This document shows, one piece after another, positions 1 to 64,000 of a stretch of DNA of 64,000 nucleotides. Location: positions 62,001-126,000 of the forward strand of contig NZ_AQQZ01000003.1 in assembly GCF_001205715.1 (NCBI RefSeq), written 5' to 3'. The notes under the pieces were generated by a model that was not told the origin of the DNA, did not search any database, and was given only the letters and a program-made list of their open reading frames with translations. The first letter of the stretch is position 1. Each line of letters starts with the position of its first letter. The DNA is from Pseudaestuariivita atlantica. Its GTDB lineage: Bacteria; Pseudomonadota; Alphaproteobacteria; Rhodobacterales; Rhodobacteraceae. A program made the translations under genes and the position numbers.

Positions 1-804
1 AGCCCCGACGGGGTGATGGTCTTTGCCGGGCGCCCGCCGCTTGTCCCGCCGCCGCGCGACCGGGTCGAGGACGGGGAGGCGACCGCCGCCGAGGCCGAAA
101 GCGCCGATGAGGCTGCTACCCGCGCCGCGCTGGCGGCCTTCCGCCCGAAGGTCCGACCCGAGGGCCTGCTGGAAGAGGCCGAACGCGCCAATCTTGGCGG
201 GCGGACCCGCGCCGAACTGGCCGCCTTCCGTCCCAAGCTGCGCCCCGTCTCGGCCCAGGAACGCGCGCTTGCGGCTGCGAAGGCCGCCGAGGCAGAAGCC
301 GCCGCGAAGGCCGCCGAGGCCGCGGCGGCGGAAGCAAAGGACGACCTCGACAGCGCGGTCGAGGCGGCGGCCGCCGAGGAGGAAGACACCGTCACCTCGT
401 CGTCCAAGATGGCCGTGGCCGCCTCCCGCGCGCCGAAGACGCGGCCGCGCAACTGGTCGCGCATCGTCGCCCGCGCAACGCCCTCGGAACCCGAGGCCGA
501 CACCGCCACCCGCGTGGTCGCGCAGGTCAAGCCCAAGACGGTCAAGCCTCCCGCGCCCTCGCGCAACTCGGTCACGCGCAACGCGACCGTGAAGAACGCC
601 ATCAAGCTCCACCGCATCAACCTGATCGGCGTCTACGGCAAGCCGAGCGCCCGCCGCGCACTCGTCCGGCTCGCGAACGGGCGCTACAAGAAGGTGAAGG
701 TCGGGGACCGGCTGGATGGCGGGCGCGTTGCCGCCATCGGCGATGGCACGCTGAAATACACCAAGAACGGGCGTTCGGTCACGCTCAAGCTGCCGAAGAC
801 CTGA
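1..804 (+). CDS. Repeat-rich hypothetical protein, C-terminal part (5' end outside window)
   Basis: The reading frame is open from base 1, so this is the last 267 residues of a longer protein; the ATG at 13 is unlikely to be the true start. The segment is rich in Ala, Pro, Glu and Arg. It has two copies of a short motif of the form LAAFRPK-V/L-RP, then a low-complexity Ala/Glu stretch that may be a coiled coil. It ends in a compact beta-rich domain (about the last 65 residues, starting near INLIGVYG) with the pattern RRALVRLANGRYKKVKVGD and G-R-V-A-A-I-G-D. That ending resembles the small beta domain of PilP/GspC pilus and secretion proteins, which are anchored in the inner membrane. The role is unknown; the resemblance is by eye only. 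Confidence 0.75.
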   Translation, partial: SPDGVMVFAGRPPLVPPPRDRVEDGEATAAEAESADEAATRAALAAFRPKVRPEGLLEEAERANLGGRTRAELAAFRPKLRPVSAQERALAAAKAAEAEAAAKAAEAAAAEAKDDLDSAVEAAAAEEEDTVTSSSKMAVAASRAPKTRPRNWSRIVARATPSEPEADTATRVVAQVKPKTVKPPAPSRNSVTRNATVKNAIKLHRINLIGVYGKPSARRALVRLANGRYKKVKVGDRLDGGRVAAIGDGTLKYTKNGRSVTLKLPKT

Positions 805-823
805 GCCTTTTGCAGGCGGCAGG

Positions 824-841
824 CCGGGGGCCAGCCCCCGG
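824..841 (+). terminator. GC hairpin after the first gene, terminator-like
   Basis: An 8-bp perfect stem (CCGGGGGC/GCCCCCGG) with a 2-nt loop lies 20 bases after the stop. It is followed by ccccgacatatttttca, which supplies a short T run. This whole string (GGCCAGCCCCCGG, ACCCCCG, ATATTTTT) looks like a widespread intergenic motif of Rhodobacteraceae that probably ends transcription. Here it separates the first gene from the convergent hppD. Confidence 0.5.
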
Positions 842-879
842 ACCCCCGACATATTTTTCAAGAGAAGAAGGGGTGACCC

Positions 880-1989
880 CTATTCGGCAGCGTGCACGTC
901 GCCATAGGCGCCTTCGGCCATTTCCTCGGCCTCGATCGATTCGAAGAGCGCCTTGAAGTTGCCTTCGCCGAAGCCGTCATCGCCCTTGCGTTCGATGAAC
1001 TCGAAGAAGATCGGGCCGATCACGGTTTTCGAGAAGATCTGCAGCAGGATCCTGGTCTCGCCGCCGTCGACGACGCCTTCGCCGTCGATCAGGATGCCGT
1101 GGCGCTTCATGCGGTCGATCGGTTCGTCATGGCCCTGCACCCGCGTCTTCGACTGGTCGTAGTAGCTGTCGGGCGGGCCGGGCATGAAGCGGATGCCGTT
1201 TTCGGCAATCGCGTCGACGCTGTCGTAGATGTTGCGCGCGCCGACGGCGATGTGCTGGATGCCTTCGCCCTTGTAGCGCTTGAGGTAGTTGACGATCTGC
1301 CCCGTCTCGCCCCGGTCCTCGTTGATCGGGATGCGGATGCGGCCGCAGGGCGAGGTCAGCGCGCGGGAGAAGAGGCCCGTATACTTGCCCTCGATGTCGA
1401 AGAACCGGATTTCGCGGAAGCCGAACAGGTCGCCGTAGAAACGGAACCACGTGTCCATGTTGCCCTTGAACACGTTGTGGGTGAGGTGGTCGAGGTAGTA
1501 GAACCCCAAGGCTTCGGGCTTGGAGGTGGCGAGCCAGTCGAACTCGGCATTGTAGGGCGAGGTGTCGTAATACTGATCGATGAAGTAGATGAGCGAGCCG
1601 CCGATGCCGCGGATCGCGGGCACGTCCATCGTCTTGTCGTCGCCGTCATAGGGTTCGGCGCCACGGGCGACGGCGTGGTCGAAGGCGTGCTGCGCATCCA
1701 CCACGCGCCACGCCATTGACGGGGCGCAGGGGCCGTGCTCTTCGACGAAGCGCGCGGCGAACGTGTCCGGCTCGGCATTCAGAACGTAGGTGATGTCGCC
1801 CTGCTGCCACAACTCGATCCCCGGCCGGGTCTTGTGACGCGCGACAAGCGCGTAGCCCATCTGGCGGAACAGGGTCCGCAGAGTGTCGGGTTCGGGATGG
1901 GCGAACTCGACGAATTCGAAGCCGTCGGTGCCGGCGGGATTGGCCGCGCTGATCGTGGCCTTGTCTGCGTCATGCGGGAACGGGCCCAT
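880..1989 (-). CDS. hppD: 4-hydroxyphenylpyruvate dioxygenase
   Basis: A 369-residue Fe(II) dioxygenase that converts 4-hydroxyphenylpyruvate to homogentisate in tyrosine catabolism; cytoplasmic. It has the two-module VOC fold. The expected metal ligands are visible: His168 in LDHLTHNV, His246 in IQHIAVG and Glu330 in FFEFIERKGDDGFG, followed by the family tail GEGNFKALFESIE. The frame runs open far upstream to 2259. The ATG at 1989 is chosen because AGGAGGATCCG sits directly before it and MGPFPHD starts the family N-terminus. It is divergent from an Lrp/AsnC-type gene, which is a plausible regulator. Confidence 0.95.
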   Translation of the reverse strand: MGPFPHDADKATISAANPAGTDGFEFVEFAHPEPDTLRTLFRQMGYALVARHKTRPGIELWQQGDITYVLNAEPDTFAARFVEEHGPCAPSMAWRVVDAQHAFDHAVARGAEPYDGDDKTMDVPAIRGIGGSLIYFIDQYYDTSPYNAEFDWLATSKPEALGFYYLDHLTHNVFKGNMDTWFRFYGDLFGFREIRFFDIEGKYTGLFSRALTSPCGRIRIPINEDRGETGQIVNYLKRYKGEGIQHIAVGARNIYDSVDAIAENGIRFMPGPPDSYYDQSKTRVQGHDEPIDRMKRHGILIDGEGVVDGGETRILLQIFSKTVIGPIFFEFIERKGDDGFGEGNFKALFESIEAEEMAEGAYGDVHAAE

Positions 1990-2119
1990 CGGATCCTCCT
2001 TTGGAAAGCCACCTGAAGGTACCGCGTATTCCATGAAGATATTGCGCGTTCTGGCGCATGCAAGTACGCTGATCTGCACGCTTGCCGCATGTTTGACAAT
2101 AATTCCGCGAGACCTCCGC
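1990..2119. promoter_or_regulatory. Divergent promoter region, hppD / Lrp-type regulator
   Basis: This 130-nt gap holds the start signals for both genes. On the minus strand, TTGCAT (about 2057-2062), 16 nt and TATCTT give a possible sigma-70 promoter for hppD. The same stretch carries GCGC-flanked inverted sequence (gcgcgttctggcgc), a possible binding site for the neighbouring regulator. For the plus gene, an AT-rich ttgacaataatt lies just before the start. None of these elements is better than a reasonable guess. Confidence 0.35.
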
Positions 2120-2575
2120 ATGATCGACGAGACCGACAAACGCCTGCTCGCACTGTTGCAGCAAGACGCGACGCTGACCGCACAGGAGCTTGGCGCGGCG
2201 CTGAACCTGTCGGCCAGCCAGGCCGGGCGGCGGCGCCAGCGGCTGGAGGCGGACGGCATCGTGCGCGGCTATGCCGCCCGGCTGGAACCGGCCAGGCTGG
2301 GCCTCGGCGTGCAGGCTTTCGTGCAGGTGACGATGGCCTCTCACCGGCCCGAGATGGCGCAGGATTTCACCCGGCTGCTGCGCCTGCAACCGGCCATCCT
2401 GTCGGTCTGGACGATGACCGGAGAGGCGGATTACCTCTTGCGCGTCATGTGCGCCGACCTTGCCGCGCTCAACGACTTGATCCATGCCAACCTGCTGCCC
2501 CATGCTGCGGTGGCGCGGGTGCAAAGCCAGATCGTCATGAACCAGGTCAAGGCCGACGCGCCCCTGCCCATCTGA
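2120..2575 (+). CDS. Lrp/AsnC family transcriptional regulator
   Basis: A 151-residue DNA-binding protein. Residues 1-60 form the winged helix-turn-helix (MIDETDKRLLALLQQD, then LSASQAGRRRQRLEADGIV). Residues 65-145 form the RAM/AsnC ligand-binding domain (VQVTMASH, SVWTMTGEADYLLRV). The length is normal for the family. The frame is open back to 1883, but the ATG at 2120 begins the canonical N-terminus. Divergent placement next to hppD suggests it senses an aromatic or other amino acid and controls tyrosine breakdown. This is inferred from context only. The next gene starts 10 nt later. Confidence 0.9.
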   Translation: MIDETDKRLLALLQQDATLTAQELGAALNLSASQAGRRRQRLEADGIVRGYAARLEPARLGLGVQAFVQVTMASHRPEMAQDFTRLLRLQPAILSVWTMTGEADYLLRVMCADLAALNDLIHANLLPHAAVARVQSQIVMNQVKADAPLPI

Positions 2576-2585
2576 AGGATCCGCC

Positions 2586-4502
2586 ATGTCCGCCTTCCTG
2601 TCTCAAGCCGTGCTTTACCTGACCGCCGCGGTGATCTGCGTGCCGCTGGCTACCCGGCTGGGGCTGGGATCGGTGCTGGGCTACCTGATCGCCGGGATCG
2701 CGATCAGCCCGCTGCTGGCGGTGCTGCGCGTCGACGTGGTGGCAATCCAGCATTTTGCCGAGTTCGGCGTGGTGATGATGCTGTTCCTCATCGGGCTGGA
2801 ACTGGAGCCGCGCGCGGTGTGGAACATGCGCCACCGCCTGCTGGGACTGGGCGTCAGCCAGGTCGTGCTGACCACCGGGCTGGTGGCGATCCTTGCCATG
2901 CTGCTGGGGCTTTACTGGACGACCGCGCTGGCGGTCGGCATGATCTTTTCCCTGTCCTCGACCGCGATCGTGCTGCAGACGCTCAGCGAAAAGGGGCTGA
3001 TGTCGACGGCGGGCGGGCGCTCCACCTTCTCGGTCCTGCTTACGCAGGACGTGGCGGTGATCCCGATCCTTGCGTTCCTGCCGCTGCTGGCGCTGCCGGC
3101 CTTCGCGACGCTCAACCCCGACGGGTCGATCGCCCGGTCCGGCGACAAGGCCGACGAGGCGCACGGCGCCATGTCGCTGGTCGAAGGCCTGCCGGGCTGG
3201 GGCGTGACGCTGGTGACCGTGGGCGCCATCGTCGCGGTGATCCTCGCCGGGCGCTACCTTGCCGGGCCGCTCTTCCGCTACATCCACCACACCCGTCTGC
3301 GCGAGATGTACGTGGCGCTGTCGCTGGCGATGGTCGTGGGCATCGCCTTCCTGATGTCGGTCGTCGGCCTGTCACCGGCGCTCGGCACTTTCCTCGCCGG
3401 CGTGGTGCTCGCCAATTCCGAGTTCAAGCACGAGATCGAAAGCGATCTCGAACCGTTCAAGGGCCTGCTCCTGGGGCTGTTCTTCATCACCGTCGGCGCG
3501 GGCATCCGGTTCGACGTGCTGATCGCCGATCCGCTCGTGATCGTGGCGCTGACGCTGGGCATCATGGTGCTGAAAGGGCTGGTGCTTTATGGCCTCGCCC
3601 GCATGTTCAGGCTGCGCGGGCGCGACCAGTGGCTGTTCGCGCTGGGGCTGGCGCAGGCGGGCGAGTTCGGCTTCGTGCTCATCTCCTTCGGCCTGCAGCA
3701 ATCGGTGCTGCCCCCCGACCTTGCCGAACGGCTTCTGCTGGTCGTGGCGCTGTCGATGCTCGTGACGCCGGTGCTGTTCATCCTCTACGACAGGATCGCG
3801 CGCCGGTCACCGGGCGACGGCGAAACCGGCACCCATGACGAAATCGACGATGACGGCCCGGTGATCATCGCCGGGGTCGGGCGCTTCGGGCAGATCGTGA
3901 ACCGGCTGGTGCAATCCTCGGGCGTGAAGACCGTGGTGATCGACAACTCGCTCAAGACCATCCAGCTGATGCGCAAGTTCGGCTTCAAGGGCTATTTCGG
4001 CGATCCCACCCGCCCCGACCTGTTGCGCTCGGCGGGACTGGCAAAGGCGCGGGTGCTGGCGGTCTGCGTCGATGACGTGGAGGCGGCGGTCAAGCTGGTG
4101 GCCTATGCCCGCAAGGAGCGCCCCGACCTGCACATCGTGGCCCGCGCGCGAGACCGCAACCATGTCTACCGCCTCGTCCGGGCGGGCGCGAACGACGTCG
4201 TGCGCGAAACCTTCGACGCCTCGCTGCGCGCGGGCCGCTACGTGCTGGAAAATGCAGGCCTCACGGAATACGAGGCCCACCGCGCCGAAGAGACGTTCTA
4301 TGAACACGACCGTCACGCCCTGCGGGCGCTGGCCGACCTGTGGAAACCCGACGTGCCCGAGACGGAAAACGCCGATTACATCGCCAAGGTGCGCGAGCTT
4401 GAGGCCGAGTTGCAGACCGCGCTTCTGAACCAGATCGAGGTGGGAGATGCGCGCGAGGCCGTGGCCGATCCCTCCGCCCCGCCCGGACCCGGCAAAAGCT
4501 GA
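2586..4502 (+). CDS. CPA2-family cation:proton antiporter (KefB/KefC-like)
   Basis: A 638-residue inner-membrane antiporter of the Kef/YbaL group, exchanging K+ (or Na+) for protons. Residues 1-400 form about 12 hydrophobic helices with family patterns such as LGLGSVLGYLIAGI, FLIGLELEPR and SLSSTAIVLQTLSEKG. From about residue 425 there is a cytosolic RCK_N (TrkA-N) domain with the nucleotide-binding loop GVGRFGQI. Ligand binding there normally gates transport. The C-terminal 60 residues are charged and probably helical. The start has aaggatccgcc before the ATG and lies 10 nt after the regulator stop, so cotranscription is possible. Confidence 0.92.
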   Translation: MSAFLSQAVLYLTAAVICVPLATRLGLGSVLGYLIAGIAISPLLAVLRVDVVAIQHFAEFGVVMMLFLIGLELEPRAVWNMRHRLLGLGVSQVVLTTGLVAILAMLLGLYWTTALAVGMIFSLSSTAIVLQTLSEKGLMSTAGGRSTFSVLLTQDVAVIPILAFLPLLALPAFATLNPDGSIARSGDKADEAHGAMSLVEGLPGWGVTLVTVGAIVAVILAGRYLAGPLFRYIHHTRLREMYVALSLAMVVGIAFLMSVVGLSPALGTFLAGVVLANSEFKHEIESDLEPFKGLLLGLFFITVGAGIRFDVLIADPLVIVALTLGIMVLKGLVLYGLARMFRLRGRDQWLFALGLAQAGEFGFVLISFGLQQSVLPPDLAERLLLVVALSMLVTPVLFILYDRIARRSPGDGETGTHDEIDDDGPVIIAGVGRFGQIVNRLVQSSGVKTVVIDNSLKTIQLMRKFGFKGYFGDPTRPDLLRSAGLAKARVLAVCVDDVEAAVKLVAYARKERPDLHIVARARDRNHVYRLVRAGANDVVRETFDASLRAGRYVLENAGLTEYEAHRAEETFYEHDRHALRALADLWKPDVPETENADYIAKVRELEAELQTALLNQIEVGDAREAVADPSAPPGPGKS

Positions 4503-4517
4503 TCCCCGCCGCGCATG

Positions 4518-4552
4518 AAAAAGGCCGCCCCCGGTCTCTCCGGGGACGGCCC
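4518..4552 (-). terminator. Rho-independent terminator of carD
   Basis: On the minus strand a 12-bp stem with one C-A mismatch (GGCCGTCCCCGG/CCGGGGGCGGCC) is followed by five T residues. It begins 20 nt after the carD stop. It lies between carD and the convergent antiporter gene and may stop both transcripts. Confidence 0.8.
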
Positions 4553-4572
4553 TTCAAATGGCTTGGTGCGGA

Positions 4573-5082
4573 TCAGGCCGCGCGCGACAGCAGCACCTCG
4601 TCCACCTTCTTGGCGGCGGCGCCCTCGTCCCCGCCCGACACGGCGGACACTTCGCGGGTCAGGCGTTCCAGCGCGGCTTCGTACAGCTGGCGCTCGGAAT
4701 AGCTCTGTTCGCGCTGGTCGTCGTTGCGGTGCAGGTCGCGCACCACTTCGGCAATCGCGATCAGGTCGCCCGAGTTGATCTTCTGCTCGTATTCCTGTGC
4801 CCGGCGCGACCACATCGCGCGCTTCACACGGGCCTTGCCCTTGAGCGTCTTCATCGCCTGGTCGACCACGTCCGGCGACGACAGCGACCGCATACCCACA
4901 TCCTCGGCCTTGTTGGTCGGGACGCGCAGGGTCATCTTGTCCTTCTCGAACGAAATCACGAACAGTTCCAGCGACATCCCCGCCACTTCCTGTTCCTCGA
5001 TCGACACGATCTTGCCCACGCCGTGGGCCGGATACACAACGAAGTCGTCGGGACGAAACTCATGTGTCTTGGACTTGCTCAT
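4573..5082 (-). CDS. carD: CarD family transcriptional regulator
   Basis: A 169-residue protein that binds the RNA polymerase beta subunit and stabilises open promoter complexes; in Rhodobacter relatives it is a global activator of weak promoters. The N-terminal RNA-polymerase interaction domain is clear (DFVVYPAHGVGKIVSIEEQE, then VISFEKDKMTLRVPTNKAE). The remaining about 100 residues form the helical DNA-binding part (WSRRAQEYEQKINSGDL). The start is preceded by aaggaaggaccc. It stands alone, 279 nt from the ferredoxin gene, and that gap is AT-richer than its surroundings and must hold its promoter. An inverted repeat (gccgcggagtgcggc, about 5103-5117) lies just before the ribosome binding site. 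Confidence 0.95.
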   Translation of the reverse strand: MSKSKTHEFRPDDFVVYPAHGVGKIVSIEEQEVAGMSLELFVISFEKDKMTLRVPTNKAEDVGMRSLSSPDVVDQAMKTLKGKARVKRAMWSRRAQEYEQKINSGDLIAIAEVVRDLHRNDDQREQSYSERQLYEAALERLTREVSAVSGGDEGAAAKKVDEVLLSRAA

Positions 5083-5361
5083 ACGGGTCCTTCCTTGCAG
5101 GCGCCGCGGAGTGCGGCGACAAAAAGCCCAAGTGTCCCGGAGAGCGGCTCCGCAACGACTTGGACAATTATTTCTAAGCAGCGTTCTTCACCCCGGCAGA
5201 CAGGGCGATACCAGTGCAAACGGTTGTATCAGGCAACCATAGCACAAAAATGGGGCAGGTTCCAGAAATTACAACGCACGGAAGCGCAAACCGCCTGTTT
5301 TTCAACGGTTTACAGGTAAAATTCTACAAATTGCGCGGTTGCACTGGTCGCGGCGCGCGAA

Positions 5362-5700
5362 TCAGCCGCCCTCGCCCGGCGCTTCCGAGAAGTATTTCTC
5401 CAGCTTGCCATCCTCGCCGTCGCGTTCCTCGGCGTTGGGCAGCGGGTCCTTCTTGGTGATGATGACCGGCCATTTCTCGGCATACTTGCGGTTGAAATCC
5501 ACCCATTCCTCCGCGCCCGGCTCGGTATCGGGCTTGATCGCCTCGGCCGGGCATTCCGGCTCGCACACGCCGCAATCGATGCATTCGTCCGGGTGGATCA
5601 CCAGCATGTTCTCGCCTTCATAGAAGCAATCGACCGGGCAGACCTCCACGCAGTCGGTGTACTTGCAGGCAATGCAGGCGTCGTTGACGATGTATGTCAT
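5362..5700 (-). CDS. fdxA: Seven-iron ferredoxin FdxA
   Basis: A 112-residue soluble electron carrier. Cys9, Cys12, Cys17 and Cys21-Pro in the first 25 residues, and a second cluster [12 protein letters not shown] near residues 40-50, match the [3Fe-4S][4Fe-4S] FdxA type. Length and the C-terminal extension ([13 protein letters not shown], ending acidic) fit the alphaproteobacterial form. It lies 17 nt downstream of the S4-domain gene, so it is probably in one operon with it and the helicase. Its redox partner cannot be told from sequence. Confidence 0.95.
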
Positions 5701-5717
5701 GGCGGACCTTTACGCTC

Positions 5718-6116
5718 TCACTCGGGGCCGGGATAGCCCGGCTTCCCGCCCGCTTCAAGGTGCCCTTTGGCCGCAAGGTCCAGCGTTCTGCGATCGCGCT
5801 TGGTCGGGCGACCCTTTCCGTCGAAACGCGGATTGGCCGGGCCGTCCTCCCGCGCGGGCGTCAGATCGTCGTACAGCGTCTGCGCCTCGGTTGCCGGGCC
5901 ACGGCGGGCACCCATCGCCACGATGCGCACCACGCGAATCTCGCGGCCCTGCGGAAAGGTGAGCGTCTGGCCCGCCGCCACCGCCTGCGCGGGCTTGGTG
6001 GCGCGGGTGCCGTCGACCCGCACCCGCCCCTCGCTGACCGTGCGCGCCGCCAGCGACCGCGTCTTGAAGAACCGCGCGTGCCACAGCCACTTGTCGAGCC
6101 GCAGCTTTTCGCTCAC
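5718..6116 (-). CDS. S4-domain RNA-binding protein (Hsp15 family)
   Basis: A 132-residue protein with the S4 RNA-binding fold at residues 5-65 (RLDKWLWHARFFKTRSLA, VSEGRVRVDG). A basic tail follows (GRPTKRDRRTLDLAAK). Hsp15 relatives bind 50S subunits that carry a stranded nascent chain and help recycle them. It starts 8 nt after the helicase stop, so the two RNA-related genes are likely cotranscribed. Confidence 0.9.
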   Translation of the reverse strand: MSEKLRLDKWLWHARFFKTRSLAARTVSEGRVRVDGTRATKPAQAVAAGQTLTFPQGREIRVVRIVAMGARRGPATEAQTLYDDLTPAREDGPANPRFDGKGRPTKRDRRTLDLAAKGHLEAGGKPGYPGPE

Positions 6117-6124
6117 GGGCGCGC

Positions 6125-9031
6125 TCAGTCCTTCTTCAGCGCGGCCAGCGCGGCGAAGGGGTTGTCGGGATCGACGGGCTTGTCCTTCTTCGGCGGACGC
6201 GCCTCGTAGGTCTTGGCACCCTGCGGCTTGCCGCCGCCATGGGGCTTGCCGCCCTTGCCCTTGCCCTTCGGCTTGCCCTTGCCCGCGTTGCGCGGACGCC
6301 CGTCATTGCGGCCCCCGCCACCCTGCCGGCGGCCCTGCTCGCGCGGCGGCTTGCGGCCCCAGGTGAAGGTATAGAACACCTCGGTCTCGGGGCCGGCCAG
6401 CGCGGCATCGGCCACCTCGCCCGGCGCGGCCTCCTCCGCCGCCACGTCCGGCACCGGCGCCTCTGGCGCGGGCTCGGGCGGTTCGGCGGCCACGGGCGCT
6501 TCGCCCTCGGCAGGCATGTCCTCGGTCGCGGCAAGGTCGGCGGCGGGCGGTGCCTCGGCCGGGGCGGCCCCGGTGCCCTCGGCGGGGATGGTCGCATCCA
6601 TCACCGGCGCGTCGCCTGTCGCCTCGGTCTCGGCGACGACGGTATCCACGGGCTTCACCTTCTCGCGCTCGCCACGCTCGGCCTTGTAGCCAAGTCCCTG
6701 CATCAGGTCGGCGAACTGTTCCAGCGTCATGCCGGTGATCGACAGCATGTCGGCCTTGGCTTCGAACCCGCCACGGCTGTCCTCGCCGCGCAACTGGTCG
6801 GCAAGGCGTTCCAGCATGTCGATGCGGATCGCGCGCTCGCCCGCCACGCGGTACCCCGCGACGGCATCCACGCCCTCGGGCGTCAGCGTCGCCGACGGTA
6901 CGGTGACCAGCCCCGGAGGCGGCGCCGACGGGAAATCATCCAACCCCTGCGCCAGCGACCACAGCACCAGCCGCAACCGCGTCGGCGCGGGTTTCAGCAG
7001 AAGCGGCATGAAGATCGTGAACTGTCCGAACCGCATCCCGTGCTTGCGCAGGCTGCCCCGCGCGTCCTGGTCCAGCGCCTTGACCTCGTCGGCCACGCCC
7101 GCGCGCGGCAGAACGCCCATCGCCTCGACCATGCGGTAGGCAAAACCCCGCGCCAGCCCCGACAACGCCTCGTCCGCCTTCAGCGCCAGGAGGGGTTCGA
7201 ACAGCGCCGCGACCTTGCGATCCATGAAATGCTGCAAGCGGCGCTCGACCTTCTGCGCGACGTCCGGGCCCGCGGCCTCGTCCACGAAGGCTGCGATGCG
7301 CGGCTTCATCGGGTCGTCGCCCGCCGCCAGCTTGCCCACCGCCTGGTCGCCCCACATCAGGCCACCCTGGTCGGTGAAGTCGATCTCGGTATCGGGGGCG
7401 TTGTAGAACCGGTCCGCCCGCAGGTGGAAATGCGGCGCAAGTGCCTGCAGCGACGCCGTTTTCAGCGTCTTGGCTTCCTGCCCCTGCGCACCCTTGTCCT
7501 GGATAAACCGGAACCCTTCGAGACGGCCCGCGAATTCACCTTCGACGGTCACCTCACCAGAATCGTTCACTTCGGCCAACAGGGCCTCCTTTTGCTTCAA
7601 CCGGCGAAGCAGCACGCTGGTCCGCCGGTCGACAAATCGTTGCGTCAGCGCGCCATGCAGCGCGTCCGACAGACGGTCTTCTACAGCCCGTGTCTCGTCA
7701 CGCCAATGGTTTTCGTCGCGCAGCCAGTTCGAACGCTGCGCTACGTAGGTCCATGTCCGCACGAAAGCGAGCCGTTTGCTGAGCGTGTCGATATCCCCGT
7801 CCGTCCGGTCGATCCGCTTCACCTGCCGCGCCAGCCAGTCCTCGGCCACCTCGCCATGCTGGTGCAGATCGGTGAACAAACGCTCCAGCAGCCCCGCATG
7901 TTCCCCGGCTGAAATCCCCCGGAAATCGGGCACCCGGCACACGTCCCACAACAACTGGACCGAGGCCGGGTCAGACGCCCGCGCCGCCACCTCGGTCACC
8001 TCCGCCAGCGCCTTCAGGGCGCGCAGGTCATCGGCCTCCCTCGCGCGGGCGAGCGTCAGGTCGTCGGGGCCTTCCTCGAGGGACGAGATCAGGCTGTCCA
8101 CCGACCCGAACCGCAGATGCGGGTTGCGCCATTGCAGCTTGGATATGGGCGTGAAGCGATGCGACACGATGGCGTCGGCCACCGCGTCGTCCAGCGGCCG
8201 CGCCTCGCCCGTGACCCCGAACGTGCCCGAACGCATGCCCCGCCCCGCGCGCCCCGCGATCTGCGCCAGTTCGTTCGGGGCAAGCGGCCGCATCCGCCGC
8301 CCGTCGAACTTGGACAGGCCGGAAAAGGCGACGTGGTCGATATCAAGGTTCAGGCCCATCCCGATGGCATCGGTCGCGACGAGGTAATCGACCTCGCCGT
8401 TCTGGTACATCGCCACCTGCGCGTTGCGCGTGCGCGGGCTGAGCGCCCCCATCACCACCGCCGCGCCACCCTTCTGGCGGCGGATCAGTTCCGCGATGGC
8501 ATAGACGTTCTCGACCGAGAAACCGACGATCGCCGTGCGCGGCTGCAACCCGCGCAGCTTCTTCGAGCCGGTATAGGCCAGTTGCGACATCCGTTCACGG
8601 CTGACGAACTCGACCCCCGGCACCTGCGCCGCGATAGGCCCGCGCATGGTGGAGGCGCCCAGGAACAGCGTCTCGTGCAGGCCGCGCGCGTTCAGCAGCC
8701 GGTCAGTAAAGACATGGCCCCGCTCGGGATCGGCGCAAAGCTGGATCTCGTCGATGGCAAGGAAATCGCAGCCCATCGCGGGCGGCATCGCCTCGACCGT
8801 GCAGACCCAGTATTGCGTGCGGGGCGGCACGATCCGCTCCTCGCCGGTGACCAGTGCCACGACGCCCGGACCGCGCGCCGCAACCAGCCGGTCGTAGACC
8901 TCCCGCGCCAAGAGGCGCAGCGGCAGGCCGATGATGCCGGTGCGATGGCCCAGCATGCGCTCCAGCGCATAGGTGGTCTTGCCGGTATTGGTAGGGCCAA
9001 GGACCGCAACGGTCCGCCCGGACGACGCCAT
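6125..9031 (-). CDS. SUV3-like DExH RNA helicase
   Basis: A 968-residue superfamily 2 helicase related to mitochondrial SUV3. Walker A is GPTNTGKTT (residues 12-20), motif II is DEIQ (AIDEIQLCADPERGHVF, around residue 93), and motif VI is IAGRAGRGMRSG. The helicase core is about 1-340 and a long helical region extends to about 770. The C-terminal 200 residues are low complexity: first an Ala/Pro/Glu acidic stretch, then a Gly/Lys/Arg-rich basic stretch, ending DNPFAALAALKKD. That tail probably binds RNA or partners. It heads the operon with the S4 protein and FdxA. The biological substrate is unproven; SUV3 enzymes unwind RNA for degradosomes. Confidence 0.93.
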   Translation of the reverse strand: MASSGRTVAVLGPTNTGKTTYALERMLGHRTGIIGLPLRLLAREVYDRLVAARGPGVVALVTGEERIVPPRTQYWVCTVEAMPPAMGCDFLAIDEIQLCADPERGHVFTDRLLNARGLHETLFLGASTMRGPIAAQVPGVEFVSRERMSQLAYTGSKKLRGLQPRTAIVGFSVENVYAIAELIRRQKGGAAVVMGALSPRTRNAQVAMYQNGEVDYLVATDAIGMGLNLDIDHVAFSGLSKFDGRRMRPLAPNELAQIAGRAGRGMRSGTFGVTGEARPLDDAVADAIVSHRFTPISKLQWRNPHLRFGSVDSLISSLEEGPDDLTLARAREADDLRALKALAEVTEVAARASDPASVQLLWDVCRVPDFRGISAGEHAGLLERLFTDLHQHGEVAEDWLARQVKRIDRTDGDIDTLSKRLAFVRTWTYVAQRSNWLRDENHWRDETRAVEDRLSDALHGALTQRFVDRRTSVLLRRLKQKEALLAEVNDSGEVTVEGEFAGRLEGFRFIQDKGAQGQEAKTLKTASLQALAPHFHLRADRFYNAPDTEIDFTDQGGLMWGDQAVGKLAAGDDPMKPRIAAFVDEAAGPDVAQKVERRLQHFMDRKVAALFEPLLALKADEALSGLARGFAYRMVEAMGVLPRAGVADEVKALDQDARGSLRKHGMRFGQFTIFMPLLLKPAPTRLRLVLWSLAQGLDDFPSAPPPGLVTVPSATLTPEGVDAVAGYRVAGERAIRIDMLERLADQLRGEDSRGGFEAKADMLSITGMTLEQFADLMQGLGYKAERGEREKVKPVDTVVAETEATGDAPVMDATIPAEGTGAAPAEAPPAADLAATEDMPAEGEAPVAAEPPEPAPEAPVPDVAAEEAAPGEVADAALAGPETEVFYTFTWGRKPPREQGRRQGGGGRNDGRPRNAGKGKPKGKGKGGKPHGGGKPQGAKTYEARPPKKDKPVDPDNPFAALAALKKD

Positions 9032-9051
9032 GACCGAAGGCTCCCGCGAGG

Positions 9052-9618
9052 TTACAGATCGACGCCCACGGCACTGGCCGCGGTTCGCTTCAGGCCTTCG
9101 ACGATCTCCTTGTCCAGCGGGTTGTACGTTTCGGCCAGCTTGTAGGCGGCATAGGCCATCGCCCCGTCGCCCAGCGTCTCGTAGATCGCGCCGATGCCCC
9201 GGATCGCGCCGAAATGGTCGGGGTTCAGCGCCAGCGTGCGTTCGAGGTCGGCCGCCGCCAGCCCGAACCGCTTCTGCTGGAAGAAGACCATCGCGCGGGT
9301 ATGCCAGCCTTCCGCGAAATCGGGCGCGTGGTCGGTCAGCGCCGTCAGGTGCTCGACCGCCTCGGTCAGGTCGCCCCGCTCCAGCGCGTCACGGCCCCGC
9401 GTCAGCAAAAGGTCCATCGACGCCGATCCCGACCGCGACCATTCCAGCTGGATTTCCCGCACCACGCGGGCCGCCGCCTCGGGCGTGGGGGCCTGCCGCA
9501 ACCGGTCCAGAGCCGACGTTCCGTCACTTTCCGCATGGGCGGACAAAGGTAAGGAAAACATGACTACGGACGCAAATGCCGTGACGGTACGTTTGAAAGT
9601 GGTGTGACTCGGGCGCAT
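9052..9618 (-). CDS. Exported TPR-repeat protein
   Basis: A 188-residue protein. The start at 9618 is chosen because it gives a clean signal peptide (MRPSHTTFKRTVTAFASVVM, then FSLPLSAHA with cleavage after AHA). Three TPR-like units follow between residues 60 and 160 (RGDLTEAVEHL, RFGLAAADLERTLALNPDH, DGAMAYAAYKLAETYNPLD). It should act in the periplasm as a protein-protein interaction scaffold; the partner is unknown. It lies 20 nt upstream of the helicase gene on the same strand and is divergent from the SCP2 gene. Confidence 0.85.
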   Translation of the reverse strand: MRPSHTTFKRTVTAFASVVMFSLPLSAHAESDGTSALDRLRQAPTPEAAARVVREIQLEWSRSGSASMDLLLTRGRDALERGDLTEAVEHLTALTDHAPDFAEGWHTRAMVFFQQKRFGLAAADLERTLALNPDHFGAIRGIGAIYETLGDGAMAYAAYKLAETYNPLDKEIVEGLKRTAASAVGVDL

Positions 9619-9680
9619 ATTCACGAATGTAACGTGGAACGCGGGGATTACCACCGCAACGACAGCGAAGGGGATGCGCT

Positions 9681-9971
9681 ATGAGCGACGTAATGGCCGA
9701 GGCCGAAGCCGCCTTGAAGGCGAAACTGGCCGATGCCGATATCGGCGGCACCGTGAAATTCGACATCGAGGGCGAAGGCGCCATCATGGTCGATGACGGC
9801 GGCGTGCGCCAGGGCGACGATGCCGCGGATGTCACGCTGAAGGCCGATGCCGACACGTTCCGCGAAATCCTCGACGGCTCGCTCAACCCCACCGCGGCGT
9901 TCATGGGCGGCAAGCTCACCGTCGACGGGGATATGGGCCTTGCCATGAAACTGGCCTCGGAACTCGGCTGA
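9681..9971 (+). CDS. SCP2 sterol-binding domain protein
   Basis: A 96-residue single-domain protein of the SCP2 family, which binds lipids or acyl-CoA in a hydrophobic tunnel. Family signatures are GTVKFDIEGEGAIMVDDGG, ADVTLKADADTFREILDG and FMGGKLTVDGDMGLAMKL. Its stop overlaps the next ATG by one base, so it is translationally coupled to an alpha/beta hydrolase. This suggests lipid or fatty-ester handling. Confidence 0.92.
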   Translation: MSDVMAEAEAALKAKLADADIGGTVKFDIEGEGAIMVDDGGVRQGDDAADVTLKADADTFREILDGSLNPTAAFMGGKLTVDGDMGLAMKLASELG

Positions 9972-10960
9972 TGGCTGCGGCGGCTCCTCTATATACCGAT
10001 GTGGCCGAAGGGCCCGAGGGCGGGGCCGCCTACTGGCTCACGACGATGGACGGCGTGCGCGTGCGCGCCGGCATCTGGCCGGCCGCGGGCACCGCGAAGG
10101 GCACGATCCTGCTCTTTCCCGGCCGCACCGAGTATATCGAGAAATATGGCCGCACCGCCTGCGACCTGACCGCGGCGGGCTATACCGTGCTGGTCATGGA
10201 CTGGCGCGGGCAGGGCCTCGCCGACCGGATGCACCCGGACGAAAAAGCGGGCCATGTCGAGAAATTCCGCGATTATCAACATGATGTCGCGGCGATGATG
10301 GACCTCGCCCGCGAACTGGAACTGCCGGAACCGTTCCACCTGATCGCCCATTCGATGGGCGGCTGCATCGGTCTCCGCGCGCTGTACGAAGGGCTGCCCG
10401 TTTCGTCCGTGGCCTTCTCGGGCCCGATGTGGGGTATCAGCATCTCGGCCCCGGTCCGCCCGGCGGCATGGGTGCTGGGATGGGGGTCGGGCAAGCTTGG
10501 CCTCGGCGGCACCTATGCCCCCGGCACCAAGCCGCAGGCCTACGTGATCGCCGAGCCGTTCGAAAACAACCAGCTCACCACCAGCCCCGAGATGTTCCAC
10601 CATCTCCAGCGCCAGATCGGCCGCTACCCCGAACTGGGGATCGGCGGGCCCTCGCTGACATGGCTGCACGAGGCGCTTCTTGAATGTCGCGGGCTGGCGC
10701 GCATGCCCTCGCCCGACCTGCCCTGCCGCACCTTCGTCGGCGCGTGCGAGCGGATCGTCGATATCGGCCGCATCCGCGAACGGATGGACAAGTGGCCCGG
10801 CGGCAAGCTCGACGTCATCGAGGGCGCCGAACACGAAGTGTTGATGGAGATCAAGTCCGTCCGCGACTGGGTCACCTCGGAAATCATCGCGCATTTCGAC
10901 GCCCATGGCCGTGCCTCGGGCACCGCCGTTCCGGGCGGAGCCATCGCCCAGCGCGCCTGA
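9971..10960 (+). CDS. Alpha/beta hydrolase (S33/lysophospholipase-like)
   Basis: A 329-residue cytosolic hydrolase. The nucleophile elbow is AHSMGG (near residue 121). The N-terminal strand pattern (ILLFPGRTEYIEKYGRTA, VLVMDWRGQG) is that of the PldB/monoacylglycerol lipase group. The catalytic acid and His are in the last third (IEGAEHEVLME). It is coupled to the SCP2 protein by a 1-nt overlap. The substrate is probably a lysolipid or fatty ester, by family only. Confidence 0.88.
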   Translation: MAAAAPLYTDVAEGPEGGAAYWLTTMDGVRVRAGIWPAAGTAKGTILLFPGRTEYIEKYGRTACDLTAAGYTVLVMDWRGQGLADRMHPDEKAGHVEKFRDYQHDVAAMMDLARELELPEPFHLIAHSMGGCIGLRALYEGLPVSSVAFSGPMWGISISAPVRPAAWVLGWGSGKLGLGGTYAPGTKPQAYVIAEPFENNQLTTSPEMFHHLQRQIGRYPELGIGGPSLTWLHEALLECRGLARMPSPDLPCRTFVGACERIVDIGRIRERMDKWPGGKLDVIEGAEHEVLMEIKSVRDWVTSEIIAHFDAHGRASGTAVPGGAIAQRA

Positions 10961-11040
10961 CGACGCGCCCCGCCCCACGGGCGGGCCCGCGCCTTGCACC
11001 GGCACTGGACGGGACAGCCAGGCTCGCTACCATCACCGCC

Positions 11041-12048
11041 ATGGCCCCGATCCTCACCCATACCGACAAGGGCATCTACTGCGCCGCCGGCGATTTCTGG
11101 ATCGATCCGTGGCGCCCGGTGCCGCGCGCGCTCATCACCCACGGCCATGCCGACCACGCCCGCCCCGGCATGGGCGCCTACCTCGCCACTCACGCCGCCC
11201 TACCCGTCCTCCGCCACCGGCTGGGCGAGATCGACGCCGAAGGCATCAGCTATGGCGAGACGCGCCGGATCGGCGCGGCGAGCGTCTCGTTCCATCCCGC
11301 CGGACACGTCCCGGGCTCCGCCCAGATCCGGGTCGAGGTCGCGGGCGAGGTCTGGGTCGTCTCGGGCGATTACAAGGTCGAACCCGACGGCCTGTCCGAA
11401 CCGTTCGAACCGGTCCGCTGCCACCACTTCATCACCGAATGTACCTTCGGCCTGCCGGTGTTCCGCTGGCAGCCACAAGCGACGGTGATGGCGCAGGTCA
11501 ACGACTGGTGGCGGGCCAATGCCTCCGCCGGGACCGTGTCGATGCTGGGCGCCTATTCGCTCGGCAAGGCGCAGCGCCTCATCGCCAATATCGATGCCGC
11601 GATCGGCCCCATCCTGACCCACGGCGCGGTCGAGGCCACGAACGCTGTCCTGCGCGCGCAGGGCTATGACCTGCCCGACACGATCCACTGGACATCGGAT
11701 GCGGGCAAACCGCCGCGCGACGCGCTGGTCATCGCGCCCCCCGGCGCGCTCGACGGGCAATGGGCCCGCGCCTTCGGCACACGCTCGACCGCCTTCGCCT
11801 CGGGCTGGATGGGCGTGCGCGGCATCCGCCGCCGCCGCGCCGGCGACCGGGGCTTCGTCATCTCCGATCACGCCGACTGGCCCGGCCTTCTGTCGGCCAT
11901 CCGCGACACCGGGGCCGAAAACGTCTACCCGACCCACGGCTATACCGACATCTTCGCCCGCTACCTGTCCTCCGAACTGGGCCTCAACGCGCAGGTCTGG
12001 GAGGCCGAATATGGCGGCGACGACGCAGAGGAGGTCGACGCCGCATGA
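11041..12048 (+). CDS. Ligase-associated DNA exonuclease (metallo-beta-lactamase/beta-CASP fold)
   Basis: A 335-residue nuclease of the group usually encoded with bacterial ATP-dependent DNA ligase. The metal-binding HxHxDH motif is THGHADHARPG near residue 37, with further ligands in SFHPAGHVPGS, SGDYKVEPDG and FVISDHADW. The frame is open upstream to 10684, but the ATG at 11041 begins the family start (MAPILTHTDKGIYCAAGDFW). It overlaps the next gene by 4 nt. It probably trims 3' ends in a repair pathway. Confidence 0.9.
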   Translation: MAPILTHTDKGIYCAAGDFWIDPWRPVPRALITHGHADHARPGMGAYLATHAALPVLRHRLGEIDAEGISYGETRRIGAASVSFHPAGHVPGSAQIRVEVAGEVWVVSGDYKVEPDGLSEPFEPVRCHHFITECTFGLPVFRWQPQATVMAQVNDWWRANASAGTVSMLGAYSLGKAQRLIANIDAAIGPILTHGAVEATNAVLRAQGYDLPDTIHWTSDAGKPPRDALVIAPPGALDGQWARAFGTRSTAFASGWMGVRGIRRRRAGDRGFVISDHADWPGLLSAIRDTGAENVYPTHGYTDIFARYLSSELGLNAQVWEAEYGGDDAEEVDAA

Positions 12049-12932
12049 CCCTGTCCCGCCGCCAACAGGTTGCAAATGCCTGGGCACGCTACGTGCAGAA
12101 GCCGACCCTTGGCTTCACGCCGAACCAGAAGCTCCTGAACGGCATCTTCCACGCGACCTCGGCACATCTGCGCACCGTTCCCGGCACGCGCCAAAGCCGC
12201 GCCACACCCGGCGGCATCGACACCCGCGTGATCGAAGGCGCCGGGCAAAGCCCGAACCTTCTGATCTACCTCCACGGGGGCGGCTTTTCGATCGGTGGCC
12301 CGTTCACCGTGCGCGGCATGGCCTCCCGCCTCGGACAGGCCGCGGGCTGCACCACCTGGCTGCCGCGCTACCGCCTCGCCAGCGCCGCCTCCTATCCCGC
12401 CGCACCCGACGATTGCTTTGCCGTCTACCGTGCCGCGCTGGACACCCATGCTCCCGACCGCATCGTGCTGGCGGGCGACAGCGCGGGCGGGTGCCTCGTG
12501 CTCAACACGCTCACCCGTGCGGCGGATCACGGCCTGCCGATGCCCGCTGCCGTGGGCCTGATCGCCCCGGTCGTCGATCTGCGCCCCGACAACCCGGCGC
12601 GCGCGGCCTTCCCCCATGGCGACGGCCTGCTGCCCGCACGCTGGTTGCGGCGCAGCATCCCCATGTACCTCGGAGGTCACGACCCCGCCGATCCGGGCCT
12701 CTCCCCCATCTTCGCCGACCTGTCCAAGGCACCGCCCGCGCTGGTCCAGGTCGGCGATACGGAGCTTTTACGCGACGACGCGGAACGCCTTGTCCAGCAC
12801 ATGCCGAATGCCCGCCTCGACGTCTGGGAGGGGGTTCCGCATGTCTGGCACATGAATGCCGGGCTGGTGCCCGAAGCCACCCGCGCGGTGCAGGACATGG
12901 GTGCCTTCCTGCGCGGCCACCTGCCGCCATGA
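12045..12932 (+). CDS. Alpha/beta hydrolase, hormone-sensitive lipase family
   Basis: A 295-residue esterase-like protein. The oxyanion-hole motif HGGGF and the nucleophile motif GDSAGG (LAGDSAGGCLVLN) identify the HSL/GDSAG group. A catalytic Asp and His follow near the C-terminus (VGDTELLRDDAERL, VPHVWHM). It overlaps both neighbours by 4 nt, so it is coupled between the exonuclease and the DNA ligase. No repair role is known for such an enzyme, which makes the location odd. Confidence 0.9.
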   Translation: MTLSRRQQVANAWARYVQKPTLGFTPNQKLLNGIFHATSAHLRTVPGTRQSRATPGGIDTRVIEGAGQSPNLLIYLHGGGFSIGGPFTVRGMASRLGQAAGCTTWLPRYRLASAASYPAAPDDCFAVYRAALDTHAPDRIVLAGDSAGGCLVLNTLTRAADHGLPMPAAVGLIAPVVDLRPDNPARAAFPHGDGLLPARWLRRSIPMYLGGHDPADPGLSPIFADLSKAPPALVQVGDTELLRDDAERLVQHMPNARLDVWEGVPHVWHMNAGLVPEATRAVQDMGAFLRGHLPP

Positions 12933-14518
12933 AGGACTTCGCCCGCCTCTTCTCCCGCATCGACGAGACCAACAAGACCACCGCCAAGACCGCCGCGCTG
13001 GCCGACTATTTCCGCACCGCGCCCGACGACGACAAGCTGTGGACCGTCGCTCTGTTCTCCGGCCGCCGCCCCAAGCGCGCGGTGACGACCACGCAACTGC
13101 GCGAATGGGCGGCCGAGGTTGCAGGCATTCCGCTCTGGCTCTTCGAAGAGGCCTACCCGGTGGTCGGCGACCTGTCGGAAACCATCGCGCTGGTCCTGCC
13201 ACGCGCGACCTCGTCCTCCGACCACTCGCTGACCCACTGGATCACCACGCTCAAGCGATTGCAGGAGGTCGAGATCGACGCCCGCCGCGCCGCGATCCTG
13301 TCGGCATGGGACGGTCTGGAAACGACCGAAAGGTTCGTTTTCAACAAGCTCCTGACCGGCGGCTTCCGCATGGGCGTCAGCCAGAAACTGATGACCCGCG
13401 CGCTGGCACAGGCGACCGGGCAGGAGGAAACCGACCTCGCCCACCGCCTGATGGGCGACTGGACGCCGGAAACGACCACCTTCCACGACCTGATCGAAGC
13501 CGACGACCCGGCAGCTGCCGGATCGCGCCCCTACCCCTTCTACCTCGCCTATGCGCTTGAAGGGGAGCCGCAGGACCTCGGGTCGCCCTCGGACTGGCAG
13601 GCGGAATGGAAATGGGACGGCATCCGCGGCCAGCTGATCGTGCGCGACCGGCAGGTACATGTCTGGTCACGCGGCGAGGAACTGGTCACGGACCGCTACC
13701 CCGAATTTGCCGCCGCCGCCGACTGGCTGCCCGATGGCACCGTGCTGGATGGCGAAATCCTGGCTTGGAACGACGGCCCCCTTCCGTTCAACGCGCTGCA
13801 GAAACGGATCGGGCGCAAGAGCGTGTCAAAAAAGATGCTGGTCGAAATCCCCGTGGTCCTCGCCGCCTACGACCTTCTCGAATGGCAGGGCGCGGACCTG
13901 CGTGAGGTGCCCATGGCCGACCGCCGCGCGCAACTGGGCGCCCTGATCGCCCCCCTGCCGGACGACGCCCCCCTGCGCCTGCCGCCCCTTTTGCCTTTCG
14001 ACACGTGGGAGGCGCTGGCCGACACACGCGCCACCGCCCGCGACCACGCCGCCGAGGGCGTGATGCTGAAATCCCGCGCCGGTACCTACCAGGTGGGGCG
14101 CAGGAAGGGCGACTGGTGGAAATGGAAGCTCGACCCCCTGACCATCGACGCGGTGATGATCTACGCGCAGGCGGGCTCGGGCAGGCGGGCGAACCTGTTC
14201 ACCGATTTCACCTTCGCCGTGCGCGACGGCGACGCGCTCGTGCCCTTCACCAAGGCCTATTCCGGCCTCACCGATGCCGAGTTCCGCGAGATCACCGCGT
14301 GGGTGCGCAAGAACACCCTGCAACGCTTCGGCCCGGTGCGGCAGGTGACACCCCACCACGTGTTCGAGATCGCCTTCGAAGGCATCCAGGCGTCCACCCG
14401 CCACAAATCCGGCGTCGCCCTGCGCTTTCCCCGCATGGCGCGCTGGCGCAAGGACAAGCCGCTGGCCGAGGCCAACACGCTCGACGACCTGAACGAGATG
14501 CTGCGCGTCTACGGGTGA
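12929..14518 (+). CDS. ATP-dependent DNA ligase
   Basis: A 529-residue DNA ligase. The adenylated lysine is Lys228 in EWKWDGIRG. The other nucleotidyltransferase motifs follow (LDGEILAW, EGVMLKSRAGTYQVGRRKGD, WWKWKL), then the OB-fold (about 410-520). An N-terminal helical domain occupies residues 1-200 (SQKLMTRALAQATGQ). It is the archaeal/eukaryal-like single-chain type paired with the exonuclease gene, not a LigD with polymerase and nuclease domains. It probably seals nicks in DNA repair beside the NAD-dependent LigA. Confidence 0.93.
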   Translation: MKDFARLFSRIDETNKTTAKTAALADYFRTAPDDDKLWTVALFSGRRPKRAVTTTQLREWAAEVAGIPLWLFEEAYPVVGDLSETIALVLPRATSSSDHSLTHWITTLKRLQEVEIDARRAAILSAWDGLETTERFVFNKLLTGGFRMGVSQKLMTRALAQATGQEETDLAHRLMGDWTPETTTFHDLIEADDPAAAGSRPYPFYLAYALEGEPQDLGSPSDWQAEWKWDGIRGQLIVRDRQVHVWSRGEELVTDRYPEFAAAADWLPDGTVLDGEILAWNDGPLPFNALQKRIGRKSVSKKMLVEIPVVLAAYDLLEWQGADLREVPMADRRAQLGALIAPLPDDAPLRLPPLLPFDTWEALADTRATARDHAAEGVMLKSRAGTYQVGRRKGDWWKWKLDPLTIDAVMIYAQAGSGRRANLFTDFTFAVRDGDALVPFTKAYSGLTDAEFREITAWVRKNTLQRFGPVRQVTPHHVFEIAFEGIQASTRHKSGVALRFPRMARWRKDKPLAEANTLDDLNEMLRVYG

Positions 14519-14523
14519 AGGGG

Positions 14524-14662
14524 GTCGGCTGGAACCAGCCGACCTACCCGCCTCGCGCCCCGGCAGGTCGTCTGCCCACCAGCCGACACCCCGCCCACGT
14601 AGGTCGGCTGCTCGCCAGCCGACACGCCCCGCCCCTCGTAGGTCGGCTGCTCGCCAGCCGAC
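14524..14662 (+). repeat. Four short hairpin repeats (GTAGGTCGGCTG type)
   Basis: Two identical 25-bp units (14599-14623 and 14638-14662) read GTAGGTCGGCTGCTCGCCAG plus CCGAC. Each is a hairpin, GTCGGCTG(G) against C(C)AGCCGAC. A third hairpin with a different loop is at 14524-14543, and a degenerate unit is at 14565-14587. Spacing is 36-43 nt. All lie between the ligase stop and the amidohydrolase start, so they may act as terminator, mRNA stabiliser or REP-like mobile units. Confidence 0.75.
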
Positions 14663-14712
14663 GACCAGCACGCACCGAAAAACGCGCCCGATGCGTTGCC
14701 CGGACAGCGGAC

Positions 14713-15582
14713 ATGGCGCAGACTGTTGCCAGCCACAGAAGTCCCGAGTCGGTGCCGCCCGTGCCAGCCCCCATGTTCCCCGCCAACGCCATCGATGCGC
14801 ATGTCCACCTGGTCGGCAGCGATTACGTCCTGTCGCCCAAGGCCGTGGAAACCCCGCCTGAAGGCGCGCTCAACCACTGGCTGTCGCGCTACCGCCGCCA
14901 CCTCGCCGACATGGGCTGCACCCGTGGCGTGATCGTGCACTCGATCCTCTACGGCACCGACAATTCCATCACCCTCGACGCGGTCGCCTCGATGGGGGAG
15001 GGTTTCGTCGCCGTGGTGCTCGTGCCCGACGACGTGAGCGATGCAGAACTCGACCGCCTCGCCGACGCGGGCGCGCGCGCGGTGCGTCTCAACTACGTGC
15101 ATGGCGGCGTGCTGACATGGGAGGGCGCCAAGGCGCTCGCCCCCCGCCTCGCCGCGCGCGGCCTGCATATCGAGATGCTGGCCCACAGCCACCTCCACCT
15201 CGCGGAACTGGCCCCCGATGTCCGCAGGATGCCCTGCCCGGTGGTGTTCGACCATTGCGCCTGGCCCGATGCGACGCTCGGCACCGACGATCCCGGCCAC
15301 CGCGCGCTCTGCCGCCTGCTGGCCGACGGGCACGCCTATACCAAGCTCTCCGCACCCCACCGCTGGTCGGCCAACCGGGACGAGGCGCGGGCGATCCGCG
15401 GATCGCTCCTGGCGGCCAATCCCGAACGCTGCCTCTGGGGGTCGGACTGGCCGCACCTGATGCTCGGCGGGGTGGCAGTGCCCGATGCGCTGGCCCAGCG
15501 CGACGACCTGCTGGCGCAGATGACGGCAGGGGAGGCGCGGCAGGTCTTCGTCGACACCCCCTCCGCGCTCTACCGGATCTGA
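14713..15582 (+). CDS. Amidohydrolase family protein (PDC-lactonase-like TIM barrel)
   Basis: A 289-residue metal-dependent hydrolase-fold protein. It has the N-terminal DAHVHL motif, RLNYVHGG, IEMLAHSHLHL, a central VVFDHCAWPD and a C-terminal LWGSDWPH. This pattern is that of the 2-pyrone-4,6-dicarboxylate lactonase branch of amidohydrolases. The frame is open far upstream. ATG 14713 is used, with ATG 14773 (MFPANAIDAHVH) as an equally reasonable start. The substrate cannot be told; dicarboxylate lactones of aromatic breakdown are typical for the branch. The next gene starts 5 nt downstream. Confidence 0.82.
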   Translation: MAQTVASHRSPESVPPVPAPMFPANAIDAHVHLVGSDYVLSPKAVETPPEGALNHWLSRYRRHLADMGCTRGVIVHSILYGTDNSITLDAVASMGEGFVAVVLVPDDVSDAELDRLADAGARAVRLNYVHGGVLTWEGAKALAPRLAARGLHIEMLAHSHLHLAELAPDVRRMPCPVVFDHCAWPDATLGTDDPGHRALCRLLADGHAYTKLSAPHRWSANRDEARAIRGSLLAANPERCLWGSDWPHLMLGGVAVPDALAQRDDLLAQMTAGEARQVFVDTPSALYRI

Positions 15583-15587
15583 CGCCC

Positions 15588-16397
15588 ATGATGACCGACA
15601 AGCTGATCGTGATCTCGGACCTGCACATCGTGGCGCCGGGCGACAGGATCATCGGGATCGACCCGGCTGCGCGGCTGCGGCAGGCGCTCGACCACGCGCT
15701 GGCCACCCATCCCGATGCCAGCTGCATCCTGCTTCTGGGCGACCTGACCCATCACGGCCTGCCCGCCGAATACGCGCACCTGCGCGACATCCTCGCCCCC
15801 GTGCCGATCCCCGTCCACATGACGCTCGGCAACCACGACCGGCGCGACGCGTTCGACGCGGTCTTCCCCGGGCGGATGGATGCCAACGGGTTCATCTGCT
15901 CTTCCGTGCCTTTGCGCGGGGCCACGCTGGTGATCTGTGACACGCTCGACGGGCCGCCCTATGACGACCGCCACCATGCCGGGCGGCTCTGCCCGGAACG
16001 GCTGCGCTGGCTCGACACGGCGCTCTCCGGGACCGACCGCGCGATCCTCGCCCTGCACCACCCGCCCGCGCCGGTCCTCATGCCCGGCATGGACGCGATC
16101 GGGCTGGCGAACGGGGCAGAACTTCTCGACCTCGTCGACCGGCACCCGTCGGTCGCACAGATGATCTTCGGCCATATCCACCGCACCATTTCCGGCCAGA
16201 TGCGCGGCCACCCCTTCGCCATCTTCAAAAGCCCCTGCCACCAGATGCCGATGGACATGACCAGCCGCTCCACCTCCCTTTCGGTGGCCGAACCGGGTGC
16301 CTACGGCATCGTCTGTGTCACGAAAACGTGCATCATCGTGCATTCCGAGGATTTTACCCTCGATCCGCCCCTCATCGACGACCCCCATTCGGCCTGA
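15588..16397 (+). CDS. Calcineurin-like phosphodiesterase (CpdA-like)
   Basis: A 269-residue metallophosphoesterase. The five family motifs are in order: ISDLHI (residues 9-14), LLGDLTH, TLGNHDRR, LALHHPP and FGHIHR. The overall layout matches class III cyclic nucleotide phosphodiesterases of the CpdA group, so 3',5'-cAMP or another cyclic nucleotide is a fair guess. It starts 5 nt after the amidohydrolase and is probably in the same operon. It is not the smaller PdeM endonuclease that often accompanies ligase clusters. Confidence 0.88.
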   Translation: MMTDKLIVISDLHIVAPGDRIIGIDPAARLRQALDHALATHPDASCILLLGDLTHHGLPAEYAHLRDILAPVPIPVHMTLGNHDRRDAFDAVFPGRMDANGFICSSVPLRGATLVICDTLDGPPYDDRHHAGRLCPERLRWLDTALSGTDRAILALHHPPAPVLMPGMDAIGLANGAELLDLVDRHPSVAQMIFGHIHRTISGQMRGHPFAIFKSPCHQMPMDMTSRSTSLSVAEPGAYGIVCVTKTCIIVHSEDFTLDPPLIDDPHSA

Positions 16398-16401
16398 CGG
16401 G

Positions 16402-16430
16402 TTGAGACTGCCCCCGTGGCGACATAGGTT
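16402..16430 (+). promoter_or_regulatory. Sigma-70-type promoter for pepF
   Basis: TTGAGA (16402-16407), a 17-nt spacer and TAGGTT (16425-16430) lie 26 nt before the oligoendopeptidase start. The -35 is strong and the -10 weak. The same TAGGT-type -10 recurs before the cobalamin riboswitch in this window, which supports both. Confidence 0.5.
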
Positions 16431-16456
16431 CCCCGCAAGATTTGAAAGGATGCCCG

Positions 16457-18283
16457 ATGCCGAATTTCCGCCTGCCCTTCCCCGTTCGTGATGCCAATGC
16501 CGCCGGCGGTGCCGAGGGACTGGACGGCCTGCCCGAATGGGACCTGACTGACCTCTATCCCGCGCCCGACGCGGCCGAACTGAAACGCGATCTCGACTGG
16601 CTGGAAGCGGAATGCGCGGCCTTTGCCGCCGATTACGAAGGCAAGCTCGACACGCTCGACGCCGACGCGATGCTCACCTGCATCCAGCGCAACGAAAAGA
16701 TCTCCTCGGCCTCGGGGCGGATCATGTCCTATGCGGGCCTGCGGTACTACCAGCAGACCACCGATGCCGACCGCGCCAAGGCCCTGTCGGACCTGCAGGA
16801 AAAGATCACCACCTACACCACGCCGCTCGTGTTCTTCTCGCTCGAACTGAACCGGCTCGACGACGACACGCTGGCGGACCACTACGCGAAAAACGCCGAC
16901 CTCGCGCGCTACAAACCCGCCTTCGACCGCCTGCGCGCGATGAAGCCCTACCAGCTGTCCGACGAGCTGGAGAAGTTCCTGCATGACCTCGGCGTCGTCG
17001 GCGACGCGTGGGAGCGGCTGTTTGACGAAACCATCGCCGGGCTGTCGTTTACCGTCGACGGTGAAGAGCTGAACATCGAAGGCACGCTGAACCTGCTGAC
17101 CGCCCCCGACCGCGCCAAGCGCGAGGCGGGCGCGCGGGAGCTGGCCCGCGTCTTTGGCGACAACGTGAAAATCTTCTCCCGCGTGCACAACACGCAGGCC
17201 AAGGAGAAGGAAATCCTCGACCGCTGGCGCGGGATGCCCACGGCACAGACCGGGCGGCACCTGTCGAACGATGTCGAACCCGAAGTGGTGGAGGCGCTTC
17301 GCGATGCCGTCGTCGCCGCCTATCCCCGCCTCAGCCACCGCTATTACGAGTTGAAGCGCAAATGGCTGGGCCTCGACACGCTGGAGGTCTGGGACCGCAA
17401 CGCGCCCCTGCCGATGGAAGACACCCGCACCGTCGGCTGGGACGAGGCGCGCGCGACCGTGATGGACGCCTATTCCGCCTTCGACCCGCGCATGGCCGAC
17501 ATCGCCGCACCGTTCTTTGACAAGGGCTGGATCGACGCCGGCGTGAAACCGGGCAAGGCGCCGGGTGCCTTCGCCCATCCCACCGTCGTGGACGTGCACC
17601 CTTACGTGATGCTCAACTACCTCGGCAAACCGCGCGACGTGATGACGCTGGCGCACGAACTGGGCCACGGCGTGCACCAGGTGCTGGCCGCCGGACAGGG
17701 AGAGATGCTGTCCTCCACCCCGCTGACGCTGGCCGAGACCGCCTCGGTGTTCGGAGAGATGCTAACCTTCCGCAAGATGCTCGACGCCGCACCCGACAAG
17801 GCTGCCCGCAAGGTGCTCTTGGCGGGCAAGGTCGAGGACATGATCAACACGGTCGTGCGCCAGATCGCGTTCTACGATTTCGAATGCAAGCTGCACGCCG
17901 CGCGCCGCGCGGGCGAGTTGACGCCCGACGACATCAACGCCCTGTGGATGAGCGTTCAGGCAGAGAGCCTCGGCCCCGCCTTCACCTTCATGGACGGGTA
18001 CGAAACCTTCTGGGCCTACATCCCGCACTTCGTCCACTCGCCCTTCTACGTCTATGCCTATGCCTTCGGCGACGGGTTGGTGAACGCGCTGTATGCCGTC
18101 TACCAGGAAAGCCCCGAGGGGTTCGAAGACAAGTATTTCGACATGCTCAAGGCTGGTGGGTCCAAGCACCATTCCGACCTGCTCGCCCCCTTCGGGCTGG
18201 ACGCGAGCGACCCGAAATTCTGGGACAAGGGCCTGTCGATGATCGAAGGCTTCATCGACGAGTTGGAGGCGATGGAGGACTGA
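16457..18283 (+). CDS. pepF: Oligoendopeptidase F (M3 family zinc peptidase)
   Basis: A 608-residue cytoplasmic peptidase that cuts short peptides. The zinc motif HELGH is at residues 400-404 (MTLAHELGHGVHQ), with the third ligand Glu downstream in TPLTLAETASVFGEM. The N-terminal oligopeptidase F domain covers about 115-180. Length is normal for the alphaproteobacterial form. The ATG at 16457 has GAAAGGA seven bases upstream, which rules out the in-frame TTG at 16442. It is a single gene with its own promoter. Confidence 0.95.
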   Translation: MPNFRLPFPVRDANAAGGAEGLDGLPEWDLTDLYPAPDAAELKRDLDWLEAECAAFAADYEGKLDTLDADAMLTCIQRNEKISSASGRIMSYAGLRYYQQTTDADRAKALSDLQEKITTYTTPLVFFSLELNRLDDDTLADHYAKNADLARYKPAFDRLRAMKPYQLSDELEKFLHDLGVVGDAWERLFDETIAGLSFTVDGEELNIEGTLNLLTAPDRAKREAGARELARVFGDNVKIFSRVHNTQAKEKEILDRWRGMPTAQTGRHLSNDVEPEVVEALRDAVVAAYPRLSHRYYELKRKWLGLDTLEVWDRNAPLPMEDTRTVGWDEARATVMDAYSAFDPRMADIAAPFFDKGWIDAGVKPGKAPGAFAHPTVVDVHPYVMLNYLGKPRDVMTLAHELGHGVHQVLAAGQGEMLSSTPLTLAETASVFGEMLTFRKMLDAAPDKAARKVLLAGKVEDMINTVVRQIAFYDFECKLHAARRAGELTPDDINALWMSVQAESLGPAFTFMDGYETFWAYIPHFVHSPFYVYAYAFGDGLVNALYAVYQESPEGFEDKYFDMLKAGGSKHHSDLLAPFGLDASDPKFWDKGLSMIEGFIDELEAMED

Positions 18284-18385
18284 TCCCCGCCCCCTCGCCT
18301 TTCCCGAAATCCTGACGCATCGTGAACGGGCCGCGCGCGGCCCGGTCGCGCCTTTGGGCGAAATGCTCAGAATCGGGGGGTAAAG

Positions 18386-19051
18386 TTGGCAGATTGTACA
18401 GAACCCACGCGCAAATTCCGGGTGCCGCAGACGATGTGGAGCCTCGAAACCCTCGGCCGCGTCCGCCTGTCCCGGCACTTCTACTTCCGCGATTTCCTCT
18501 ATTCCGAAATCGGCAACATCCACCGCATCCCCAACATCCCCGAAGACCCCAACCTCGCCATCGCGCATGGCCGGCGGCTGTGCGAGGAATTGCTGGACCC
18601 CCTGACCGAAACCTTCGGGCGGATCGCGGTGCGGTCGGGCTACCGCTCGCCTTCGCTCAACGCCTTCGGCAACCGCGAGAAGCTGAACTGCGCGCGCAAC
18701 GACAACCCGCTGGAATGTCACGTCTGGGATTACTTCGACGGTGACCGCGCCAATGCGGGCGCGTCCATCGTGATCCCGTGGTTCGCCGACCGTTATGCCC
18801 AAGGCCGGGACTGGCGCGACCTGGCGTGGTGGCTGCATGACCACCTTCCAAGTTATTCCGACATATGGTTTTTTCCCAAGCTCTGCGCCTTCAACCTGAC
18901 ATGGCGCGCGACGCCCCTGAAGCGGATCGACAGCTATATCGCGCCGCGCGGCGGGCTGTTGCGACCGGGCGCAACCCCCGGCGAAACCCTGCCGGAACGG
19001 CGCGAACGCTATGCCGATTTCCCACGGTTTCGCGGTCTCGACCTGCCATAG
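18386..19051 (+). CDS. Hypothetical protein with M15 peptidase-like patch
   Basis: A 221-residue protein. The string GRIAVRSGYRSPSLNAFGN (about 73-91) resembles the start of the D-Ala-D-Ala carboxypeptidase (M15/VanY) fold. The HxxxxxxD and HxH zinc pattern is not obvious: only ECHVWDYFDGD and WWLHDHLPSYSDIWF offer His and Asp. Activity is therefore uncertain. There is no signal peptide. The start is a TTG after a ggggggtaaag ribosome site; an ATG at codon 17 is the alternative. No function is assigned. Confidence 0.7.
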   Translation: MADCTEPTRKFRVPQTMWSLETLGRVRLSRHFYFRDFLYSEIGNIHRIPNIPEDPNLAIAHGRRLCEELLDPLTETFGRIAVRSGYRSPSLNAFGNREKLNCARNDNPLECHVWDYFDGDRANAGASIVIPWFADRYAQGRDWRDLAWWLHDHLPSYSDIWFFPKLCAFNLTWRATPLKRIDSYIAPRGGLLRPGATPGETLPERRERYADFPRFRGLDLP

Positions 19052-19120
19052 GTCACTGTCCCCTTGCGGGCGCGCGGGGCATGCGCCACAACCGGGATCA
19101 ACGCGCTCACAGGCCAGCGG

Positions 19121-19834
19121 ATGACTGACGAAACCCTTGTTTTCCTTCCCGGAACCATGTGCGACGCGCGCCTTTTCGCGCCGCAGATGTTCGAACTCGC
19201 ACCCGAACGCAGCGTCGTCATGGCCCCCGTCACCCGCGGGGAGCGCGTGGAAGAGATCGCATCCGGCCTTCTGGACGGCCTTCCGCGCCGATTTGCGCTG
19301 TGTGGTCAGGGACTTGGCGGGATGGTCGCGATCGACATCATGCGCCGCGCGCCCGACCGCGTGTCGCGCATCGCGCTCATCGCCACCAACGCGCTTCAGG
19401 ACACGCCCGCCGACGCCGCCCAGCGCGAAAGCTGGATTGTGGGCGCGCGGACGGGCCGCTTGCGCGAGGTCATGGCCGAGATGATCCCGCCCGAGGCGCT
19501 GGCCCCCGGCACCGACCGCGCCGCCATCCGCGCGCTGCTTGACGACATGGCCGATTTCCTCGGCCCCGAGATCTTCGTGCGCCAGATGCGCATCCTGCAG
19601 CGGCGGCGCGACCTGCAATCGGCGCTCAGGCGCTGCAAGGTGCCCGCGCTGATGATCGCCGGGTCCGAAGACCGGCTGTTCCCGGTCAAGCGCATGGAAT
19701 TCCTTGCGGAATTCACTCCCTATGCCAGCCTTCAGGTGATCGAGGGCGCGGGCCATTTTCCCAGCCTCGAAGCGCCCGGCGCGCTGTCGTCGGTCTTGCG
19801 TTCGTGGCTGTCTGCCCCTCTTGTATTGACATGA
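19121..19834 (+). CDS. Alpha/beta hydrolase
   Basis: A 237-residue hydrolase-fold protein. It starts with the strand LVFLPGTMCDARLFAPQ and has the elbow CGQGLGGM, where Gln-Gly replaces the usual Ser at the nucleophile (GxSxG reads G-Q-G-L-G). The His near the end is in IEGAGHFPSLEAP. Because the elbow lacks Ser it may not be a normal hydrolase. The ATG at 19121 is preferred to the earlier GTG-type frame. It overlaps the next gene by 4 nt. Confidence 0.8.
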   Translation: MTDETLVFLPGTMCDARLFAPQMFELAPERSVVMAPVTRGERVEEIASGLLDGLPRRFALCGQGLGGMVAIDIMRRAPDRVSRIALIATNALQDTPADAAQRESWIVGARTGRLREVMAEMIPPEALAPGTDRAAIRALLDDMADFLGPEIFVRQMRILQRRRDLQSALRRCKVPALMIAGSEDRLFPVKRMEFLAEFTPYASLQVIEGAGHFPSLEAPGALSSVLRSWLSAPLVLT

Positions 19835-20874
19835 AACGCCGCGCCTTCCTCTCTGCATCGACCGCCGCGCTGGCCGCCGGCTGCGCGCCGAACGAGATCG
19901 TCCGGACCCTCGCCCCGGACATGGCCACCACGCAGATCGAGCGCGTGCACCTCGTCGCCGCCCGCGAACTGGGCGCCACCGATCCGCTGTTCGGTCAGAA
20001 ACGCGTGCCGGGGCTGCATTTCGGCTGGGCCGACGTGTCGATCCCGCCGGTCCACGCGCTGGGAGAGATCGAATGGCCGCGCCCGAAAGAGACGCCGGAC
20101 CCCGCGCTTCATTTCCTGATGGCGGATCAAAAGGTTCTGCCGTCCATGGCAAGCCTTGACGCGACGCTGTCAGCGGCACCGGGCGGGAACGAACGGCTGC
20201 TGTTCGTCCACGGCTACAACACGCGCCTGCCCGGCCTGATCTATCGCGTGGCGCAGATGAGTGCCGATTTCCGCCCACCCCACCCGCTGACCGCCTTTGC
20301 CTGGCCCTCGGGCGGGGACGGGCGCGCTTACCTTTATGACCGCGACAGCGCGATCTTTGCCCGTGACGACCTGGAAACGACGCTGCAGGGCCTGACGAGG
20401 ACGGGCAAGGTGACGCTGCTGGCCCATTCGCTGGGCGGGTTCCTGACGATGGAGGCGCTGCGCGGGCTGGCCAAGAAGGGCGACCGGCGCACGCTGTCGC
20501 GCATCAACGGCGTCGTCCTGATGTCCCCCGACATCGATCCCGACGTCTTCCGCCGCCAGGCCGAGGCGATCGGCACCCTGCCGCAACCCTTCTTCCTGTT
20601 CGTTGGCCAGCGCGACCGCGCGCTGCGCCTGTCGTCCTTCCTGCGCGGGAGCAAGCCCCAGCTTGGCCTCATAGACAGCGCCGAGGCGGTCGCGGGCCTG
20701 CCCGTCACCGTCATCGACTTCACCAACCTGTCCGAGGGCGAGGATTTCGACCACTTCGTGCCGATCACCTCGCCATCGGCCATCCGGCAGCTGCGCGGGC
20801 TGTTCGACCTTCTGGAGCAGGGCAATGCGGGGTTCGACCGCTTCGTGCAGCTGGGCGAGCGCGGCCCGACCTGA
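19831..20874 (+). CDS. Predicted lipoprotein of the DUF900 alpha/beta hydrolase family
   Basis: A 347-residue protein. The N-terminus MKRRAFLSASTAALAAGC is a lipobox signal, so the mature protein is probably anchored by Cys18 to a membrane. The hydrolase domain starts near residue 125 (LLFVHGYNT) with the elbow AHSLGG and the segment FAWPSGGDGRAYLYDRDSA that defines the DUF900 group. The C-terminal DFDHFVPITSPSAIR carries the His. It is coupled by a 4-nt overlap to the preceding hydrolase. Substrate unknown. Confidence 0.85.
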   Translation: MKRRAFLSASTAALAAGCAPNEIVRTLAPDMATTQIERVHLVAARELGATDPLFGQKRVPGLHFGWADVSIPPVHALGEIEWPRPKETPDPALHFLMADQKVLPSMASLDATLSAAPGGNERLLFVHGYNTRLPGLIYRVAQMSADFRPPHPLTAFAWPSGGDGRAYLYDRDSAIFARDDLETTLQGLTRTGKVTLLAHSLGGFLTMEALRGLAKKGDRRTLSRINGVVLMSPDIDPDVFRRQAEAIGTLPQPFFLFVGQRDRALRLSSFLRGSKPQLGLIDSAEAVAGLPVTVIDFTNLSEGEDFDHFVPITSPSAIRQLRGLFDLLEQGNAGFDRFVQLGERGPT

Positions 20875-20880
20875 CGCCAT

Positions 20881-20906
20881 GCGCACCGGGCCTAGCCCCG
20901 GTGCGC
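20881..20906. terminator. Bidirectional hairpin between convergent hydrolase genes
   Basis: A 10-bp perfect stem GCGCACCGGG/CCCGGTGCGC with a 6-nt loop fills the 17-nt gap and runs into the end of the minus-strand gene. It contains that gene's stop codon. It lacks a long T run on either side, so its strength is uncertain. Confidence 0.5.
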
Positions 20907-21644
20907 GACCTTCTCCACCGACTTCTCGATCAGGGTCAGGCAATCGGGTGTCGAGAACCGATGATCCGCGCCCTTGACCAGCGTCAGGCGGATGTCGTCG
21001 CCGGTGGCATGTTCCAGCAGGCGCAGCGCGACGGACATGTCCACGTCTTCGTCCGCCGTGCCCTGCAGCATCCGCACCGGGAACGGCAGGTAGAGCGGCG
21101 AGCGCAGGACAAGCTGCGCGCGCCCGTCCTCGATCATGCGGGAGGTGATGGGATAGGGCTCCCCGTAATCCGAGGGCAGGTGCACGACGCCGTCGCGCTC
21201 CATCGCTGCCTTCTGGTCGTCGGTGAAGCTGGCCCACATGCCGTCCTCGGTGAAATCGGGCGCGGCGGCGATGGTGACAAGGCCCGCGACACGTTCGGGC
21301 ATGGCCCGCGCGATCAACAGCGACACCCAGCCGCCCATCGACGAGCCGACAAGGATCTGCGGCCCCTCGGTCAGCGCGCCCAGAACGGCCATCGCGTCCG
21401 CCGCCCAGTCGCCGATGCAGCCTTCGGTGAAGGTGCCAGAGGACTGGCCGTGCCCGGAATAGTCGAACCGCAGGAACGCGCGTCCCGCGCGCTGTGCCCA
21501 GTCTTCGAGATGCACCGCCTTGGTGCCGGTCATGTCCGACATCAACCCGCCAAGGAACACCACGCCGGGGCCGCGTCCTTTGGTCCGGTGATAGGCGATT
21601 CGCCGCCCCATGGGCGTCTCGAACATGTCGGGCATCGTCGGCAC
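20892..21644 (-). CDS. Alpha/beta hydrolase (ABHD10/palmitoyl-thioesterase-like)
   Basis: A 250-residue serine hydrolase. The elbow is VGSSMGGW, with FLGGLMSDMTGTKA for the oxyanion strand and LRFDYSGHGQSSG after it. This resembles ABHD10-type acyl thioesterases. The acid and His are in LQGTADEDV and VKGADHRFS. The start has a gagggagtgcc ribosome site. It is transcribed away from the ArsR-type regulator, so the two share the 102-nt promoter gap. Confidence 0.85.
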   Translation of the reverse strand: MPTMPDMFETPMGRRIAYHRTKGRGPGVVFLGGLMSDMTGTKAVHLEDWAQRAGRAFLRFDYSGHGQSSGTFTEGCIGDWAADAMAVLGALTEGPQILVGSSMGGWVSLLIARAMPERVAGLVTIAAAPDFTEDGMWASFTDDQKAAMERDGVVHLPSDYGEPYPITSRMIEDGRAQLVLRSPLYLPFPVRMLQGTADEDVDMSVALRLLEHATGDDIRLTLVKGADHRFSTPDCLTLIEKSVEKVAHRG

Positions 21645-21710
21645 TCCCTCTCTTTGCCCCTGATCCTACAGGGATTTCCGCCGCAGGACAGGCCCCTATA
21701 CGTGACCATA

Positions 21711-21740
21711 TTGACACGTGACTAATTACTCACATAACTA
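21711..21740 (+). promoter_or_regulatory. Promoter with overlapping palindromic operator (ArsR-SRPBCC gene)
   Basis: TTGACA at 21711-21716 matches the -35 consensus fully. A 17-18-nt spacer leads to ATAACT/TAACTA at 21734-21740. The spacer holds the inverted repeat GTGACTAATTACTCAC (21718-21733), symmetric at 14 of 16 positions, which is where an ArsR-type repressor would block polymerase. The expected start of transcription falls at or next to the ATG at 21747. Confidence 0.6.
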
Positions 21741-21746
21741 TGACCC

Positions 21747-22529
21747 ATGGATGCGATCTTCAAAGCCCTGAACGACCCGACCCGCCGCGCGCTGCTGGAT
21801 GCGTTGCGGGCGCGGGACGGGCAAAGCCTCAGCGATCTCGAAGCCAATACCGAGATGACGCGCTTCGGCGTGATGAAACATCTCAAGCTGCTGGAAGAGG
21901 CCGGGCTGGTGACCACCCGCAAGCAGGGCCGGTTCAAGTACCACTACCTGAACGCCGTGCCCCTGCAGGAGGTGATCGACCGCTGGATCGAACCTTTGCT
22001 CGCCAAGCCCATGGCGCGCGGGATGCTCGACCTGAAGGCGCATCTGGAAACCGAGGTGCCCCCACCCAACCCGAAAGGAGCCACCATGCTCGACACCGAC
22101 CAAAAGCCCGACTTCGTCCACCAGACGCTGATCCGCTGCACGCAGGACGCCCTGTGGGACGCGCTGACGCGGGCCGACCTTCTGGCGCAGTACCATTTCG
22201 CCTGCGATGCCGCCGAAGGCGACGCCGCCGTGGGCGAACCCACGAACATGCTGCGCGCCGACGGGTCGGTCATGCTGACGCAGGTCACCACGCGGCTCGA
22301 CCCCAAGACGCGGATCGAACAGACGTTCGAGCCCAACTGGTTCGAAGGCGACAACGCCAAGAGCCGCATCGTGTTCGTGATCGAACCCGAGGGCACGGCC
22401 TGCAAGCTGACCTGCGAGCATTACGACATTCCCGCCGGGCAGGAAGGCGTGGCCGAAGGCTGGGCGCGTCACATCGCGTCGCTGAAAAGCTGGCTGGAAA
22501 CCGGCGAACCGATCAAGATGGGGCGCTGA
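21747..22529 (+). CDS. ArsR-type regulator fused to an SRPBCC (AHSA1) domain
   Basis: A 260-residue two-domain protein. Residues 1-95 are an ArsR winged helix (IFKALNDPTRRALLDALRAR, FGVMKHLKLLEEAGLV). Residues 120-255 are an SRPBCC/AHSA1 ligand-binding fold (VHQTLIRCTQDALWDALT, FNW-like EPNWFEGD, GWARHIASLKSWLETG). Elsewhere these are often two adjacent genes; here they form one chain. There is no ribosome site before the ATG. It is probably an autorepressor that responds to a small hydrophobic molecule. A MAPEG gene follows 1 nt after its stop. Confidence 0.9.
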   Translation: MDAIFKALNDPTRRALLDALRARDGQSLSDLEANTEMTRFGVMKHLKLLEEAGLVTTRKQGRFKYHYLNAVPLQEVIDRWIEPLLAKPMARGMLDLKAHLETEVPPPNPKGATMLDTDQKPDFVHQTLIRCTQDALWDALTRADLLAQYHFACDAAEGDAAVGEPTNMLRADGSVMLTQVTTRLDPKTRIEQTFEPNWFEGDNAKSRIVFVIEPEGTACKLTCEHYDIPAGQEGVAEGWARHIASLKSWLETGEPIKMGR

Positions 22530-22530
22530 G

Positions 22531-22929
22531 ATGTCTGTCGAACTGACCTACCTGCTGCTGACCGCGCTGCTGGCCGGATCGCTGTGGATCCCGTTCATCG
22601 TCGGCGTCACGTCCGAGGCGGAGGATTTCACCGATTTCACCCGCCCGCCGGACCTGACCCGGATGCGCCCGTGGGTTCACCGCGCCTTTCGCGCGCACCA
22701 GAACCTGCTGGAAACCCTTGTACCCTTCGCCATCGCCGTCGTGGTAGCGCATGTGGCGGGCGTGTCGACGCAGGTCACGATCTGGGCAAGCGTCGCGTTC
22801 TTCTGGATCCGCGTCGTGCACGCGGCGGGCATGATCTCGGGCTACGCGGTGTTCCCGGTCCGCCCGGTGATCTTCACGGCCAGCTACCTGTGCACGCTGG
22901 CCATCGTGGCGGCGGTGCTGCTGGCCTGA
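22531..22929 (+). CDS. MAPEG family membrane protein
   Basis: A 132-residue protein with four hydrophobic helices. The family pattern is visible in RMRPWVHRAFRAHQNLLETLVPFAIAV (split here by helix ends), FWIRVVHAAGMISGYAVFPV and the C-terminal helix. MAPEG proteins include membrane glutathione transferases and peroxidases. It sits 1 nt after the ArsR-SRPBCC gene and must be coregulated with it, which suggests a response to a hydrophobic electrophile. Confidence 0.9.
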   Translation: MSVELTYLLLTALLAGSLWIPFIVGVTSEAEDFTDFTRPPDLTRMRPWVHRAFRAHQNLLETLVPFAIAVVVAHVAGVSTQVTIWASVAFFWIRVVHAAGMISGYAVFPVRPVIFTASYLCTLAIVAAVLLA

Positions 22930-22948
22930 GGCCACCCGCCGCCATCCC

Positions 22949-22977
22949 GCGCGCGCTCCGGTCCGGGGCGCGCGCGC
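22949..22977 (+). terminator. Terminator after the MAPEG gene
   Basis: A GC-only hairpin (GCGCGCGC against GCGCGCGC, extended by TCC/GGG) begins 20 nt after the stop and is followed by tctctctttctc. It lies between two convergent genes. Confidence 0.6.
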
Positions 22978-22987
22978 TCTCTCTTTC

Positions 22988-23194
22988 TCAGCCGCCAACA
23001 TACCCGCCGCCGCGCGGGCGGTAGAACACCTTCTGGTTGTGCAGCCGCCCCAGCAGGTCGTGCACCGAACGCCGCCGGCAGGAGCTGCCGTCGCGCGCGC
23101 TTTCGGCCAGACGCAAGGTGTGATCGCGCAGCGCGTCCTCGATCATCTCCAGATCCTCGACACTCAGTTCAAACGTGGTGTTGGGCTTTGCCAT
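22988..23194 (-). CDS. Small hypothetical protein
   Basis: A 68-residue protein starting MAKPNTTFELSVEDLEMIED. It is helical and charged for the first 45 residues and ends in a basic, glycine-rich tail (YRPRGGGYVGG). It has a single Cys in DGSSCRRRS. AGGAGG lies six bases before the ATG at 23194, which supports translation and excludes the longer frame to 23257. I do not recognise a family beyond a generic small conserved protein of this bacterial group. Confidence 0.75.
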   Translation of the reverse strand: MAKPNTTFELSVEDLEMIEDALRDHTLRLAESARDGSSCRRRSVHDLLGRLHNQKVFYRPRGGGYVGG

Positions 23195-23289
23195 GCGGTC
23201 CTCCTGCGTCCTCTCGTTTCCGATGCGAAACATATGGGCGAGTCGCAAGAAGTCCACGTATTCTTAGGCATACCGAAATCGGGGGGTGG

Positions 23290-24549
23290 TCAGCGGCCCT
23301 CGACCTCCTCCAGCCGCAGCGCCAGAAGCCCCCCGCCGGCCGCCATCGCGGCAAAGAGGATCAGGGTGATCTCGGCCCCGAACACCGCACCCACGCCTGC
23401 CACGAGGCCGGTGGCCAGCAACAGGACCCCGATCACCGTGTTGGCCACCGCGGCATAGGCCGCGCGCCGGTCTTCGGGGGCCATGTCGACAAGGTAGGTG
23501 GACCGCCCCTGCCGGACGCCGTGATAGGCCACCATCTGCACGAACAGCGCCAGCGGCATCGCCAGAAGCGCGCCGCCAAGACCCGCAAGTGCCAGCCCGA
23601 CCGCCGCCAGCATCGCCGCCGCCGCGATCCCGCCGGCCATCGCCAGCACGAGGCGGCTCGACCGGTCGGCGAGCCGGCCCCAGACGTAGGATGACAGAAG
23701 CGACCCGGCGGCAGAGGCCAGCAGCATCGCCCCCAGCCGGTCCAGCGCCAGCACGCCCTGCGCGCTGCCCAAGAGCACGAAATAGGGCGGCGCCAGCGAG
23801 GTGGCGATCAGAAGGCCCCGCACCACCAGGAACAGCCGCAGCCGCGCGTCCTCGCGCAGGGGCGAGAGGTCAAGCGCGGGCGCGTCCGCCTCGGCGGTCG
23901 AAGGCTCCTCCTCCACCCGCGCCATGACCATCGCGGCCGACGCCCACAGGATCGCGGCCAGCGCGATGGCGGCCAGCACCGCCGCCTCGGACCGCAGGAT
24001 GCCCGCGATCAGCAGCCCCGCGAAGACGAGCACCGCGACGGACGAGGCCGACGCCGCGAAGCCGGTGATCGCACCGCGCCGCGTCTTGGCGATGGTCTTG
24101 CCGAGGATGTCCTTGAACGACACCGAACAGGCCGCGCGGAACATGGCGAGCATGGCCAGCGCGGCGCAAATCGCGAACCCGGCGGCAAGGCCCGACAGGG
24201 TGACGCCCGCCAGCACGATCAGCGCGGCGGCGATCCCCTGCCCGGCCGCCCCGGTGACCCACATCCAGCGCCGCGCCTGCATCCGGCGCAGCCGCCCCGC
24301 CAGCAGGATCTGCGGCAACAGCGCCCCCGCCTCGCGGATCGGCACAAGGGCCGAGATCAGCCATGCCGGGGCGCCCAGCGACTGCATCAGCCAGCTCAGC
24401 ACCAGCTTAGGGTCGATCAGCCCGTCGGCGACCTTGGTCTGGCCCAGCGCCGCGACGTGGCGCAGGCCGTTGCGCGCCTCGGTCTCGTCCGCCGCTCCGT
24501 CGGCGTCGGTCAGCGCGTCGAACGCGGTGCTTGCGGTCATGCCGGTCAT
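23290..24549 (-). CDS. MFS transporter
   Basis: A 419-residue inner-membrane protein with 11-12 hydrophobic helices. The N-terminal 50 residues are polar and cytosolic, and there is a large polar loop around residues 205-235 (ARVEEEPSTAEADAPALDLS). The loop GRLADRSSRLVLAMAGG after the first helix of the second half is the MFS signature. The start at 24549 is chosen for length and position after a ggggcagaac ribosome site; the frame continues 207 nt upstream. Substrate unknown. Divergent from thrS. Confidence 0.85.
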   Translation of the reverse strand: MTGMTASTAFDALTDADGAADETEARNGLRHVAALGQTKVADGLIDPKLVLSWLMQSLGAPAWLISALVPIREAGALLPQILLAGRLRRMQARRWMWVTGAAGQGIAAALIVLAGVTLSGLAAGFAICAALAMLAMFRAACSVSFKDILGKTIAKTRRGAITGFAASASSVAVLVFAGLLIAGILRSEAAVLAAIALAAILWASAAMVMARVEEEPSTAEADAPALDLSPLREDARLRLFLVVRGLLIATSLAPPYFVLLGSAQGVLALDRLGAMLLASAAGSLLSSYVWGRLADRSSRLVLAMAGGIAAAAMLAAVGLALAGLGGALLAMPLALFVQMVAYHGVRQGRSTYLVDMAPEDRRAAYAAVANTVIGVLLLATGLVAGVGAVFGAEITLILFAAMAAGGGLLALRLEEVEGR

Positions 24550-24652
24550 GTTCTGCCCCCGAATGGCTTGACCGCACCGTGCGGCCATGCAAACGACAAC
24601 GCGAACCCGCAACCGGGCGTTCCGTGGGCGCCAGACTGACGAGGAGGACACG

Positions 24653-26599
24653 ATGTCCCAGATCTCCCTCACCTTCCCCGATGGCAATGCGCGTGACTTC
24701 GACGCGGGCGTGACGCCCGCCGAGGTGGCCGAAAGCATTTCGAAAAGCCTTGGCAAGAAGGCGATCAGCGCGACCGTGAACGGCGCGCATCACGACCTGC
24801 AATGGCCGATCGAGGCGGATGCCTCCATCGCGATCCACACCATGCAGGACGACGAGCAGGCGCTGGAACTGATCCGCCACGATTGCGCGCATATCATGGC
24901 CCGCGCCGTGCAGGAGATCTGGCCCGACACCAAGGTCACCATCGGCCCGGTCATCGCCAATGGCTGGTACTACGATTTCGACCGGGCAGAGCCCTTCACG
25001 CCCGAAGACCTCGGCCTGATCGAAAAGAAGATGAAAGAGATCATCAACGCCCGCGACCCCGTCCGGACCGAGGTCTGGGACCGCCCGCGTGCGATCAAGC
25101 ATTACGAGGACAATGGCGAGCCCTACAAGGTCGAGCTGATCGAGGCGATCCCCGGCGACGAGCCCCTGCGCATGTATTGGCACGGCGACTGGCAGGACCT
25201 CTGCCGCGGCCCGCACCTGCAACATACCGGGCAGGTGCCGGGTGACGCGTTCAAGCTGATGTCGATCGCAGGCGCCTACTGGCGCGGCGACAGCGACCGC
25301 GCCATGCTGCAACGCATCTACGGCGTCGCGTTCAAGAACCGCGAGGACCTGAAAAAGCACCTCCTGATGCTCGAAGAAGCGGCCAGGCGCGATCACCGCA
25401 AGCTGGGGCGCGAGATGGACCTGTTCCACATGCAGGAAGAGGCGCCGGGCCAGATCTTCTGGCACCCCAACGGCTGGACCGTCTACACCACCCTGCAGGA
25501 TTACATGCGCCGCAAGCAACGCGCGGGCGGCTATGTCGAGGTGAACACCCCGCAGGTCGTCGACCGCAAGCTGTGGGAGGCCTCGGGCCACTGGGAAAAG
25601 TACCAGGAGAACATGTTCATCGTCGAAGTGGACGAGGACCATGCCCGCGAGAAGGCGATCAACGCGCTGAAGCCGATGAACTGCCCCTGCCACGTGCAGA
25701 TCTTCAACCAGGGCATCAAGTCCTACCGCGACTTGCCCCTGCGCATGGCCGAATTCGGATCGTGTGCGCGGTATGAACCCTCGGGCGCGCTGCACGGGAT
25801 CATGCGGGTGCGCGGGTTCACGCAGGACGATGGCCACATCTTCTGCCGCGAGGACCAGATCGAGTCGGAGACCGCCGTCTACATCGACTTCCTGTCGTCG
25901 ATCTACCGCGACCTCGGCTTTGCCGAGTTCCGCGTCAAGTTCTCGGACCGGCCCGACACCCGCGCCGGATCGGACGAGATCTGGGACAAGGCCGAAGCGG
26001 CGCTTCTGTCGGCCACCCGCGCGGCGGGGATCGAGCCCGAGATGAACCCCGGCGAGGGCGCGTTCTATGGCCCGAAACTGGAATTCGTGCTGACCGACGC
26101 AATCGGGCGCGACTGGCAATGCGGCACCCACCAGGTGGATTTCGTGCTGCCCGAACGGCTTGACGCGACCTATATCGGCGAGGACGGGGCCAAGCACCGC
26201 CCGGTCATGCTGCACCGCGCGACACTCGGGTCGTTCGAACGCTTCATCGGCATCCTGATCGAGGAACACGCCGGCAAATTGCCCTTCTGGCTGGCACCGC
26301 GTCAGGTCGTCGTCGCCTCCATCACGTCCGAGGCGAATGCCTTCGTGCACGAGGTCGTGGAGACCCTGAAGGCGGCGGGTGTCCGGGCCGAGGCGGATAT
26401 CCGCAACGAGAAGATCAACTACAAGGTCCGCGAACACTCGGTCGGCAAGGTGCCCGTGATCCTCGCCATCGGCCACCGCGAGGTCGAGGAACGCACCGTC
26501 AGCCTGCGACGGCTGGGGGAGAAGCAGTCCTCGGTCATCGCGCTGGACGAGGTCGTGCCGCAACTGGCCGCCGAGGCCACGCCGCCCGACCTGCGCTGA
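24653..26599 (+). CDS. thrS: Threonyl-tRNA synthetase
   Basis: A 648-residue class II synthetase. TGS domain 1-60 ([14 protein letters not shown]), editing domain 61-240 with [14 protein letters not shown] and [19 protein letters not shown], and catalytic core 250-535 with motif 1 ([17 protein letters not shown]), the zinc Cys in [10 protein letters not shown], motif 2 ([20 protein letters not shown]) and motif 3 ([14 protein letters not shown]). The anticodon-binding domain is 545-640. Start at 24653 follows GAGGAGGACACG. The length is normal for the alphaproteobacterial enzyme. Confidence 0.98.
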
Positions 26600-26607
26600 T
26601 CCTCAAC

Positions 26608-26631
26608 GGCGCGCGCAGACCCGCGCGCGCC
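26608..26631 (+). terminator. GC hairpin after thrS
   Basis: The stem GGCGCGCGC pairs with CGCGCGCGCC around loop agacc, starting 9 nt after the thrS stop and ending 9 nt before the convergent gene. No T run is present, so it may be only a partial terminator. Confidence 0.45.
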
Positions 26632-26640
26632 GCTCCCCGG

Positions 26641-27846
26641 TCAGTACGCCGTCTTGTCATCCTTGCCCTGCTTGCGGGCCACCACCGGCTCGTCGCGCCT
26701 ATACGGTGCGCCAAACACCCGGTCGGCCACCGCCACCTCGGGCGGGTTGATCAGGAAATTGCAATGCAGGAACCGCGACCGCGCCTTGGCCTTCTGCAGG
26801 GCCGAGATCATCTGCTTGCGGCGGACGAAGTCCTGCTCCAGCTGGATCGAGGTTTCGAGGCCCTTGATCTGGTTCCACAACTGTTCACATTCCGACGGGC
26901 CGTCGGAATTGATGCCCACGTTGAACCCGCCGGGGATGGCCGATTGCACGCGGATCACGAGGTCTTCGTCGCCCAGCTCCAGCCGGTCACCGACACCCAG
27001 CGCCGTGGGCGTGCGCAGGTAGACCTCGGTCACGTCGCGCACCTCGTAGACGATCACGCCCTCGGACGGGATGCCGCTAGAGACGAAGGAGGGGCCGTCG
27101 AACTGGTCGGTCTCCAGCCGCGCCTCGACCATGTAATGGCCCGGCGCGGTGCGGCTGGGTATCCGGATCGCGCGGCGGCGGTCGGGCGGCAGCGGCCGCT
27201 GCAGCGAGATCGCGTGCAGATCATAGCCCCGGCGCAGACCCAGCGCATGGTCGCGGATCGCGCCGTCCGACAGCCACCCGAAATGCGACTTGGTATGGGC
27301 CGACGGGTGCGGCCCGCTTGCCGCCGACATCACGTCGAACCCGTCCATCGCGGGCGACACGAAGTAAAGATCGCCGAACAGCGTGACCGCGTGCAGGATC
27401 TCCATCCCCCAGACGCCGACGCTGGTATCCATCGTCAGGCCGGTGTCGCGGAACATCGGGATGCGGCAGAAGGCGTCCACCCCGCTGGGATGGTTCGGCA
27501 CGCTCCAGAAATATCCTCCACGGTGGGGCCCGACGCTGTGCGGGATGACGATCACGGCGAAATCGAAATCGTGACCCGCGGGGAGCGAGGCCAGCCCCGC
27601 CCCGGTCACGTCGGCGTCGTCGGCCTCGACCACCGGCATGATCACCGGGTCGATCCACGCGCGCCCCGAGGACGCGTTGCGGATGAAGGCCGAGATGGAG
27701 CCGTCCAGACCCGTCGCCGGGTCGGGATGAAAGTATACCCGGTCCGCCAGCATGGCGGGCCAGTCGTCTGACGGTCTTGGGTCGACCGCGTTGTTCCACA
27801 CGGGAATAAAGGCGATGCGTCGCGCACCGATCCATTCTCTGGACAT
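26641..27846 (-). CDS. M6 metalloprotease-like protein with altered zinc site
   Basis: A 401-residue protein without a signal peptide. Residues 95-195 follow the layout of M6 (immune inhibitor A) peptidases: a strand with HDFDFAVIVIPH, then VWGMEILHAVTLFGDLYFVS, then DGFDVMSAASGPHPSAHTKS and HFGWLSDG. In active M6 enzymes the core is HELGHALGLPDLYD. Here the first zinc His is Met148, while Glu149 and His152 remain, so catalysis is doubtful. The C-terminal 200 residues include a beta-rich stretch and a coiled-coil-like end (IKGLETSIQLEQDFVRRKQM). A Rhodobacteraceae group of unknown function is likely. It has its own promoter and no obvious partner gene. Confidence 0.7.
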   Translation of the reverse strand: MSREWIGARRIAFIPVWNNAVDPRPSDDWPAMLADRVYFHPDPATGLDGSISAFIRNASSGRAWIDPVIMPVVEADDADVTGAGLASLPAGHDFDFAVIVIPHSVGPHRGGYFWSVPNHPSGVDAFCRIPMFRDTGLTMDTSVGVWGMEILHAVTLFGDLYFVSPAMDGFDVMSAASGPHPSAHTKSHFGWLSDGAIRDHALGLRRGYDLHAISLQRPLPPDRRRAIRIPSRTAPGHYMVEARLETDQFDGPSFVSSGIPSEGVIVYEVRDVTEVYLRTPTALGVGDRLELGDEDLVIRVQSAIPGGFNVGINSDGPSECEQLWNQIKGLETSIQLEQDFVRRKQMISALQKAKARSRFLHCNFLINPPEVAVADRVFGAPYRRDEPVVARKQGKDDKTAY

Positions 27847-27893
27847 AATGTTTCCAATCGAAAAAGGCGTTTCAGGTAAAAATGAACGCCCCG

Positions 27894-27922
27894 ATCATAT
27901 CACGAAAACGGGCCCACGTCAG
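27894..27922 (-). promoter_or_regulatory. Sigma-70-type promoter for the M6-like gene
   Basis: On the minus strand CTGACG (27917-27922), 17 nt and TATGAT (27894-27899) give a good promoter about 48 nt before the start codon. Immediately upstream is a hairpin (GGTGCGC/GCGCACC, 27931-27955) that may end the preceding membrane-protein transcript. Confidence 0.55.
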
Positions 27923-27972
27923 GATGGTCGGGTGCGCCACCGGCGGTCGCGCACCAAGTCATTGTCACGGTT

Positions 27973-28344
27973 TCAGAAATGCGCCTTGGGCTCGTCCGGC
28001 TTGCCCGCCGCCACGGCCAGAAGGCCGCCGACGCCGGCAAAGACGATCGGGAACATGGTGAAGACGCCGAAGTCGAAGGCGTAAAGCATGCCCGCCGCCG
28101 ACAAGAGAAGCAGGATGCCGCCCCACAGCGCCCGCGCCTTCGCCATCGCGCCACCGGCGATGGCCAGCACGGGGGCGAGGATCGACATGGTGCGGATCAG
28201 GCCCGGATTGTCGGGCGCGTTGGCGAGGTTGATGTTCTCCTGCTCGGCCCATGCCAGAAGGTCCAGCCAGCCATAGCTGAAAAAGCCTACCATCATGCCC
28301 ACGATCCCGGCGATGATGCCAAGTGTTGCCGCCGCGTTGCGCAT
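27973..28344 (-). CDS. Small integral membrane protein
   Basis: A 123-residue protein with four predicted helices (about 8-30, 48-65, 70-90 and 92-112). The N-terminus MRNAAATLGIIAGIVGMMVG is the first helix. The loop WAEQENINLANAPDNPGLIR is outside. It ends in a charged tail (GKPDEPKAHF). This is a DUF4064-like layout, but no firm family is claimed. It stands 47 nt from the arsenate-reductase-like gene on the same strand. Confidence 0.8.
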   Translation of the reverse strand: MRNAAATLGIIAGIVGMMVGFFSYGWLDLLAWAEQENINLANAPDNPGLIRTMSILAPVLAIAGGAMAKARALWGGILLLLSAAGMLYAFDFGVFTMFPIVFAGVGGLLAVAAGKPDEPKAHF

Positions 28345-28391
28345 TCACGTCTCCTTCGGTCGTTTGCGCCCACATAAGGGGTCGCGCGCGA

Positions 28392-28730
28392 TCAGCCAAG
28401 GAGCGTCTTGCGCACCTCTTCCCCCCAACCGAGATACATCGCGTCACCATCGACGATCAGGGGGCGTTTCATCAGCGCGGGGTGCGCTTTCAGCAGCGCC
28501 TCGGGCGGCTCCGCGCGCTCATCGTCGGACAATCCGCGCCACGTGGTGGACCGCGTGTTCACAAGAGCGGCACCAAACCGCTGATGCGCGTGGGTCATGA
28601 CCTCATCCGGGACACCATCCGCGCGAACATCGACAAACTCTGCATTCTGCAACGCTTTCAGCGCTTTACGGCATGTATCGCAGGTCTTGAGTCCATATAA
28701 TTGCAAACCGCCCCCCTTCTCACATTGCAT
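28392..28730 (-). CDS. ArsC/Spx-family protein (YffB-like)
   Basis: A 112-residue thioredoxin-fold protein. It opens with LQLYGLKTCDTCRKALKAL, with the CxxC of the ArsC/Spx/YffB family. It also has the pattern LVNTRSTTWRGL and the C-terminal HPALMKRPLIVDGD of arsenate-reductase-like proteins. The first Met of the open frame (28793) gives an unnatural 21-residue leader, so ATG 28730 is preferred. True arsenate reduction is not shown; YffB relatives have no proven substrate. Confidence 0.85.
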   Translation of the reverse strand: MQCEKGGGLQLYGLKTCDTCRKALKALQNAEFVDVRADGVPDEVMTHAHQRFGAALVNTRSTTWRGLSDDERAEPPEALLKAHPALMKRPLIVDGDAMYLGWGEEVRKTLLG

Positions 28731-28918
28731 AAATATTAGGCGATACCTACTTCTCCGGCCGCCTGTCTCTTGATTTTTTAACCGAGCGGTCAACCTTTAT
28801 CGCCAGCGAAAGTTGAAGACCACCCACGGCTGTCCGCCGCAGGGTGAGAAGCGATTTTTGGCACGCCGATCCGGCCTCTCCCGGTCCGGTAACGATTTAA
28901 GTCAGAAGGAGACACGTG

Positions 28919-29125
28919 ATGCCGACGGGCACCGTGAAATGGTTCAATACAACCAAAGGCTACGGGTTCATCGAACCCAGCGAAGGCGGCAAGGATGTGT
29001 TCGTGCACATCTCGGCCGTGGAACGGGCCGGCTTGACCGGCCTCGCGGACAACCAGAAGGTCGAATACGAATTGATCGAGGGACGGGACGGCCGCCAGAT
29101 GGCAGGAGACCTGAAGGCGGTCTGA
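28919..29125 (+). CDS. Cold shock domain protein
   Basis: A 68-residue OB-fold single-stranded nucleic-acid-binding protein. RNP1 is KGYGFIEP (residues 13-20) and RNP2 is VFVHIS (28-33). It acts as an RNA chaperone. ATG 28919 is chosen over GTG 28916 because AGAAGGAGA ends six bases before it. The 188-nt gap upstream is AT-rich and probably carries a structured 5' leader, as is usual for cold shock genes. It includes a hairpin (ccggcctctcccggtccgg, about 28870-28890). Confidence 0.95.
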
Positions 29126-29135
29126 CGGACCGTCC

Positions 29136-30056
29136 TCACGCAGCCTGCAGGCGGTTGGCCTCTTGCCGGGCCATCGCCATGAAATCGCGCATGAACGGTT
29201 TGCCGCGGTCCGCATCCCGGATCGCGGCGAACAACCCGCGCGTCAGCCCGGTCTTCGTGATTGGCCGGGTCACGTAGTCGGTCGAGGTCTTGACCTCGCG
29301 CACGACCCAGTCGGGCAGCACCGACACACCCCGGTTCGACGCCACGAGGAACAGGATCACCGCCGTCAGTTCGGCCTGCCGCACCGCCGCCGGTTCGACC
29401 TTGGCGGGCGTCAGAAGCTGGCTGAACACGTCCAGCCGCGCGCGGTCCACCGGGTAGGTGATCAGCGTCTCGCCCCGGAAATCCTCTGCCTCGATGAACT
29501 CCTTCGCCGCCAGCGGATGCTGGGCCGAGGCGACGAAGACCGGCGCGTAGTCGAACAGGTGGTCAAAGGTGATGCCCGGCAGCGTTTCGGGATCGGAGGA
29601 CACGACAAGGTCCACCTCTTCCCGCCCCAGCGCAGGCAGCGCGTCGAAGGCGAGGCCGGGCCGGATGTCCACGTCCACGTCCGGCCAGTTCACGCGGAAC
29701 CGCTCCAGCACCGGGAACAGCCATTCGAAACAGGCATGACATTCGATGGCGATGTGCAGCCGCCCGCTCGACCCGTCGCGCAGCCCGTCGAATTCGGCCA
29801 GCGCCGCCTCGATTTCCGGCAGGATGCGATCGGCCAGCCGCAACAGGCGCATCCCCGCCGCCGACAGGCGCATGGGCTTGGCGCGGCGGATGAACAACTC
29901 GACGCCCGTCTGCTCCTCCAGCCCCTTCACCTGGTGCGACAGGGCGGATTGCGTGATGTTGAGCATCTCGGCCGCGCGGGCGAGGCCGCCGGCTTCGTGG
30001 ATGGCCTTGATCGTGCGGAGGTGGCGGAATTCGAGGTGAATTTTCATCTGACTCAT
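29136..30056 (-). CDS. metR: LysR-type regulator (MetR-like)
   Basis: A 306-residue regulator. The winged helix is at 10-65 (FRHLRTIKAIHEAGGLARAA, LNITQSALSHQVKGLEEQTG). The effector domain runs from about 95 (LHIAIECHACFEWLFPVLE), a string typical of MetR, which senses homocysteine. It is divergent from metF with 74 nt between the starts, which matches the usual MetR-metF arrangement and supports the name. Confidence 0.88.
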   Translation of the reverse strand: MSQMKIHLEFRHLRTIKAIHEAGGLARAAEMLNITQSALSHQVKGLEEQTGVELFIRRAKPMRLSAAGMRLLRLADRILPEIEAALAEFDGLRDGSSGRLHIAIECHACFEWLFPVLERFRVNWPDVDVDIRPGLAFDALPALGREEVDLVVSSDPETLPGITFDHLFDYAPVFVASAQHPLAAKEFIEAEDFRGETLITYPVDRARLDVFSQLLTPAKVEPAAVRQAELTAVILFLVASNRGVSVLPDWVVREVKTSTDYVTRPITKTGLTRGLFAAIRDADRGKPFMRDFMAMARQEANRLQAA

Positions 30057-30130
30057 GTTGATCTTGAGGATTATGAATTTGTCTCACGTTCAGGCCCGTG
30101 GGACAAGGCGGAAAGCTGAAAGGAATGTCC
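30057..30130. promoter_or_regulatory. metR-metF divergent control region
   Basis: The 74-nt gap contains TGAATTTGTCTCA at 30074-30086. This matches the MetR operator consensus TGAANNNNNTTCA at all but one base. No better site was seen. The metF start has AAGGA six bases upstream. Confidence 0.5.
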
Positions 30131-30997
30131 ATGCCCCTCCCCGCCGTATCCTTCGAGTTTTTCCCGCCGCAAACGATGGCCGGTTCGTTCCGGTTGTGGG
30201 ACGCGGTGCAGACCCTCGCGCCGCTCGATCCGCGCTTCGTGTCGGTGACCTACGGCGCGGGCGGCACCACGCGCGACCTGACGGTCGAGGCGGTGGACGC
30301 GCTGTCCCGCCAGACCGACCTGACCGTCGCCGCCCACCTCACCTGCGTCGACGCGACGCGCGAGGAAACGCTCGACCTCGCGGCGCGCTTCGCCAAGGTG
30401 GGCGTGCGCGATCTCGTGGCGCTGCGCGGGGACCCGGCCAAAGGGTCAGGCGCGTTCGAACCGGCGCCGGGAGGCTTTGCCGGATCGGTCGAACTGATCG
30501 CGGCACTGGCCGAAACCGGCCAGTTTACCCTGCGCGTCGGCGCCTATCCCGATCCCCACCCCGAGGCCGCATCACCCACCGCCGATGTCGACCACCTCGC
30601 CGCCAAGATCGACGCGGGCGCGCACGAGGCGCTGACGCAGTTCTTCTTCGAACCGGAAACGTTCCTGCGGTTCCGAGATGCCTGCGCCGCGCGCGGCATC
30701 GCCGCACCCATCACCCCCGGCATCCTCCCGATCGAGGACTGGTCCCGCGTCAAACGCTTTGCCGCGCGCTGTGGCGCGAAGGTGCCCACATGGCTGGACG
30801 AGGCCTTTGCCACCGCCGACCGGGACGGGCGCAGCGACCTGCTGGCCGTCGCCGTCTGCACCGAGCTCTGCTCGACCCTGATCGACGAAGGGGTAGAGAC
30901 GCTGCATTTCTACACGCTCAACCGCCCGGAACTGACCCGCGACATCTGCTGCGCGCTGGGACTGCGCCCGCGCGCGAGCCTGCAGAAGGTGGCCTAG
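30131..30997 (+). CDS. metF: Methylenetetrahydrofolate reductase
   Basis: A 288-residue flavoenzyme that makes 5-methyl-THF for methionine synthesis. Signatures are VSFEFFPPQ at the N-terminus, VTYGAGGTTRD, HLTCVDATREE, LRGDPAKG and the C-terminal HFYTLNRPELTRDI. ATG 30131 is preferred to the two upstream Met codons because AAAGGA is correctly spaced for it. The last four bases overlap the convergent cobS. Vitamin B12-dependent methionine synthase would use its product, which fits the neighbouring cobalamin genes. Confidence 0.95.
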   Translation: MPLPAVSFEFFPPQTMAGSFRLWDAVQTLAPLDPRFVSVTYGAGGTTRDLTVEAVDALSRQTDLTVAAHLTCVDATREETLDLAARFAKVGVRDLVALRGDPAKGSGAFEPAPGGFAGSVELIAALAETGQFTLRVGAYPDPHPEAASPTADVDHLAAKIDAGAHEALTQFFFEPETFLRFRDACAARGIAAPITPGILPIEDWSRVKRFAARCGAKVPTWLDEAFATADRDGRSDLLAVAVCTELCSTLIDEGVETLHFYTLNRPELTRDICCALGLRPRASLQKVA

Positions 30998-31737
30998 CCC
31001 AGCATCGCGGCGAGCGCGATCCAGCCCGCCGTTTCGCTGACAACCTGCGTCGCGCCGCACACGTCGCCCGTCTGCCCGCCGATCTGTCGGCGGGCCAGCG
31101 CGGTCAGGCCATAGGCCGCCGCCAGCGCCACGGCAAAGGCGACAAACCCCGCGCTTCCAAGAAGAACCAGCGCCAACCCCAACGCAAGCGCACCCGCGAT
31201 CAGGGACTGTGATTGCTCCACCTGCGTCGATGCGCCCAATCCGTCCGCTCGGGCGGGCGGCAAAAGCGTCAGCGGCAGGCCCATCATCGCGCGGCTGGTG
31301 GCCGCCAGCACGATCAGGCCCAGCGCCAGCGCGCCCCAATCCGCGATCTCGACCATCGCGACCAGCCGCAGCCCCACGGCAAACACCAGCGCCAGCACGC
31401 CGTAGCTGCCGACGCGGCTGTCGCGCATGATGTCCAGCTTGCGTTCTCGCGTGGCACCACCGCCGAACCCGTCGGCCACGTCCGCCAGCCCGTCCTCGTG
31501 CAGCCCGCCCGTGGCCAGCGCCAGCGCAGCAAGCGCCAACGCCCCCGACAGCACCGCCGGAACGCCCAGCGCACCGGTGATCCACATCACCAGCGCCGCG
31601 CCGATCCCGAGGGCCGCGCCGATCACCGGCCAGGCCCAGAGTGTCTGCCCCATCTCGGGCGCGCGTCCGGTGACGTGCCCCGCGGGCAGCCGGGTCAGCA
31701 GCATTGCCGCGATCTGGACCTCGGCGCGGCGGCTCAT
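30994..31737 (-). CDS. cobS: Adenosylcobinamide-GDP ribazoletransferase (cobalamin synthase)
   Basis: A 247-residue membrane enzyme that joins alpha-ribazole to adenosylcobinamide-GDP, the last nucleotide-loop step. It has several hydrophobic helices and the acidic family motif GGLHEDGLADVADGFGGG (about 70-87), then RDSRVGSYGVLALV. It is called cobV in the Pseudomonas denitrificans scheme and is unrelated to the chelatase subunit CobS. It overlaps cobT by 4 nt and metF by 4 nt. Confidence 0.95.
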   Translation of the reverse strand: MSRRAEVQIAAMLLTRLPAGHVTGRAPEMGQTLWAWPVIGAALGIGAALVMWITGALGVPAVLSGALALAALALATGGLHEDGLADVADGFGGGATRERKLDIMRDSRVGSYGVLALVFAVGLRLVAMVEIADWGALALGLIVLAATSRAMMGLPLTLLPPARADGLGASTQVEQSQSLIAGALALGLALVLLGSAGFVAFAVALAAAYGLTALARRQIGGQTGDVCGATQVVSETAGWIALAAMLG

Positions 31738-32750
31738 CCGCCCGACACGCCCGCCTCGGCGAAGGTGGCCATGCCGTTGTGGCACGCCAGTGCCGCCTTC
31801 ACGACGCCCAGCGCCAATGCCGCGCCCGACCCCTCGCCCAGCCGCATCCCCAGATCGAGAAGCGGCGCCTTGCCCAGCCCGATGACCAGCGCGGCATGGC
31901 CCGGCTCGGCGCTGGCATGGGCGACAAGGCAGTGATCCAACAGGCGCGGATCGGCGCTGTGCAGGGGGGCGACGGCGGCGGTGCAGATGAACCCGTCCAG
32001 AAGGACCGGAATGCGCGCCGCGCGCGCGGCCAGGACCGCACCGCAGATCGCCGCCTGTTCGCGCCCGCCAAGGGCGGCCAGCGCCTGCGCGGTGCCCAGT
32101 TTGGCCGCGTGGCGGTCAAGAGCGGCGTCGATCGCGCGGGTCTTGCGCGCGATGCCGTCGGCATCCGATCCGGTGCCCGGCCCGACCCATTTCGCGGCCG
32201 ACCCGCCAAAGGCCGCCGCCGCCAGCGCCGCCGCGATGGTCGAATTGCCGATCCCCATCTCGCCAAGACAGAGGATCTGCGCGTTCGGGTCCACCGCGTC
32301 CCAGCCGCGCGCCATGGCCGCCAGCGTCTCGGCCTCGGACATGGCGGGACCGGTCGTGATGTCTCCCGTCGGCGTATCAAGATCGAGCGGGATCACCGAA
32401 AGGTCCGCCCCGGCAGCCTTGCACAGCTGGTTGATCGCCGCGCCTCCCGCTTCGAAATTGGCAACCATCTGCACGGTCACTTCCTGCGGAAAGGGGTTTA
32501 CGCCCTGCGCGCAAACGCCGTGATTTCCTGCAAAGACAAGCGCCTGCGCATGGTCGATTTGCGGCTTCTCCGCCCCTTGCCACCCGGCAATGAAGATCGC
32601 GACATCCTCAAGCCGCCCCAGCGCGCCCGGCGGCTTCGTCAGGCTCATCTGGCGGTTCGTCGCCGCCTCGATCGCGGCGGCATCGGCCAGCGGGAGCTCA
32701 CCGGCAAACGAGGACATGGCATCGAGGGACTTGAGCGGGAAATCGGTCAT
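31734..32750 (-). CDS. cobT: Nicotinate-nucleotide:dimethylbenzimidazole phosphoribosyltransferase
   Basis: A 338-residue cytosolic enzyme that makes alpha-ribazole phosphate from DMB and NaMN. Recognised by LTKPPGALGRLEDVAIFIAG, FAGNHGVCAQGVNPFPQE, LCLGEMGIGNSTIAAAL and the C-terminal GLGKAPLLDLGMRLGEGSGA. It is cobU in the P. denitrificans nomenclature. It lies 9 nt after cobU (kinase) and overlaps cobS, so the three form a minus-strand operon. Confidence 0.97.
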   Translation of the reverse strand: MTDFPLKSLDAMSSFAGELPLADAAAIEAATNRQMSLTKPPGALGRLEDVAIFIAGWQGAEKPQIDHAQALVFAGNHGVCAQGVNPFPQEVTVQMVANFEAGGAAINQLCKAAGADLSVIPLDLDTPTGDITTGPAMSEAETLAAMARGWDAVDPNAQILCLGEMGIGNSTIAAALAAAAFGGSAAKWVGPGTGSDADGIARKTRAIDAALDRHAAKLGTAQALAALGGREQAAICGAVLAARAARIPVLLDGFICTAAVAPLHSADPRLLDHCLVAHASAEPGHAALVIGLGKAPLLDLGMRLGEGSGAALALGVVKAALACHNGMATFAEAGVSGG

Positions 32751-32759
32751 GGGAGGATC

Positions 32760-33281
32760 CTATTTAACCTTGAGGGGCAGGCCGGAGACGGCCAGATAGA
32801 CTTCATCGGCGGTGGCCGCAACGGCCTGGTTGAGTGACCCCTGGGCATCGCGGAAAGCCCGGCCCAGCGCGGTGTCTGGCACGATGCCCATGCCCACCTC
32901 GTTCGATACCAGAACAACCGGCCCCGCCTGAGCCTTCAGCGTGGCCATCAGGCGTTCGGTCTCGGCCCGCAGGTCGGGCGCATCGTCGCCCCCGGCCAAC
33001 ATCAGGTTGGTGAGCCACAGCGTCAGGCAATCCACCAGCCGCGCGGCACCCGGCGCGTCTGTCTCGGCCAGCGCGGCGCACAGGTCGCGCGGGGCGTGCA
33101 GCGTCTGCCACTCGGTCCCGCGCCGCGCCTGGTGGGCGGCGATGCGCGCGCGCATCTCGTCGTCCCATGCCTCGGCCGTGGCGATGTAGGTGGCGGGCCG
33201 GGACAGGCCCAGCGCCATTTCCTCGGCGATCCGGCTTTTGCCCGACCGCGCCCCGCCCGTGACCAATATCGTCTTGCTCAT
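32760..33281 (-). CDS. cobU: Bifunctional adenosylcobinamide kinase/guanylyltransferase
   Basis: A 173-residue P-loop enzyme that phosphorylates adenosylcobinamide and adds GMP. Walker A is GGARSGKS (residues 8-15). It also has the RRG-WQTLHAP and VVLVSNEVGMGIVPD segments typical of CobU/CobP. The frame is open to 33881, but MSKTILVTGG at 33281 is the normal start and gives the usual family length. It is divergent from the phosphatase gene with a 49-nt gap. Confidence 0.95.
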   Translation of the reverse strand: MSKTILVTGGARSGKSRIAEEMALGLSRPATYIATAEAWDDEMRARIAAHQARRGTEWQTLHAPRDLCAALAETDAPGAARLVDCLTLWLTNLMLAGGDDAPDLRAETERLMATLKAQAGPVVLVSNEVGMGIVPDTALGRAFRDAQGSLNQAVAATADEVYLAVSGLPLKVK

Positions 33282-33330
33282 GCGCGCTAGAGACATCAAT
33301 AACGCACGCACCGCAACGGGAGATGCGACC

Positions 33331-33918
33331 ATGCCCGCGCCGCGCGCGACCACGCTCCTGATGATCCGCCACGCGCCGGTGGTCGCGCCCGACCGCCTGT
33401 CGGGGCGGCGCGACGTCGAGGCCGACGTGAGCGACACCGCGCAGGCCCGCGCGGTCGCCGCCTTTTGCGGCACGCCCGACCTGATCGTCCGCTCCCCCGC
33501 CACCCGCTGCGCGCAGACCTCGGAGGCGCTCTGGCCGGGGGTGGAGGCGGAGGTCGATGCGCGCCTGTGGGAGCAGAGTTTCGGCGAATGGGAGGGCGAT
33601 TGGCTTGCCGACATGCCCGATCTCGGCCCCCTGTCGCTGGCCCAGCTGGCCGCGCACCAGCCGCCCGAGGGCGAGAGCTTCCTGCAGGTCACCGACCGGA
33701 TCGCGCCCGCGCTGCGCGACCTGATGGCGCGCGGCGGGCGGATCGCGGTCGTGAGCCATGCCGGTGTGATCCGCGCATCGCTTGGCCTCGCGCTGGTCGA
33801 GCCGCCCGCGGGCCTCGCCTTCGCGGTGGGTAACTGGTCAGTGACGGAATTGCAGGGCCTGCCGGACGGGCCGATGGCCATCGCCCGCGTGAACTGGAGC
33901 CCGCATGACGCGGCCTGA
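33331..33918 (+). CDS. Alpha-ribazole phosphatase-like histidine phosphatase
   Basis: A 195-residue phosphoglycerate-mutase fold enzyme. The phospho-His motif is MIRHAPV (about 11-16), and the second catalytic His is in VSHAGVIRA. Placed with cobU/cobT/cobS on one side and the aminopropanol-arm genes on the other, it probably removes the 5'-phosphate of alpha-ribazole phosphate or cobalamin phosphate (CobC of Salmonella). It overlaps the next gene by 14 nt. Confidence 0.85.
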   Translation: MPAPRATTLLMIRHAPVVAPDRLSGRRDVEADVSDTAQARAVAAFCGTPDLIVRSPATRCAQTSEALWPGVEAEVDARLWEQSFGEWEGDWLADMPDLGPLSLAQLAAHQPPEGESFLQVTDRIAPALRDLMARGGRIAVVSHAGVIRASLGLALVEPPAGLAFAVGNWSVTELQGLPDGPMAIARVNWSPHDAA

Positions 33919-34711
33919 TGCCGGGGTCGCCGGCCATTTCGGGGAGTTCCTGCAAGGCAGGCTTGGCCCCGACGGCCCGGTCGCGCTGGTCACGCTGCCC
34001 TGCCCGGTGGCCCGCGCCCGCGTGGTGCGCTTGGGCCAAGCGGGGTTCGGCGTGGCGGGTGCTCCCGTCAGCCGCGCCGCGTGGGGCCGGTTCGCCCGCG
34101 CCCTCGGCCAGCCGCTGAAGGGCCGGTTCGGGGTCTTCACCACCCTGCCCCTTGGTGCCGGTGGCGGAATGTCCACCGCGCTTCTTCTGTCGATAGCTCG
34201 CGCGGCGGGGATCGCGGCGACGCCCACCCAACTCGCCCGCGCCTGCCGCATCGCCGAAGGGGCGAGCGACCCGCTGATGTGGCCCGACCCGGCCGCCCGG
34301 CTCTGGGCCTCCCGGCAAGGCCGCACGCTGGCCCGCTTGCCCGCCCCGCCCCGCTTCGACGTGGTCGGCGGGCTGTGGGGGCCGTGCCAGCCGACCGACC
34401 CGTCAGACACCGATTTCCCCGACATCGCGGACCTGATCCCGCGCTGGCGTGACGCCTGTGCAGGGGGCGACGCCGCCGCTGCCGCCGCACTCGCCAGCGA
34501 AAGCGCCAGCCGCTGCCGCGCCGCGCGGGGACCCGCCACCGACCCGACACCAGCGATCGCCCGCGACCTCGGCGCGCTTGGCTGGGCCATGTCGCATACC
34601 GGGGCCGCCCGCGCGTTGCTCTTCTCGCCCGGCACCGCCCCCCGCCACGCCGGGGCCACACTGGCAGAGGCCGGCCTGCGCAGCACCCTGCGCTTCGGGG
34701 TCGGCGCATGA
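33905..34711 (+). CDS. GHMP kinase, PduX-like L-threonine kinase
   Basis: A 268-residue GHMP-superfamily kinase. The N-terminal strand VAGHFGEFLQGRLG and the glycine-rich P-loop LPLGAGGGMSTALLLSIA match PduX, which phosphorylates L-threonine for the aminopropanol arm of B12. It overlaps the phosphatase by 14 nt and cbiB by 4 nt, which fixes its role in this pathway: its product feeds CobD and then CbiB. Catalytic activity is inferred from family and context. Confidence 0.85.
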   Translation: MTRPDAGVAGHFGEFLQGRLGPDGPVALVTLPCPVARARVVRLGQAGFGVAGAPVSRAAWGRFARALGQPLKGRFGVFTTLPLGAGGGMSTALLLSIARAAGIAATPTQLARACRIAEGASDPLMWPDPAARLWASRQGRTLARLPAPPRFDVVGGLWGPCQPTDPSDTDFPDIADLIPRWRDACAGGDAAAAAALASESASRCRAARGPATDPTPAIARDLGALGWAMSHTGAARALLFSPGTAPRHAGATLAEAGLRSTLRFGVGA

Positions 34712-35652
34712 GCGCGGCGCTCGCCATGGCGCTGGCGCTCGGCATCGACGCCTGCATCGGCTGGCCCGACGCGCTGTATGCCCGGATCGGCCACCCGGTC
34801 ACCTGGGCGGGGCGCGCCATCGGCTGGGCCGACCGCACGTTCAACCATGGCAGCGAGACGCGCCGCCGCGTCGCGGGCATCCTCACCGTCGCAGGCCTTG
34901 TGGGCGGCGTCATCCTCGCCACGGCACTGGTGCAGACCGCCCTGCCCGACGGGCTGGTCGGCACGCTGATCCTCGCCCTCCTCGCATGGCCCCTCGTCGC
35001 CGCGTGGTCGATGGGCGAGCACGTGCGCGCCGTCCTGCGCCCCCTGCAGGCGGGCCGGACCGACGACGCCCGCGCCGCCGTCGCCATGATCGTGGGCCGC
35101 GACGTGACCCGGCTGGACGACACCGGCATCAGCCGCGCCGCGCTGGAAAGCCTGGCCGAGAATACGTCGGACGGGATCACCGCGCCGCTGTTCTGGGGGG
35201 CCTTGTTCGGGCTGCCGGGGATCGCGGGGTACAAGATGGTCAACACGCTCGATTCGATGATCGGCTACCGGACCGAGCGCCACCGCGCCTTCGGTTGGGC
35301 GGCGGCGCGGCTCGATGACGTGGTGAACTGGATCCCGGCACGGCTGACCGGCGCGCTGTTTGCCCTTCTGTCGCGGCACCCGCGCGCGGCGTGGGAGGTG
35401 ATACGCGCCGATGCGCGGCACCACCGCTCGCCCAATGCCGGCTGGCCCGAGGCGGCGATGGCAGGTGCGCTTCAGGTCCGCGTCTCCGGCCCCCGCCTTT
35501 ACGACACTGGCCCGACCGACGATCCTTACGTCAACGCCTCGGCCCCCGACCCCGCACCGCGCGACCTTGCACGCGGGCTGGCGCTTTACCGGCGGACACT
35601 TTGGGCGATGGGCGCGGGCCTCGCCCTGATCGGAGGACTGGCCCTTGCGTGA
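34708..35652 (+). CDS. cbiB: Adenosylcobinamide-phosphate synthase
   Basis: A 314-residue membrane protein that attaches aminopropanol phosphate to adenosylcobyric acid. The signature ENTSDGITAPLFWGALFGLP is at about residues 151-170, followed by NTLDSMIGYR and NAGWPEAAMAGALQV. It overlaps both neighbours. Also called cobD in P. denitrificans. Confidence 0.96.
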   Translation: MSAALAMALALGIDACIGWPDALYARIGHPVTWAGRAIGWADRTFNHGSETRRRVAGILTVAGLVGGVILATALVQTALPDGLVGTLILALLAWPLVAAWSMGEHVRAVLRPLQAGRTDDARAAVAMIVGRDVTRLDDTGISRAALESLAENTSDGITAPLFWGALFGLPGIAGYKMVNTLDSMIGYRTERHRAFGWAAARLDDVVNWIPARLTGALFALLSRHPRAAWEVIRADARHHRSPNAGWPEAAMAGALQVRVSGPRLYDTGPTDDPYVNASAPDPAPRDLARGLALYRRTLWAMGAGLALIGGLALA

Positions 35653-36613
35653 TCACGGCGGCAACCTCGACGCGGCGCGCGCGGCCTTTGGCGGCGCGGC
35701 GGGGGAGTGGATCGACCTCTCCACCGGGATCAACCGCGTACCCTATCCCGTGGGCGACGCGCCGCGTGGGGCGTGGACGGACCTGCCGGGCGACATGGCG
35801 ATGCAGGCGCTGACCGATGCCGCCCGCGCGGCCTATGCGACCGAGGCCCCGATCCTGCCGCTCGCCGGGGCCACCCAGCCGATCCAGCTGATCCCGCGCC
35901 TTCTGCCGCGCGGAGAGATGCGCATCCTCGCCCCCACCTACAACGAACACGCTGCCAGCGCCCGCGCCGCCGGGTGGGAGGTGCGCGAGGTGGCCGACCC
36001 CGCCGCGCTGGCAGGGGCCGCGCTGGCCGTGATCGTGAACCCCAACAACCCCGATGGCCGCGCCTTTGCGACCGCCGGCTTGCGCGCGCTGGCGAACGAG
36101 GTCGGGCATCTGGTGGTCGATGAAAGCTTTGTTGATCCCACACCCGAAGCCTCGCTGTGCCCCATGCTCGACGCGCTCGACAACGTGGTCGTGCTGCGCT
36201 CGTTCGGGAAGTTCTACGGCCTTGCCGGTCTGCGGCTGGGCTTTGCCCTTGGCCCCGCGCGGCTTTTGATGGCGATGCGGGAAGAGGCAGGCCCATGGGC
36301 CGTCAGCGGCCCCGCCCTTGCCATCGGCGCACGGGCGCTTGCCGATATCGCGTGGGCCGACGCGACCCGCGCGCGGCTTGGGGCGGAGACCACCCGCCTC
36401 GACACCGCCGCAGACCGCGCGGGATGGCGCACGGTGGGCGGCACCGCCCTCTTCCGCCTTTACGACACCGGCGATGCCCGCGCCGCGCAGGAAAAGCTCG
36501 CCCGCGCCCGCATCTGGAGCCGGGTTTTCCCCTATTCCGACACATGGCTGCGCCTCGGCCTGCCGGGTGGCGGCGACGAATGGGACCGGGTCGAAGCGGC
36601 GCTTGGCGCCTAA
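35645..36613 (+). CDS. cobD: Threonine-phosphate decarboxylase
   Basis: A 322-residue PLP enzyme of the class I/II aminotransferase fold that makes (R)-1-aminopropan-2-ol phosphate. The PLP lysine is Lys189 in [15 protein letters not shown]. The N-terminus [16 protein letters not shown] is the CobC/CobD family start. Translation starts at TTG 35645, overlapping cbiB by 8 nt, with GGAGG eight bases upstream. It is cobC in P. denitrificans usage. The last 3 bases overlap the convergent cobQ. Confidence 0.94.
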
Positions 36614-38064
36614 CGGGCGAGGCCCAGCAGGCCCGTCACATCCAGATGCGCCTCAAGGTGGTCGGCCAGCGCGTCCAGCGCCGCATCGACACCCGCGTCA
36701 TAGGCCACCCCCGACGGGGCCGCGCCCATCGCGGCAAGGAAAGCCGCGCGGAACCCGTCATCGGCGAACATGCCGTGCAGGTAGCTGCCCATCACCCGCC
36801 CATCGCCGCTGATCGCGCCCTCTGCCGCGCCATCGACGAATCCGAAGGGACGTTGCAGATCGCGCCCCTCGGTCCGGCCGATATGGATTTCATAGCCCGA
36901 GAATTCCGCCCCGCTCGCGGCATGGGTCGCGCGGACGCGGGTCAGACGCTTGTCGGGTGTCATGCGCGTGACGACGTCCAGATGCCCCAGCCCCTCGGTC
37001 GCGCCGGGTGGTCCTTCGATCCCGTCCGGGTCCTCGATCCTCGTACCCAGCATCTGGTAGCCACCGCAGATGCCCAGCACCCGCCCGCCGCGCCGCAGAT
37101 GCGCGGCAAGGTCGATGTCCCAGCCCTGCGCGCGCAGGAAGGCGAGATCCCCGATCGTTGATTTCGAGCCGGGAATGATGACAAGGTCGGTATCGCCGGG
37201 GATCGCCTGCCCCGCCCGGATCATCGACAGCCGGACGCCCGATTCCGCCGCCAGCGGGTCGGCATCATCGAAATTGGCGATGCGGCTGAGCGCCAGAACG
37301 GCCACGTTCAGCCCCTCACCGCTACTCACCTTGGGCAGGTCGAGCGCATCTTCGGCAGGCAGCTTGTGCGCGTCCGCAAACCACGGGCAGGTGCCGAATC
37401 CCGGCCAGCCGGTGGTCCGTTCGATCAGTGCATAGCCATCGTCGAACAGCGACACGTCACCCCGGAACTTGTTGATCAGGAACCCGGAAATCATCGCGGC
37501 ATCGCCCGCGTCCAGCACCGCCTGCGTGCCCACGATCTGCGCAATGACGCCGCCCCGGTCGATATCGCCGATCAGCACGACCGGCACGTCGGCGGCAACC
37601 GCGAACCCCATGTTGGCGATATCGCCCGCGCGCAGGTTGACCTCTGCCGGGCTGCCCGCGCCCTCGACGATCACAAGGTCATGCGCCGCTTTCAATCGCT
37701 TGAAACTCTCCAGGACCGGGGCCATGAGTTGCGGCTTCAGCTTCGCATAATCCCGCGCCTTGGCGGTTGTCAGGCGCTTGCCCTGCACCACCACCTGAGC
37801 GCCCATGTCGGTTTCGGGCTTCAGCAGGATCGGGTTCATGTCCGTCACCGGATCGAGTCCGCAGGCCCGCGCCTGCAATGCCTGCGCGCGTCCGATCTCT
37901 CCGCCGTCTGCGGTCACGGCGGCGTTGTTCGACATGTTCTGCGGCTTGAAGGGTGCGACCGTCAGGCCCCGCCGCACAGCCGCACGGCAGAGCCCCGCGA
38001 CAAGCATCGACTTGCCTACGTTCGATCCCGCGCCCTGCAACATGATGGCCTTGCCCAACGCCAT
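36610..38064 (-). CDS. cobQ: Cobyric acid synthase
   Basis: A 484-residue glutamine amidotransferase that amidates four side chains of adenosylcobyrinate a,c-diamide. The N-terminal synthetase has [19 protein letters not shown] and NPILLKPE. The C-terminal amidotransferase has [10 protein letters not shown] with the catalytic Cys and the final His in [10 protein letters not shown] 38064 has GGGGAGG just upstream; the frame continues to 38214 without a better start. Confidence 0.97.
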
Positions 38065-38158
38065 GCCTCCCCTTCCGATGCCCGTTCCTGACCCTGCCCG
38101 GACGGCGGGGTCAATATCTGCTATGCTTGCGACCGATTTCAGCAGGAAAGGACGCCAC

Positions 38159-38527
38159 ATGCAGCTTGGCGCGTTTTCAGTCTCACTCGGGGTCAAGGAC
38201 CTCGCCCGGTCCAAGGCCTTTTACGAAACCCTCGGGTTCCAGAGCTTCGGCGGCTCGGACGAGCACGGGTTTACCATTCTCAAGAACGGCGACGTGGTCA
38301 TCGGCCTCTTCCAGGGTATGTTCGACGGCCCGATGCTCACCTTCAATCCCGGCTGGGACCAGTCGGCGCAACCGGTTGACCCGTTCACCGATGTCCGCGA
38401 GTTGAAAGAACGGCTGCGGGAGGCGGGTTTCGACATCCAGCAGGAACAAGGCGCCGAGGTCGGCCCCGCGAGTTTCGTGGTGGTCGACCCGGACGGGTTG
38501 CCGATCCTGTTCGACCAGCATCGGTAG
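38159..38527 (+). CDS. VOC/glyoxalase-fold protein
   Basis: A 122-residue single-module VOC protein ([20 protein letters not shown] at the start, [15 protein letters not shown] at the end). The metal positions of glyoxalases are not all visible, so its activity is unclear. AAAGGA precedes the ATG by eight bases. It is divergent from cobQ and convergent with the Lin0512 pair. Confidence 0.85.
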
Positions 38528-38529
38528 GC

Positions 38530-38865
38530 TCACTGTTTCGGCAGGAACGCCTCGACCGCGGCGGTGGCGATCACCGTCACGTTGCCCGAATCGGGGTTCG
38601 TGACGTTCAGCCCGCCTTTCACGGCGCTGACCGTGACCCGCCCGCGCGGCAGTTTCGCCGCCAGCGCGCCGGTATCCACCTTGTCCGGCTCCTGCGCGCC
38701 GATGGTCACGCGCACCTCCATCTCGTCATGGGACAGCCCCAGCGCCTCGAACATCGGGATCGAGGAATGGCGGATCGCGTCCTCCACCGCCCGCGCCGCG
38801 GCCTTGGTGTAATCCTGCCCGTAAAGGTCGTTGCCCATGCCCATTTCGATGATGAACCGCTGCAT
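38530..38865 (-). CDS. Lin0512 family protein (copy 2)
   Basis: A 111-residue protein of unknown function, family Lin0512/TIGR02058. Motifs are RFIIEMGMGNDLYGQDYTKA, ALGLSHDEMEVRVTIG and NVTVIATAAVEAF. It is a tandem paralogue of the gene that follows on the map. The two are 2 nt apart and on the same strand, so probably two subunits of a heteromer. Confidence 0.85.
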   Translation of the reverse strand: MQRFIIEMGMGNDLYGQDYTKAAARAVEDAIRHSSIPMFEALGLSHDEMEVRVTIGAQEPDKVDTGALAAKLPRGRVTVSAVKGGLNVTNPDSGNVTVIATAAVEAFLPKQ

Positions 38866-38867
38866 GA

Positions 38868-39203
38868 TCAGACCTCCAGCGCGACAGAGATGGCGGCGTT
38901 GGCGATGACGGTCGGGTTGCCGTCGGGGCGCGGCACGTCCAGCCCGCCCTCCACCGCGTGGACCGAGACCTGTCCGTAGGGAAACACCGCCTTCACCGCG
39001 TCGGTGTCCACCGCCGCTGGGTCGGCCACGCCGATTTCGACGGTGATGATCATCTCGTGCTTCTCGCGCCCGAAAAGTTCCGCGAGGTTGATCGAGTTGT
39101 GCCACAGCGCGTCCTTCACGGCGCGGGTTGCGGCCTGCGTATAGTCCTGCCGGCGGAGCGAGGTGCCCATGCCGAATTCGGTGAGGAGGCGTTTCTGGGG
39201 CAT
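38868..39203 (-). CDS. Lin0512 family protein (copy 1)
   Basis: A 111-residue paralogue of the adjacent gene (LLTEFGMGTSLRRQDYTQAA, HNSINLAELFGREKHEMIIT, NPTVIANAAISVALEV). The shared frame is TEFGMG(T/N)xL, EM-I-VTIGVADP, VSVHAVEGGLDV and the alternate Glu/Asp-rich central strand. No function is known for the family. It is the first gene of the pair. Confidence 0.85.
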   Translation of the reverse strand: MPQKRLLTEFGMGTSLRRQDYTQAATRAVKDALWHNSINLAELFGREKHEMIITVEIGVADPAAVDTDAVKAVFPYGQVSVHAVEGGLDVPRPDGNPTVIANAAISVALEV

Positions 39204-39282
39204 GGCGGTCGTCCGTTATCTGCGGTTGCTTCTGGGTATAGGCGGTTGGATCGCAGAAACCAGCCTGTTCCGCTGTTTCCCT

Positions 39283-39446
39283 GCGCGGAATCAAGGCCGC
39301 AGGCCGCCGCGCATCGACGGGCCCTCCCACGGCCCGGCGATATGTCTGCCGTCAACGCGCAGACCTCAGCTTCTGCGGATTTTAGAGATAAAGCGCCCGG
39401 AGGCAAACCTCAGGATCGCCGGTCCAGGGCCCGTCTGGAGCCGTCG
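39283..39446. repeat. 164-bp structured intergenic repeat, copy 1
   Basis: First of two imperfect direct copies in the 496-nt gap between the Lin0512 genes and cobO, which has no gene. It can fold as a long arm: GACGGGCCCT (39316-39325) pairs perfectly with AGGGCCCGTC (39426-39435), and CGGCGAT (39335-39341) with ATCGCCG (39415-39421). A small hairpin GGCC-gca-GGCC precedes the arm. See the repeat finding. Confidence 0.8.
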
Positions 39447-39484
39447 TTCTAAGCTGCGTGACCAGTCATTGCGCCCCCAACCCC

Positions 39485-39648
39485 GCGCGGAATCAAGGGC
39501 TTCAGCCCGCCGCGCATCGACGGGCCCTCCCCAGGCCCGGCGATATGGTTGCCGTCGGCGCAGGGACCACCGCTTCTTCGGGATTGAGAGATAAAGCGCC
39601 CGGAGACCACCGTCAGGATCGCCGGTCCAGGGCCCATCTGGCACCGTC
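39485..39648. repeat. 164-bp structured intergenic repeat, copy 2
   Basis: Second copy, offset by 202-203 nt. The same pairings are present: GACGGGCCCT (39519-39528) with AGGGCCCATC (39629-39638, one A-C mismatch), and CGGCGAT (39538-39544) with ATCGCCG (39618-39624). The small 5' hairpin reads GGGC-ttca-GCCC, so its pairs changed on both sides relative to copy 1. The shared block gagataaagcgcccgga lies in the loop. Confidence 0.8.
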
Positions 39649-39699
39649 TCGCGAAGGCAGGAGACCTGCCGTTCCGCCAAAGTCCCGACGACGTGCGGC

Positions 39700-40314
39700 T
39701 CAGAACTCCACGCCCTTCTGGCCCTTGATGCCCGACCGGAAGGGGTGCTTGACCAACGTCATCTCGGTCACGAGGTCCGCGATCTCGATCAGCGGCTCTT
39801 TCGCGTTCCGGCCCGTCAGCACCACGTGGGTCATCGGCGGTTTCTCCTCGCGCAGAAACGCCACCACCTCGTCGATATCAAGGTAATCGTACCGCAACGC
39901 GATGTTGATCTCGTCCAAGAGCACCATCCTGATCTTCGGATCGCGGATCAACTCCTTCGCCTTCTCCCAACCCTTAGCGGCGGCGGCGATGTCGCGCTCC
40001 TTGTCCTGCGTCTCCCACGTGAAGCCCTCACCCATCGCGTAGAACTGGCAAAGATCACCGAAATTCGCCTCGATCAGCGTGCGCTCGCCCGTCTGCCACG
40101 CGCCCTTGATGAACTGAACCACGGCGCAGGGCATCTCGTGCGCGATGCAGCGCAGGATCATGCCGAAGCCCGACGACGACTTGCCTTTTCCCGGCCCGGT
40201 ATGGACGATGATGAGGCCCTTCTCGCCCTCCTTCTTCGCCATGATCTTGTCCCGCGCGGCCTTCTTCTTGGCCATCTTGGTGGCGTGACGGGTGTTTTCG
40301 TCGATCTGTGACAT
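39700..40314 (-). CDS. cobO: Cob(I)yrinic acid a,c-diamide adenosyltransferase
   Basis: A 204-residue ATP:corrinoid adenosyltransferase of the CobA/BtuR type. The P-loop is HTGPGKGKSSSGFGM (about residues 38-52), with VVLTGRNAKEPLIEIADLVT and EMTLVKHPF at the end. Start at 40314 (MSQIDENT); an upstream MSTGDVMSQ is possible. The next plus-strand promoter begins only 12 bases away, so its own promoter must overlap the riboswitch promoter region. Confidence 0.95.
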   Translation of the reverse strand: MSQIDENTRHATKMAKKKAARDKIMAKKEGEKGLIIVHTGPGKGKSSSGFGMILRCIAHEMPCAVVQFIKGAWQTGERTLIEANFGDLCQFYAMGEGFTWETQDKERDIAAAAKGWEKAKELIRDPKIRMVLLDEINIALRYDYLDIDEVVAFLREEKPPMTHVVLTGRNAKEPLIEIADLVTEMTLVKHPFRSGIKGQKGVEF

Positions 40315-40325
40315 GACGTCTCCGG

Positions 40326-40354
40326 TTGACATCCGGCGCGCGCGCGCCTCTAGG
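40326..40354 (+). promoter_or_regulatory. Promoter of the cobalamin riboswitch transcript
   Basis: TTGACA (40326-40331), a 17-nt spacer and TAGGTG (40349-40354) predict a start near 40361, exactly where the riboswitch begins. The perfect -35 and correct spacing make this the best promoter in the region. Confidence 0.65.
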
Positions 40355-40357
40355 TGA

Positions 40358-40555
40358 CAGGTGCTGGTGTCCAAGGGCTACCTTGGACGAAGAGGGAATG
40401 CGAGGGGGACAATTTTCGTACGAAAATTGTGTCTGACGCAGCCGCCCCCGCGACCGTGACCGAAGAGGCCGCTAGACGCCACTGGGCATCGCCCGGGAAG
40501 GCAGCGGCCGGGCCAGATAGGCACTTCGCAAGCCGGGAGACCTGCCAGCGAACGA
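40358..40555 (+). ncRNA. Cobalamin (AdoCbl) riboswitch
   Basis: A clear B12 aptamer before the corrin-ring genes. Conserved blocks in order: GGTGCTGG, AGAGGGAA (40391-40398), the GCCGCCCCCGCGACCGTGA core, CCACTGGG, GGGAAGG and the B12 box AGCCGGGAGACCTGCC (40531-40546). One arm has been extended by the perfect 22-nt palindrome ACAATTTTCGTACGAAAATT plus GT (40409-40430). Downstream, GCGGGG/CCCCGC (40592-40610) is the likely expression platform, 20 nt before the ribosome site. High adenosylcobalamin should shut off DUF1636-cobW-cobN and the following genes. Confidence 0.93.
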
Positions 40556-40641
40556 GACACGGACGACCGGGGTGTGTCGGGGCCGGATCACGCGGGGGAA
40601 GCCTCCCCGCCGGTCCCCCATGCGCCGATGGAGAATGACAC

Positions 40642-41016
40642 ATGGGCGCAACGCTGTATGTCTGCACCACCTGCCGCCACGACGGCGACGACCCCGAGGC
40701 ACCGCGCCGCGGCGCGCGACTGGCCGAGGAACTGCTCGCCATGGACGCGCCCGACGGCGTGACGATCCAGCCCGTCGAATGCCTGTCCGCCTGCAAGACC
40801 GGCTGCTCGGTCGCACTGCAGCAGGACGGCAAGTGGACCTATGTCTATGGCCGGATGGACCCCGATGAAGGCCACGCCGCCGACATCATGGCGGGTGCCG
40901 CCGCCTATGCCGCGACCGCCGATGGTCTTGTCCCGTGGCGCGAACGGCCCGTGATCTTTCGCAAACAATCCATCGCCCGCATCCCGCCGATGCTATCCGG
41001 CCCCCCGAAACTCTAG
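40642..41016 (+). CDS. DUF1636 metal-associated protein
   Basis: A 124-residue protein. It carries CTTC near the start (residues 8-11) and CLSACKTGC (49-57), in a thioredoxin-like [2Fe-2S] ferredoxin layout. It is the first gene after the riboswitch and lies 18 nt before cobW. GGAGA is correctly spaced before the ATG. DUF1636 genes commonly accompany cobalamin genes, so a cobalt or Fe-S handling role is likely but unproven. Confidence 0.88.
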   Translation: MGATLYVCTTCRHDGDDPEAPRRGARLAEELLAMDAPDGVTIQPVECLSACKTGCSVALQQDGKWTYVYGRMDPDEGHAADIMAGAAAYAATADGLVPWRERPVIFRKQSIARIPPMLSGPPKL

Positions 41017-41034
41017 GAAAACGGTCCGCTGCCC

Positions 41035-42069
41035 ATGTCCGACCTGTCGAAAACCCCCGTCACCGTCATCACCGGCTTTCTCGGCTCGGGCAAGACGACC
41101 TTCATCCGCCACCTGATGCAGAACCCGCAAGGCAAGCGCCTTGCCGTGCTGGTCAACGAGTTCGGCACGATGGGCGTCGATGGCGAGATCCTCAAGGGCT
41201 GCGCGGACGAGAACTGCCCGGCGGAAAACATCCTCGAACTCGCCAACGGCTGCATCTGCTGCACCGTGGCCGACGATTTCATCCCCACGATCGAACAGAT
41301 CATGGCCCTGCCCGAACCGCCCGACCACATCCTGATCGAAACCTCGGGTCTGGCGCTGCCCAAACCTTTGTTGAAAGCGTTCGACTGGCCCGCGATCCGG
41401 TCCCGCATCACGGTGGACGGCGTGGTGGCTCTGGCGGATGCCGAGGCGGTGGCCGCTGGCCGCTTCGCCCCCGACGTGGACGCGGTGCAGGCCCAGCGCG
41501 AAGCCGACGAGTCGCTCGACCACGAAACGCCCCTGTCGGAAGTGTTCGAAGACCAGATCTCCTGCGCCGACATCATCCTGTTGACCAAGGCCGACCTCGT
41601 GGACGACGCCACCATGGCCAGCGCCCGCAAGACGGTCGAGGCCGAATCCCCCCGCACCCTGCCGATCCTGCCCGTCAGCGAAGGCCGCATCGACCCGCGC
41701 GTCGTGCTGGGGCTGGGTGCCGCGGCCGAAGACGACCTCGACGCGCGGCCCTCGCACCATGACGGGCATGACGACCACGAACACGACGATTTCGACACGA
41801 TCGTGGTGGAGATGCCAGAAATCGACGACCCCGCCGATCTGGAGGCCCGCATCGAACGCCTCGCCAACGAGGCCCACGCGCTCCGCGTGAAGGGCTACAT
41901 CGCGGTCAAGGACAAGCCGATGCGGATGCTGGTGCAGGCCGTGGGCGCGCGCGTGCGGATGCAGTTTGACGCGCCTTGGGGCGACCGCCCCCGCGCCTCG
42001 GCCCTCGTGGTGATCGCCGAACACGACCACGTCGACCCGCAGACCATCAAGGACATCCTGGGGGTCTGA
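41035..42069 (+). CDS. cobW: CobW GTPase, cobalt chaperone for B12 synthesis
   Basis: A 344-residue COG0523 GTPase. Walker A is GFLGSGKTT (14-22). The metal motif is NGCICCTVADDF, and LIETSGLALPKP and LTKADLVDD follow. A His/Asp-rich loop, HHDGHDDHEHDDFD, is present at about 240. CobW supplies cobalt to the CobN chelatase. It is riboswitch-controlled and cobN starts 1 nt after its stop. Confidence 0.96.
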   Translation: MSDLSKTPVTVITGFLGSGKTTFIRHLMQNPQGKRLAVLVNEFGTMGVDGEILKGCADENCPAENILELANGCICCTVADDFIPTIEQIMALPEPPDHILIETSGLALPKPLLKAFDWPAIRSRITVDGVVALADAEAVAAGRFAPDVDAVQAQREADESLDHETPLSEVFEDQISCADIILLTKADLVDDATMASARKTVEAESPRTLPILPVSEGRIDPRVVLGLGAAAEDDLDARPSHHDGHDDHEHDDFDTIVVEMPEIDDPADLEARIERLANEAHALRVKGYIAVKDKPMRMLVQAVGARVRMQFDAPWGDRPRASALVVIAEHDHVDPQTIKDILGV

Positions 42070-42070
42070 T

Positions 42071-45000
42071 TTGCACGTCGTCTTCCGCGAAAGCCAGGGC
42101 CTCGACGATACCGAGACGCCGTTCGACCTGGGGCAATCCCCGGCCGACCTTGTCGTGCTGTCCTTCTCCGACAGCGACCTTGGTGCGTTCCAGGCGGGTT
42201 ACCGGCGCGGGAAGGACGACCTGCCCTCCGTGCGGCTGGCAAACCTCGTCGCGCTGAAACACCCCCTGTCGGTCGATACGTATATCGAGCAGACGCTGAC
42301 CCACGCCAAGGGCATCCTGATCCGCCTGATCGGCGGAGAAAGCTATTGGTCCTATGGGCTTATGTCCGTTCAGGACCTCTGCCGCCGGCAGGGCATCGCG
42401 CTCGCCGTGCTGCCCGCCGATGGCCGCCCCGACCCCGCGCTCGACGCGCTTTCCACCGTGCCGGTTTCGACCCTTCGCCGCCTTTCTGCCCTGTGCGAAG
42501 CGGGCGGCGCGGTCGCGGCGCATGCGGCGCTGGCGCAAATGGCGCTGGCGGCAGGGCTCTACGCGGCCCCGGTGATCGGCACCAAGTCGGTCCCCGATTT
42601 CGGCTGGTACCACCCCGATACGGGCGTGGTGCCCAACCCGCCCGAGGCCCGGCCGCTGGTCGTGGTGACCTTCTACCGCTCCTACCTTACCTCTGCCGAC
42701 ACCGAGCCGGTAGACGCGCTGATCCGCGCGCTCGAAGCGAGGGGATTCGCCGCCATCGGCCTTTTCGCGGCGTCGCTCAAGCAACCCGCTGCCGCCGACT
42801 GGACCCGCACGGAACTGGCCCGCCTGTCGCCCGCCGCCATCGTGAACGCCACGGCCTTCTCGGCGCAGGGCACCGACGGCACCTCGCCCCTCGACGCGCC
42901 CGGCTGCCCGGTCTTCCAAGTCGCGCTGTCGACGGCGCGGCGCAAGGAATGGCTGGACGCGGAACGCGGTCTGTCGCCCGCCGACCTCGCCATGCATGTC
43001 GTCCTTCCCGAAGTCGACGGGCGCCTCTTCGCGGGCGTCGCCAGCTTCAAGGCCCCGGCGGCGAAGGACCCCGACCTCGAATTCTCGCATTTCGGCCACC
43101 GGGCCGATGCGGAACGGATCGACCATGTGCTGGAGCGTGTCGCCGCGTGGCATGCGCTGGGCCAAAAATCTTTGCAGGACAAGACCCTCGCGGTCGTTCT
43201 GTCCACCTATCCGGGCCGTGACTGGAACCTTGCGCACGCGGTCGGTCTCGACCCTCTGGCCTCGACCACGGAACTCGCCGGGTGGCTGGGGCGCGACGTG
43301 CCAGGCGACCTTGGCAACCGTTTGACACATAAGACGATGACTTGGCCCCTGGCCTCTTATCGCTCTGCCCTCAAGCGTTTGCCGGACGAAGCTCAGTCAG
43401 CGCTCGAAGCAGCTTGGGGCGATCCGTCGAACGATCCGGATATCCGCGATGGCGCCGTACATTTCGCGGGCGTGGAGACCGACAAGACCCTGATCGCGCT
43501 CCAGCCCGAGCGCGGTGAGGTCGCCGAACGCGATGACGATTACCACGATCTCGCCCGCACCCCGCGCCATGCCTATGTCGCCTTCTACCTGTGGCTTCGG
43601 GAGCGCGGGATCGACGCGCTGATCCACGTCGGTGCGCATGGCACGCTGGAATGGCTGCCGGGAAAATCCGTCGCCCTGTCAGACACCTGCTGGCCGGAGC
43701 TGTTGTCTGGCACGACCCCGGTGATCTACCCGTTCATCGTGAACGATCCGGGCGAGGCCGCGCAGGCCAAGCGCCGCATCGGCGCGGTCACGCTGGGCCA
43801 CGTGCCGCCGCCCATGACGGGCAGCGCGGTGCCGGAGGTTCTGCAACGTCTCGAAGGGCTTCTGGACGAGTATTCAACCGCCGACGGGCTTGACCCGGCG
43901 CGCCGCGACAGGCTCATCCAGAACATCCGGGACGAGGCGCAAGCGACCGGCGTGGAACGGGATCTCGACTTGTCCACAGACGCCTCGGCGGCGGAGGCCG
44001 TGACCCGGATCGACCGCTTCGTCTGCGACATCAAGGAAAGCCAGTTCGGCGACGGCCTGCACGTCCTCGGCACCGGCCCCCACGGCGCGGCGGAACGGGA
44101 GGGGCTCTTGTCGGCCCTGATGGGCCGCCGCGTGCCCGCCGGGCCCAGCGGAAGTCCTTACAGGGGACGTGAAGATGTCCTGCCAACCGGCCGGAACCTT
44201 TACACAACCGACCCGCGCAGCGTGCCGACCAGAGCCGCGCACGCGCAAGGCGTGAAGATGGCCGAAGAGCTGGTGCGGCGGCATCTGCAGGACAACGGCG
44301 ACTGGCCGCGCAACGTGGTCGTGGACCTGTGGGGATCGGCCACGATGCGCACCGCGGGCGAGGAATTCGCGATGGCCCTGCACCTTGCCGGTCTCGCGCC
44401 CGACTGGGACGACAAGTCGGGCCGCGTGACGGGGTTCGAGGTGTTGCCGCTGGCGCTGCTGGGCCGCCCGCGCATCGACGTGACGCTGCGGGTCTCGGGT
44501 CTCTTTCGCGATGTCTTTCCGGGGCTTGCGCAGCTTTTCGAACGTGCCGCCGCAACCTTACAGGAGCGTGACGAGGCCGCCGATCAGAACCCCTATCGCG
44601 ATGCCACGCCGCGCGTGTTCGGCCCGCGTCCGGGGCAGTACGGGCTGGCGATGCACGGGATGCTCGACACGCTCACCGACGCCGCCCGCCAGAGGGCCGG
44701 GGAGGCCTGGCTGGCGGCCTCCTCCCACGCGATCGCCGCGAGCGGAGAGATCACCGAGGCGCGCGATGCGGTCGAGGCGCGGGTACGCGGCGCGGACGCC
44801 TTCGTGCACGTGCAGGACCTGCCGGAAACCGATCTGCTCCTGGCCTCGGACTATGCCACGCACGAGGCGGGATTTGCCGCCGCCGTCAAGGCCTTGGGCG
44901 GTGAAGCTCCGGCGCTTTATCACATGGACGCCACCCGCCCCGACCGCCCCGCCGCCCGCGCGCTGCCCGAGGAGATCGCCCGCGTCGTGCGCGCGCGCGC

Positions 45001-45298
45001 GACCCATCCCGACTGGCTCGCCGGCATGATGCGGCACGGGTTCCGGGGCGCGGCAGAGATCGCGGCGACGCTCGATCACATGGCCGCCTTCGCGCATCTC
45101 GCGGGCGTCGTGCCGGCGCACCTGTTCGACCTGTATCACGACGCGACGCTGGGCGACGCGCAGGTCGCCGACTTCCTGGAGCGGGAAAATCCCGGCGCGT
45201 TCAACGCGATGCGGGCGCAGTTTCAGGCATTGCTCGAAGCGGGCCTGTGGGAGACGCGGCGCAATTCGATCCGGGCAACATTGGAGGGCGCGGCATGA
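42071..45298 (+). CDS. cobN: Cobaltochelatase large subunit CobN
   Basis: A 1075-residue subunit of the aerobic cobaltochelatase that inserts Co2+ into hydrogenobyrinic acid a,c-diamide. The CobN/BchH pattern is clear (HVGAHGTLEWLPGKSVALS, GEAAQAKRRIGAVTLGHVPPP). It is shorter than the about 1275-residue P. denitrificans protein but normal for Rhodobacteraceae. The start is TTG 42071 (MHVVFRESQGLDD). The partner AAA+ subunits CobS and CobT are not in this window. Confidence 0.96.
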   Translation: MHVVFRESQGLDDTETPFDLGQSPADLVVLSFSDSDLGAFQAGYRRGKDDLPSVRLANLVALKHPLSVDTYIEQTLTHAKGILIRLIGGESYWSYGLMSVQDLCRRQGIALAVLPADGRPDPALDALSTVPVSTLRRLSALCEAGGAVAAHAALAQMALAAGLYAAPVIGTKSVPDFGWYHPDTGVVPNPPEARPLVVVTFYRSYLTSADTEPVDALIRALEARGFAAIGLFAASLKQPAAADWTRTELARLSPAAIVNATAFSAQGTDGTSPLDAPGCPVFQVALSTARRKEWLDAERGLSPADLAMHVVLPEVDGRLFAGVASFKAPAAKDPDLEFSHFGHRADAERIDHVLERVAAWHALGQKSLQDKTLAVVLSTYPGRDWNLAHAVGLDPLASTTELAGWLGRDVPGDLGNRLTHKTMTWPLASYRSALKRLPDEAQSALEAAWGDPSNDPDIRDGAVHFAGVETDKTLIALQPERGEVAERDDDYHDLARTPRHAYVAFYLWLRERGIDALIHVGAHGTLEWLPGKSVALSDTCWPELLSGTTPVIYPFIVNDPGEAAQAKRRIGAVTLGHVPPPMTGSAVPEVLQRLEGLLDEYSTADGLDPARRDRLIQNIRDEAQATGVERDLDLSTDASAAEAVTRIDRFVCDIKESQFGDGLHVLGTGPHGAAEREGLLSALMGRRVPAGPSGSPYRGREDVLPTGRNLYTTDPRSVPTRAAHAQGVKMAEELVRRHLQDNGDWPRNVVVDLWGSATMRTAGEEFAMALHLAGLAPDWDDKSGRVTGFEVLPLALLGRPRIDVTLRVSGLFRDVFPGLAQLFERAAATLQERDEAADQNPYRDATPRVFGPRPGQYGLAMHGMLDTLTDAARQRAGEAWLAASSHAIAASGEITEARDAVEARVRGADAFVHVQDLPETDLLLASDYATHEAGFAAAVKALGGEAPALYHMDATRPDRPAARALPEEIARVVRARATHPDWLAGMMRHGFRGAAEIAATLDHMAAFAHLAGVVPAHLFDLYHDATLGDAQVADFLERENPGAFNAMRAQFQALLEAGLWETRRNSIRATLEGAA

Positions 45299-46185
45299 CG
45301 GCAAAGGGGTGGTGTCCGGGCGTGTTGCGCCCGATGGAGGTCGAGGACGGGCTGCTGGTGCGGGTCAAGCCGCCCATGTCGCGCCTGTCGCCCGAACAGG
45401 CCCGCGCCATCTGCGATGCCGCCGAAGCCTGTGGGTCCGGCGCGCTGGAACTGACCAGCCGCGCCAACCTGCAGATCCGGGGCGTGACCGAGGCGACCCA
45501 CGCGGACCTCGTGGCGCGGCTCGACGCCGTGGGGCTGGTCGATCCCGACAAGGTGACCGAGGCGCGGCGGCAGATCACCGTCACGCCGCTCTGGTCGCCG
45601 GGGGCGGAGACCGAGGCTTTGCACGACCGGATCGTGGCGGGCCTTGGCCGCCTGCCCGACCTGCCGGAGAAGCTGGGTATCGCGGTCGATACGGGCCGCG
45701 CGGCGGTGCTGCGGGACGCATCCGCCGATTTCCGGTTCGAGAGGGTGGATGACGGCATCCTGCTGCGCGCCGACGGCGTGGAGGCGGGGCGGCTCGTGAC
45801 GCTCGACACCGCCGTCGATCATCTTGTGGCGTTGGCGGAGTGGTTCGCCGCGAACAAGACCGATGGCGTGCGGCGCATGGCCGACCTGACCGCGACGACC
45901 GAACCGCCCGAGGACTGGCGCGCCGAGCCGATGGCGCACCGGGCGGGCGGTCTGGTGCCTGGTACTCTGCCCAATGGCTGCGTGATCGGCGTGCCGGGCG
46001 GCGCGCTGACGGCAGAGCGGCTGCGCGGGCTGCTGGACGAAGCAAGCCCTCACGGGCTGCGCCTGATGCCGGGGCGGATGATCCTGCTTGAGCGCGTGCG
46101 CGAATACGACGCGCCGGATTTCATTTCACATGCGTTCGACCCGCGGCTGCGGTCGGACGGCGCGGGGACGAACGATGCCGCATGA
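45295..46185 (+). CDS. cobG: Shortened CobG-like precorrin-3B synthase, C-terminus missing
   Basis: A 296-residue protein. It has the first ferredoxin-like half (GWCPGVLRPMEVEDGLLVRV, TSRANLQIRGVT), a middle part and the second half (VPGGALTAERLRGLLDEASP). It stops after FDPRLRSDGAG. Full CobG proteins continue here with the cysteines (ACPGxPxC and GCxKGC) that bind the [4Fe-4S] cluster. This one has only four Cys, none in that position. It overlaps cobN by 4 nt and cobH by 11. Activity in ring contraction is therefore doubtful. Confidence 0.75.
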   Translation: MTAKGWCPGVLRPMEVEDGLLVRVKPPMSRLSPEQARAICDAAEACGSGALELTSRANLQIRGVTEATHADLVARLDAVGLVDPDKVTEARRQITVTPLWSPGAETEALHDRIVAGLGRLPDLPEKLGIAVDTGRAAVLRDASADFRFERVDDGILLRADGVEAGRLVTLDTAVDHLVALAEWFAANKTDGVRRMADLTATTEPPEDWRAEPMAHRAGGLVPGTLPNGCVIGVPGGALTAERLRGLLDEASPHGLRLMPGRMILLERVREYDAPDFISHAFDPRLRSDGAGTNDAA

Positions 46186-46804
46186 ATACGAAACCAACGG
46201 CGCGGCGATCTACGAAGAAAGCTTTCGCACCATCCGGGCCGAGGCCGACCTGAACCGGTTCGACGTCGACGAGGAACCCGTCGTCGTCCGCATGATCCAC
46301 GCGGCGGGGCTGGTGGGGCTGGAACGCGACGTGGCCTTCTCGGACGGGATGGCGACGGTGGCGCGTGCGGCGCTGAAAGGTGGCGCGCCGATCCTCTGCG
46401 ACGCGTTCATGGTGGCCGAGGGGATCACCCGCAAACGCCTGCCCGCCGACAACGCGGTGATCTGCACGCTGCGCGACGCCGAGGTGCCCGAGATGGCGGC
46501 GCGAATGGGCAACACGCGGTCGGCGGCGGCGTTGGAATTGTGGCGTCCGCATCTTGAGGGGGCGCTGGTCGCGATCGGGAACGCGCCGACCGCGCTCTTC
46601 CACCTTTTGAACATGCTCGAAGACCCCGCCTGCCCGCGTCCGGCTGCGATCATCGGCTGCCCCGTCGGGTTCGTGGGCGCGGCGGAATCGAAGGATGCGC
46701 TGATGCAGGACCTGCCCTGCCCCGCCATGATCGTGCGCGGGCGGCTGGGCGGGTCGGCGATCACCGTCGCGGCGGTCAACGCGCTGGCGAGCCGGGCGGA
46801 ATGA
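46175..46804 (+). CDS. cobH: Precorrin-8X methylmutase
   Basis: A 209-residue enzyme that moves the C-11 methyl group to C-12, making hydrogenobyrinic acid. The catalytic His is in VVRMIHAAGLVGL. It also has RLPADNAVICTLRD and NAPTALFHLLNMLEDPAC. Start ATG 46175 lies inside the end of cobG, an 11-nt overlap. Full length for the family. Confidence 0.96.
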   Translation: MPHEYETNGAAIYEESFRTIRAEADLNRFDVDEEPVVVRMIHAAGLVGLERDVAFSDGMATVARAALKGGAPILCDAFMVAEGITRKRLPADNAVICTLRDAEVPEMAARMGNTRSAAALELWRPHLEGALVAIGNAPTALFHLLNMLEDPACPRPAAIIGCPVGFVGAAESKDALMQDLPCPAMIVRGRLGGSAITVAAVNALASRAE

Positions 46805-47520
46805 CGGGCCGGGTGATCTGTGCAGGACTCGGCCCCGGCGACCCGGACCTGATGAGCGTGCGGTCGCATCGCCTGATCTCGGGCGCGCGGCACATCGCCT
46901 ATTTCCGCAAGGCGGGCCGCGCCGGACAGGCGCGCGCGATCGTTGAGGGGATGCTGCGCGAGGACGCCGTCGAACACGCGATGGAATACCCCGTCACGAC
47001 CGAGCTGCCGTTCGACGGGCCGGAATACAAGGCGGCACTGTCGTCGTTCTACGAGCAATGGGCCGGGCGGCTGGCCGAGATCGCGCGGAAGGATGACGTG
47101 GTCGTGCTGTGCGAGGGCGATCCGTTCTTCTATGGCTCGTTCATGCACCTGCATGTGCGGCTCGAAGGGCTGGTCCCGGTGGAGATCGTGCCGGGGATCA
47201 CGGGCATGTCGGGGTGCTGGACGGCGACGGGCGTACCGGTGACATGGGGCGACGACGTGCTGACCGTCTGCATGGCGACGCTGCCCGAGGATGAATTGAC
47301 CCGGCGGATCGCCGGGACGGACGCGCTGGTCGTGATGAAGATCGGGCGCAACCTGCCGAAGCTGCGCCGCGCGCTTGAGGCCGCCGGCAAGCTGGAAGAG
47401 GCGTGGCTGGTCGAGCGCGGGACGATGGCGGGCGAACAGGTGCGGATGCTGGCGGAGATCGAGGGAGAGGTCCCCTATTTCGCGATCTGCGTCATTCACG
47501 GGCGGGGAAGACGGCCATGA
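46801..47520 (+). CDS. cobI: Precorrin-2 C20-methyltransferase
   Basis: A 239-residue SAM-dependent methyltransferase of the tetrapyrrole family. N-terminal GLGPGDPDLMSVRSHRLI, central VVLCEGDPFFYGSFMHLHVR and EIVPGITGMSGCWTATG are typical of CobI/CbiL. It overlaps cobH by 4 nt and a 37-codon ORF by 4 nt. Confidence 0.95.
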   Translation: MTGRVICAGLGPGDPDLMSVRSHRLISGARHIAYFRKAGRAGQARAIVEGMLREDAVEHAMEYPVTTELPFDGPEYKAALSSFYEQWAGRLAEIARKDDVVVLCEGDPFFYGSFMHLHVRLEGLVPVEIVPGITGMSGCWTATGVPVTWGDDVLTVCMATLPEDELTRRIAGTDALVVMKIGRNLPKLRRALEAAGKLEEAWLVERGTMAGEQVRMLAEIEGEVPYFAICVIHGRGRRP

Positions 47521-47630
47521 ACAGCGACGTTTTTCCCAGGGTAGCCCGTGGGTTACCCTATAACAAAGGGTTAAGAACGGTGGCGCTCGTCGCGCTCTTG
47601 CAAGCGCGCCTCGCTTCGGAGGCGCGGTGA
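47517..47630 (+). CDS. 37-residue ORF between cobI and cobJ
   Basis: This ORF starts with ATGA sharing the cobI stop and ends with TGATG sharing the first base of the cobJ start. The peptide begins MNSDVFPRVARGLPYNKG and ends LRTVALVALLQARLASEAR, a probable amphipathic helix. A hairpin of AGGGTA/TACCCT type (about 47538-47559) lies inside it. Double stop-start overlap suggests it is translated as part of the chain. It could equally be a leader through which ribosomes reach cobJ. No family is recognised. Confidence 0.45.
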   Translation: MNSDVFPRVARGLPYNKGLRTVALVALLQARLASEAR

Positions 47631-48364
47631 TGGCGGGCTGGGTGAAGATCGTGGGCCTTGGCCCCGGAGACGAGGCGCTGGTGACGCCCGATGTCTCTGC
47701 CGCGCTGGATGCCGCGACGGACGTGGTGGGGTACATCCCTTACGTGCGCCGGGTGGCGGAACGGCCGGGCCTGACGCTGCATGCCAGCGACAACCGCGTG
47801 GAGCTGGACCGCGCCGGGCTGGCGCTGGACCTTGCCGCCAAGGGGCGGCGCGTGGTGGTCGTGTCGTCGGGCGATCCCGGCGTTTTCGCGATGGCGGCGG
47901 CGGTGTTCGAGGCGCTGGAGGATCGGCCCGAGCGGCAGGCTTTCGACATCGAGGTGATGCCGGGGATCACGGCGATGCTGGCGGCGGCGGCGCGGATTGG
48001 TGCGCCGCTGGGGCATGACTTCGCCGCGATCAATCTCAGCGACAACCTCAAGCCGTGGGAGGTGGTGGTGCACCGCTTGCGCCACGCCGCGCGGGGCGGG
48101 TTTGCCATGGCCTTCTACAACCCGCGCTCGAAATCCCGCCCGCACCAGTTCGGCGAGGCGCTGGAGGTCCTGCGGGAGGAATTGCCGGGCGAGGTGCCGA
48201 TCTTTTTCGCGCGGGCCGTGTCGACGGACGAAGAACAGATCCGCACCGCCACGCTGGCCGAGGCCACGCCCGAGATGGCGGACATGCGCACCGTCGTGAT
48301 CGTGGGCACCGCCGCGACGCGGGCGGTGGGGCCGTTCCACTATACCCCGAGGTCGGTCTCGTGA
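47630..48364 (+). CDS. cobJ: Precorrin-3B C17-methyltransferase
   Basis: A 244-residue SAM methyltransferase. IVGLGPGDEALVTPDVSAAL, VSSGDPGVFAMAAAVFEAL and FDIEVMPGITAMLAAAAR identify CobJ/CbiH. ATG 47630 is chosen over GTG 47627 because CGGAGG is seven bases before it. Its last 25 bases overlap the 3' end of the oppositely oriented cobK. Confidence 0.96.
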   Translation: MAGWVKIVGLGPGDEALVTPDVSAALDAATDVVGYIPYVRRVAERPGLTLHASDNRVELDRAGLALDLAAKGRRVVVVSSGDPGVFAMAAAVFEALEDRPERQAFDIEVMPGITAMLAAAARIGAPLGHDFAAINLSDNLKPWEVVVHRLRHAARGGFAMAFYNPRSKSRPHQFGEALEVLREELPGEVPIFFARAVSTDEEQIRTATLAEATPEMADMRTVVIVGTAATRAVGPFHYTPRSVS

Positions 48365-49080
48365 CCGAGCCAGCGCAGGATTGTGGCCTCGTCATGGCAG
48401 ACGGTGCGGTCGGGCGTCACGGGGCGGTCGATCATCACGGTACGCACGCCCAGTGCGTCGGCGGCGTCGAGCTTGGCCACGGCGCTGTCCGACCCACCGT
48501 TCTTGGCCACCAGGTAGGTGATGCCATGCGCCTGCATCAGCGCGCGGTCACCGGCTTGGGTGAACGGCCCGCGCCCGACCACGCAGGCGTGGTCCGGCAG
48601 GGCCGGCGGAGCCTCGGGCGGGTCGATCATGCGGAGGAGGTAGAAGTTGCCGGGGCGCGCGGCGAAGGCATCGACCTGCTGCTTGCCGATGGCGAGGAAG
48701 ACGCGCGCGCCCTGTTCCGGCAGCGCGGCAATCGCGGCGTCCATGTCGGGCACGCGGGTCCAGCCGGGGCGCGGCGGCCATGGCGGGCGTTCGAAGGCGG
48801 TGAGCGCCACGCCCGCCTCGGCACAGGCGGCGACGGCGTTGCGGCTCATCTGCGCGGCGAAGGGGTGGGTTGCGTCGATCACGTGGGTGATCGCCTCGGT
48901 GCGCAGGTACGCGACAAGACCCGGCACGCCGCCGAACCCGCCGGTGCGGGTGGGCAGCGGTTGCGCCTTGGGGCGGCGGGTGACGCCGGCATAGGAAAAG
49001 ACGGCGTCGATCCCCAGCCCGGCCAGCACCGTGGCGAGGGACGAGGCTTCGGACGTTCCGCCGAGAAGGAGGAGGCGCAT
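48340..49080 (-). CDS. cobK: Precorrin-6A reductase
   Basis: A 246-residue NADPH-dependent enzyme (LLLLGGTSEASSLATVLAG, HVIDATHPFAAQMSRNA, YLVAKNGGSDSAVAKLDAA). It is the only ring-synthesis gene on the minus strand. It is flanked by an overlap with cobJ (25 nt, tail to tail) and cobL (head to head, with start codons sharing two bases). The ATG at 49080 has no separate upstream region, so its promoter and ribosome site lie within cobL. Confidence 0.95.
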   Translation of the reverse strand: MRLLLLGGTSEASSLATVLAGLGIDAVFSYAGVTRRPKAQPLPTRTGGFGGVPGLVAYLRTEAITHVIDATHPFAAQMSRNAVAACAEAGVALTAFERPPWPPRPGWTRVPDMDAAIAALPEQGARVFLAIGKQQVDAFAARPGNFYLLRMIDPPEAPPALPDHACVVGRGPFTQAGDRALMQAHGITYLVAKNGGSDSAVAKLDAADALGVRTVMIDRPVTPDRTVCHDEATILRWLGHETDLGV

Positions 49081-50260
49081 GGCTGATCCCTGGCTGACGC
49101 TGATCGGGCTGGGCGAGGATGGACCGGCGGGCCTGTCGGACGCAAGCCGTGCCGCGCTGGCCGCCGCCGAACAGGTGTTCGGCGCACCGCGTCACCTTGC
49201 GCTGGCGGGCGTGGCGGGCACCGAGTGGCCGGTGCCCTTTTCGACCGCGCCGCTCTTGGCCTGTCGCGGGCGGCCGACCGTGGCGCTGGTATCGGGGGAT
49301 CCGTTCTGGTTCGGCGCGGGCGGGTCGCTGATGGCCGATCTTGCCCCCGGTGAATGGGTCGCGCATCCCGCGCCGTCGGTCTTCCAGTGGGTCGCGGCGC
49401 GGCTGGGCTGGCGGATGGAGGATGTCGCGTGCCGGGGATTGCACGCCGCGCCGATGGCGACGTTGGCGCGCGATCTGGCTCCGGGCGGGCGGCTGATCTG
49501 CACGCTGCGCGACGGTGCGGCGGTGGCGGAACTGGCGGCGTGGCTGGTGGGCGAGGGATATGGCGCGAGCCTGTTGACGGTGTGCGAGGCCGTGGGCGGG
49601 CCACGCGAACGGGTGCGGGCGCTGCGTGCGGATGCGGAGATGCCGGGTGACATCGGCGATCTTGTTGCGGCGGCGGTGGCGCTGGACGGGCCCGCCCGTG
49701 CGATGCTGCCGGGGCGGGCGGAGGATGCGTTCGACCATGACGGCCAGATCTCCAAACGGCATGTGCGGGCGCTGACGGTGATGGCGCTGGCCCCGAGGCC
49801 GGGCGCGCATCTGTGGGACCTTGGTGCCGGGTCCGGTGCGATATCGGTCGAATGGTGCCTTGCGGCGCGCGGCGCGACAGCCGACGCGGTGGAGGCGCGG
49901 GAGGACCGGGTCGACACGATCCGCGCCAATGCCGCGCGGTACGGCGTGGCGCGGCACATGGCGGTGCATCATGCGATACTGGCCCCGCCCTACCCCTTGC
50001 CCGACCGTGCACCTGACGCGGTGTTCATCGGCGGCGGGGCGAGCGCGGCCTTGATCGACGAAGTGTGGGACGTGATGCCCAGGGGCACGCGGCTGGTCAT
50101 CAACGCGGTCACGCTGGAGACGGAGACGCTGGTGATGGCGCAGCATGCGGCGCGCGGCGGCACGCTGACGCGGATCGAGATCGCGCAGACCGCGCCGCTT
50201 GGCGGGTTCCGGGGCTGGACGCCCGCCCGGCCCGTGGTGCAATGGAGCGTGGCGCGATGA
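49079..50260 (+). CDS. cobL: Precorrin-6Y C5,15-methyltransferase (decarboxylating)
   Basis: A 393-residue two-domain methyltransferase. The N-terminal CbiE-like part (LTLIGLGEDGPAGLSDASR) is about 1-210, and the CbiT-like part (HLWDLGAGSGAISVEWCLA, FIGGGASAALIDEVW) is 220-390. It adds methyl groups at C-5 and C-15 and removes the C-12 acetate carboxyl. Its ribosome site AGAAGGAGGAGG lies in the cobK coding start. Confidence 0.95.
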   Translation: MADPWLTLIGLGEDGPAGLSDASRAALAAAEQVFGAPRHLALAGVAGTEWPVPFSTAPLLACRGRPTVALVSGDPFWFGAGGSLMADLAPGEWVAHPAPSVFQWVAARLGWRMEDVACRGLHAAPMATLARDLAPGGRLICTLRDGAAVAELAAWLVGEGYGASLLTVCEAVGGPRERVRALRADAEMPGDIGDLVAAAVALDGPARAMLPGRAEDAFDHDGQISKRHVRALTVMALAPRPGAHLWDLGAGSGAISVEWCLAARGATADAVEAREDRVDTIRANAARYGVARHMAVHHAILAPPYPLPDRAPDAVFIGGGASAALIDEVWDVMPRGTRLVINAVTLETETLVMAQHAARGGTLTRIEIAQTAPLGGFRGWTPARPVVQWSVAR

Positions 50261-50607
50261 TCGTGGCGGGGTTCGGCATGCGGGCGCAAGCGCCGTGGAC
50301 GAGCTTTGCCGAGCTGGCCGACGGTGTCGCGGCGACGCACCTGGCGGTTCTGGCCGAGAAGGCCGCTCTGCCGGGCTTTGTTGAGTTCGCGGCGCGGACG
50401 GGCCTGCCGGTTGTGGAGGTCGGCGCGGTGGCGGGGATCGACACGCCGACGCGGGCCGCGCGGATCGAAGAGCGGTTCGGCACCGGGTCGGTCTGCGAGG
50501 CGGTGGCCCTTGCGGCCAGCGGCGGCGGGCGGTTGATCGCGGCGCGGCGCGTGTCGCAGGACGGAATGGTGACCATGGCGGTTGCCGAAGGGAAGGCTGG
50601 AACATGA
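50257..50607 (+). CDS. cobE: CobE, CbiG C-terminal domain protein
   Basis: A 116-residue protein. Matches the CobE/CbiG_C family ([20 protein letters not shown], then a [16 protein letters not shown] segment and a C-terminal [13 protein letters not shown]). It binds tetrapyrrole intermediates; the precise role is not settled. It is coupled by 4-nt overlaps to cobL and cobM. Confidence 0.9.
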
Positions 50608-51389
50608 CGGTGCATTTCATCGGTGCGGGACCGGGGGCTGCGGACCTCATCACGCTGCGCGGGCGCGACCTTATCGCCGCCTGCCCCGTCTGCCTTTATG
50701 CCGGGTCGCTGGTGCCCGAGGCGCTGCTGTCGCATTGCCCAGACGGCGCGCGAATCGTGAACACCGCGCCCCTGTCGCTGGACGAGATCATGGACGAGAT
50801 CGGCGCGGCCCATACGGCAGGCCATGACGTGGCGCGGCTGCATTCGGGTGACCTGTCGGTCTGGTCGGCGATGGGTGAACAACTGCGCCGGTTGCGCGCC
50901 ATGGGCATCCCGTTCGACGTGACGCCGGGGGTGCCGGCCTTTGCCGCCGCTTCGGCCCTTCTGGCGCAGGAACTGACGCTGCCGGGCGTGGCGCAATCGG
51001 TGGTGCTGACGCGGACCTCGGGCCGCGCGACGCAGATGCCCGAGGGAGAGACGCTCGACAATTTCGGGGCGACGGGGGCGACGCTCGCCATTCACCTGTC
51101 GATCCACGTCGCAGACAAGGTACGGGACGAGTTGGTGCCGCATTACGGGGCGGAGTGCCCGGTTGCCATCGTCTGGCGCGCGTCGTGGCCCGACGAACAG
51201 GTGGTGCGCACCACGCTTGGCGCATTGCCCGAAGCGGCGGCCGAGGGGCCGGGGCGTACGGCGCTGATCCTTGTGGGGCCTGCCATCGGTGCGGAAGGGT
51301 TCGACGAAAGCCGGCTCTACGCGGGCGATTACGACCGGCGCTATCGCCCGGTCGGCACGCATCCGCGCTTCCCGGAGGGGACGGAATGA
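50604..51389 (+). CDS. cobM: Precorrin-4 C11-methyltransferase
   Basis: A 261-residue SAM methyltransferase ([57 protein letters not shown]). It acts after ring contraction. Overlaps cobE and cobB by 4 nt each. Confidence 0.96.
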
Positions 51390-52690
51390 TCCCGCCGGGG
51401 CTTGTCATATCGGCCCCCGCCTCGGGCACCGGCAAGACGACGGTGACGCTGGGCCTGTTGCGCGCGCTGGCGCGGGCGGGCGTGGCGGTGCAGCCCTACA
51501 AATGCGGGCCGGATTACATCGACCCGGCCTTCCACACCGCCGCAAGCGGGCGGGCGTCGGTCAACCTCGATGCCTGGGCGATGGACGCGGCGACGCTGAT
51601 GTCCCGCGCGGGCCGGGAGGCCGAAATCGTGCTGGCCGAAGGGGCGATGGGCCTCTTTGACGGGGTCGCCAAGCCCGGCGAGGCGGGCACGGGTGCCAGC
51701 GCCGACATCGCGGCGCTGATGGGCTGGCCCGTGGTGCTGGTGGTCGACGTCTCCGGCGCGGCGCAGACGGCGGCGATGGTCGCGCGCGGCGTGCAGGGGT
51801 TCCGCGAGGGCGTGACGCTGGCGGGCGTGATCCTGAACCGCGTCGCCTCTCCCCGGCACGAGGCGCTGGTGCGCGATGGGATGGACCGCGCGGTCGTGAG
51901 TGTGCTCGGTGCCTTGCCCCGCCGGTCGGAGATCGCGATGCCGGAACGGCATCTGGGGCTGGTGCAGGCGGGCGAACAGGCGGGGCTTCCGGCGTTGCTG
52001 GATGATCTGGCAGACCTGGTTGAAGAGCACGTGGACATTGCCGCCTTGCGCGCTGCCGCCGCAAGTAGCGCGCGAGCGGTCGAAGGCACTGCCGCCGTGG
52101 CTCCACCACCCGGCCAGCGGATCGCGCTGGCGCGGGATGCGGCGTTTTCCTTTGTGTATCCGCACCTGATCGATGGCTGGCGGGATGCGGGGGCAGAGGT
52201 GCTGCCGTTCTCTCCCCTCGCCGACGAAGCCCCGGACGGCCAAGCCGATTGTGTCTGGATGCCGGGGGGTTACCCCGAATTGCACGGCGCGACGCTGGCG
52301 GCGGCAGAGACGTGGCGCGCGGGTATGCAGGCCTTTGACGGGCCGATCCATGGCGAATGCGGAGGCTACATGGCGTTGGGCGAGGCGCTGGTCGACCGTG
52401 ACGGCACCGCGCACCGAATGGCGGGACGGCTGGGGCTGGTGACCTCTTACGCCAAGCGCAAGATGCATCTGGGCTATCGGTCTGCCGCGCTCACCGCGAC
52501 GTTGCCGGGATTTGCGCAAGGTGCGCGGCTGCGCGGGCACGAATTCCACTATTCCACCATCGTCGAACAGCCCGACGCGCCGCTGGCCGAGGTGACCGAC
52601 GCCACCGGCGCGACCGTGCCCGAGACGGGCAGCGTGCGGGGCCGGGTCAGCGGCACGTTCTTCCACCTGATCGGGGAGGCGCGGGCGTGA
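51386..52690 (+). CDS. cobB: Hydrogenobyrinic (cobyrinic) acid a,c-diamide synthase
   Basis: A 434-residue ATP- and glutamine-dependent enzyme. Walker A is [17 protein letters not shown] near the start, then [13 protein letters not shown], and the amidotransferase Cys in [14 protein letters not shown]. In the aerobic route it amidates hydrogenobyrinate before CobN inserts cobalt. ATG 51386 overlaps cobM by 4 nt. Confidence 0.96.
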
Positions 52691-53424
52691 GCGGGTTCGT
52701 CAGTTTCGTGTCGTCCGGGCCGGGGGATCCCGAGCTGTTGACGCTGAAGGCGGTGGACCGGCTGGGCCGCGCCGATGCCGTTCTGTACGACGATCTGTCG
52801 GCGGGGCCGATCCTTGACCACGCGCGCGAGGGCGCGGACCTCGTGGGCGTGGGCAAGCGCGCCGGGCGTCCCTCCCCCCGGCAGGACCACGTGAGCCGCC
52901 TGCTGGTCGATTATGCCAGGTCCGGCCAGCGGATCGTGCGGCTGAAATCGGGGGATGCGGGCGTCTTCGGGCGGCTGGAGGAAGAGATCGTGGCGCTGGT
53001 CGAGGCGGGCATCCCGTTCGAGGTGATCCCCGGCGTGACCTCGGCCAGCGCGGCGGCGGCGGCGGTGGGCATCCCGCTGACCCGGCGACTGACCGCGCGG
53101 CGGTTGCAATTCGTCACCGGGCACGACGTGGCGGGCAAGCTGCCGGAAGATCTGAACATGGCGGCACTTGCCGATCCGCTGGCAACCACGGTCGTCTACA
53201 TGGGCAAACGCACCTTCCCGGCCTTCGCGCGCATGTTGCAGGAGGCGGGGCTGCCGCCCGACACGCCCGCGATGCTGGCAGAAAGCGTCTCGCACCCCGA
53301 TGAAAGCTATACGCCTACGACGCTCACCGCGCTGGCCGAGGCGCTGGAGGATGGCGTGAGCAGCGCGCCCGCGCTGATCTTCTACGGCGCGCTGATGGAC
53401 CCGCCCGAGGTGCCCGAACCGTGA
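52687..53424 (+). CDS. cobA: Uroporphyrinogen-III C-methyltransferase
   Basis: A 245-residue SUMT that makes precorrin-2, the first corrin precursor. VSSGPGDPELLTLKAVDRLG, LKSGDAGVFGRLEEEIVAL and the VVYMGKRTFPAFARML segment are characteristic. It is a single-domain form without a CysG-type dehydrogenase. GTG start within the cobB stop. Confidence 0.95.
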   Translation: MSGFVSFVSSGPGDPELLTLKAVDRLGRADAVLYDDLSAGPILDHAREGADLVGVGKRAGRPSPRQDHVSRLLVDYARSGQRIVRLKSGDAGVFGRLEEEIVALVEAGIPFEVIPGVTSASAAAAAVGIPLTRRLTARRLQFVTGHDVAGKLPEDLNMAALADPLATTVVYMGKRTFPAFARMLQEAGLPPDTPAMLAESVSHPDESYTPTTLTALAEALEDGVSSAPALIFYGALMDPPEVPEP

Positions 53425-54173
53425 TCCGGCTGTCGCTGATCGGCATCGGGACGGGCAATCCCGAACACCTGACGCTGCAGGCGATCCGGGTGCTGCAAGA
53501 GGCCGACCGGGTGCTGATCCCCGAAAAGGGGCGCGGCAAAGAGGACCTTGCCGACCTGCGCCGCGCGATCTGTGCCGATCATGCGCCCGACGTGCCGCTG
53601 GCCGTGTTCGAGATGCCCCGCCGCGATCCGGCGATCACCGATTACGCCGAACGGGTGGAGGCGTGGCACGACGCAATCGCCCGGTTGTGGCAGGAGGCGC
53701 TGGCCCCGCTTGGACAGGAGGGGCACGCGGCGCTTCTGGTCTGGGGCGATCCGTCGCTTTACGATTCCACGCTGCGCATCGCCGGGCGCGTGGCGCGCGA
53801 TCTGCCCATGTGGGTGGAAGTGGTGCCGGGCATCACCGCGATCCAGGCGATGACGGCGGCGCATGCGATCCCGCTCAACACGCTGGGCGGAACGGTCGCG
53901 ATCCTGCCCGCCCGCCGCTTGCGCGATCACGGCTGGCCCGAGGGGGCGGAAACAATCGTCGTGATGCTGGACGAGGGCACGAGTTTCGAGACGCTGCCCG
54001 ACGATACGCAGGTCTGGTGGACGGCCTATGCCGGGATGGCGGAAGAGATCAGCATCGCGGGCCGCTTGAAGGACGCCCTGCCCCGCATCCGTGCCGCACG
54101 GGTGGAGGCGCGCGCGGCGCATGGCTGGATCATGGACACGACGCTGTTGCGGCGTGGCGATGCTGGGGCGTGA
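53421..54173 (+). CDS. cobF: Precorrin-6A synthase (deacetylating)
   Basis: A 250-residue SAM methyltransferase that adds the C-1 methyl and drops acetate; it is specific to the oxygen-dependent pathway. LIGIGTGNPEHLTLQAIRVL, LPMWVEVVPGITAIQAMT and the VIMLDEGTSFE-like segment fit CobF. GTG start overlapping cobA by 4 nt. Its presence shows that the aerobic route is used. Confidence 0.94.
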   Translation: MIRLSLIGIGTGNPEHLTLQAIRVLQEADRVLIPEKGRGKEDLADLRRAICADHAPDVPLAVFEMPRRDPAITDYAERVEAWHDAIARLWQEALAPLGQEGHAALLVWGDPSLYDSTLRIAGRVARDLPMWVEVVPGITAIQAMTAAHAIPLNTLGGTVAILPARRLRDHGWPEGAETIVVMLDEGTSFETLPDDTQVWWTAYAGMAEEISIAGRLKDALPRIRAARVEARAAHGWIMDTTLLRRGDAGA

Positions 54174-54553
54174 TGGCGGTGGTGCTGTCCGTCCTCGTCT
54201 GGATCGGGCTCGGCCTTCCTCCGGCCTGCGCGGCGCTGGCAGTCAGCCACGCGCGTGAGGGCGCAAGGGTCGCGGGACGGCGGCGCATGTGGCTGTGGCT
54301 GTGCCTTGCGGTTCTGTTCCTCAGCGCGCTGGTGATCGGGCTGGATGCCGCCGCGCGGGCCTTTGCCGCGACCGGTTGCTCCGCCGGTCCCGTCGTCAGC
54401 GGCTGTGCCGGGGATGTGGCGGCACGGGGCGAGACGCTCTTGCGGATCGAGTTGCGCATCCTGCGCTACCTGCCGCCCGTGGCGCTGTTCACCCTGCTGA
54501 TCGGGGCGCTGGCGCTGGTGCGGGCGTGGCTGGCACGGCGGGACGCGGCCTAA
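54173..54553 (+). CDS. Small membrane protein at the end of the corrin operon
   Basis: A 126-residue protein with three hydrophobic helices (about 1-22, 37-59 and 97-118) and a short Cys-containing outer loop ([21 protein letters not shown]). The ATG overlaps the cobF stop by one base, so it is coupled to it. Family unknown. A disulphide between the two loop Cys is possible. Confidence 0.75.
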
Positions 54554-54612
54554 AATCAGGTTTCACGTTCGCGGCGAAACCCGGTAAGAGGCGGCCAAAG
54601 GAGCGCGCGCCG

Positions 54613-55377
54613 ATGCTGAAGACCCGGATCATTCCCTGCCTCGACGTGGCCGAGGGCCGCGTGGTCAAGGGCGTCAACTTCGTCGACCTGGTCGATGCCG
54701 GCGACCCGGTGGATGCCGCGCGCGCCTATGACGCGGCGGGCGCGGACGAGATCTGCTTCCTCGACATCACCGCAACGCATGAAAACCGCGGCACCATGTT
54801 CGACGTGGTCCGCCGCACGGCAGAGGAATGTTACATCCCGCTGACCGTGGGTGGCGGTGTGCGCGAGGCCGAAGACGTGCGCGCGCTTTTGCTGTCGGGG
54901 GCAGACAAGGTGTCGATCAACTCCGCCGCCGTGCGCGACCCCGACGTGGTCGCCCGCGCCGCGGACCAGTTCGGATCGCAATGCATCGTCGTCGCCATCG
55001 ACGCCAAGACGGTGGAGCCGGGCCGGTGGGAGATCTTCACCCATGGCGGCCGCAAACCCACGGGCATCGACGCGGTCGAATTCGCGCGCACGGTGGCCGA
55101 AAAGGGGGCGGGAGAGATCCTGCTCACCTCGATGGACCGGGACGGGACACGGGACGGGTTCAACATCCCCCTGACCCGCGCCGTGGCCGACGCGGTGGAC
55201 GTGCCGGTGATCGCATCCGGCGGCGTCGGCACGCTCGACCACCTTGTCGAAGGGGTGCGGGATGGTGGCGCGTCGGCGGTGCTGGCCGCGTCGATCTTTC
55301 ACTTCGGGACCTACACGATCGGCGAGGCCAAGGCGCACATGGCGGCGGCGGGCCTGCCGGTGAGGTTGGCGGCATGA
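54613..55377 (+). CDS. hisF: Imidazole glycerol-phosphate synthase subunit HisF
   Basis: A 254-residue TIM barrel cyclase of histidine synthesis. [20 protein letters not shown] with the catalytic Asp, [36 protein letters not shown] and the C-terminal phosphate site [13 protein letters not shown] are present. Preceded by aaaggagcgcgcgccg, which gives a normal ribosome site. It overlaps hisE by 4 nt. Confidence 0.97.
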
Positions 55378-55688
55378 GCGGGATCAGGGACCTCGACGCG
55401 ACCATCGCGGCCCGCGCGGGCGCGGACCCGGACGGCAGCTGGACGGCCAAGCTGCTGGCCAAGGGCCCCGAGAAATGCGCCGAGAAGTTCGGCGAAGAGG
55501 CGATAGAGGCCATCATCGAAGCGGTGAAAGGCGACCGGGAGCGGCTGACGTCAGAGGCGGCGGATGTCCTCTATCACCTGCTGGTCATGCTGCATGCGCG
55601 CGGCGTGACGCTGGCCGATGTCGAGGCGGAGCTTGACCGCCGCGCGGGCGTCTCGGGCCTGGCAGAGAAGGCGTCGCGCAGCGAGTAG
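55374..55688 (+). CDS. hisE: Phosphoribosyl-ATP pyrophosphatase
   Basis: A 104-residue MazG-type all-alpha enzyme for the second step of histidine synthesis. [19 protein letters not shown] and [20 protein letters not shown] contain the acidic metal residues. Coupled to hisF by ATGA. The HisI cyclohydrolase is separate, not fused. Confidence 0.95.
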
Positions 55689-55691
55689 CCC

Positions 55692-56168
55692 TCAGAGCGG
55701 CGGCAGCTTGGACGAGATGATGCCGGTGTTGAAGCCACCCATGCGCAACTCTCCGAACAGGCGCTGGTATTCGATCTTGGGGCAGCGGTCCTGGATCACG
55801 TCGATGCCGCGCGCCTCGGCCTTGGCGGCGGCCTCGGGGTGGGTGACGCCGATCTGCATCCAGATGGTGCGCAGGTTGGGGCAGACCTCCAGCGCCTCGT
55901 CGACGATCGCGGGCACGTGTTCGGGGCGGCGGAAGATATCGACCATGTCGACCTTGTCCCCCACCTCCACCAGCGAGGCGGCAACGGTTTCCCCGAAGAA
56001 CGGCGTGCCCGCATGGCCGGGATTGATCGGCAGCACGCGGAAGCGTTTCAGCGACAGGTAGCGCGCCACGTAGTACGACGGGCGCACCGGGTTCATCGAG
56101 GCCCCGACAACGGCCACCACGCGGGTGCGCGTCAGCACGTCGCGCAGGAAGGAATCGGCATAGTCCAT
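55692..56168 (-). CDS. CoA-binding domain protein (YccU-like)
   Basis: A 158-residue Rossmann-like protein. VVAVVGASMNPVRPSYYVA, LPINPGHAG and the C-terminal IDVIQDRCPKIEY identify the CoA-binding YccU family. Start MDYADSFL at 56168 is preferred to 56186. It is convergent with hisE. A terminator-shaped hairpin lies 17 nt before its start, an unusual position. Confidence 0.85.
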   Translation of the reverse strand: MDYADSFLRDVLTRTRVVAVVGASMNPVRPSYYVARYLSLKRFRVLPINPGHAGTPFFGETVAASLVEVGDKVDMVDIFRRPEHVPAIVDEALEVCPNLRTIWMQIGVTHPEAAAKAEARGIDVIQDRCPKIEYQRLFGELRMGGFNTGIISSKLPPL

Positions 56169-56184
56169 CCGCGCAGCTACGCAC

Positions 56185-56214
56185 AAAAAAGCGCCCGAGG
56201 CGAGGCTCGGGCGC
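56185..56214 (-). terminator. Rho-independent terminator shape before the CoA-binding gene
   Basis: On the minus strand a perfect 9-bp stem GCGCCCGAG/CTCGGGCGC with a 6-nt loop is followed by six T residues (56185-56190). It lies between the RTX gene and the CoA-binding gene and would stop transcription from the right. The 219-nt stretch 56215-56433 holds no ORF that I would call real. Confidence 0.75.
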
Positions 56215-56433
56215 GGAGGTACGGAACGAGGGACAGTAAGTCAGGAGCGAGCGTTCCGATGCTCGCGTGACATCAGTGATGTAAGTACGTTTCGGTGAAA
56301 AACAGGGGGGGTTCACACAGGTGTGACAGGCATGTTTTTTGACATGTTCGCGCGGGTCCGCGTTCCTTGCCCGGACAGGTCGAAACGCGCTTTTTCCATT
56401 GAGGTCAGGGACTTGCGGTCGAGGTCCCGGCGA

Positions 56434-57588
56434 TCAGAAGAACGAGATGTCGTCGACGATCTGCATCGGGTCGGTGATGCCGCGCAGGTCGATCTCCCAC
56501 GGGCCGAGGTCGATCACCAGCCCGGTCGCCGTCAGCGTGGCGTGGTCGGCCAGAAGTTCGGCGGCGGTCGTCACCCCCGGCGGCAATTCGATGGACGCGA
56601 TGCGCAGCCGGTCGAGGCCCGGTTCGAAATCGAGGACCACGTCGTTGCCGGGCGAGGCGTTGAACAGGAAGAGGTCGGCATCCGCGCCGCCCGACAGGGT
56701 ATCGTTGCCGAACCCGCCATCGACCACGTCGCGGCCCGAGCCGCCGTAAAGCCGGTCGTTGCCCGCGGATCCGATCACCGTGTCGTCGCCCGCCTGACCC
56801 AGCACGATGTCGTCATGCCCGCCGCCGTTCATCAGGTCGTTGCCGTCGCCGCCGCGCAGCCGGTCATTGCCCGCGCCGCCCTGCATCGTGTCGTCGCCGT
56901 CATGGCCGAACAGGCTGTCATCGCCGTCGGCGCCGTTCAGGTCGTCATTGCCCTCGGCCCCCCAGACGATGTCGTTGCCTTCGTTGCCGAACATGAAATC
57001 GTCGCCGCGCCCGCCATGCATCCGGTCGTTGCCGTCGCCGCCGAACATGCTGTCGTCGCCGCCCGCGCCGCGCAGGCTGTCATCGCCGTCGCCCGAACTG
57101 ACGAAGTCGTCGCCGGCGCGGGAAAACACGGTATCGGCGCCGCCGCCCGACGTGACGGTATCCGCGCCGTCGCCTGTGAGGATCGTGTCCGACCCGATGC
57201 CGCTCAGCACCGCGAACCGTTCGATGCCGGTAAAGACCAGCCCGAACCCCGCCGACCCCGGTGCCGCACCCACCGCCGCCGCCGTGAAGGACAGCGGGGC
57301 GGACGTCACGGTGAGGTCGAGCACGTCGTCGCCGCCCCCGCCCACGATCCGTTCAAGATCGAGCGTCGCGCCGCCCATGTCGGTCAGGAGAAACAGGTCG
57401 CTGCCGCCGAACCCGCGCAGCGTGTCGTTGCCCGCGCTGCCTTCGAACGTGTCGTTGCCAATGCTGCCGAGGGCGAGGTCATTGCCGGCGCCGGGGCGGA
57501 ACAGATCACCGCCTCCGACCCCGTCCAGCGTGTCGTTGCCGGCGGTGCCGATCAGCGTTTCGGGATCCGTCGTGCCGGTAATGAGCAT
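56434..57588 (-). CDS. RTX (hemolysin-type calcium-binding) repeat protein
   Basis: A 384-residue protein built almost wholly from GGxGxDxxx nonapeptides: two blocks at about 15-70 and 130-330, with a beta interruption around 75-125. There is no signal peptide, as expected for type I secretion. The last 60 residues (FNASPGNDVVLDFEPGLDRL, ending DDISFF) look like the C-terminal export signal. Probably an extracellular calcium-folded protein. No ABC exporter is nearby. It has no catalytic domain. Confidence 0.92.
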   Translation of the reverse strand: MLITGTTDPETLIGTAGNDTLDGVGGGDLFRPGAGNDLALGSIGNDTFEGSAGNDTLRGFGGSDLFLLTDMGGATLDLERIVGGGGDDVLDLTVTSAPLSFTAAAVGAAPGSAGFGLVFTGIERFAVLSGIGSDTILTGDGADTVTSGGGADTVFSRAGDDFVSSGDGDDSLRGAGGDDSMFGGDGNDRMHGGRGDDFMFGNEGNDIVWGAEGNDDLNGADGDDSLFGHDGDDTMQGGAGNDRLRGGDGNDLMNGGGHDDIVLGQAGDDTVIGSAGNDRLYGGSGRDVVDGGFGNDTLSGGADADLFLFNASPGNDVVLDFEPGLDRLRIASIELPPGVTTAAELLADHATLTATGLVIDLGPWEIDLRGITDPMQIVDDISFF

Positions 57589-57698
57589 GGCACCATCCTT
57601 TCGAAATCACGCCATTCTAGCGCATTTCGCGGATCATGTCACAGGTTCGCGGTGGTGATGGCGGGACCGGCGACGCGGCAAGGCCACGTCTCCATGGC

Positions 57699-58790
57699 CT
57701 ATTTCGCGATGCGGCGGCGCGGCAGGACCGGGCGCAGGAGCGACAGGAGCGTCGCCCCGCTGGCCAGAGGCGGCGCGGTTTCGTGCAGCCTTTCGGACGG
57801 GTCCGACCGGACCGCACGGGGGCGGCGGATCAGGAAAATCCGGCCAATGCCGCGCCACGTGCCGGTCGAGGGTGCCTCGGGGTCGGTGGGAAAGCGCAGG
57901 CGCCAGCCGGACGGCAGGTCGAGGCCCGCGGCCTCGGCCTCTTCCAGCAACCATGTCAGCGGGATGTTCGACAGGCCGCGCGCCGGGGCGAAGCCACCCA
58001 GTTGCCCGCCGATATCGCCGTGAGTGCCGCGGAACCAGACCTGTTCGACGCGGTCGGGATCCTCGTCCGGCGCGGTCGTCCACATGACAGGGGTATAAAC
58101 CGCGCGGGTTTCGTCCAGCGCCAGCGCGTGGCGACCGCGCTTGACGCAATGGCCCAGTTGGGTGGAGTGAAAGGCGTGCCGGTTCTCGGTCAGCCGCCAG
58201 ATCAGCGGCAGGCGGATGCCCAGCGCCTTTACCGTGTCCCAGGCCCCGACGAATTCGATGTCCACGTGCCGGTGGCAATAGGCCTCGGCAAACAACTGGC
58301 CGCGTTCGCCCTGCGGGTCACATTCGTAGAAGTTGTAAAGCGCGCGCACGTTGTCGACGGTGGCGCGCGAGGGGCGCAGCAGGCCCATCCGGTCGATCAC
58401 GCCCGCCAGCGAGCGGACGGCAAAGCCGCCGCGCGAATAGCCCAAGAGGTAGATGCGGTCGCCGGGGTGATAGTTGCGCGCCAGCCAGCGATAGGCGCGG
58501 CGGATCTGGCGATTGAGCCCGCGCCCGATGGCCACGTCACGCAGCGAACGCCAGTTCTGCCACTGGATGCCCGGTTCGTAGAACAGGGAAACGTCGTCGC
58601 CGGCTTCCTGCATCAGGCGGTAGGCCAGCCCCGCATTGGTTTCGCAACCGGGGCTGAGGGACGACATCGTCCCGTCAAGGATGATGACAAGCGCGCGAGA
58701 CTTGCGGGTGGGTGCGGGAACTGGATCGTCGCGGCGACGGCGCCACCGCGAGATGTTCAGAAGTCTATTCAGCCGCGATCCCTTGAGCAT
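57699..58790 (-). CDS. DUF2235 hydrolase (Tle1-like fold)
   Basis: A 363-residue alpha/beta hydrolase. It has LVIILDGTMSS (residues 34-44) at the oxyanion strand, YLLGYSRGGFAVRSLAG with the nucleophile Ser, FVGAWDTVKALG and FRGTHGDIGGQLGG with the catalytic His. This is the DUF2235 pattern shared with type VI lipase effectors, but no secretion gene is near. The start lies inside the end of the upstream molybdo-enzyme gene, a 26-nt overlap. Confidence 0.88.
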   Translation of the reverse strand: MLKGSRLNRLLNISRWRRRRDDPVPAPTRKSRALVIILDGTMSSLSPGCETNAGLAYRLMQEAGDDVSLFYEPGIQWQNWRSLRDVAIGRGLNRQIRRAYRWLARNYHPGDRIYLLGYSRGGFAVRSLAGVIDRMGLLRPSRATVDNVRALYNFYECDPQGERGQLFAEAYCHRHVDIEFVGAWDTVKALGIRLPLIWRLTENRHAFHSTQLGHCVKRGRHALALDETRAVYTPVMWTTAPDEDPDRVEQVWFRGTHGDIGGQLGGFAPARGLSNIPLTWLLEEAEAAGLDLPSGWRLRFPTDPEAPSTGTWRGIGRIFLIRRPRAVRSDPSERLHETAPPLASGATLLSLLRPVLPRRRIAK

Positions 58791-61065
58791 CCTGCAACAT
58801 TTCCCATACCCTGAGGGGCGTGAACGGCATGTCTGCCTTGGCTACACCCCGCGCCCACAGCGCATCATGAACGGCATTCGCCGTCGCCGCCATGGACCCG
58901 ACCGTTCCGGCCTCTCCACACCCCTTCATCCCCATGATGTTGGCGGTGGATGGCACGGGTTCGGTCGTAAACCCGATCATGGGCATAAGATCGGCCCTTG
59001 GCATGGCGTAATCCATGAAACTTGCCGTGAGCAGCTGTCCCTCTTCGTCGTAAATTACGTGTTCGGTAAGCGCCTGCCCGACACCCTGAACGACGCCGCC
59101 ATGCACCTGACCCTCAACGAGCATCGGGTTGATCAGGTTCCCGAAATCGTCGACGACCGTGTATTTACAAAGAGTTACCACGCCGGTCGCCGGGTCGACC
59201 TCGACCTCGGCGACGTGGGCGCCGTTGGGGAAGGAGCGCGCGTCGAGCTTGGTGCGGGCCTCGTGCTGCAAGAGGTCGTCGCGGCCCGCCTCGCGTGCCT
59301 TTTCGGCCACATCGAGCATGGTCAGAACCACGTTTGACCCCTCTGCGCGGAAGGTTTCGTGATCGAATGAAACATTTTCCGCGTCCACCCCGGCCAATTC
59401 CGCCACAAAGGGGGTGAAGGCCGCCACAATCGTGTCGACCGCGGCCAGCGTGGCGGTGTTCTGCACGGTCACGGACCGCGACCCGCCGGTGCCGCCGCCC
59501 TGCTTGATCCGGTCGCTATCCCCCTGCACCACGCGGATTTTCTCGGGCGGGATGCCGGTCTGGTCATGCAGGAACATGGTGTAGACGGTTTCGTGCCCCT
59601 GCCCGTTCGACTGGGTGCCGACGAACAGGTCGACCATGCCGTCTTCGGCGAATTCGACCCGCGCGCTTTCCGACGGATCGCCGAGGATCGATTCGATGTA
59701 GTAACACAAACCCAGCCCGCGCAGGCGCCCGCGCGCCTCGCTCGCGGCGCGGCGCGCGGCGAAACCGGGGCGGTCGGCCTGCGCTTCGGCGGCGGCGAGG
59801 ACGCGGTGGAAATCACCCACGTCATAGGTCTCCCCTACCAGCGTGTCATAGGGGAACTGGTCGGCGCGGATGAAATTCTTGCGGCGCAACTCCCAGGGAT
59901 CGACGCCCAGTTCGCGCGCTGCCTGGTCCATCAGGCGCTCCATCAGATAGATCGCCTCGGGCCGGCCCGCGCCGCGATAGGCGTCGACCTGCGTGGTGTT
60001 GGTATAAACGCCTTCGACATGCAGCCAGGTGGCAGGGATGTCGTAGACGCTTGTCAGCACGCGGGAGAACAGCTGCGTCTGGATCGGTTGCGCGAATTGC
60101 GAGTTGTAGGCGCCGAGGTTGCAGATCGTGTGCACACGGTAGGCGGTGATGCGATTGTCGGCGTCGAAGGCCATCTCGGCGGTGTGGACCAGGTCGCGCC
60201 CGGCATTGTCCGACAGCATTCCTTCCGACCGGTCCGACATCCAGCGCACCGGATGGTCCAGTTGCATCGCGGCAAAGGCGATACACACGTTCTCGGGATG
60301 CTCCATCGCCTTCATGCCGAACCCGCCGCCTACGTCCGGGTTGGTGACGCGCACGTTGTCCGCCGCGAGGTCGAACTTGGCCGCCAGCTTGGACTTGGTG
60401 CCCCAGACACCCTGCCCGTTCACGCACAGGTGCAGGCGCGTGCCGTCCCATTCGGCCCAGACGCCGCGCCCTTCCATCGCGTTCACGATGACGCGGTTGT
60501 CGCCCACGTCCATCGACACGGTGCGCGCGGCCTTGGCAAAGGCGGCGTCAGTCGCGTCGGCATCGCCCATGCCCCAGTCGAAGGCGCGGTTGTCCGGGGC
60601 CTCGGGGTGGATGGTCGGCCCGTTGAAATCAAGCGACAGGCTGACCGGCAGCTCGTCGTACTCGAACACGATCAGTTCGGCGGCATCGCGCGCCTGCGCC
60701 AGCGTGTCGGCCACCACCACCGCCACCGGTTCGCCGACGAACCGCACACGGTCCCTGGCGAGTTCCGCCCGCAGGGGCGACGCACCGGTCGAGCCGTCGA
60801 TGTTCTTGACCGTCGTGCCATCCATGCCCAGCGTGAGGCCCGCCGCCTCCATGTCGTCGGCGGAGAAGACCATGTGCACGCCCTCGGCCTCGCGCGCGTC
60901 GGACAGGTCCAGTTCGGTGATGGTGGCATGGGCCACGGGGCTGCGGAACACGAAGGCGTGGAAGGCGTGTGCGGGTGCGATGTCGTCCACGTAACGGCCA
61001 TGTCCGGTGAGAAAGCGGACATCCTCGATCCGGGTGATGGGCTGCGATCTGCCAAACTTTTCCAT
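58765..61065 (-). CDS. Molybdopterin hydroxylase large subunit (CoxL/XDH family)
   Basis: A 766-residue protein. It has VGGGFGMKAMEHPENV (about 245), AYRGAGRPEAIYLMERLMD (360) and GCGEAG with the catalytic Glu (716), the xanthine dehydrogenase/aldehyde oxidase signature. The active-site loop lacks the AYRCSFR of true CO dehydrogenase, so it is a form II-type enzyme. The frame is open to 62643, but MEKFGRSQ at 61065 is the family start. The FAD and Fe-S subunits are not adjacent. It is divergent from the oxygenase gene. Confidence 0.88.
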   Translation of the reverse strand: MEKFGRSQPITRIEDVRFLTGHGRYVDDIAPAHAFHAFVFRSPVAHATITELDLSDAREAEGVHMVFSADDMEAAGLTLGMDGTTVKNIDGSTGASPLRAELARDRVRFVGEPVAVVVADTLAQARDAAELIVFEYDELPVSLSLDFNGPTIHPEAPDNRAFDWGMGDADATDAAFAKAARTVSMDVGDNRVIVNAMEGRGVWAEWDGTRLHLCVNGQGVWGTKSKLAAKFDLAADNVRVTNPDVGGGFGMKAMEHPENVCIAFAAMQLDHPVRWMSDRSEGMLSDNAGRDLVHTAEMAFDADNRITAYRVHTICNLGAYNSQFAQPIQTQLFSRVLTSVYDIPATWLHVEGVYTNTTQVDAYRGAGRPEAIYLMERLMDQAARELGVDPWELRRKNFIRADQFPYDTLVGETYDVGDFHRVLAAAEAQADRPGFAARRAASEARGRLRGLGLCYYIESILGDPSESARVEFAEDGMVDLFVGTQSNGQGHETVYTMFLHDQTGIPPEKIRVVQGDSDRIKQGGGTGGSRSVTVQNTATLAAVDTIVAAFTPFVAELAGVDAENVSFDHETFRAEGSNVVLTMLDVAEKAREAGRDDLLQHEARTKLDARSFPNGAHVAEVEVDPATGVVTLCKYTVVDDFGNLINPMLVEGQVHGGVVQGVGQALTEHVIYDEEGQLLTASFMDYAMPRADLMPMIGFTTEPVPSTANIMGMKGCGEAGTVGSMAATANAVHDALWARGVAKADMPFTPLRVWEMLQDAQGIAAE

Positions 61066-61227
61066 GACGGCACCTGTGCGATGTTCGGGGGTTGCGGGGA
61101 CGATAGCGGGCGGCGCGGCGGTGTCCAGCGCTGGTTTGTTTGCGGCGCGGACGTGTCGCGGACAAGCGCGCGCCCCCGTGCAGCCTGTCGGAGGCTGGAG
61201 GCGACGGGAAAATGCCGGGAGGAGAAG

Positions 61228-62103
61228 ATGGCACTTGACCTCACCGCCGGGAAGCTGGGCGCGGCGCAGCAGGAGGCCTATTGGCGGGACGGATACCTGC
61301 ACCCGATCCGCGTGATGGACGGGGCCGAGGCCGCGGGTTTCCGCACCCGGTTCGAGACGCTGGAACATGACTGGCTCGACAACGGGTTGCCCAAGGCGCT
61401 GAACGTCTACAAGCGCACCAACAGCCATGTCGTGATGCCCGACGCCGCCGCCCTGGCCCGCGACAGTCGCGTGCTGGACGTGGTCGAAGGCGTGCTGGGC
61501 CCCGACATCGCGATCTTCTCGGCCGAGTTCTTCGTGAAGGAGCCGCGCACCGATCACATCGTGTCGATGCACCAGGACCTGACCTATTGGGGTCTTGGCG
61601 CGATCGACGGGCTGGTGACGGCGTGGATCGCGATATCCCCCGCCACGCGCGCCTCGGGCTGCATGGATTTCGTGCAGGGCAGCCACAAGAACGCGATCCT
61701 CGAACATGAAGACACCTATGCCGCGAACAACCTGCTCAGCCGCGGGCAGGAGGTGAAGGTCGATATCGCGCCCGAAGACCGCGTCGCGATCGAGTTGCAG
61801 CCGGGCGAGATGTCGCTGCATCACGGGCTGACGATCCACGGGTCGGGGCCGAACACGTCCGCTGACCGGCGGATCGGCTTCGTCATCCGCTACATCCGGC
61901 CCGACATGGTCCCGCAGGGCGGGATCGACTATGCCATGGCCGCGCGCGGGCGACAGAACCCCGACAATTTCCGGAGCGTGCCTGTTCCGCAGGCCGATTT
62001 CGCCCCCGAAGCGGTGGCGCTGCACGAGGAAATCCGCCAGCATCAGGCGTCGGTGATGATGGCGGGCGCCAAGGGCGCGTCGGCCGAGGGCATGTACGAG
62101 TAG
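61228..62103 (+). CDS. Phytanoyl-CoA dioxygenase family enzyme (PhyH-like)
   Basis: A 291-residue Fe(II)/2-oxoglutarate oxygenase. The iron triad is His115 and Asp117 in SMHQDLTYWG, plus His204 in LTIHGSGPN. The 2-oxoglutarate Arg is in SADRRIGFVIRY. AGGAGAAG precedes the ATG. It is followed 18 nt later by the HD-domain gene, an arrangement like PhnY-PhnZ and TmpA-TmpB. The substrate is therefore perhaps a phosphonate, but this is inference. The frame is open upstream to 59566, antisense to the molybdo-enzyme. Confidence 0.9.
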   Translation: MALDLTAGKLGAAQQEAYWRDGYLHPIRVMDGAEAAGFRTRFETLEHDWLDNGLPKALNVYKRTNSHVVMPDAAALARDSRVLDVVEGVLGPDIAIFSAEFFVKEPRTDHIVSMHQDLTYWGLGAIDGLVTAWIAISPATRASGCMDFVQGSHKNAILEHEDTYAANNLLSRGQEVKVDIAPEDRVAIELQPGEMSLHHGLTIHGSGPNTSADRRIGFVIRYIRPDMVPQGGIDYAMAARGRQNPDNFRSVPVPQADFAPEAVALHEEIRQHQASVMMAGAKGASAEGMYE

Positions 62104-62121
62104 GACGACAGGAGGGGCGCG

Positions 62122-62718
62122 ATGGCACAGGTCAAGTTCACGCAGATGAAGGACGGCGACAAGGCGGATTACGACCTGCTGCACCCGCTGGAGGTCGAAT
62201 ACGCGGCGGGCACCGTCGACCGGCTGTTGAAGGCGCTGGTATCGCTGGATGAATCGCTGTCGGGCTACCAGGTCACGCGGCTGGAACATTCGCTGCAATC
62301 GGCGACGCGGGCGGAACGGGACGGGGCCGATACCGACTGGATCGTGTCGGCGCTTCTGCACGATATCGGCGACATCTTCGCGCCCTACAACCACGACGAA
62401 TACGCCGCCACCATCCTCAAACCCTTCGTGCGCGAGCAATGCACCTGGGTCGTGGAAAAGCACGGCGATTTCCAGATGATCTATTACGGCCATCACGTGG
62501 GCGGGAACCCCAACAAGCGCGACGCCTATGCCGGCCACGCCTATTTCGACGATTGCGCGGCGTTTTGCGAGCGGTGGGACCAGGCCTCGTTCGATCCCGA
62601 TTACGACATGCTCCCGATCGCGCATTTCGAGGCGCGGGTGCACGAGGTCTTCGCGCGCACGCCCTATGACCCTGCCGTGATCCGCCCCGGCGCGCGGGAG
62701 CCGCTGTTCACGGCCTGA
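62122..62718 (+). CDS. HD-domain protein (PhnZ/TmpB-like oxygenase candidate)
   Basis: A 198-residue HD protein. The motif order is LEHSLQSA (Glu55, His56), LLHDIGDIF (His80, Asp81), YYGHHVGG (His124-125) and a C-terminal RWDQASFDPDYD. The first block with Glu next to His is typical of mixed-valent diiron HD oxygenases such as PhnZ, which cleave a C-P or C-C bond with oxygen. Directly downstream of the PhyH-type enzyme, so the two probably act in sequence. Confidence 0.88.
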   Translation: MAQVKFTQMKDGDKADYDLLHPLEVEYAAGTVDRLLKALVSLDESLSGYQVTRLEHSLQSATRAERDGADTDWIVSALLHDIGDIFAPYNHDEYAATILKPFVREQCTWVVEKHGDFQMIYYGHHVGGNPNKRDAYAGHAYFDDCAAFCERWDQASFDPDYDMLPIAHFEARVHEVFARTPYDPAVIRPGAREPLFTA

Positions 62719-62763
62719 CGCCGGTGACCCGGCCCCCGAGGTGACCGGGCCGCGCGGTGCCTG

Positions 62764-64000
62764 TTACTCCACCTTCCTCGGCGTGTCGTAGTACGAGGTG
62801 CAGGGATCGCCATGCGTGGCACCGGGATTGACGCAGGACGCGCCAAGGATGCCCCAGATGAAATCCATCTGCGTCGCGGTGATCGACGGGCCGCCGAAAT
62901 TGTAGAACCACTGTCCATCCGGCGCGCCCATGGCCACCTGGCCATAGCCCAGGAGGTTCGGCCGCCACGTGGCGCCGACGCCCTGCACGCCGGAGAAGCC
63001 CTGCGAATCGACCGAGGACTGGCTGTGGCAGGTCGCGCAGGAGGCGGAGTTCACGAACCCGCCCTCGGTCAGCGTGGCCCCCGTGCCGGTGGGGATGCCC
63101 GCCGCCGTGGTGAAGGACGATTGCGTGCCCTTCAGGCGATAGTTCTTCCACTGCGGGTCGCCGGGGGTGATGACCTGCCAGTCACGGTCGACCTCGTCGA
63201 CGCCGACCCCCATGCCTTCGAACAGCGCCGACAGCTGGTCGGACGGACGCTCACCCGTCATCTCGGGGTGATAGACCTCGCCGGTGACGAAGAGCGGATC
63301 GTTGTGCTTGGTCTTGTCGTCGTTCAGCACGATCATCGGCGGGATGTAGTGATCGCCGAAATCGGCGCCTTCCTGCATCTTGCCGTTCACCTTGTAGCCG
63401 AAGCTGTCGTTGCACCCGATGTAATCGCAGCGACCGGGGTTCATGACGTGCTCCATCGCGTACCAGTGCCAGACGGGGATGTCCTTGGACGCGTTGGTCA
63501 TCGCCATCATGTAATAGACGCCGGGCACCTGCCCCTCGTCATAGTTCTCGATAAAGACGGTGAGGAAGGGATATTCGGGGTGGTTCGGCGGGCCGCCATC
63601 GCCGAGGTCCTGCACGAGGCCAAGGCTTTGCATGATTTCAAGGTGGATGAAATCGGCCTTCACCATCACCGCGTCGACGGGCAGGCGCACCGTCATGCGT
63701 TGCGCCGCGCCGATGTCGCCGTCCGACAGCGCCTTGTTCTGCGCGCGGTTGTGGGAGGCGAGGCCTTCGCGCGAATACATGTCGTTGCGGTAGATGTAGT
63801 CGAACATCGCGCGATTGCGGAAAACCAGCTCAAGCTCCAGGTCGCGCAAGAGCCGACCGGGATCGAGCCTGTCGGCGATGTTCAGCTGCGCCCCGTGGTC
63901 GTTCAGCACCTGTTCGGACGGCGTCCCGTTCGGCTCTGCCGGCAGGGTCGGGATTGGCGAGTAATCCGCCCGGAAGGTGGGGCAGTTGGGGTTCGGGTCC
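62764..64000 (-). CDS. c-type cytochrome family protein, N-terminus beyond window
   Basis: At least 412 residues; the frame is still open at 64000, so the 5' end is missing. One heme-binding CATCH motif lies at 63025-63039 (SASCATCHSQSS), and the end has a second Cys pair (SCVNPGATHGDPC). Central strings such as PGVYYMMAMTNASKDIPVWH and MDFIWGILGASC suggest a conserved family of periplasmic cytochromes. The role is unknown; it may be an oxidoreductase or electron carrier. Convergent with the HD gene. Confidence 0.8.
   Translation of the reverse strand, partial: DPNPNCPTFRADYSPIPTLPAEPNGTPSEQVLNDHGAQLNIADRLDPGRLLRDLELELVFRNRAMFDYIYRNDMYSREGLASHNRAQNKALSDGDIGAAQRMTVRLPVDAVMVKADFIHLEIMQSLGLVQDLGDGGPPNHPEYPFLTVFIENYDEGQVPGVYYMMAMTNASKDIPVWHWYAMEHVMNPGRCDYIGCNDSFGYKVNGKMQEGADFGDHYIPPMIVLNDDKTKHNDPLFVTGEVYHPEMTGERPSDQLSALFEGMGVGVDEVDRDWQVITPGDPQWKNYRLKGTQSSFTTAAGIPTGTGATLTEGGFVNSASCATCHSQSSVDSQGFSGVQGVGATWRPNLLGYGQVAMGAPDGQWFYNFGGPSITATQMDFIWGILGASCVNPGATHGDPCTSYYDTPRKVE

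Follow-up and report, generated by a model that had tools for sequence, protein, structure and literature searches.

A review of the HD-domain oxygenases (PMC8177086) names only three characterised enzymes, MIOX, PhnZ and TmpB. Diiron HD hydrolases such as YqeK share their scaffold, and PhnZ and TmpB, but not MIOX, carry a substrate-gating loop, YxxE, ahead of the first ligand histidine (PMC8177086). In the PhnY*/PhnZ system, which acts on 2-aminoethylphosphonate, and in GmPhnY/GmPhnZ1, which acts on methylphosphonate, a 2-oxoglutarate-dependent hydroxylase precedes the HD oxygenase. TmpA/TmpB of Leisingera caerulea acts on 2-trimethylaminoethylphosphonate, and MIOX (PF05153) is the myo-inositol oxygenase. 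A 64,000-nucleotide stretch of DNA from Pseudaestuariivita atlantica, a marine-type alphaproteobacterium, hereafter the window, contains a gene pair with the same succession, a predicted 2-oxoglutarate-dependent hydroxylase followed by an HD-domain protein. The second member of this conserved pair represents a subfamily, as yet uncharacterised, of an enzyme type already known, with a fold like that of PhnZ, TmpB and MIOX.

The first gene, OX (61228..62103, plus strand), encodes a 291-residue PhyH-family Fe(II)/2-oxoglutarate oxygenase and the second, HD (62122..62718, plus strand), a 198-residue HD-domain protein predicted to be a diiron oxygenase distinct from PhnZ, TmpB and MIOX. The 18-nt gap between them (62104..62121, plus strand) holds a ribosome-binding-like CAGGAGG ahead of the HD start, and GGGAGGAGAAG precedes the ATG of OX; a good ribosome-binding-like sequence thus stands ahead of both genes. 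The initial annotation of this DNA had read them as neighbours on one strand, 18 nt apart, with intact iron ligands in OX (His115, Asp117 and His204) and the motifs LEHSLQSA (54-61) and HDIG (80-83) in HD, and coordinates and residues all agree with this. A 162-nt intergenic stretch (61066..61227), presumed to be the promoter region, separates OX from a divergent gene encoding a large subunit of the CODH/glyceraldehyde-dehydrogenase type (58765-61065, minus strand), which has no adjacent medium or small subunit. This CODH-like gene is syntenic across the family with valyl-tRNA synthetase and a DUF2235/Tle1-like gene. On its other side lies an RTX-like protein with GGDGND repeats (56434-58667, minus strand), which adjoins the DUF2235 protein; the DUF2235 family resembles the Tle1 catalytic domain. 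From window position 62764 onward, a 517-residue protein with one CXXCH is encoded on the minus strand (767-2317 of locus L172); it has no NCBIfam match, and the 381 residues within the window have no Pfam match. The molybdo-enzyme subunit and the cytochrome had been taken to bear on the substrate of the pair, a view that finds no support: the CODH-like gene is retained where OX is absent, as part of the local synteny, and the cytochrome, which matches no Pfam or NCBIfam family, is not a recurrent neighbour. Neither is kept as a pathway partner.

OX scores 95.1 bits against PhyH (PF05721; cut-off 22). His115, His204, Arg214 and Arg215 are invariant in 28 aligned OX sequences and Asp117 is found in 27 of them; the two arginines are the likely anchor of 2-oxoglutarate. 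Among solved structures, the closest to the OX model (pLDDT 90.9), in sequence as well as in fold, is ThoJ (PDB 6zyk/6zyl; Z 34.0, rmsd 1.9 over 259 residues, 27% identity), with SyrB2, PHYH, GriE and EctD well behind at Z 20-25. OX is therefore not nearest to the ectoine or phytanoyl hydroxylases, a placement that would have told against the initial annotation. ThoJ is a non-heme monooxygenase of natural-product metabolism, in a context unlike that of OX, and its identity to OX is so low that no substrate can be transferred from one to the other. A halogenase is unlikely because the iron-ligand Asp117 is kept, and the score against the chlorinating enzymes (TIGR01762) is 49.7 bits for a cut-off of 226.3. 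OX thus belongs to the PhyH-type Fe(II)/2-oxoglutarate enzymes and would act as a hydroxylase.

The metal ligands of HD (H56, H80, D81, H91, H114 and D153, in the order H-HD-H-H-D) comprise all six of those of PhnZ, and they are invariant in 76 aligned sequences, an alignment that reaches down to 29% identity. Compared with solved structures, the AlphaFold model of HD (mean pLDDT 97.2) comes closest to PhnZ (Z 17.5, rmsd 3.4 over 153 residues), then to TmpB (Z 16.4) and MIOX (Z 11.6), whereas all the remaining HD proteins lie at Z <= 8.1, the YqeK-type and other HD hydrolases at about 6-8. Profile comparison with PhnZ/TmpB-type proteins gives a probability of 99.3% over 150 columns. Because its nearest structures are these three enzymes and because of this profile match, HD most probably has a scaffold of the HD-domain oxygenase type, and by analogy its chemistry is likely to be that of an oxygenase; it does not group with the ordinary phosphohydrolases.

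HD nevertheless differs from each of the three. It falls far below the cut-offs of the models for PhnZ/Phn-HD (TIGR03276; 38.5 bits against 214.6, over 45 residues only), PhnZ1 (33.1 against 300) and TmpB (NF049941; 32.6 against 300). The MIOX model gives 26.1 bits, above its gathering cut-off of 25, but over only 57 of 249 positions, and two other members of the HD family fall below that cut-off, at 17.8 and 18.6 bits. The phylogeny proposed in the initial annotation places 110 sampled members of the HD family on a branch apart from PhnZ/TmpB (99% SH-aLRT support); since the tree was built quickly and gave warnings of long branches, only that split is used here. The YxxE loop is replaced by LSGY (46-49), with Leu46 and Tyr49 in the Tyr and Glu columns, Tyr49 being present in all 37 close relatives. 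PhnZ/TmpB-type proteins have two further invariant residues, a His directly after HDIG and a Lys four residues past the fifth ligand, which the PhnZ structure papers reportedly describe as holding the phosphonate. HD carries Asp84 and Gln118 in these two columns, and Gln118 is invariant across its family. Nothing in HD corresponds to the LSxAS...LQGG stretch of PhnZ/TmpB, and compared with PhnZ some 20 consecutive residues are missing. Positions 46, 49, 84 and 118 are thus the informative ones; Glu55, which had been suggested as the residue for reference, lacks conservation, 17 of 37 close relatives having Gly there. Taken on these characters, HD belongs to a subfamily separate from PhnZ and TmpB. 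With MIOX it shares a diiron HD-domain fold lacking YxxE, but it is shorter and has HDIGD at a position where MIOX has HDLGK; no inositol genes were seen near HD. With TmpB it shares, besides the fold, a quaternary-ammonium context, and some HD relatives are paired with TmpA-like enzymes, but TmpA itself is TauD/BBOX-like, whereas OX is PhyH. None of 22 PhnZ/TmpB-type loci has an OX-like neighbour, and no locus was found that pairs a PhnZ-type HD protein with an OX relative and by which OX might be compared with PhnY*. The initial likening of the pair to PhnY/PhnZ or TmpA/TmpB therefore holds for the gene order and for the likely chemistry, but not for HD itself, which is neither PhnZ nor TmpB.

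OX and HD are conserved together. Among 60 loci fetched with HD homologues, 28 contain an OX homologue too, which in every case shares the strand of HD, at a distance of 6-78 nt in 26 of them and with a single intervening gene in the other two. When loci were fetched by OX instead, HD adjoined it in 60 of the 80 named loci (two of the 60 with one intervening gene). In a sample of 295 genomes of the family, HD is present in 54 of 56 OX-positive genomes against 45 of 239 OX-negative ones (Fisher 6e-29, relatedness ignored), so that 45 of the 99 HD-positive genomes have HD without OX. In Ruegeria and some other genomes, OX stands alone at this locus; when 16 lone-OX genomes were searched whole, 14 had a match to the HD family elsewhere, five of them 61-82% and nine 43-46% identical. 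The distances between OX proteins and those between HD proteins are correlated (r = 0.815, 73 pairs), and none of 2000 permutations reached as high a value. While gene surroundings vary among genome groups, OX and HD stay together. Their pairing is far beyond chance, and the joint conservation anticipated for the pair is thus observed in related genomes. Beside broader members of the HD family, a hydroxylase neighbour is often absent. Of the loci in which both genes were called, 22 have a LysR gene upstream of OX in divergent orientation; it is absent from the window. In the closest relative, which belongs to the same genus, OX and HD are separated by a gene for a protein of about 300 residues with a weak TPR match (6547-7473 of locus L076).

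The neighbourhoods of HD relatives point to the kind of substrate. Four loci (L130, L131, L134 and L045) show the order BKACE-HD-CDH-acyl-CoA dehydrogenase-ligase-hydratase, where BKACE is a beta-keto-acid cleavage enzyme and CDH carnitine 3-dehydrogenase. The HD relatives inserted between BKACE and CDH are 70-73% identical to HD. In these four loci the genes are as little as 5 nt apart or overlap, and in L130 and L131 the gaps within BKACE-HD-CDH are <= 16 nt. HD genes also lie beside or near BKACE/CDH genes in L114 and L150, the carnitine loci coming from four lineages in total. In pF045_1, a plasmid of P. aeruginosa, the genes run TauD-HD-choline-binding protein-choline dehydrogenase-betaine-aldehyde-dehydrogenase-like, and on a Rhizobium plasmid HD is near genes of these last three kinds. 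One further HD stretch (L037) contains dimethylglycine-dehydrogenase-like proteins, recognised from sequence with no family search. These carnitine and choline settings suggest quaternary-ammonium substrates.

The hydroxylase partners of HD are of several kinds: PhyH, TmpA-like TauD, the FA_hydroxylase type and Rieske oxygenases. The order HD-FA_hydroxylase-PanB-like is found in three loci (L050, L098 and L233), OX-HD-FA_hydroxylase in one (L052) and Rieske-HD-HD-PhyH in another (L163). It would seem that the same HD enzyme is paired with other hydroxylases in related genomes, and its recurrent association with O2-dependent hydroxylases that are unrelated to one another points to hydroxylated products as the substrates of HD. 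In the three loci with a PanB-like protein, that protein scores far under the PanB cut-off and could be a different lyase. L163 and L164 each carry two tandem HD-family genes with a Rieske oxygenase and an SDR gene, the PhyH gene of L163 being on the same strand. A more distant HD branch neighbours class II aldolase/adducin genes in seven loci (L096, L103, L137, L144, L153, L154 and L168), and a 12.9-kb Sphingobium plasmid carries an aldolase-HD-alpha/beta-hydrolase cassette beside an IS1380 element.

The genome of the window has a carnitine/gamma-butyrobetaine operon of its own, with a GlxA/CdhR-like regulator gene (4140-12232 of locus L292, contig C1), whose BKACE and CDH are 83% and 60% identical to those of L045. 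There is no HD gene between the two, an SDR gene filling the slot, and HD was discarded as a member of this operon. No OX-HD pair was seen inside a carnitine locus, and there are no betaine genes adjacent to OX-HD in the window. As the organism's own carnitine operon lacks HD and the OX-HD pair lies apart from it in the genome, the reading of the substrate rests on relatives that are about 46-73% identical to HD.

Our preferred reading, held tentatively and at a little under an even chance, is that OX and HD form a hydroxylate-then-cleave pair, that HD represents an undescribed diiron oxygenase subfamily, and that the substrate is most likely betaine-like and not a phosphonate, as the gene neighbourhoods and the replaced residues suggest. 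OX would hydroxylate a carbon using O2 and 2-oxoglutarate. If HD works as PhnZ, TmpB and MIOX do, it would bind the resulting carbinol at a mixed-valent diiron centre, where a superoxo species would abstract the carbinol hydrogen and the adjacent bond would break: R-CH(OH)-X + O2 -> R-COOH + X-OH. Gamma-butyrobetaine, carnitine or beta-alanine betaine, for example, could yield glycine betaine and a small acid; carnitine would give glycine betaine and glycolate, and 2-hydroxy-beta-alanine betaine would give glycine betaine and bicarbonate. A wider version, which we regard as doubtful though worth stating, is that the HD subfamily cleaves the C-C bond of hydroxylated quaternary-ammonium (carnitine- or betaine-like) compounds after interchangeable hydroxylases (PhyH, TmpA-like, membrane diiron or Rieske), and so would provide an unrecognised aerobic route to glycine betaine or a related acid.

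The same gene order and the closeness of the fold to PhnZ and TmpB could also mean that OX-HD is one more route for phosphonates, like PhnY/PhnZ or TmpA/TmpB, which would hydroxylate the substrate, cleave its C-P bond and release phosphate. We consider this improbable. HD scores far under the Phn-HD, PhnZ1 and TmpB cut-offs and LSxAS...LQGG has no counterpart in it; Gln118 stands in for the invariant Lys, and with Asp84 in the column of the invariant His, HD would be unlikely to take a phosphonate dianion as its substrate. Moreover, the genome already encodes an adjacent TmpA (575.7, cut-off 400) and TmpB (352.8, cut-off 300) on another contig (8824-10547 of locus L171, contig C53). Since both exceed their NCBIfam cut-offs, the organism probably degrades trimethylaminoethylphosphonate, and with this genuine system elsewhere in the genome, the pair in the window is something other than TmpA/TmpB. 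Neither a phosphonate transporter nor any other gene for phosphonates recurs next to OX-HD. In L150, a TauD enzyme over the TmpA cut-off (423 against 400) overlaps an HD gene of the present family by 4 nt, which speaks for a phosphonate; this occurs inside a carnitine island, and the locus was rejected as a full TmpA/TmpB system, its HD partner having the GYP/Asp/Gln residues of the new family and not YxxE. Four other TauD partners of HD score 318-358, under the same cut-off. The expectation of a non-phosphonate substrate is borne out to the extent that the organism's own TmpA/TmpB, the replaced residues and the carnitine/choline neighbourhoods of HD relatives all point that way.

Membership of OX in the PhyH family raises another prospect, of comparably low probability: an alpha-oxidation that would shorten an acyl or hydroxy-acid substrate, OX alpha-hydroxylating it and HD cleaving the 2-hydroxy acid, a membrane enzyme of the fatty-acid-hydroxylase type being an alternative or additional hydroxylase. 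The FA_hydroxylase gene that follows HD in several loci, once as OX-HD-FA_hydroxylase, and the PanB-like gene next in some of them would fit, but FA_hydroxylase is found in a minority of loci, OX is closer to ThoJ than to human PHYH, and the acyl-CoA genes near HD are members of carnitine operons. That OX and HD are co-regulated and act on different substrates, their adjacency owing to a shared role in the habitat rather than to successive steps, appears quite improbable; it would account for the 45 genomes that have HD without OX and for the loci of Ruegeria and others where OX stands alone, but an HD-family gene is kept in 54 of 56 OX genomes, most lone-OX genomes have one elsewhere, and the divergence of the two proteins is correlated. 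Some records annotate HD as a phosphohydrolase or HD-domain protein, and diiron HD hydrolases such as YqeK are built on the same scaffold (PMC8177086), so HD might be an ordinary metal-dependent phosphohydrolase travelling with OX by happenstance. We give this the lowest probability of all the readings considered: HD hydrolases are far behind PhnZ and MIOX in the structural comparison, and HD is repeatedly paired with O2-using hydroxylases.

The HD branch is present in 59 of 398 sampled Pseudomonadota genomes (15%), including a complete genome of 1.2 Mb, and a literature search found no paper on this family. Its members are recorded as phosphohydrolase, inositol oxygenase family or HD protein, and the family may thus be hidden in plain sight. 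Surveys of phnZ have given estimates anywhere between very rare and about 20% of cells (PMC10574752), and we conjecture that the HD family could mislead those in which phnZ is counted by loose homology. If the present reading is true, the HD subfamily would be a fourth branch of HD-domain oxygenases, and the chemistry of the fold would extend further than inositol and phosphonates.
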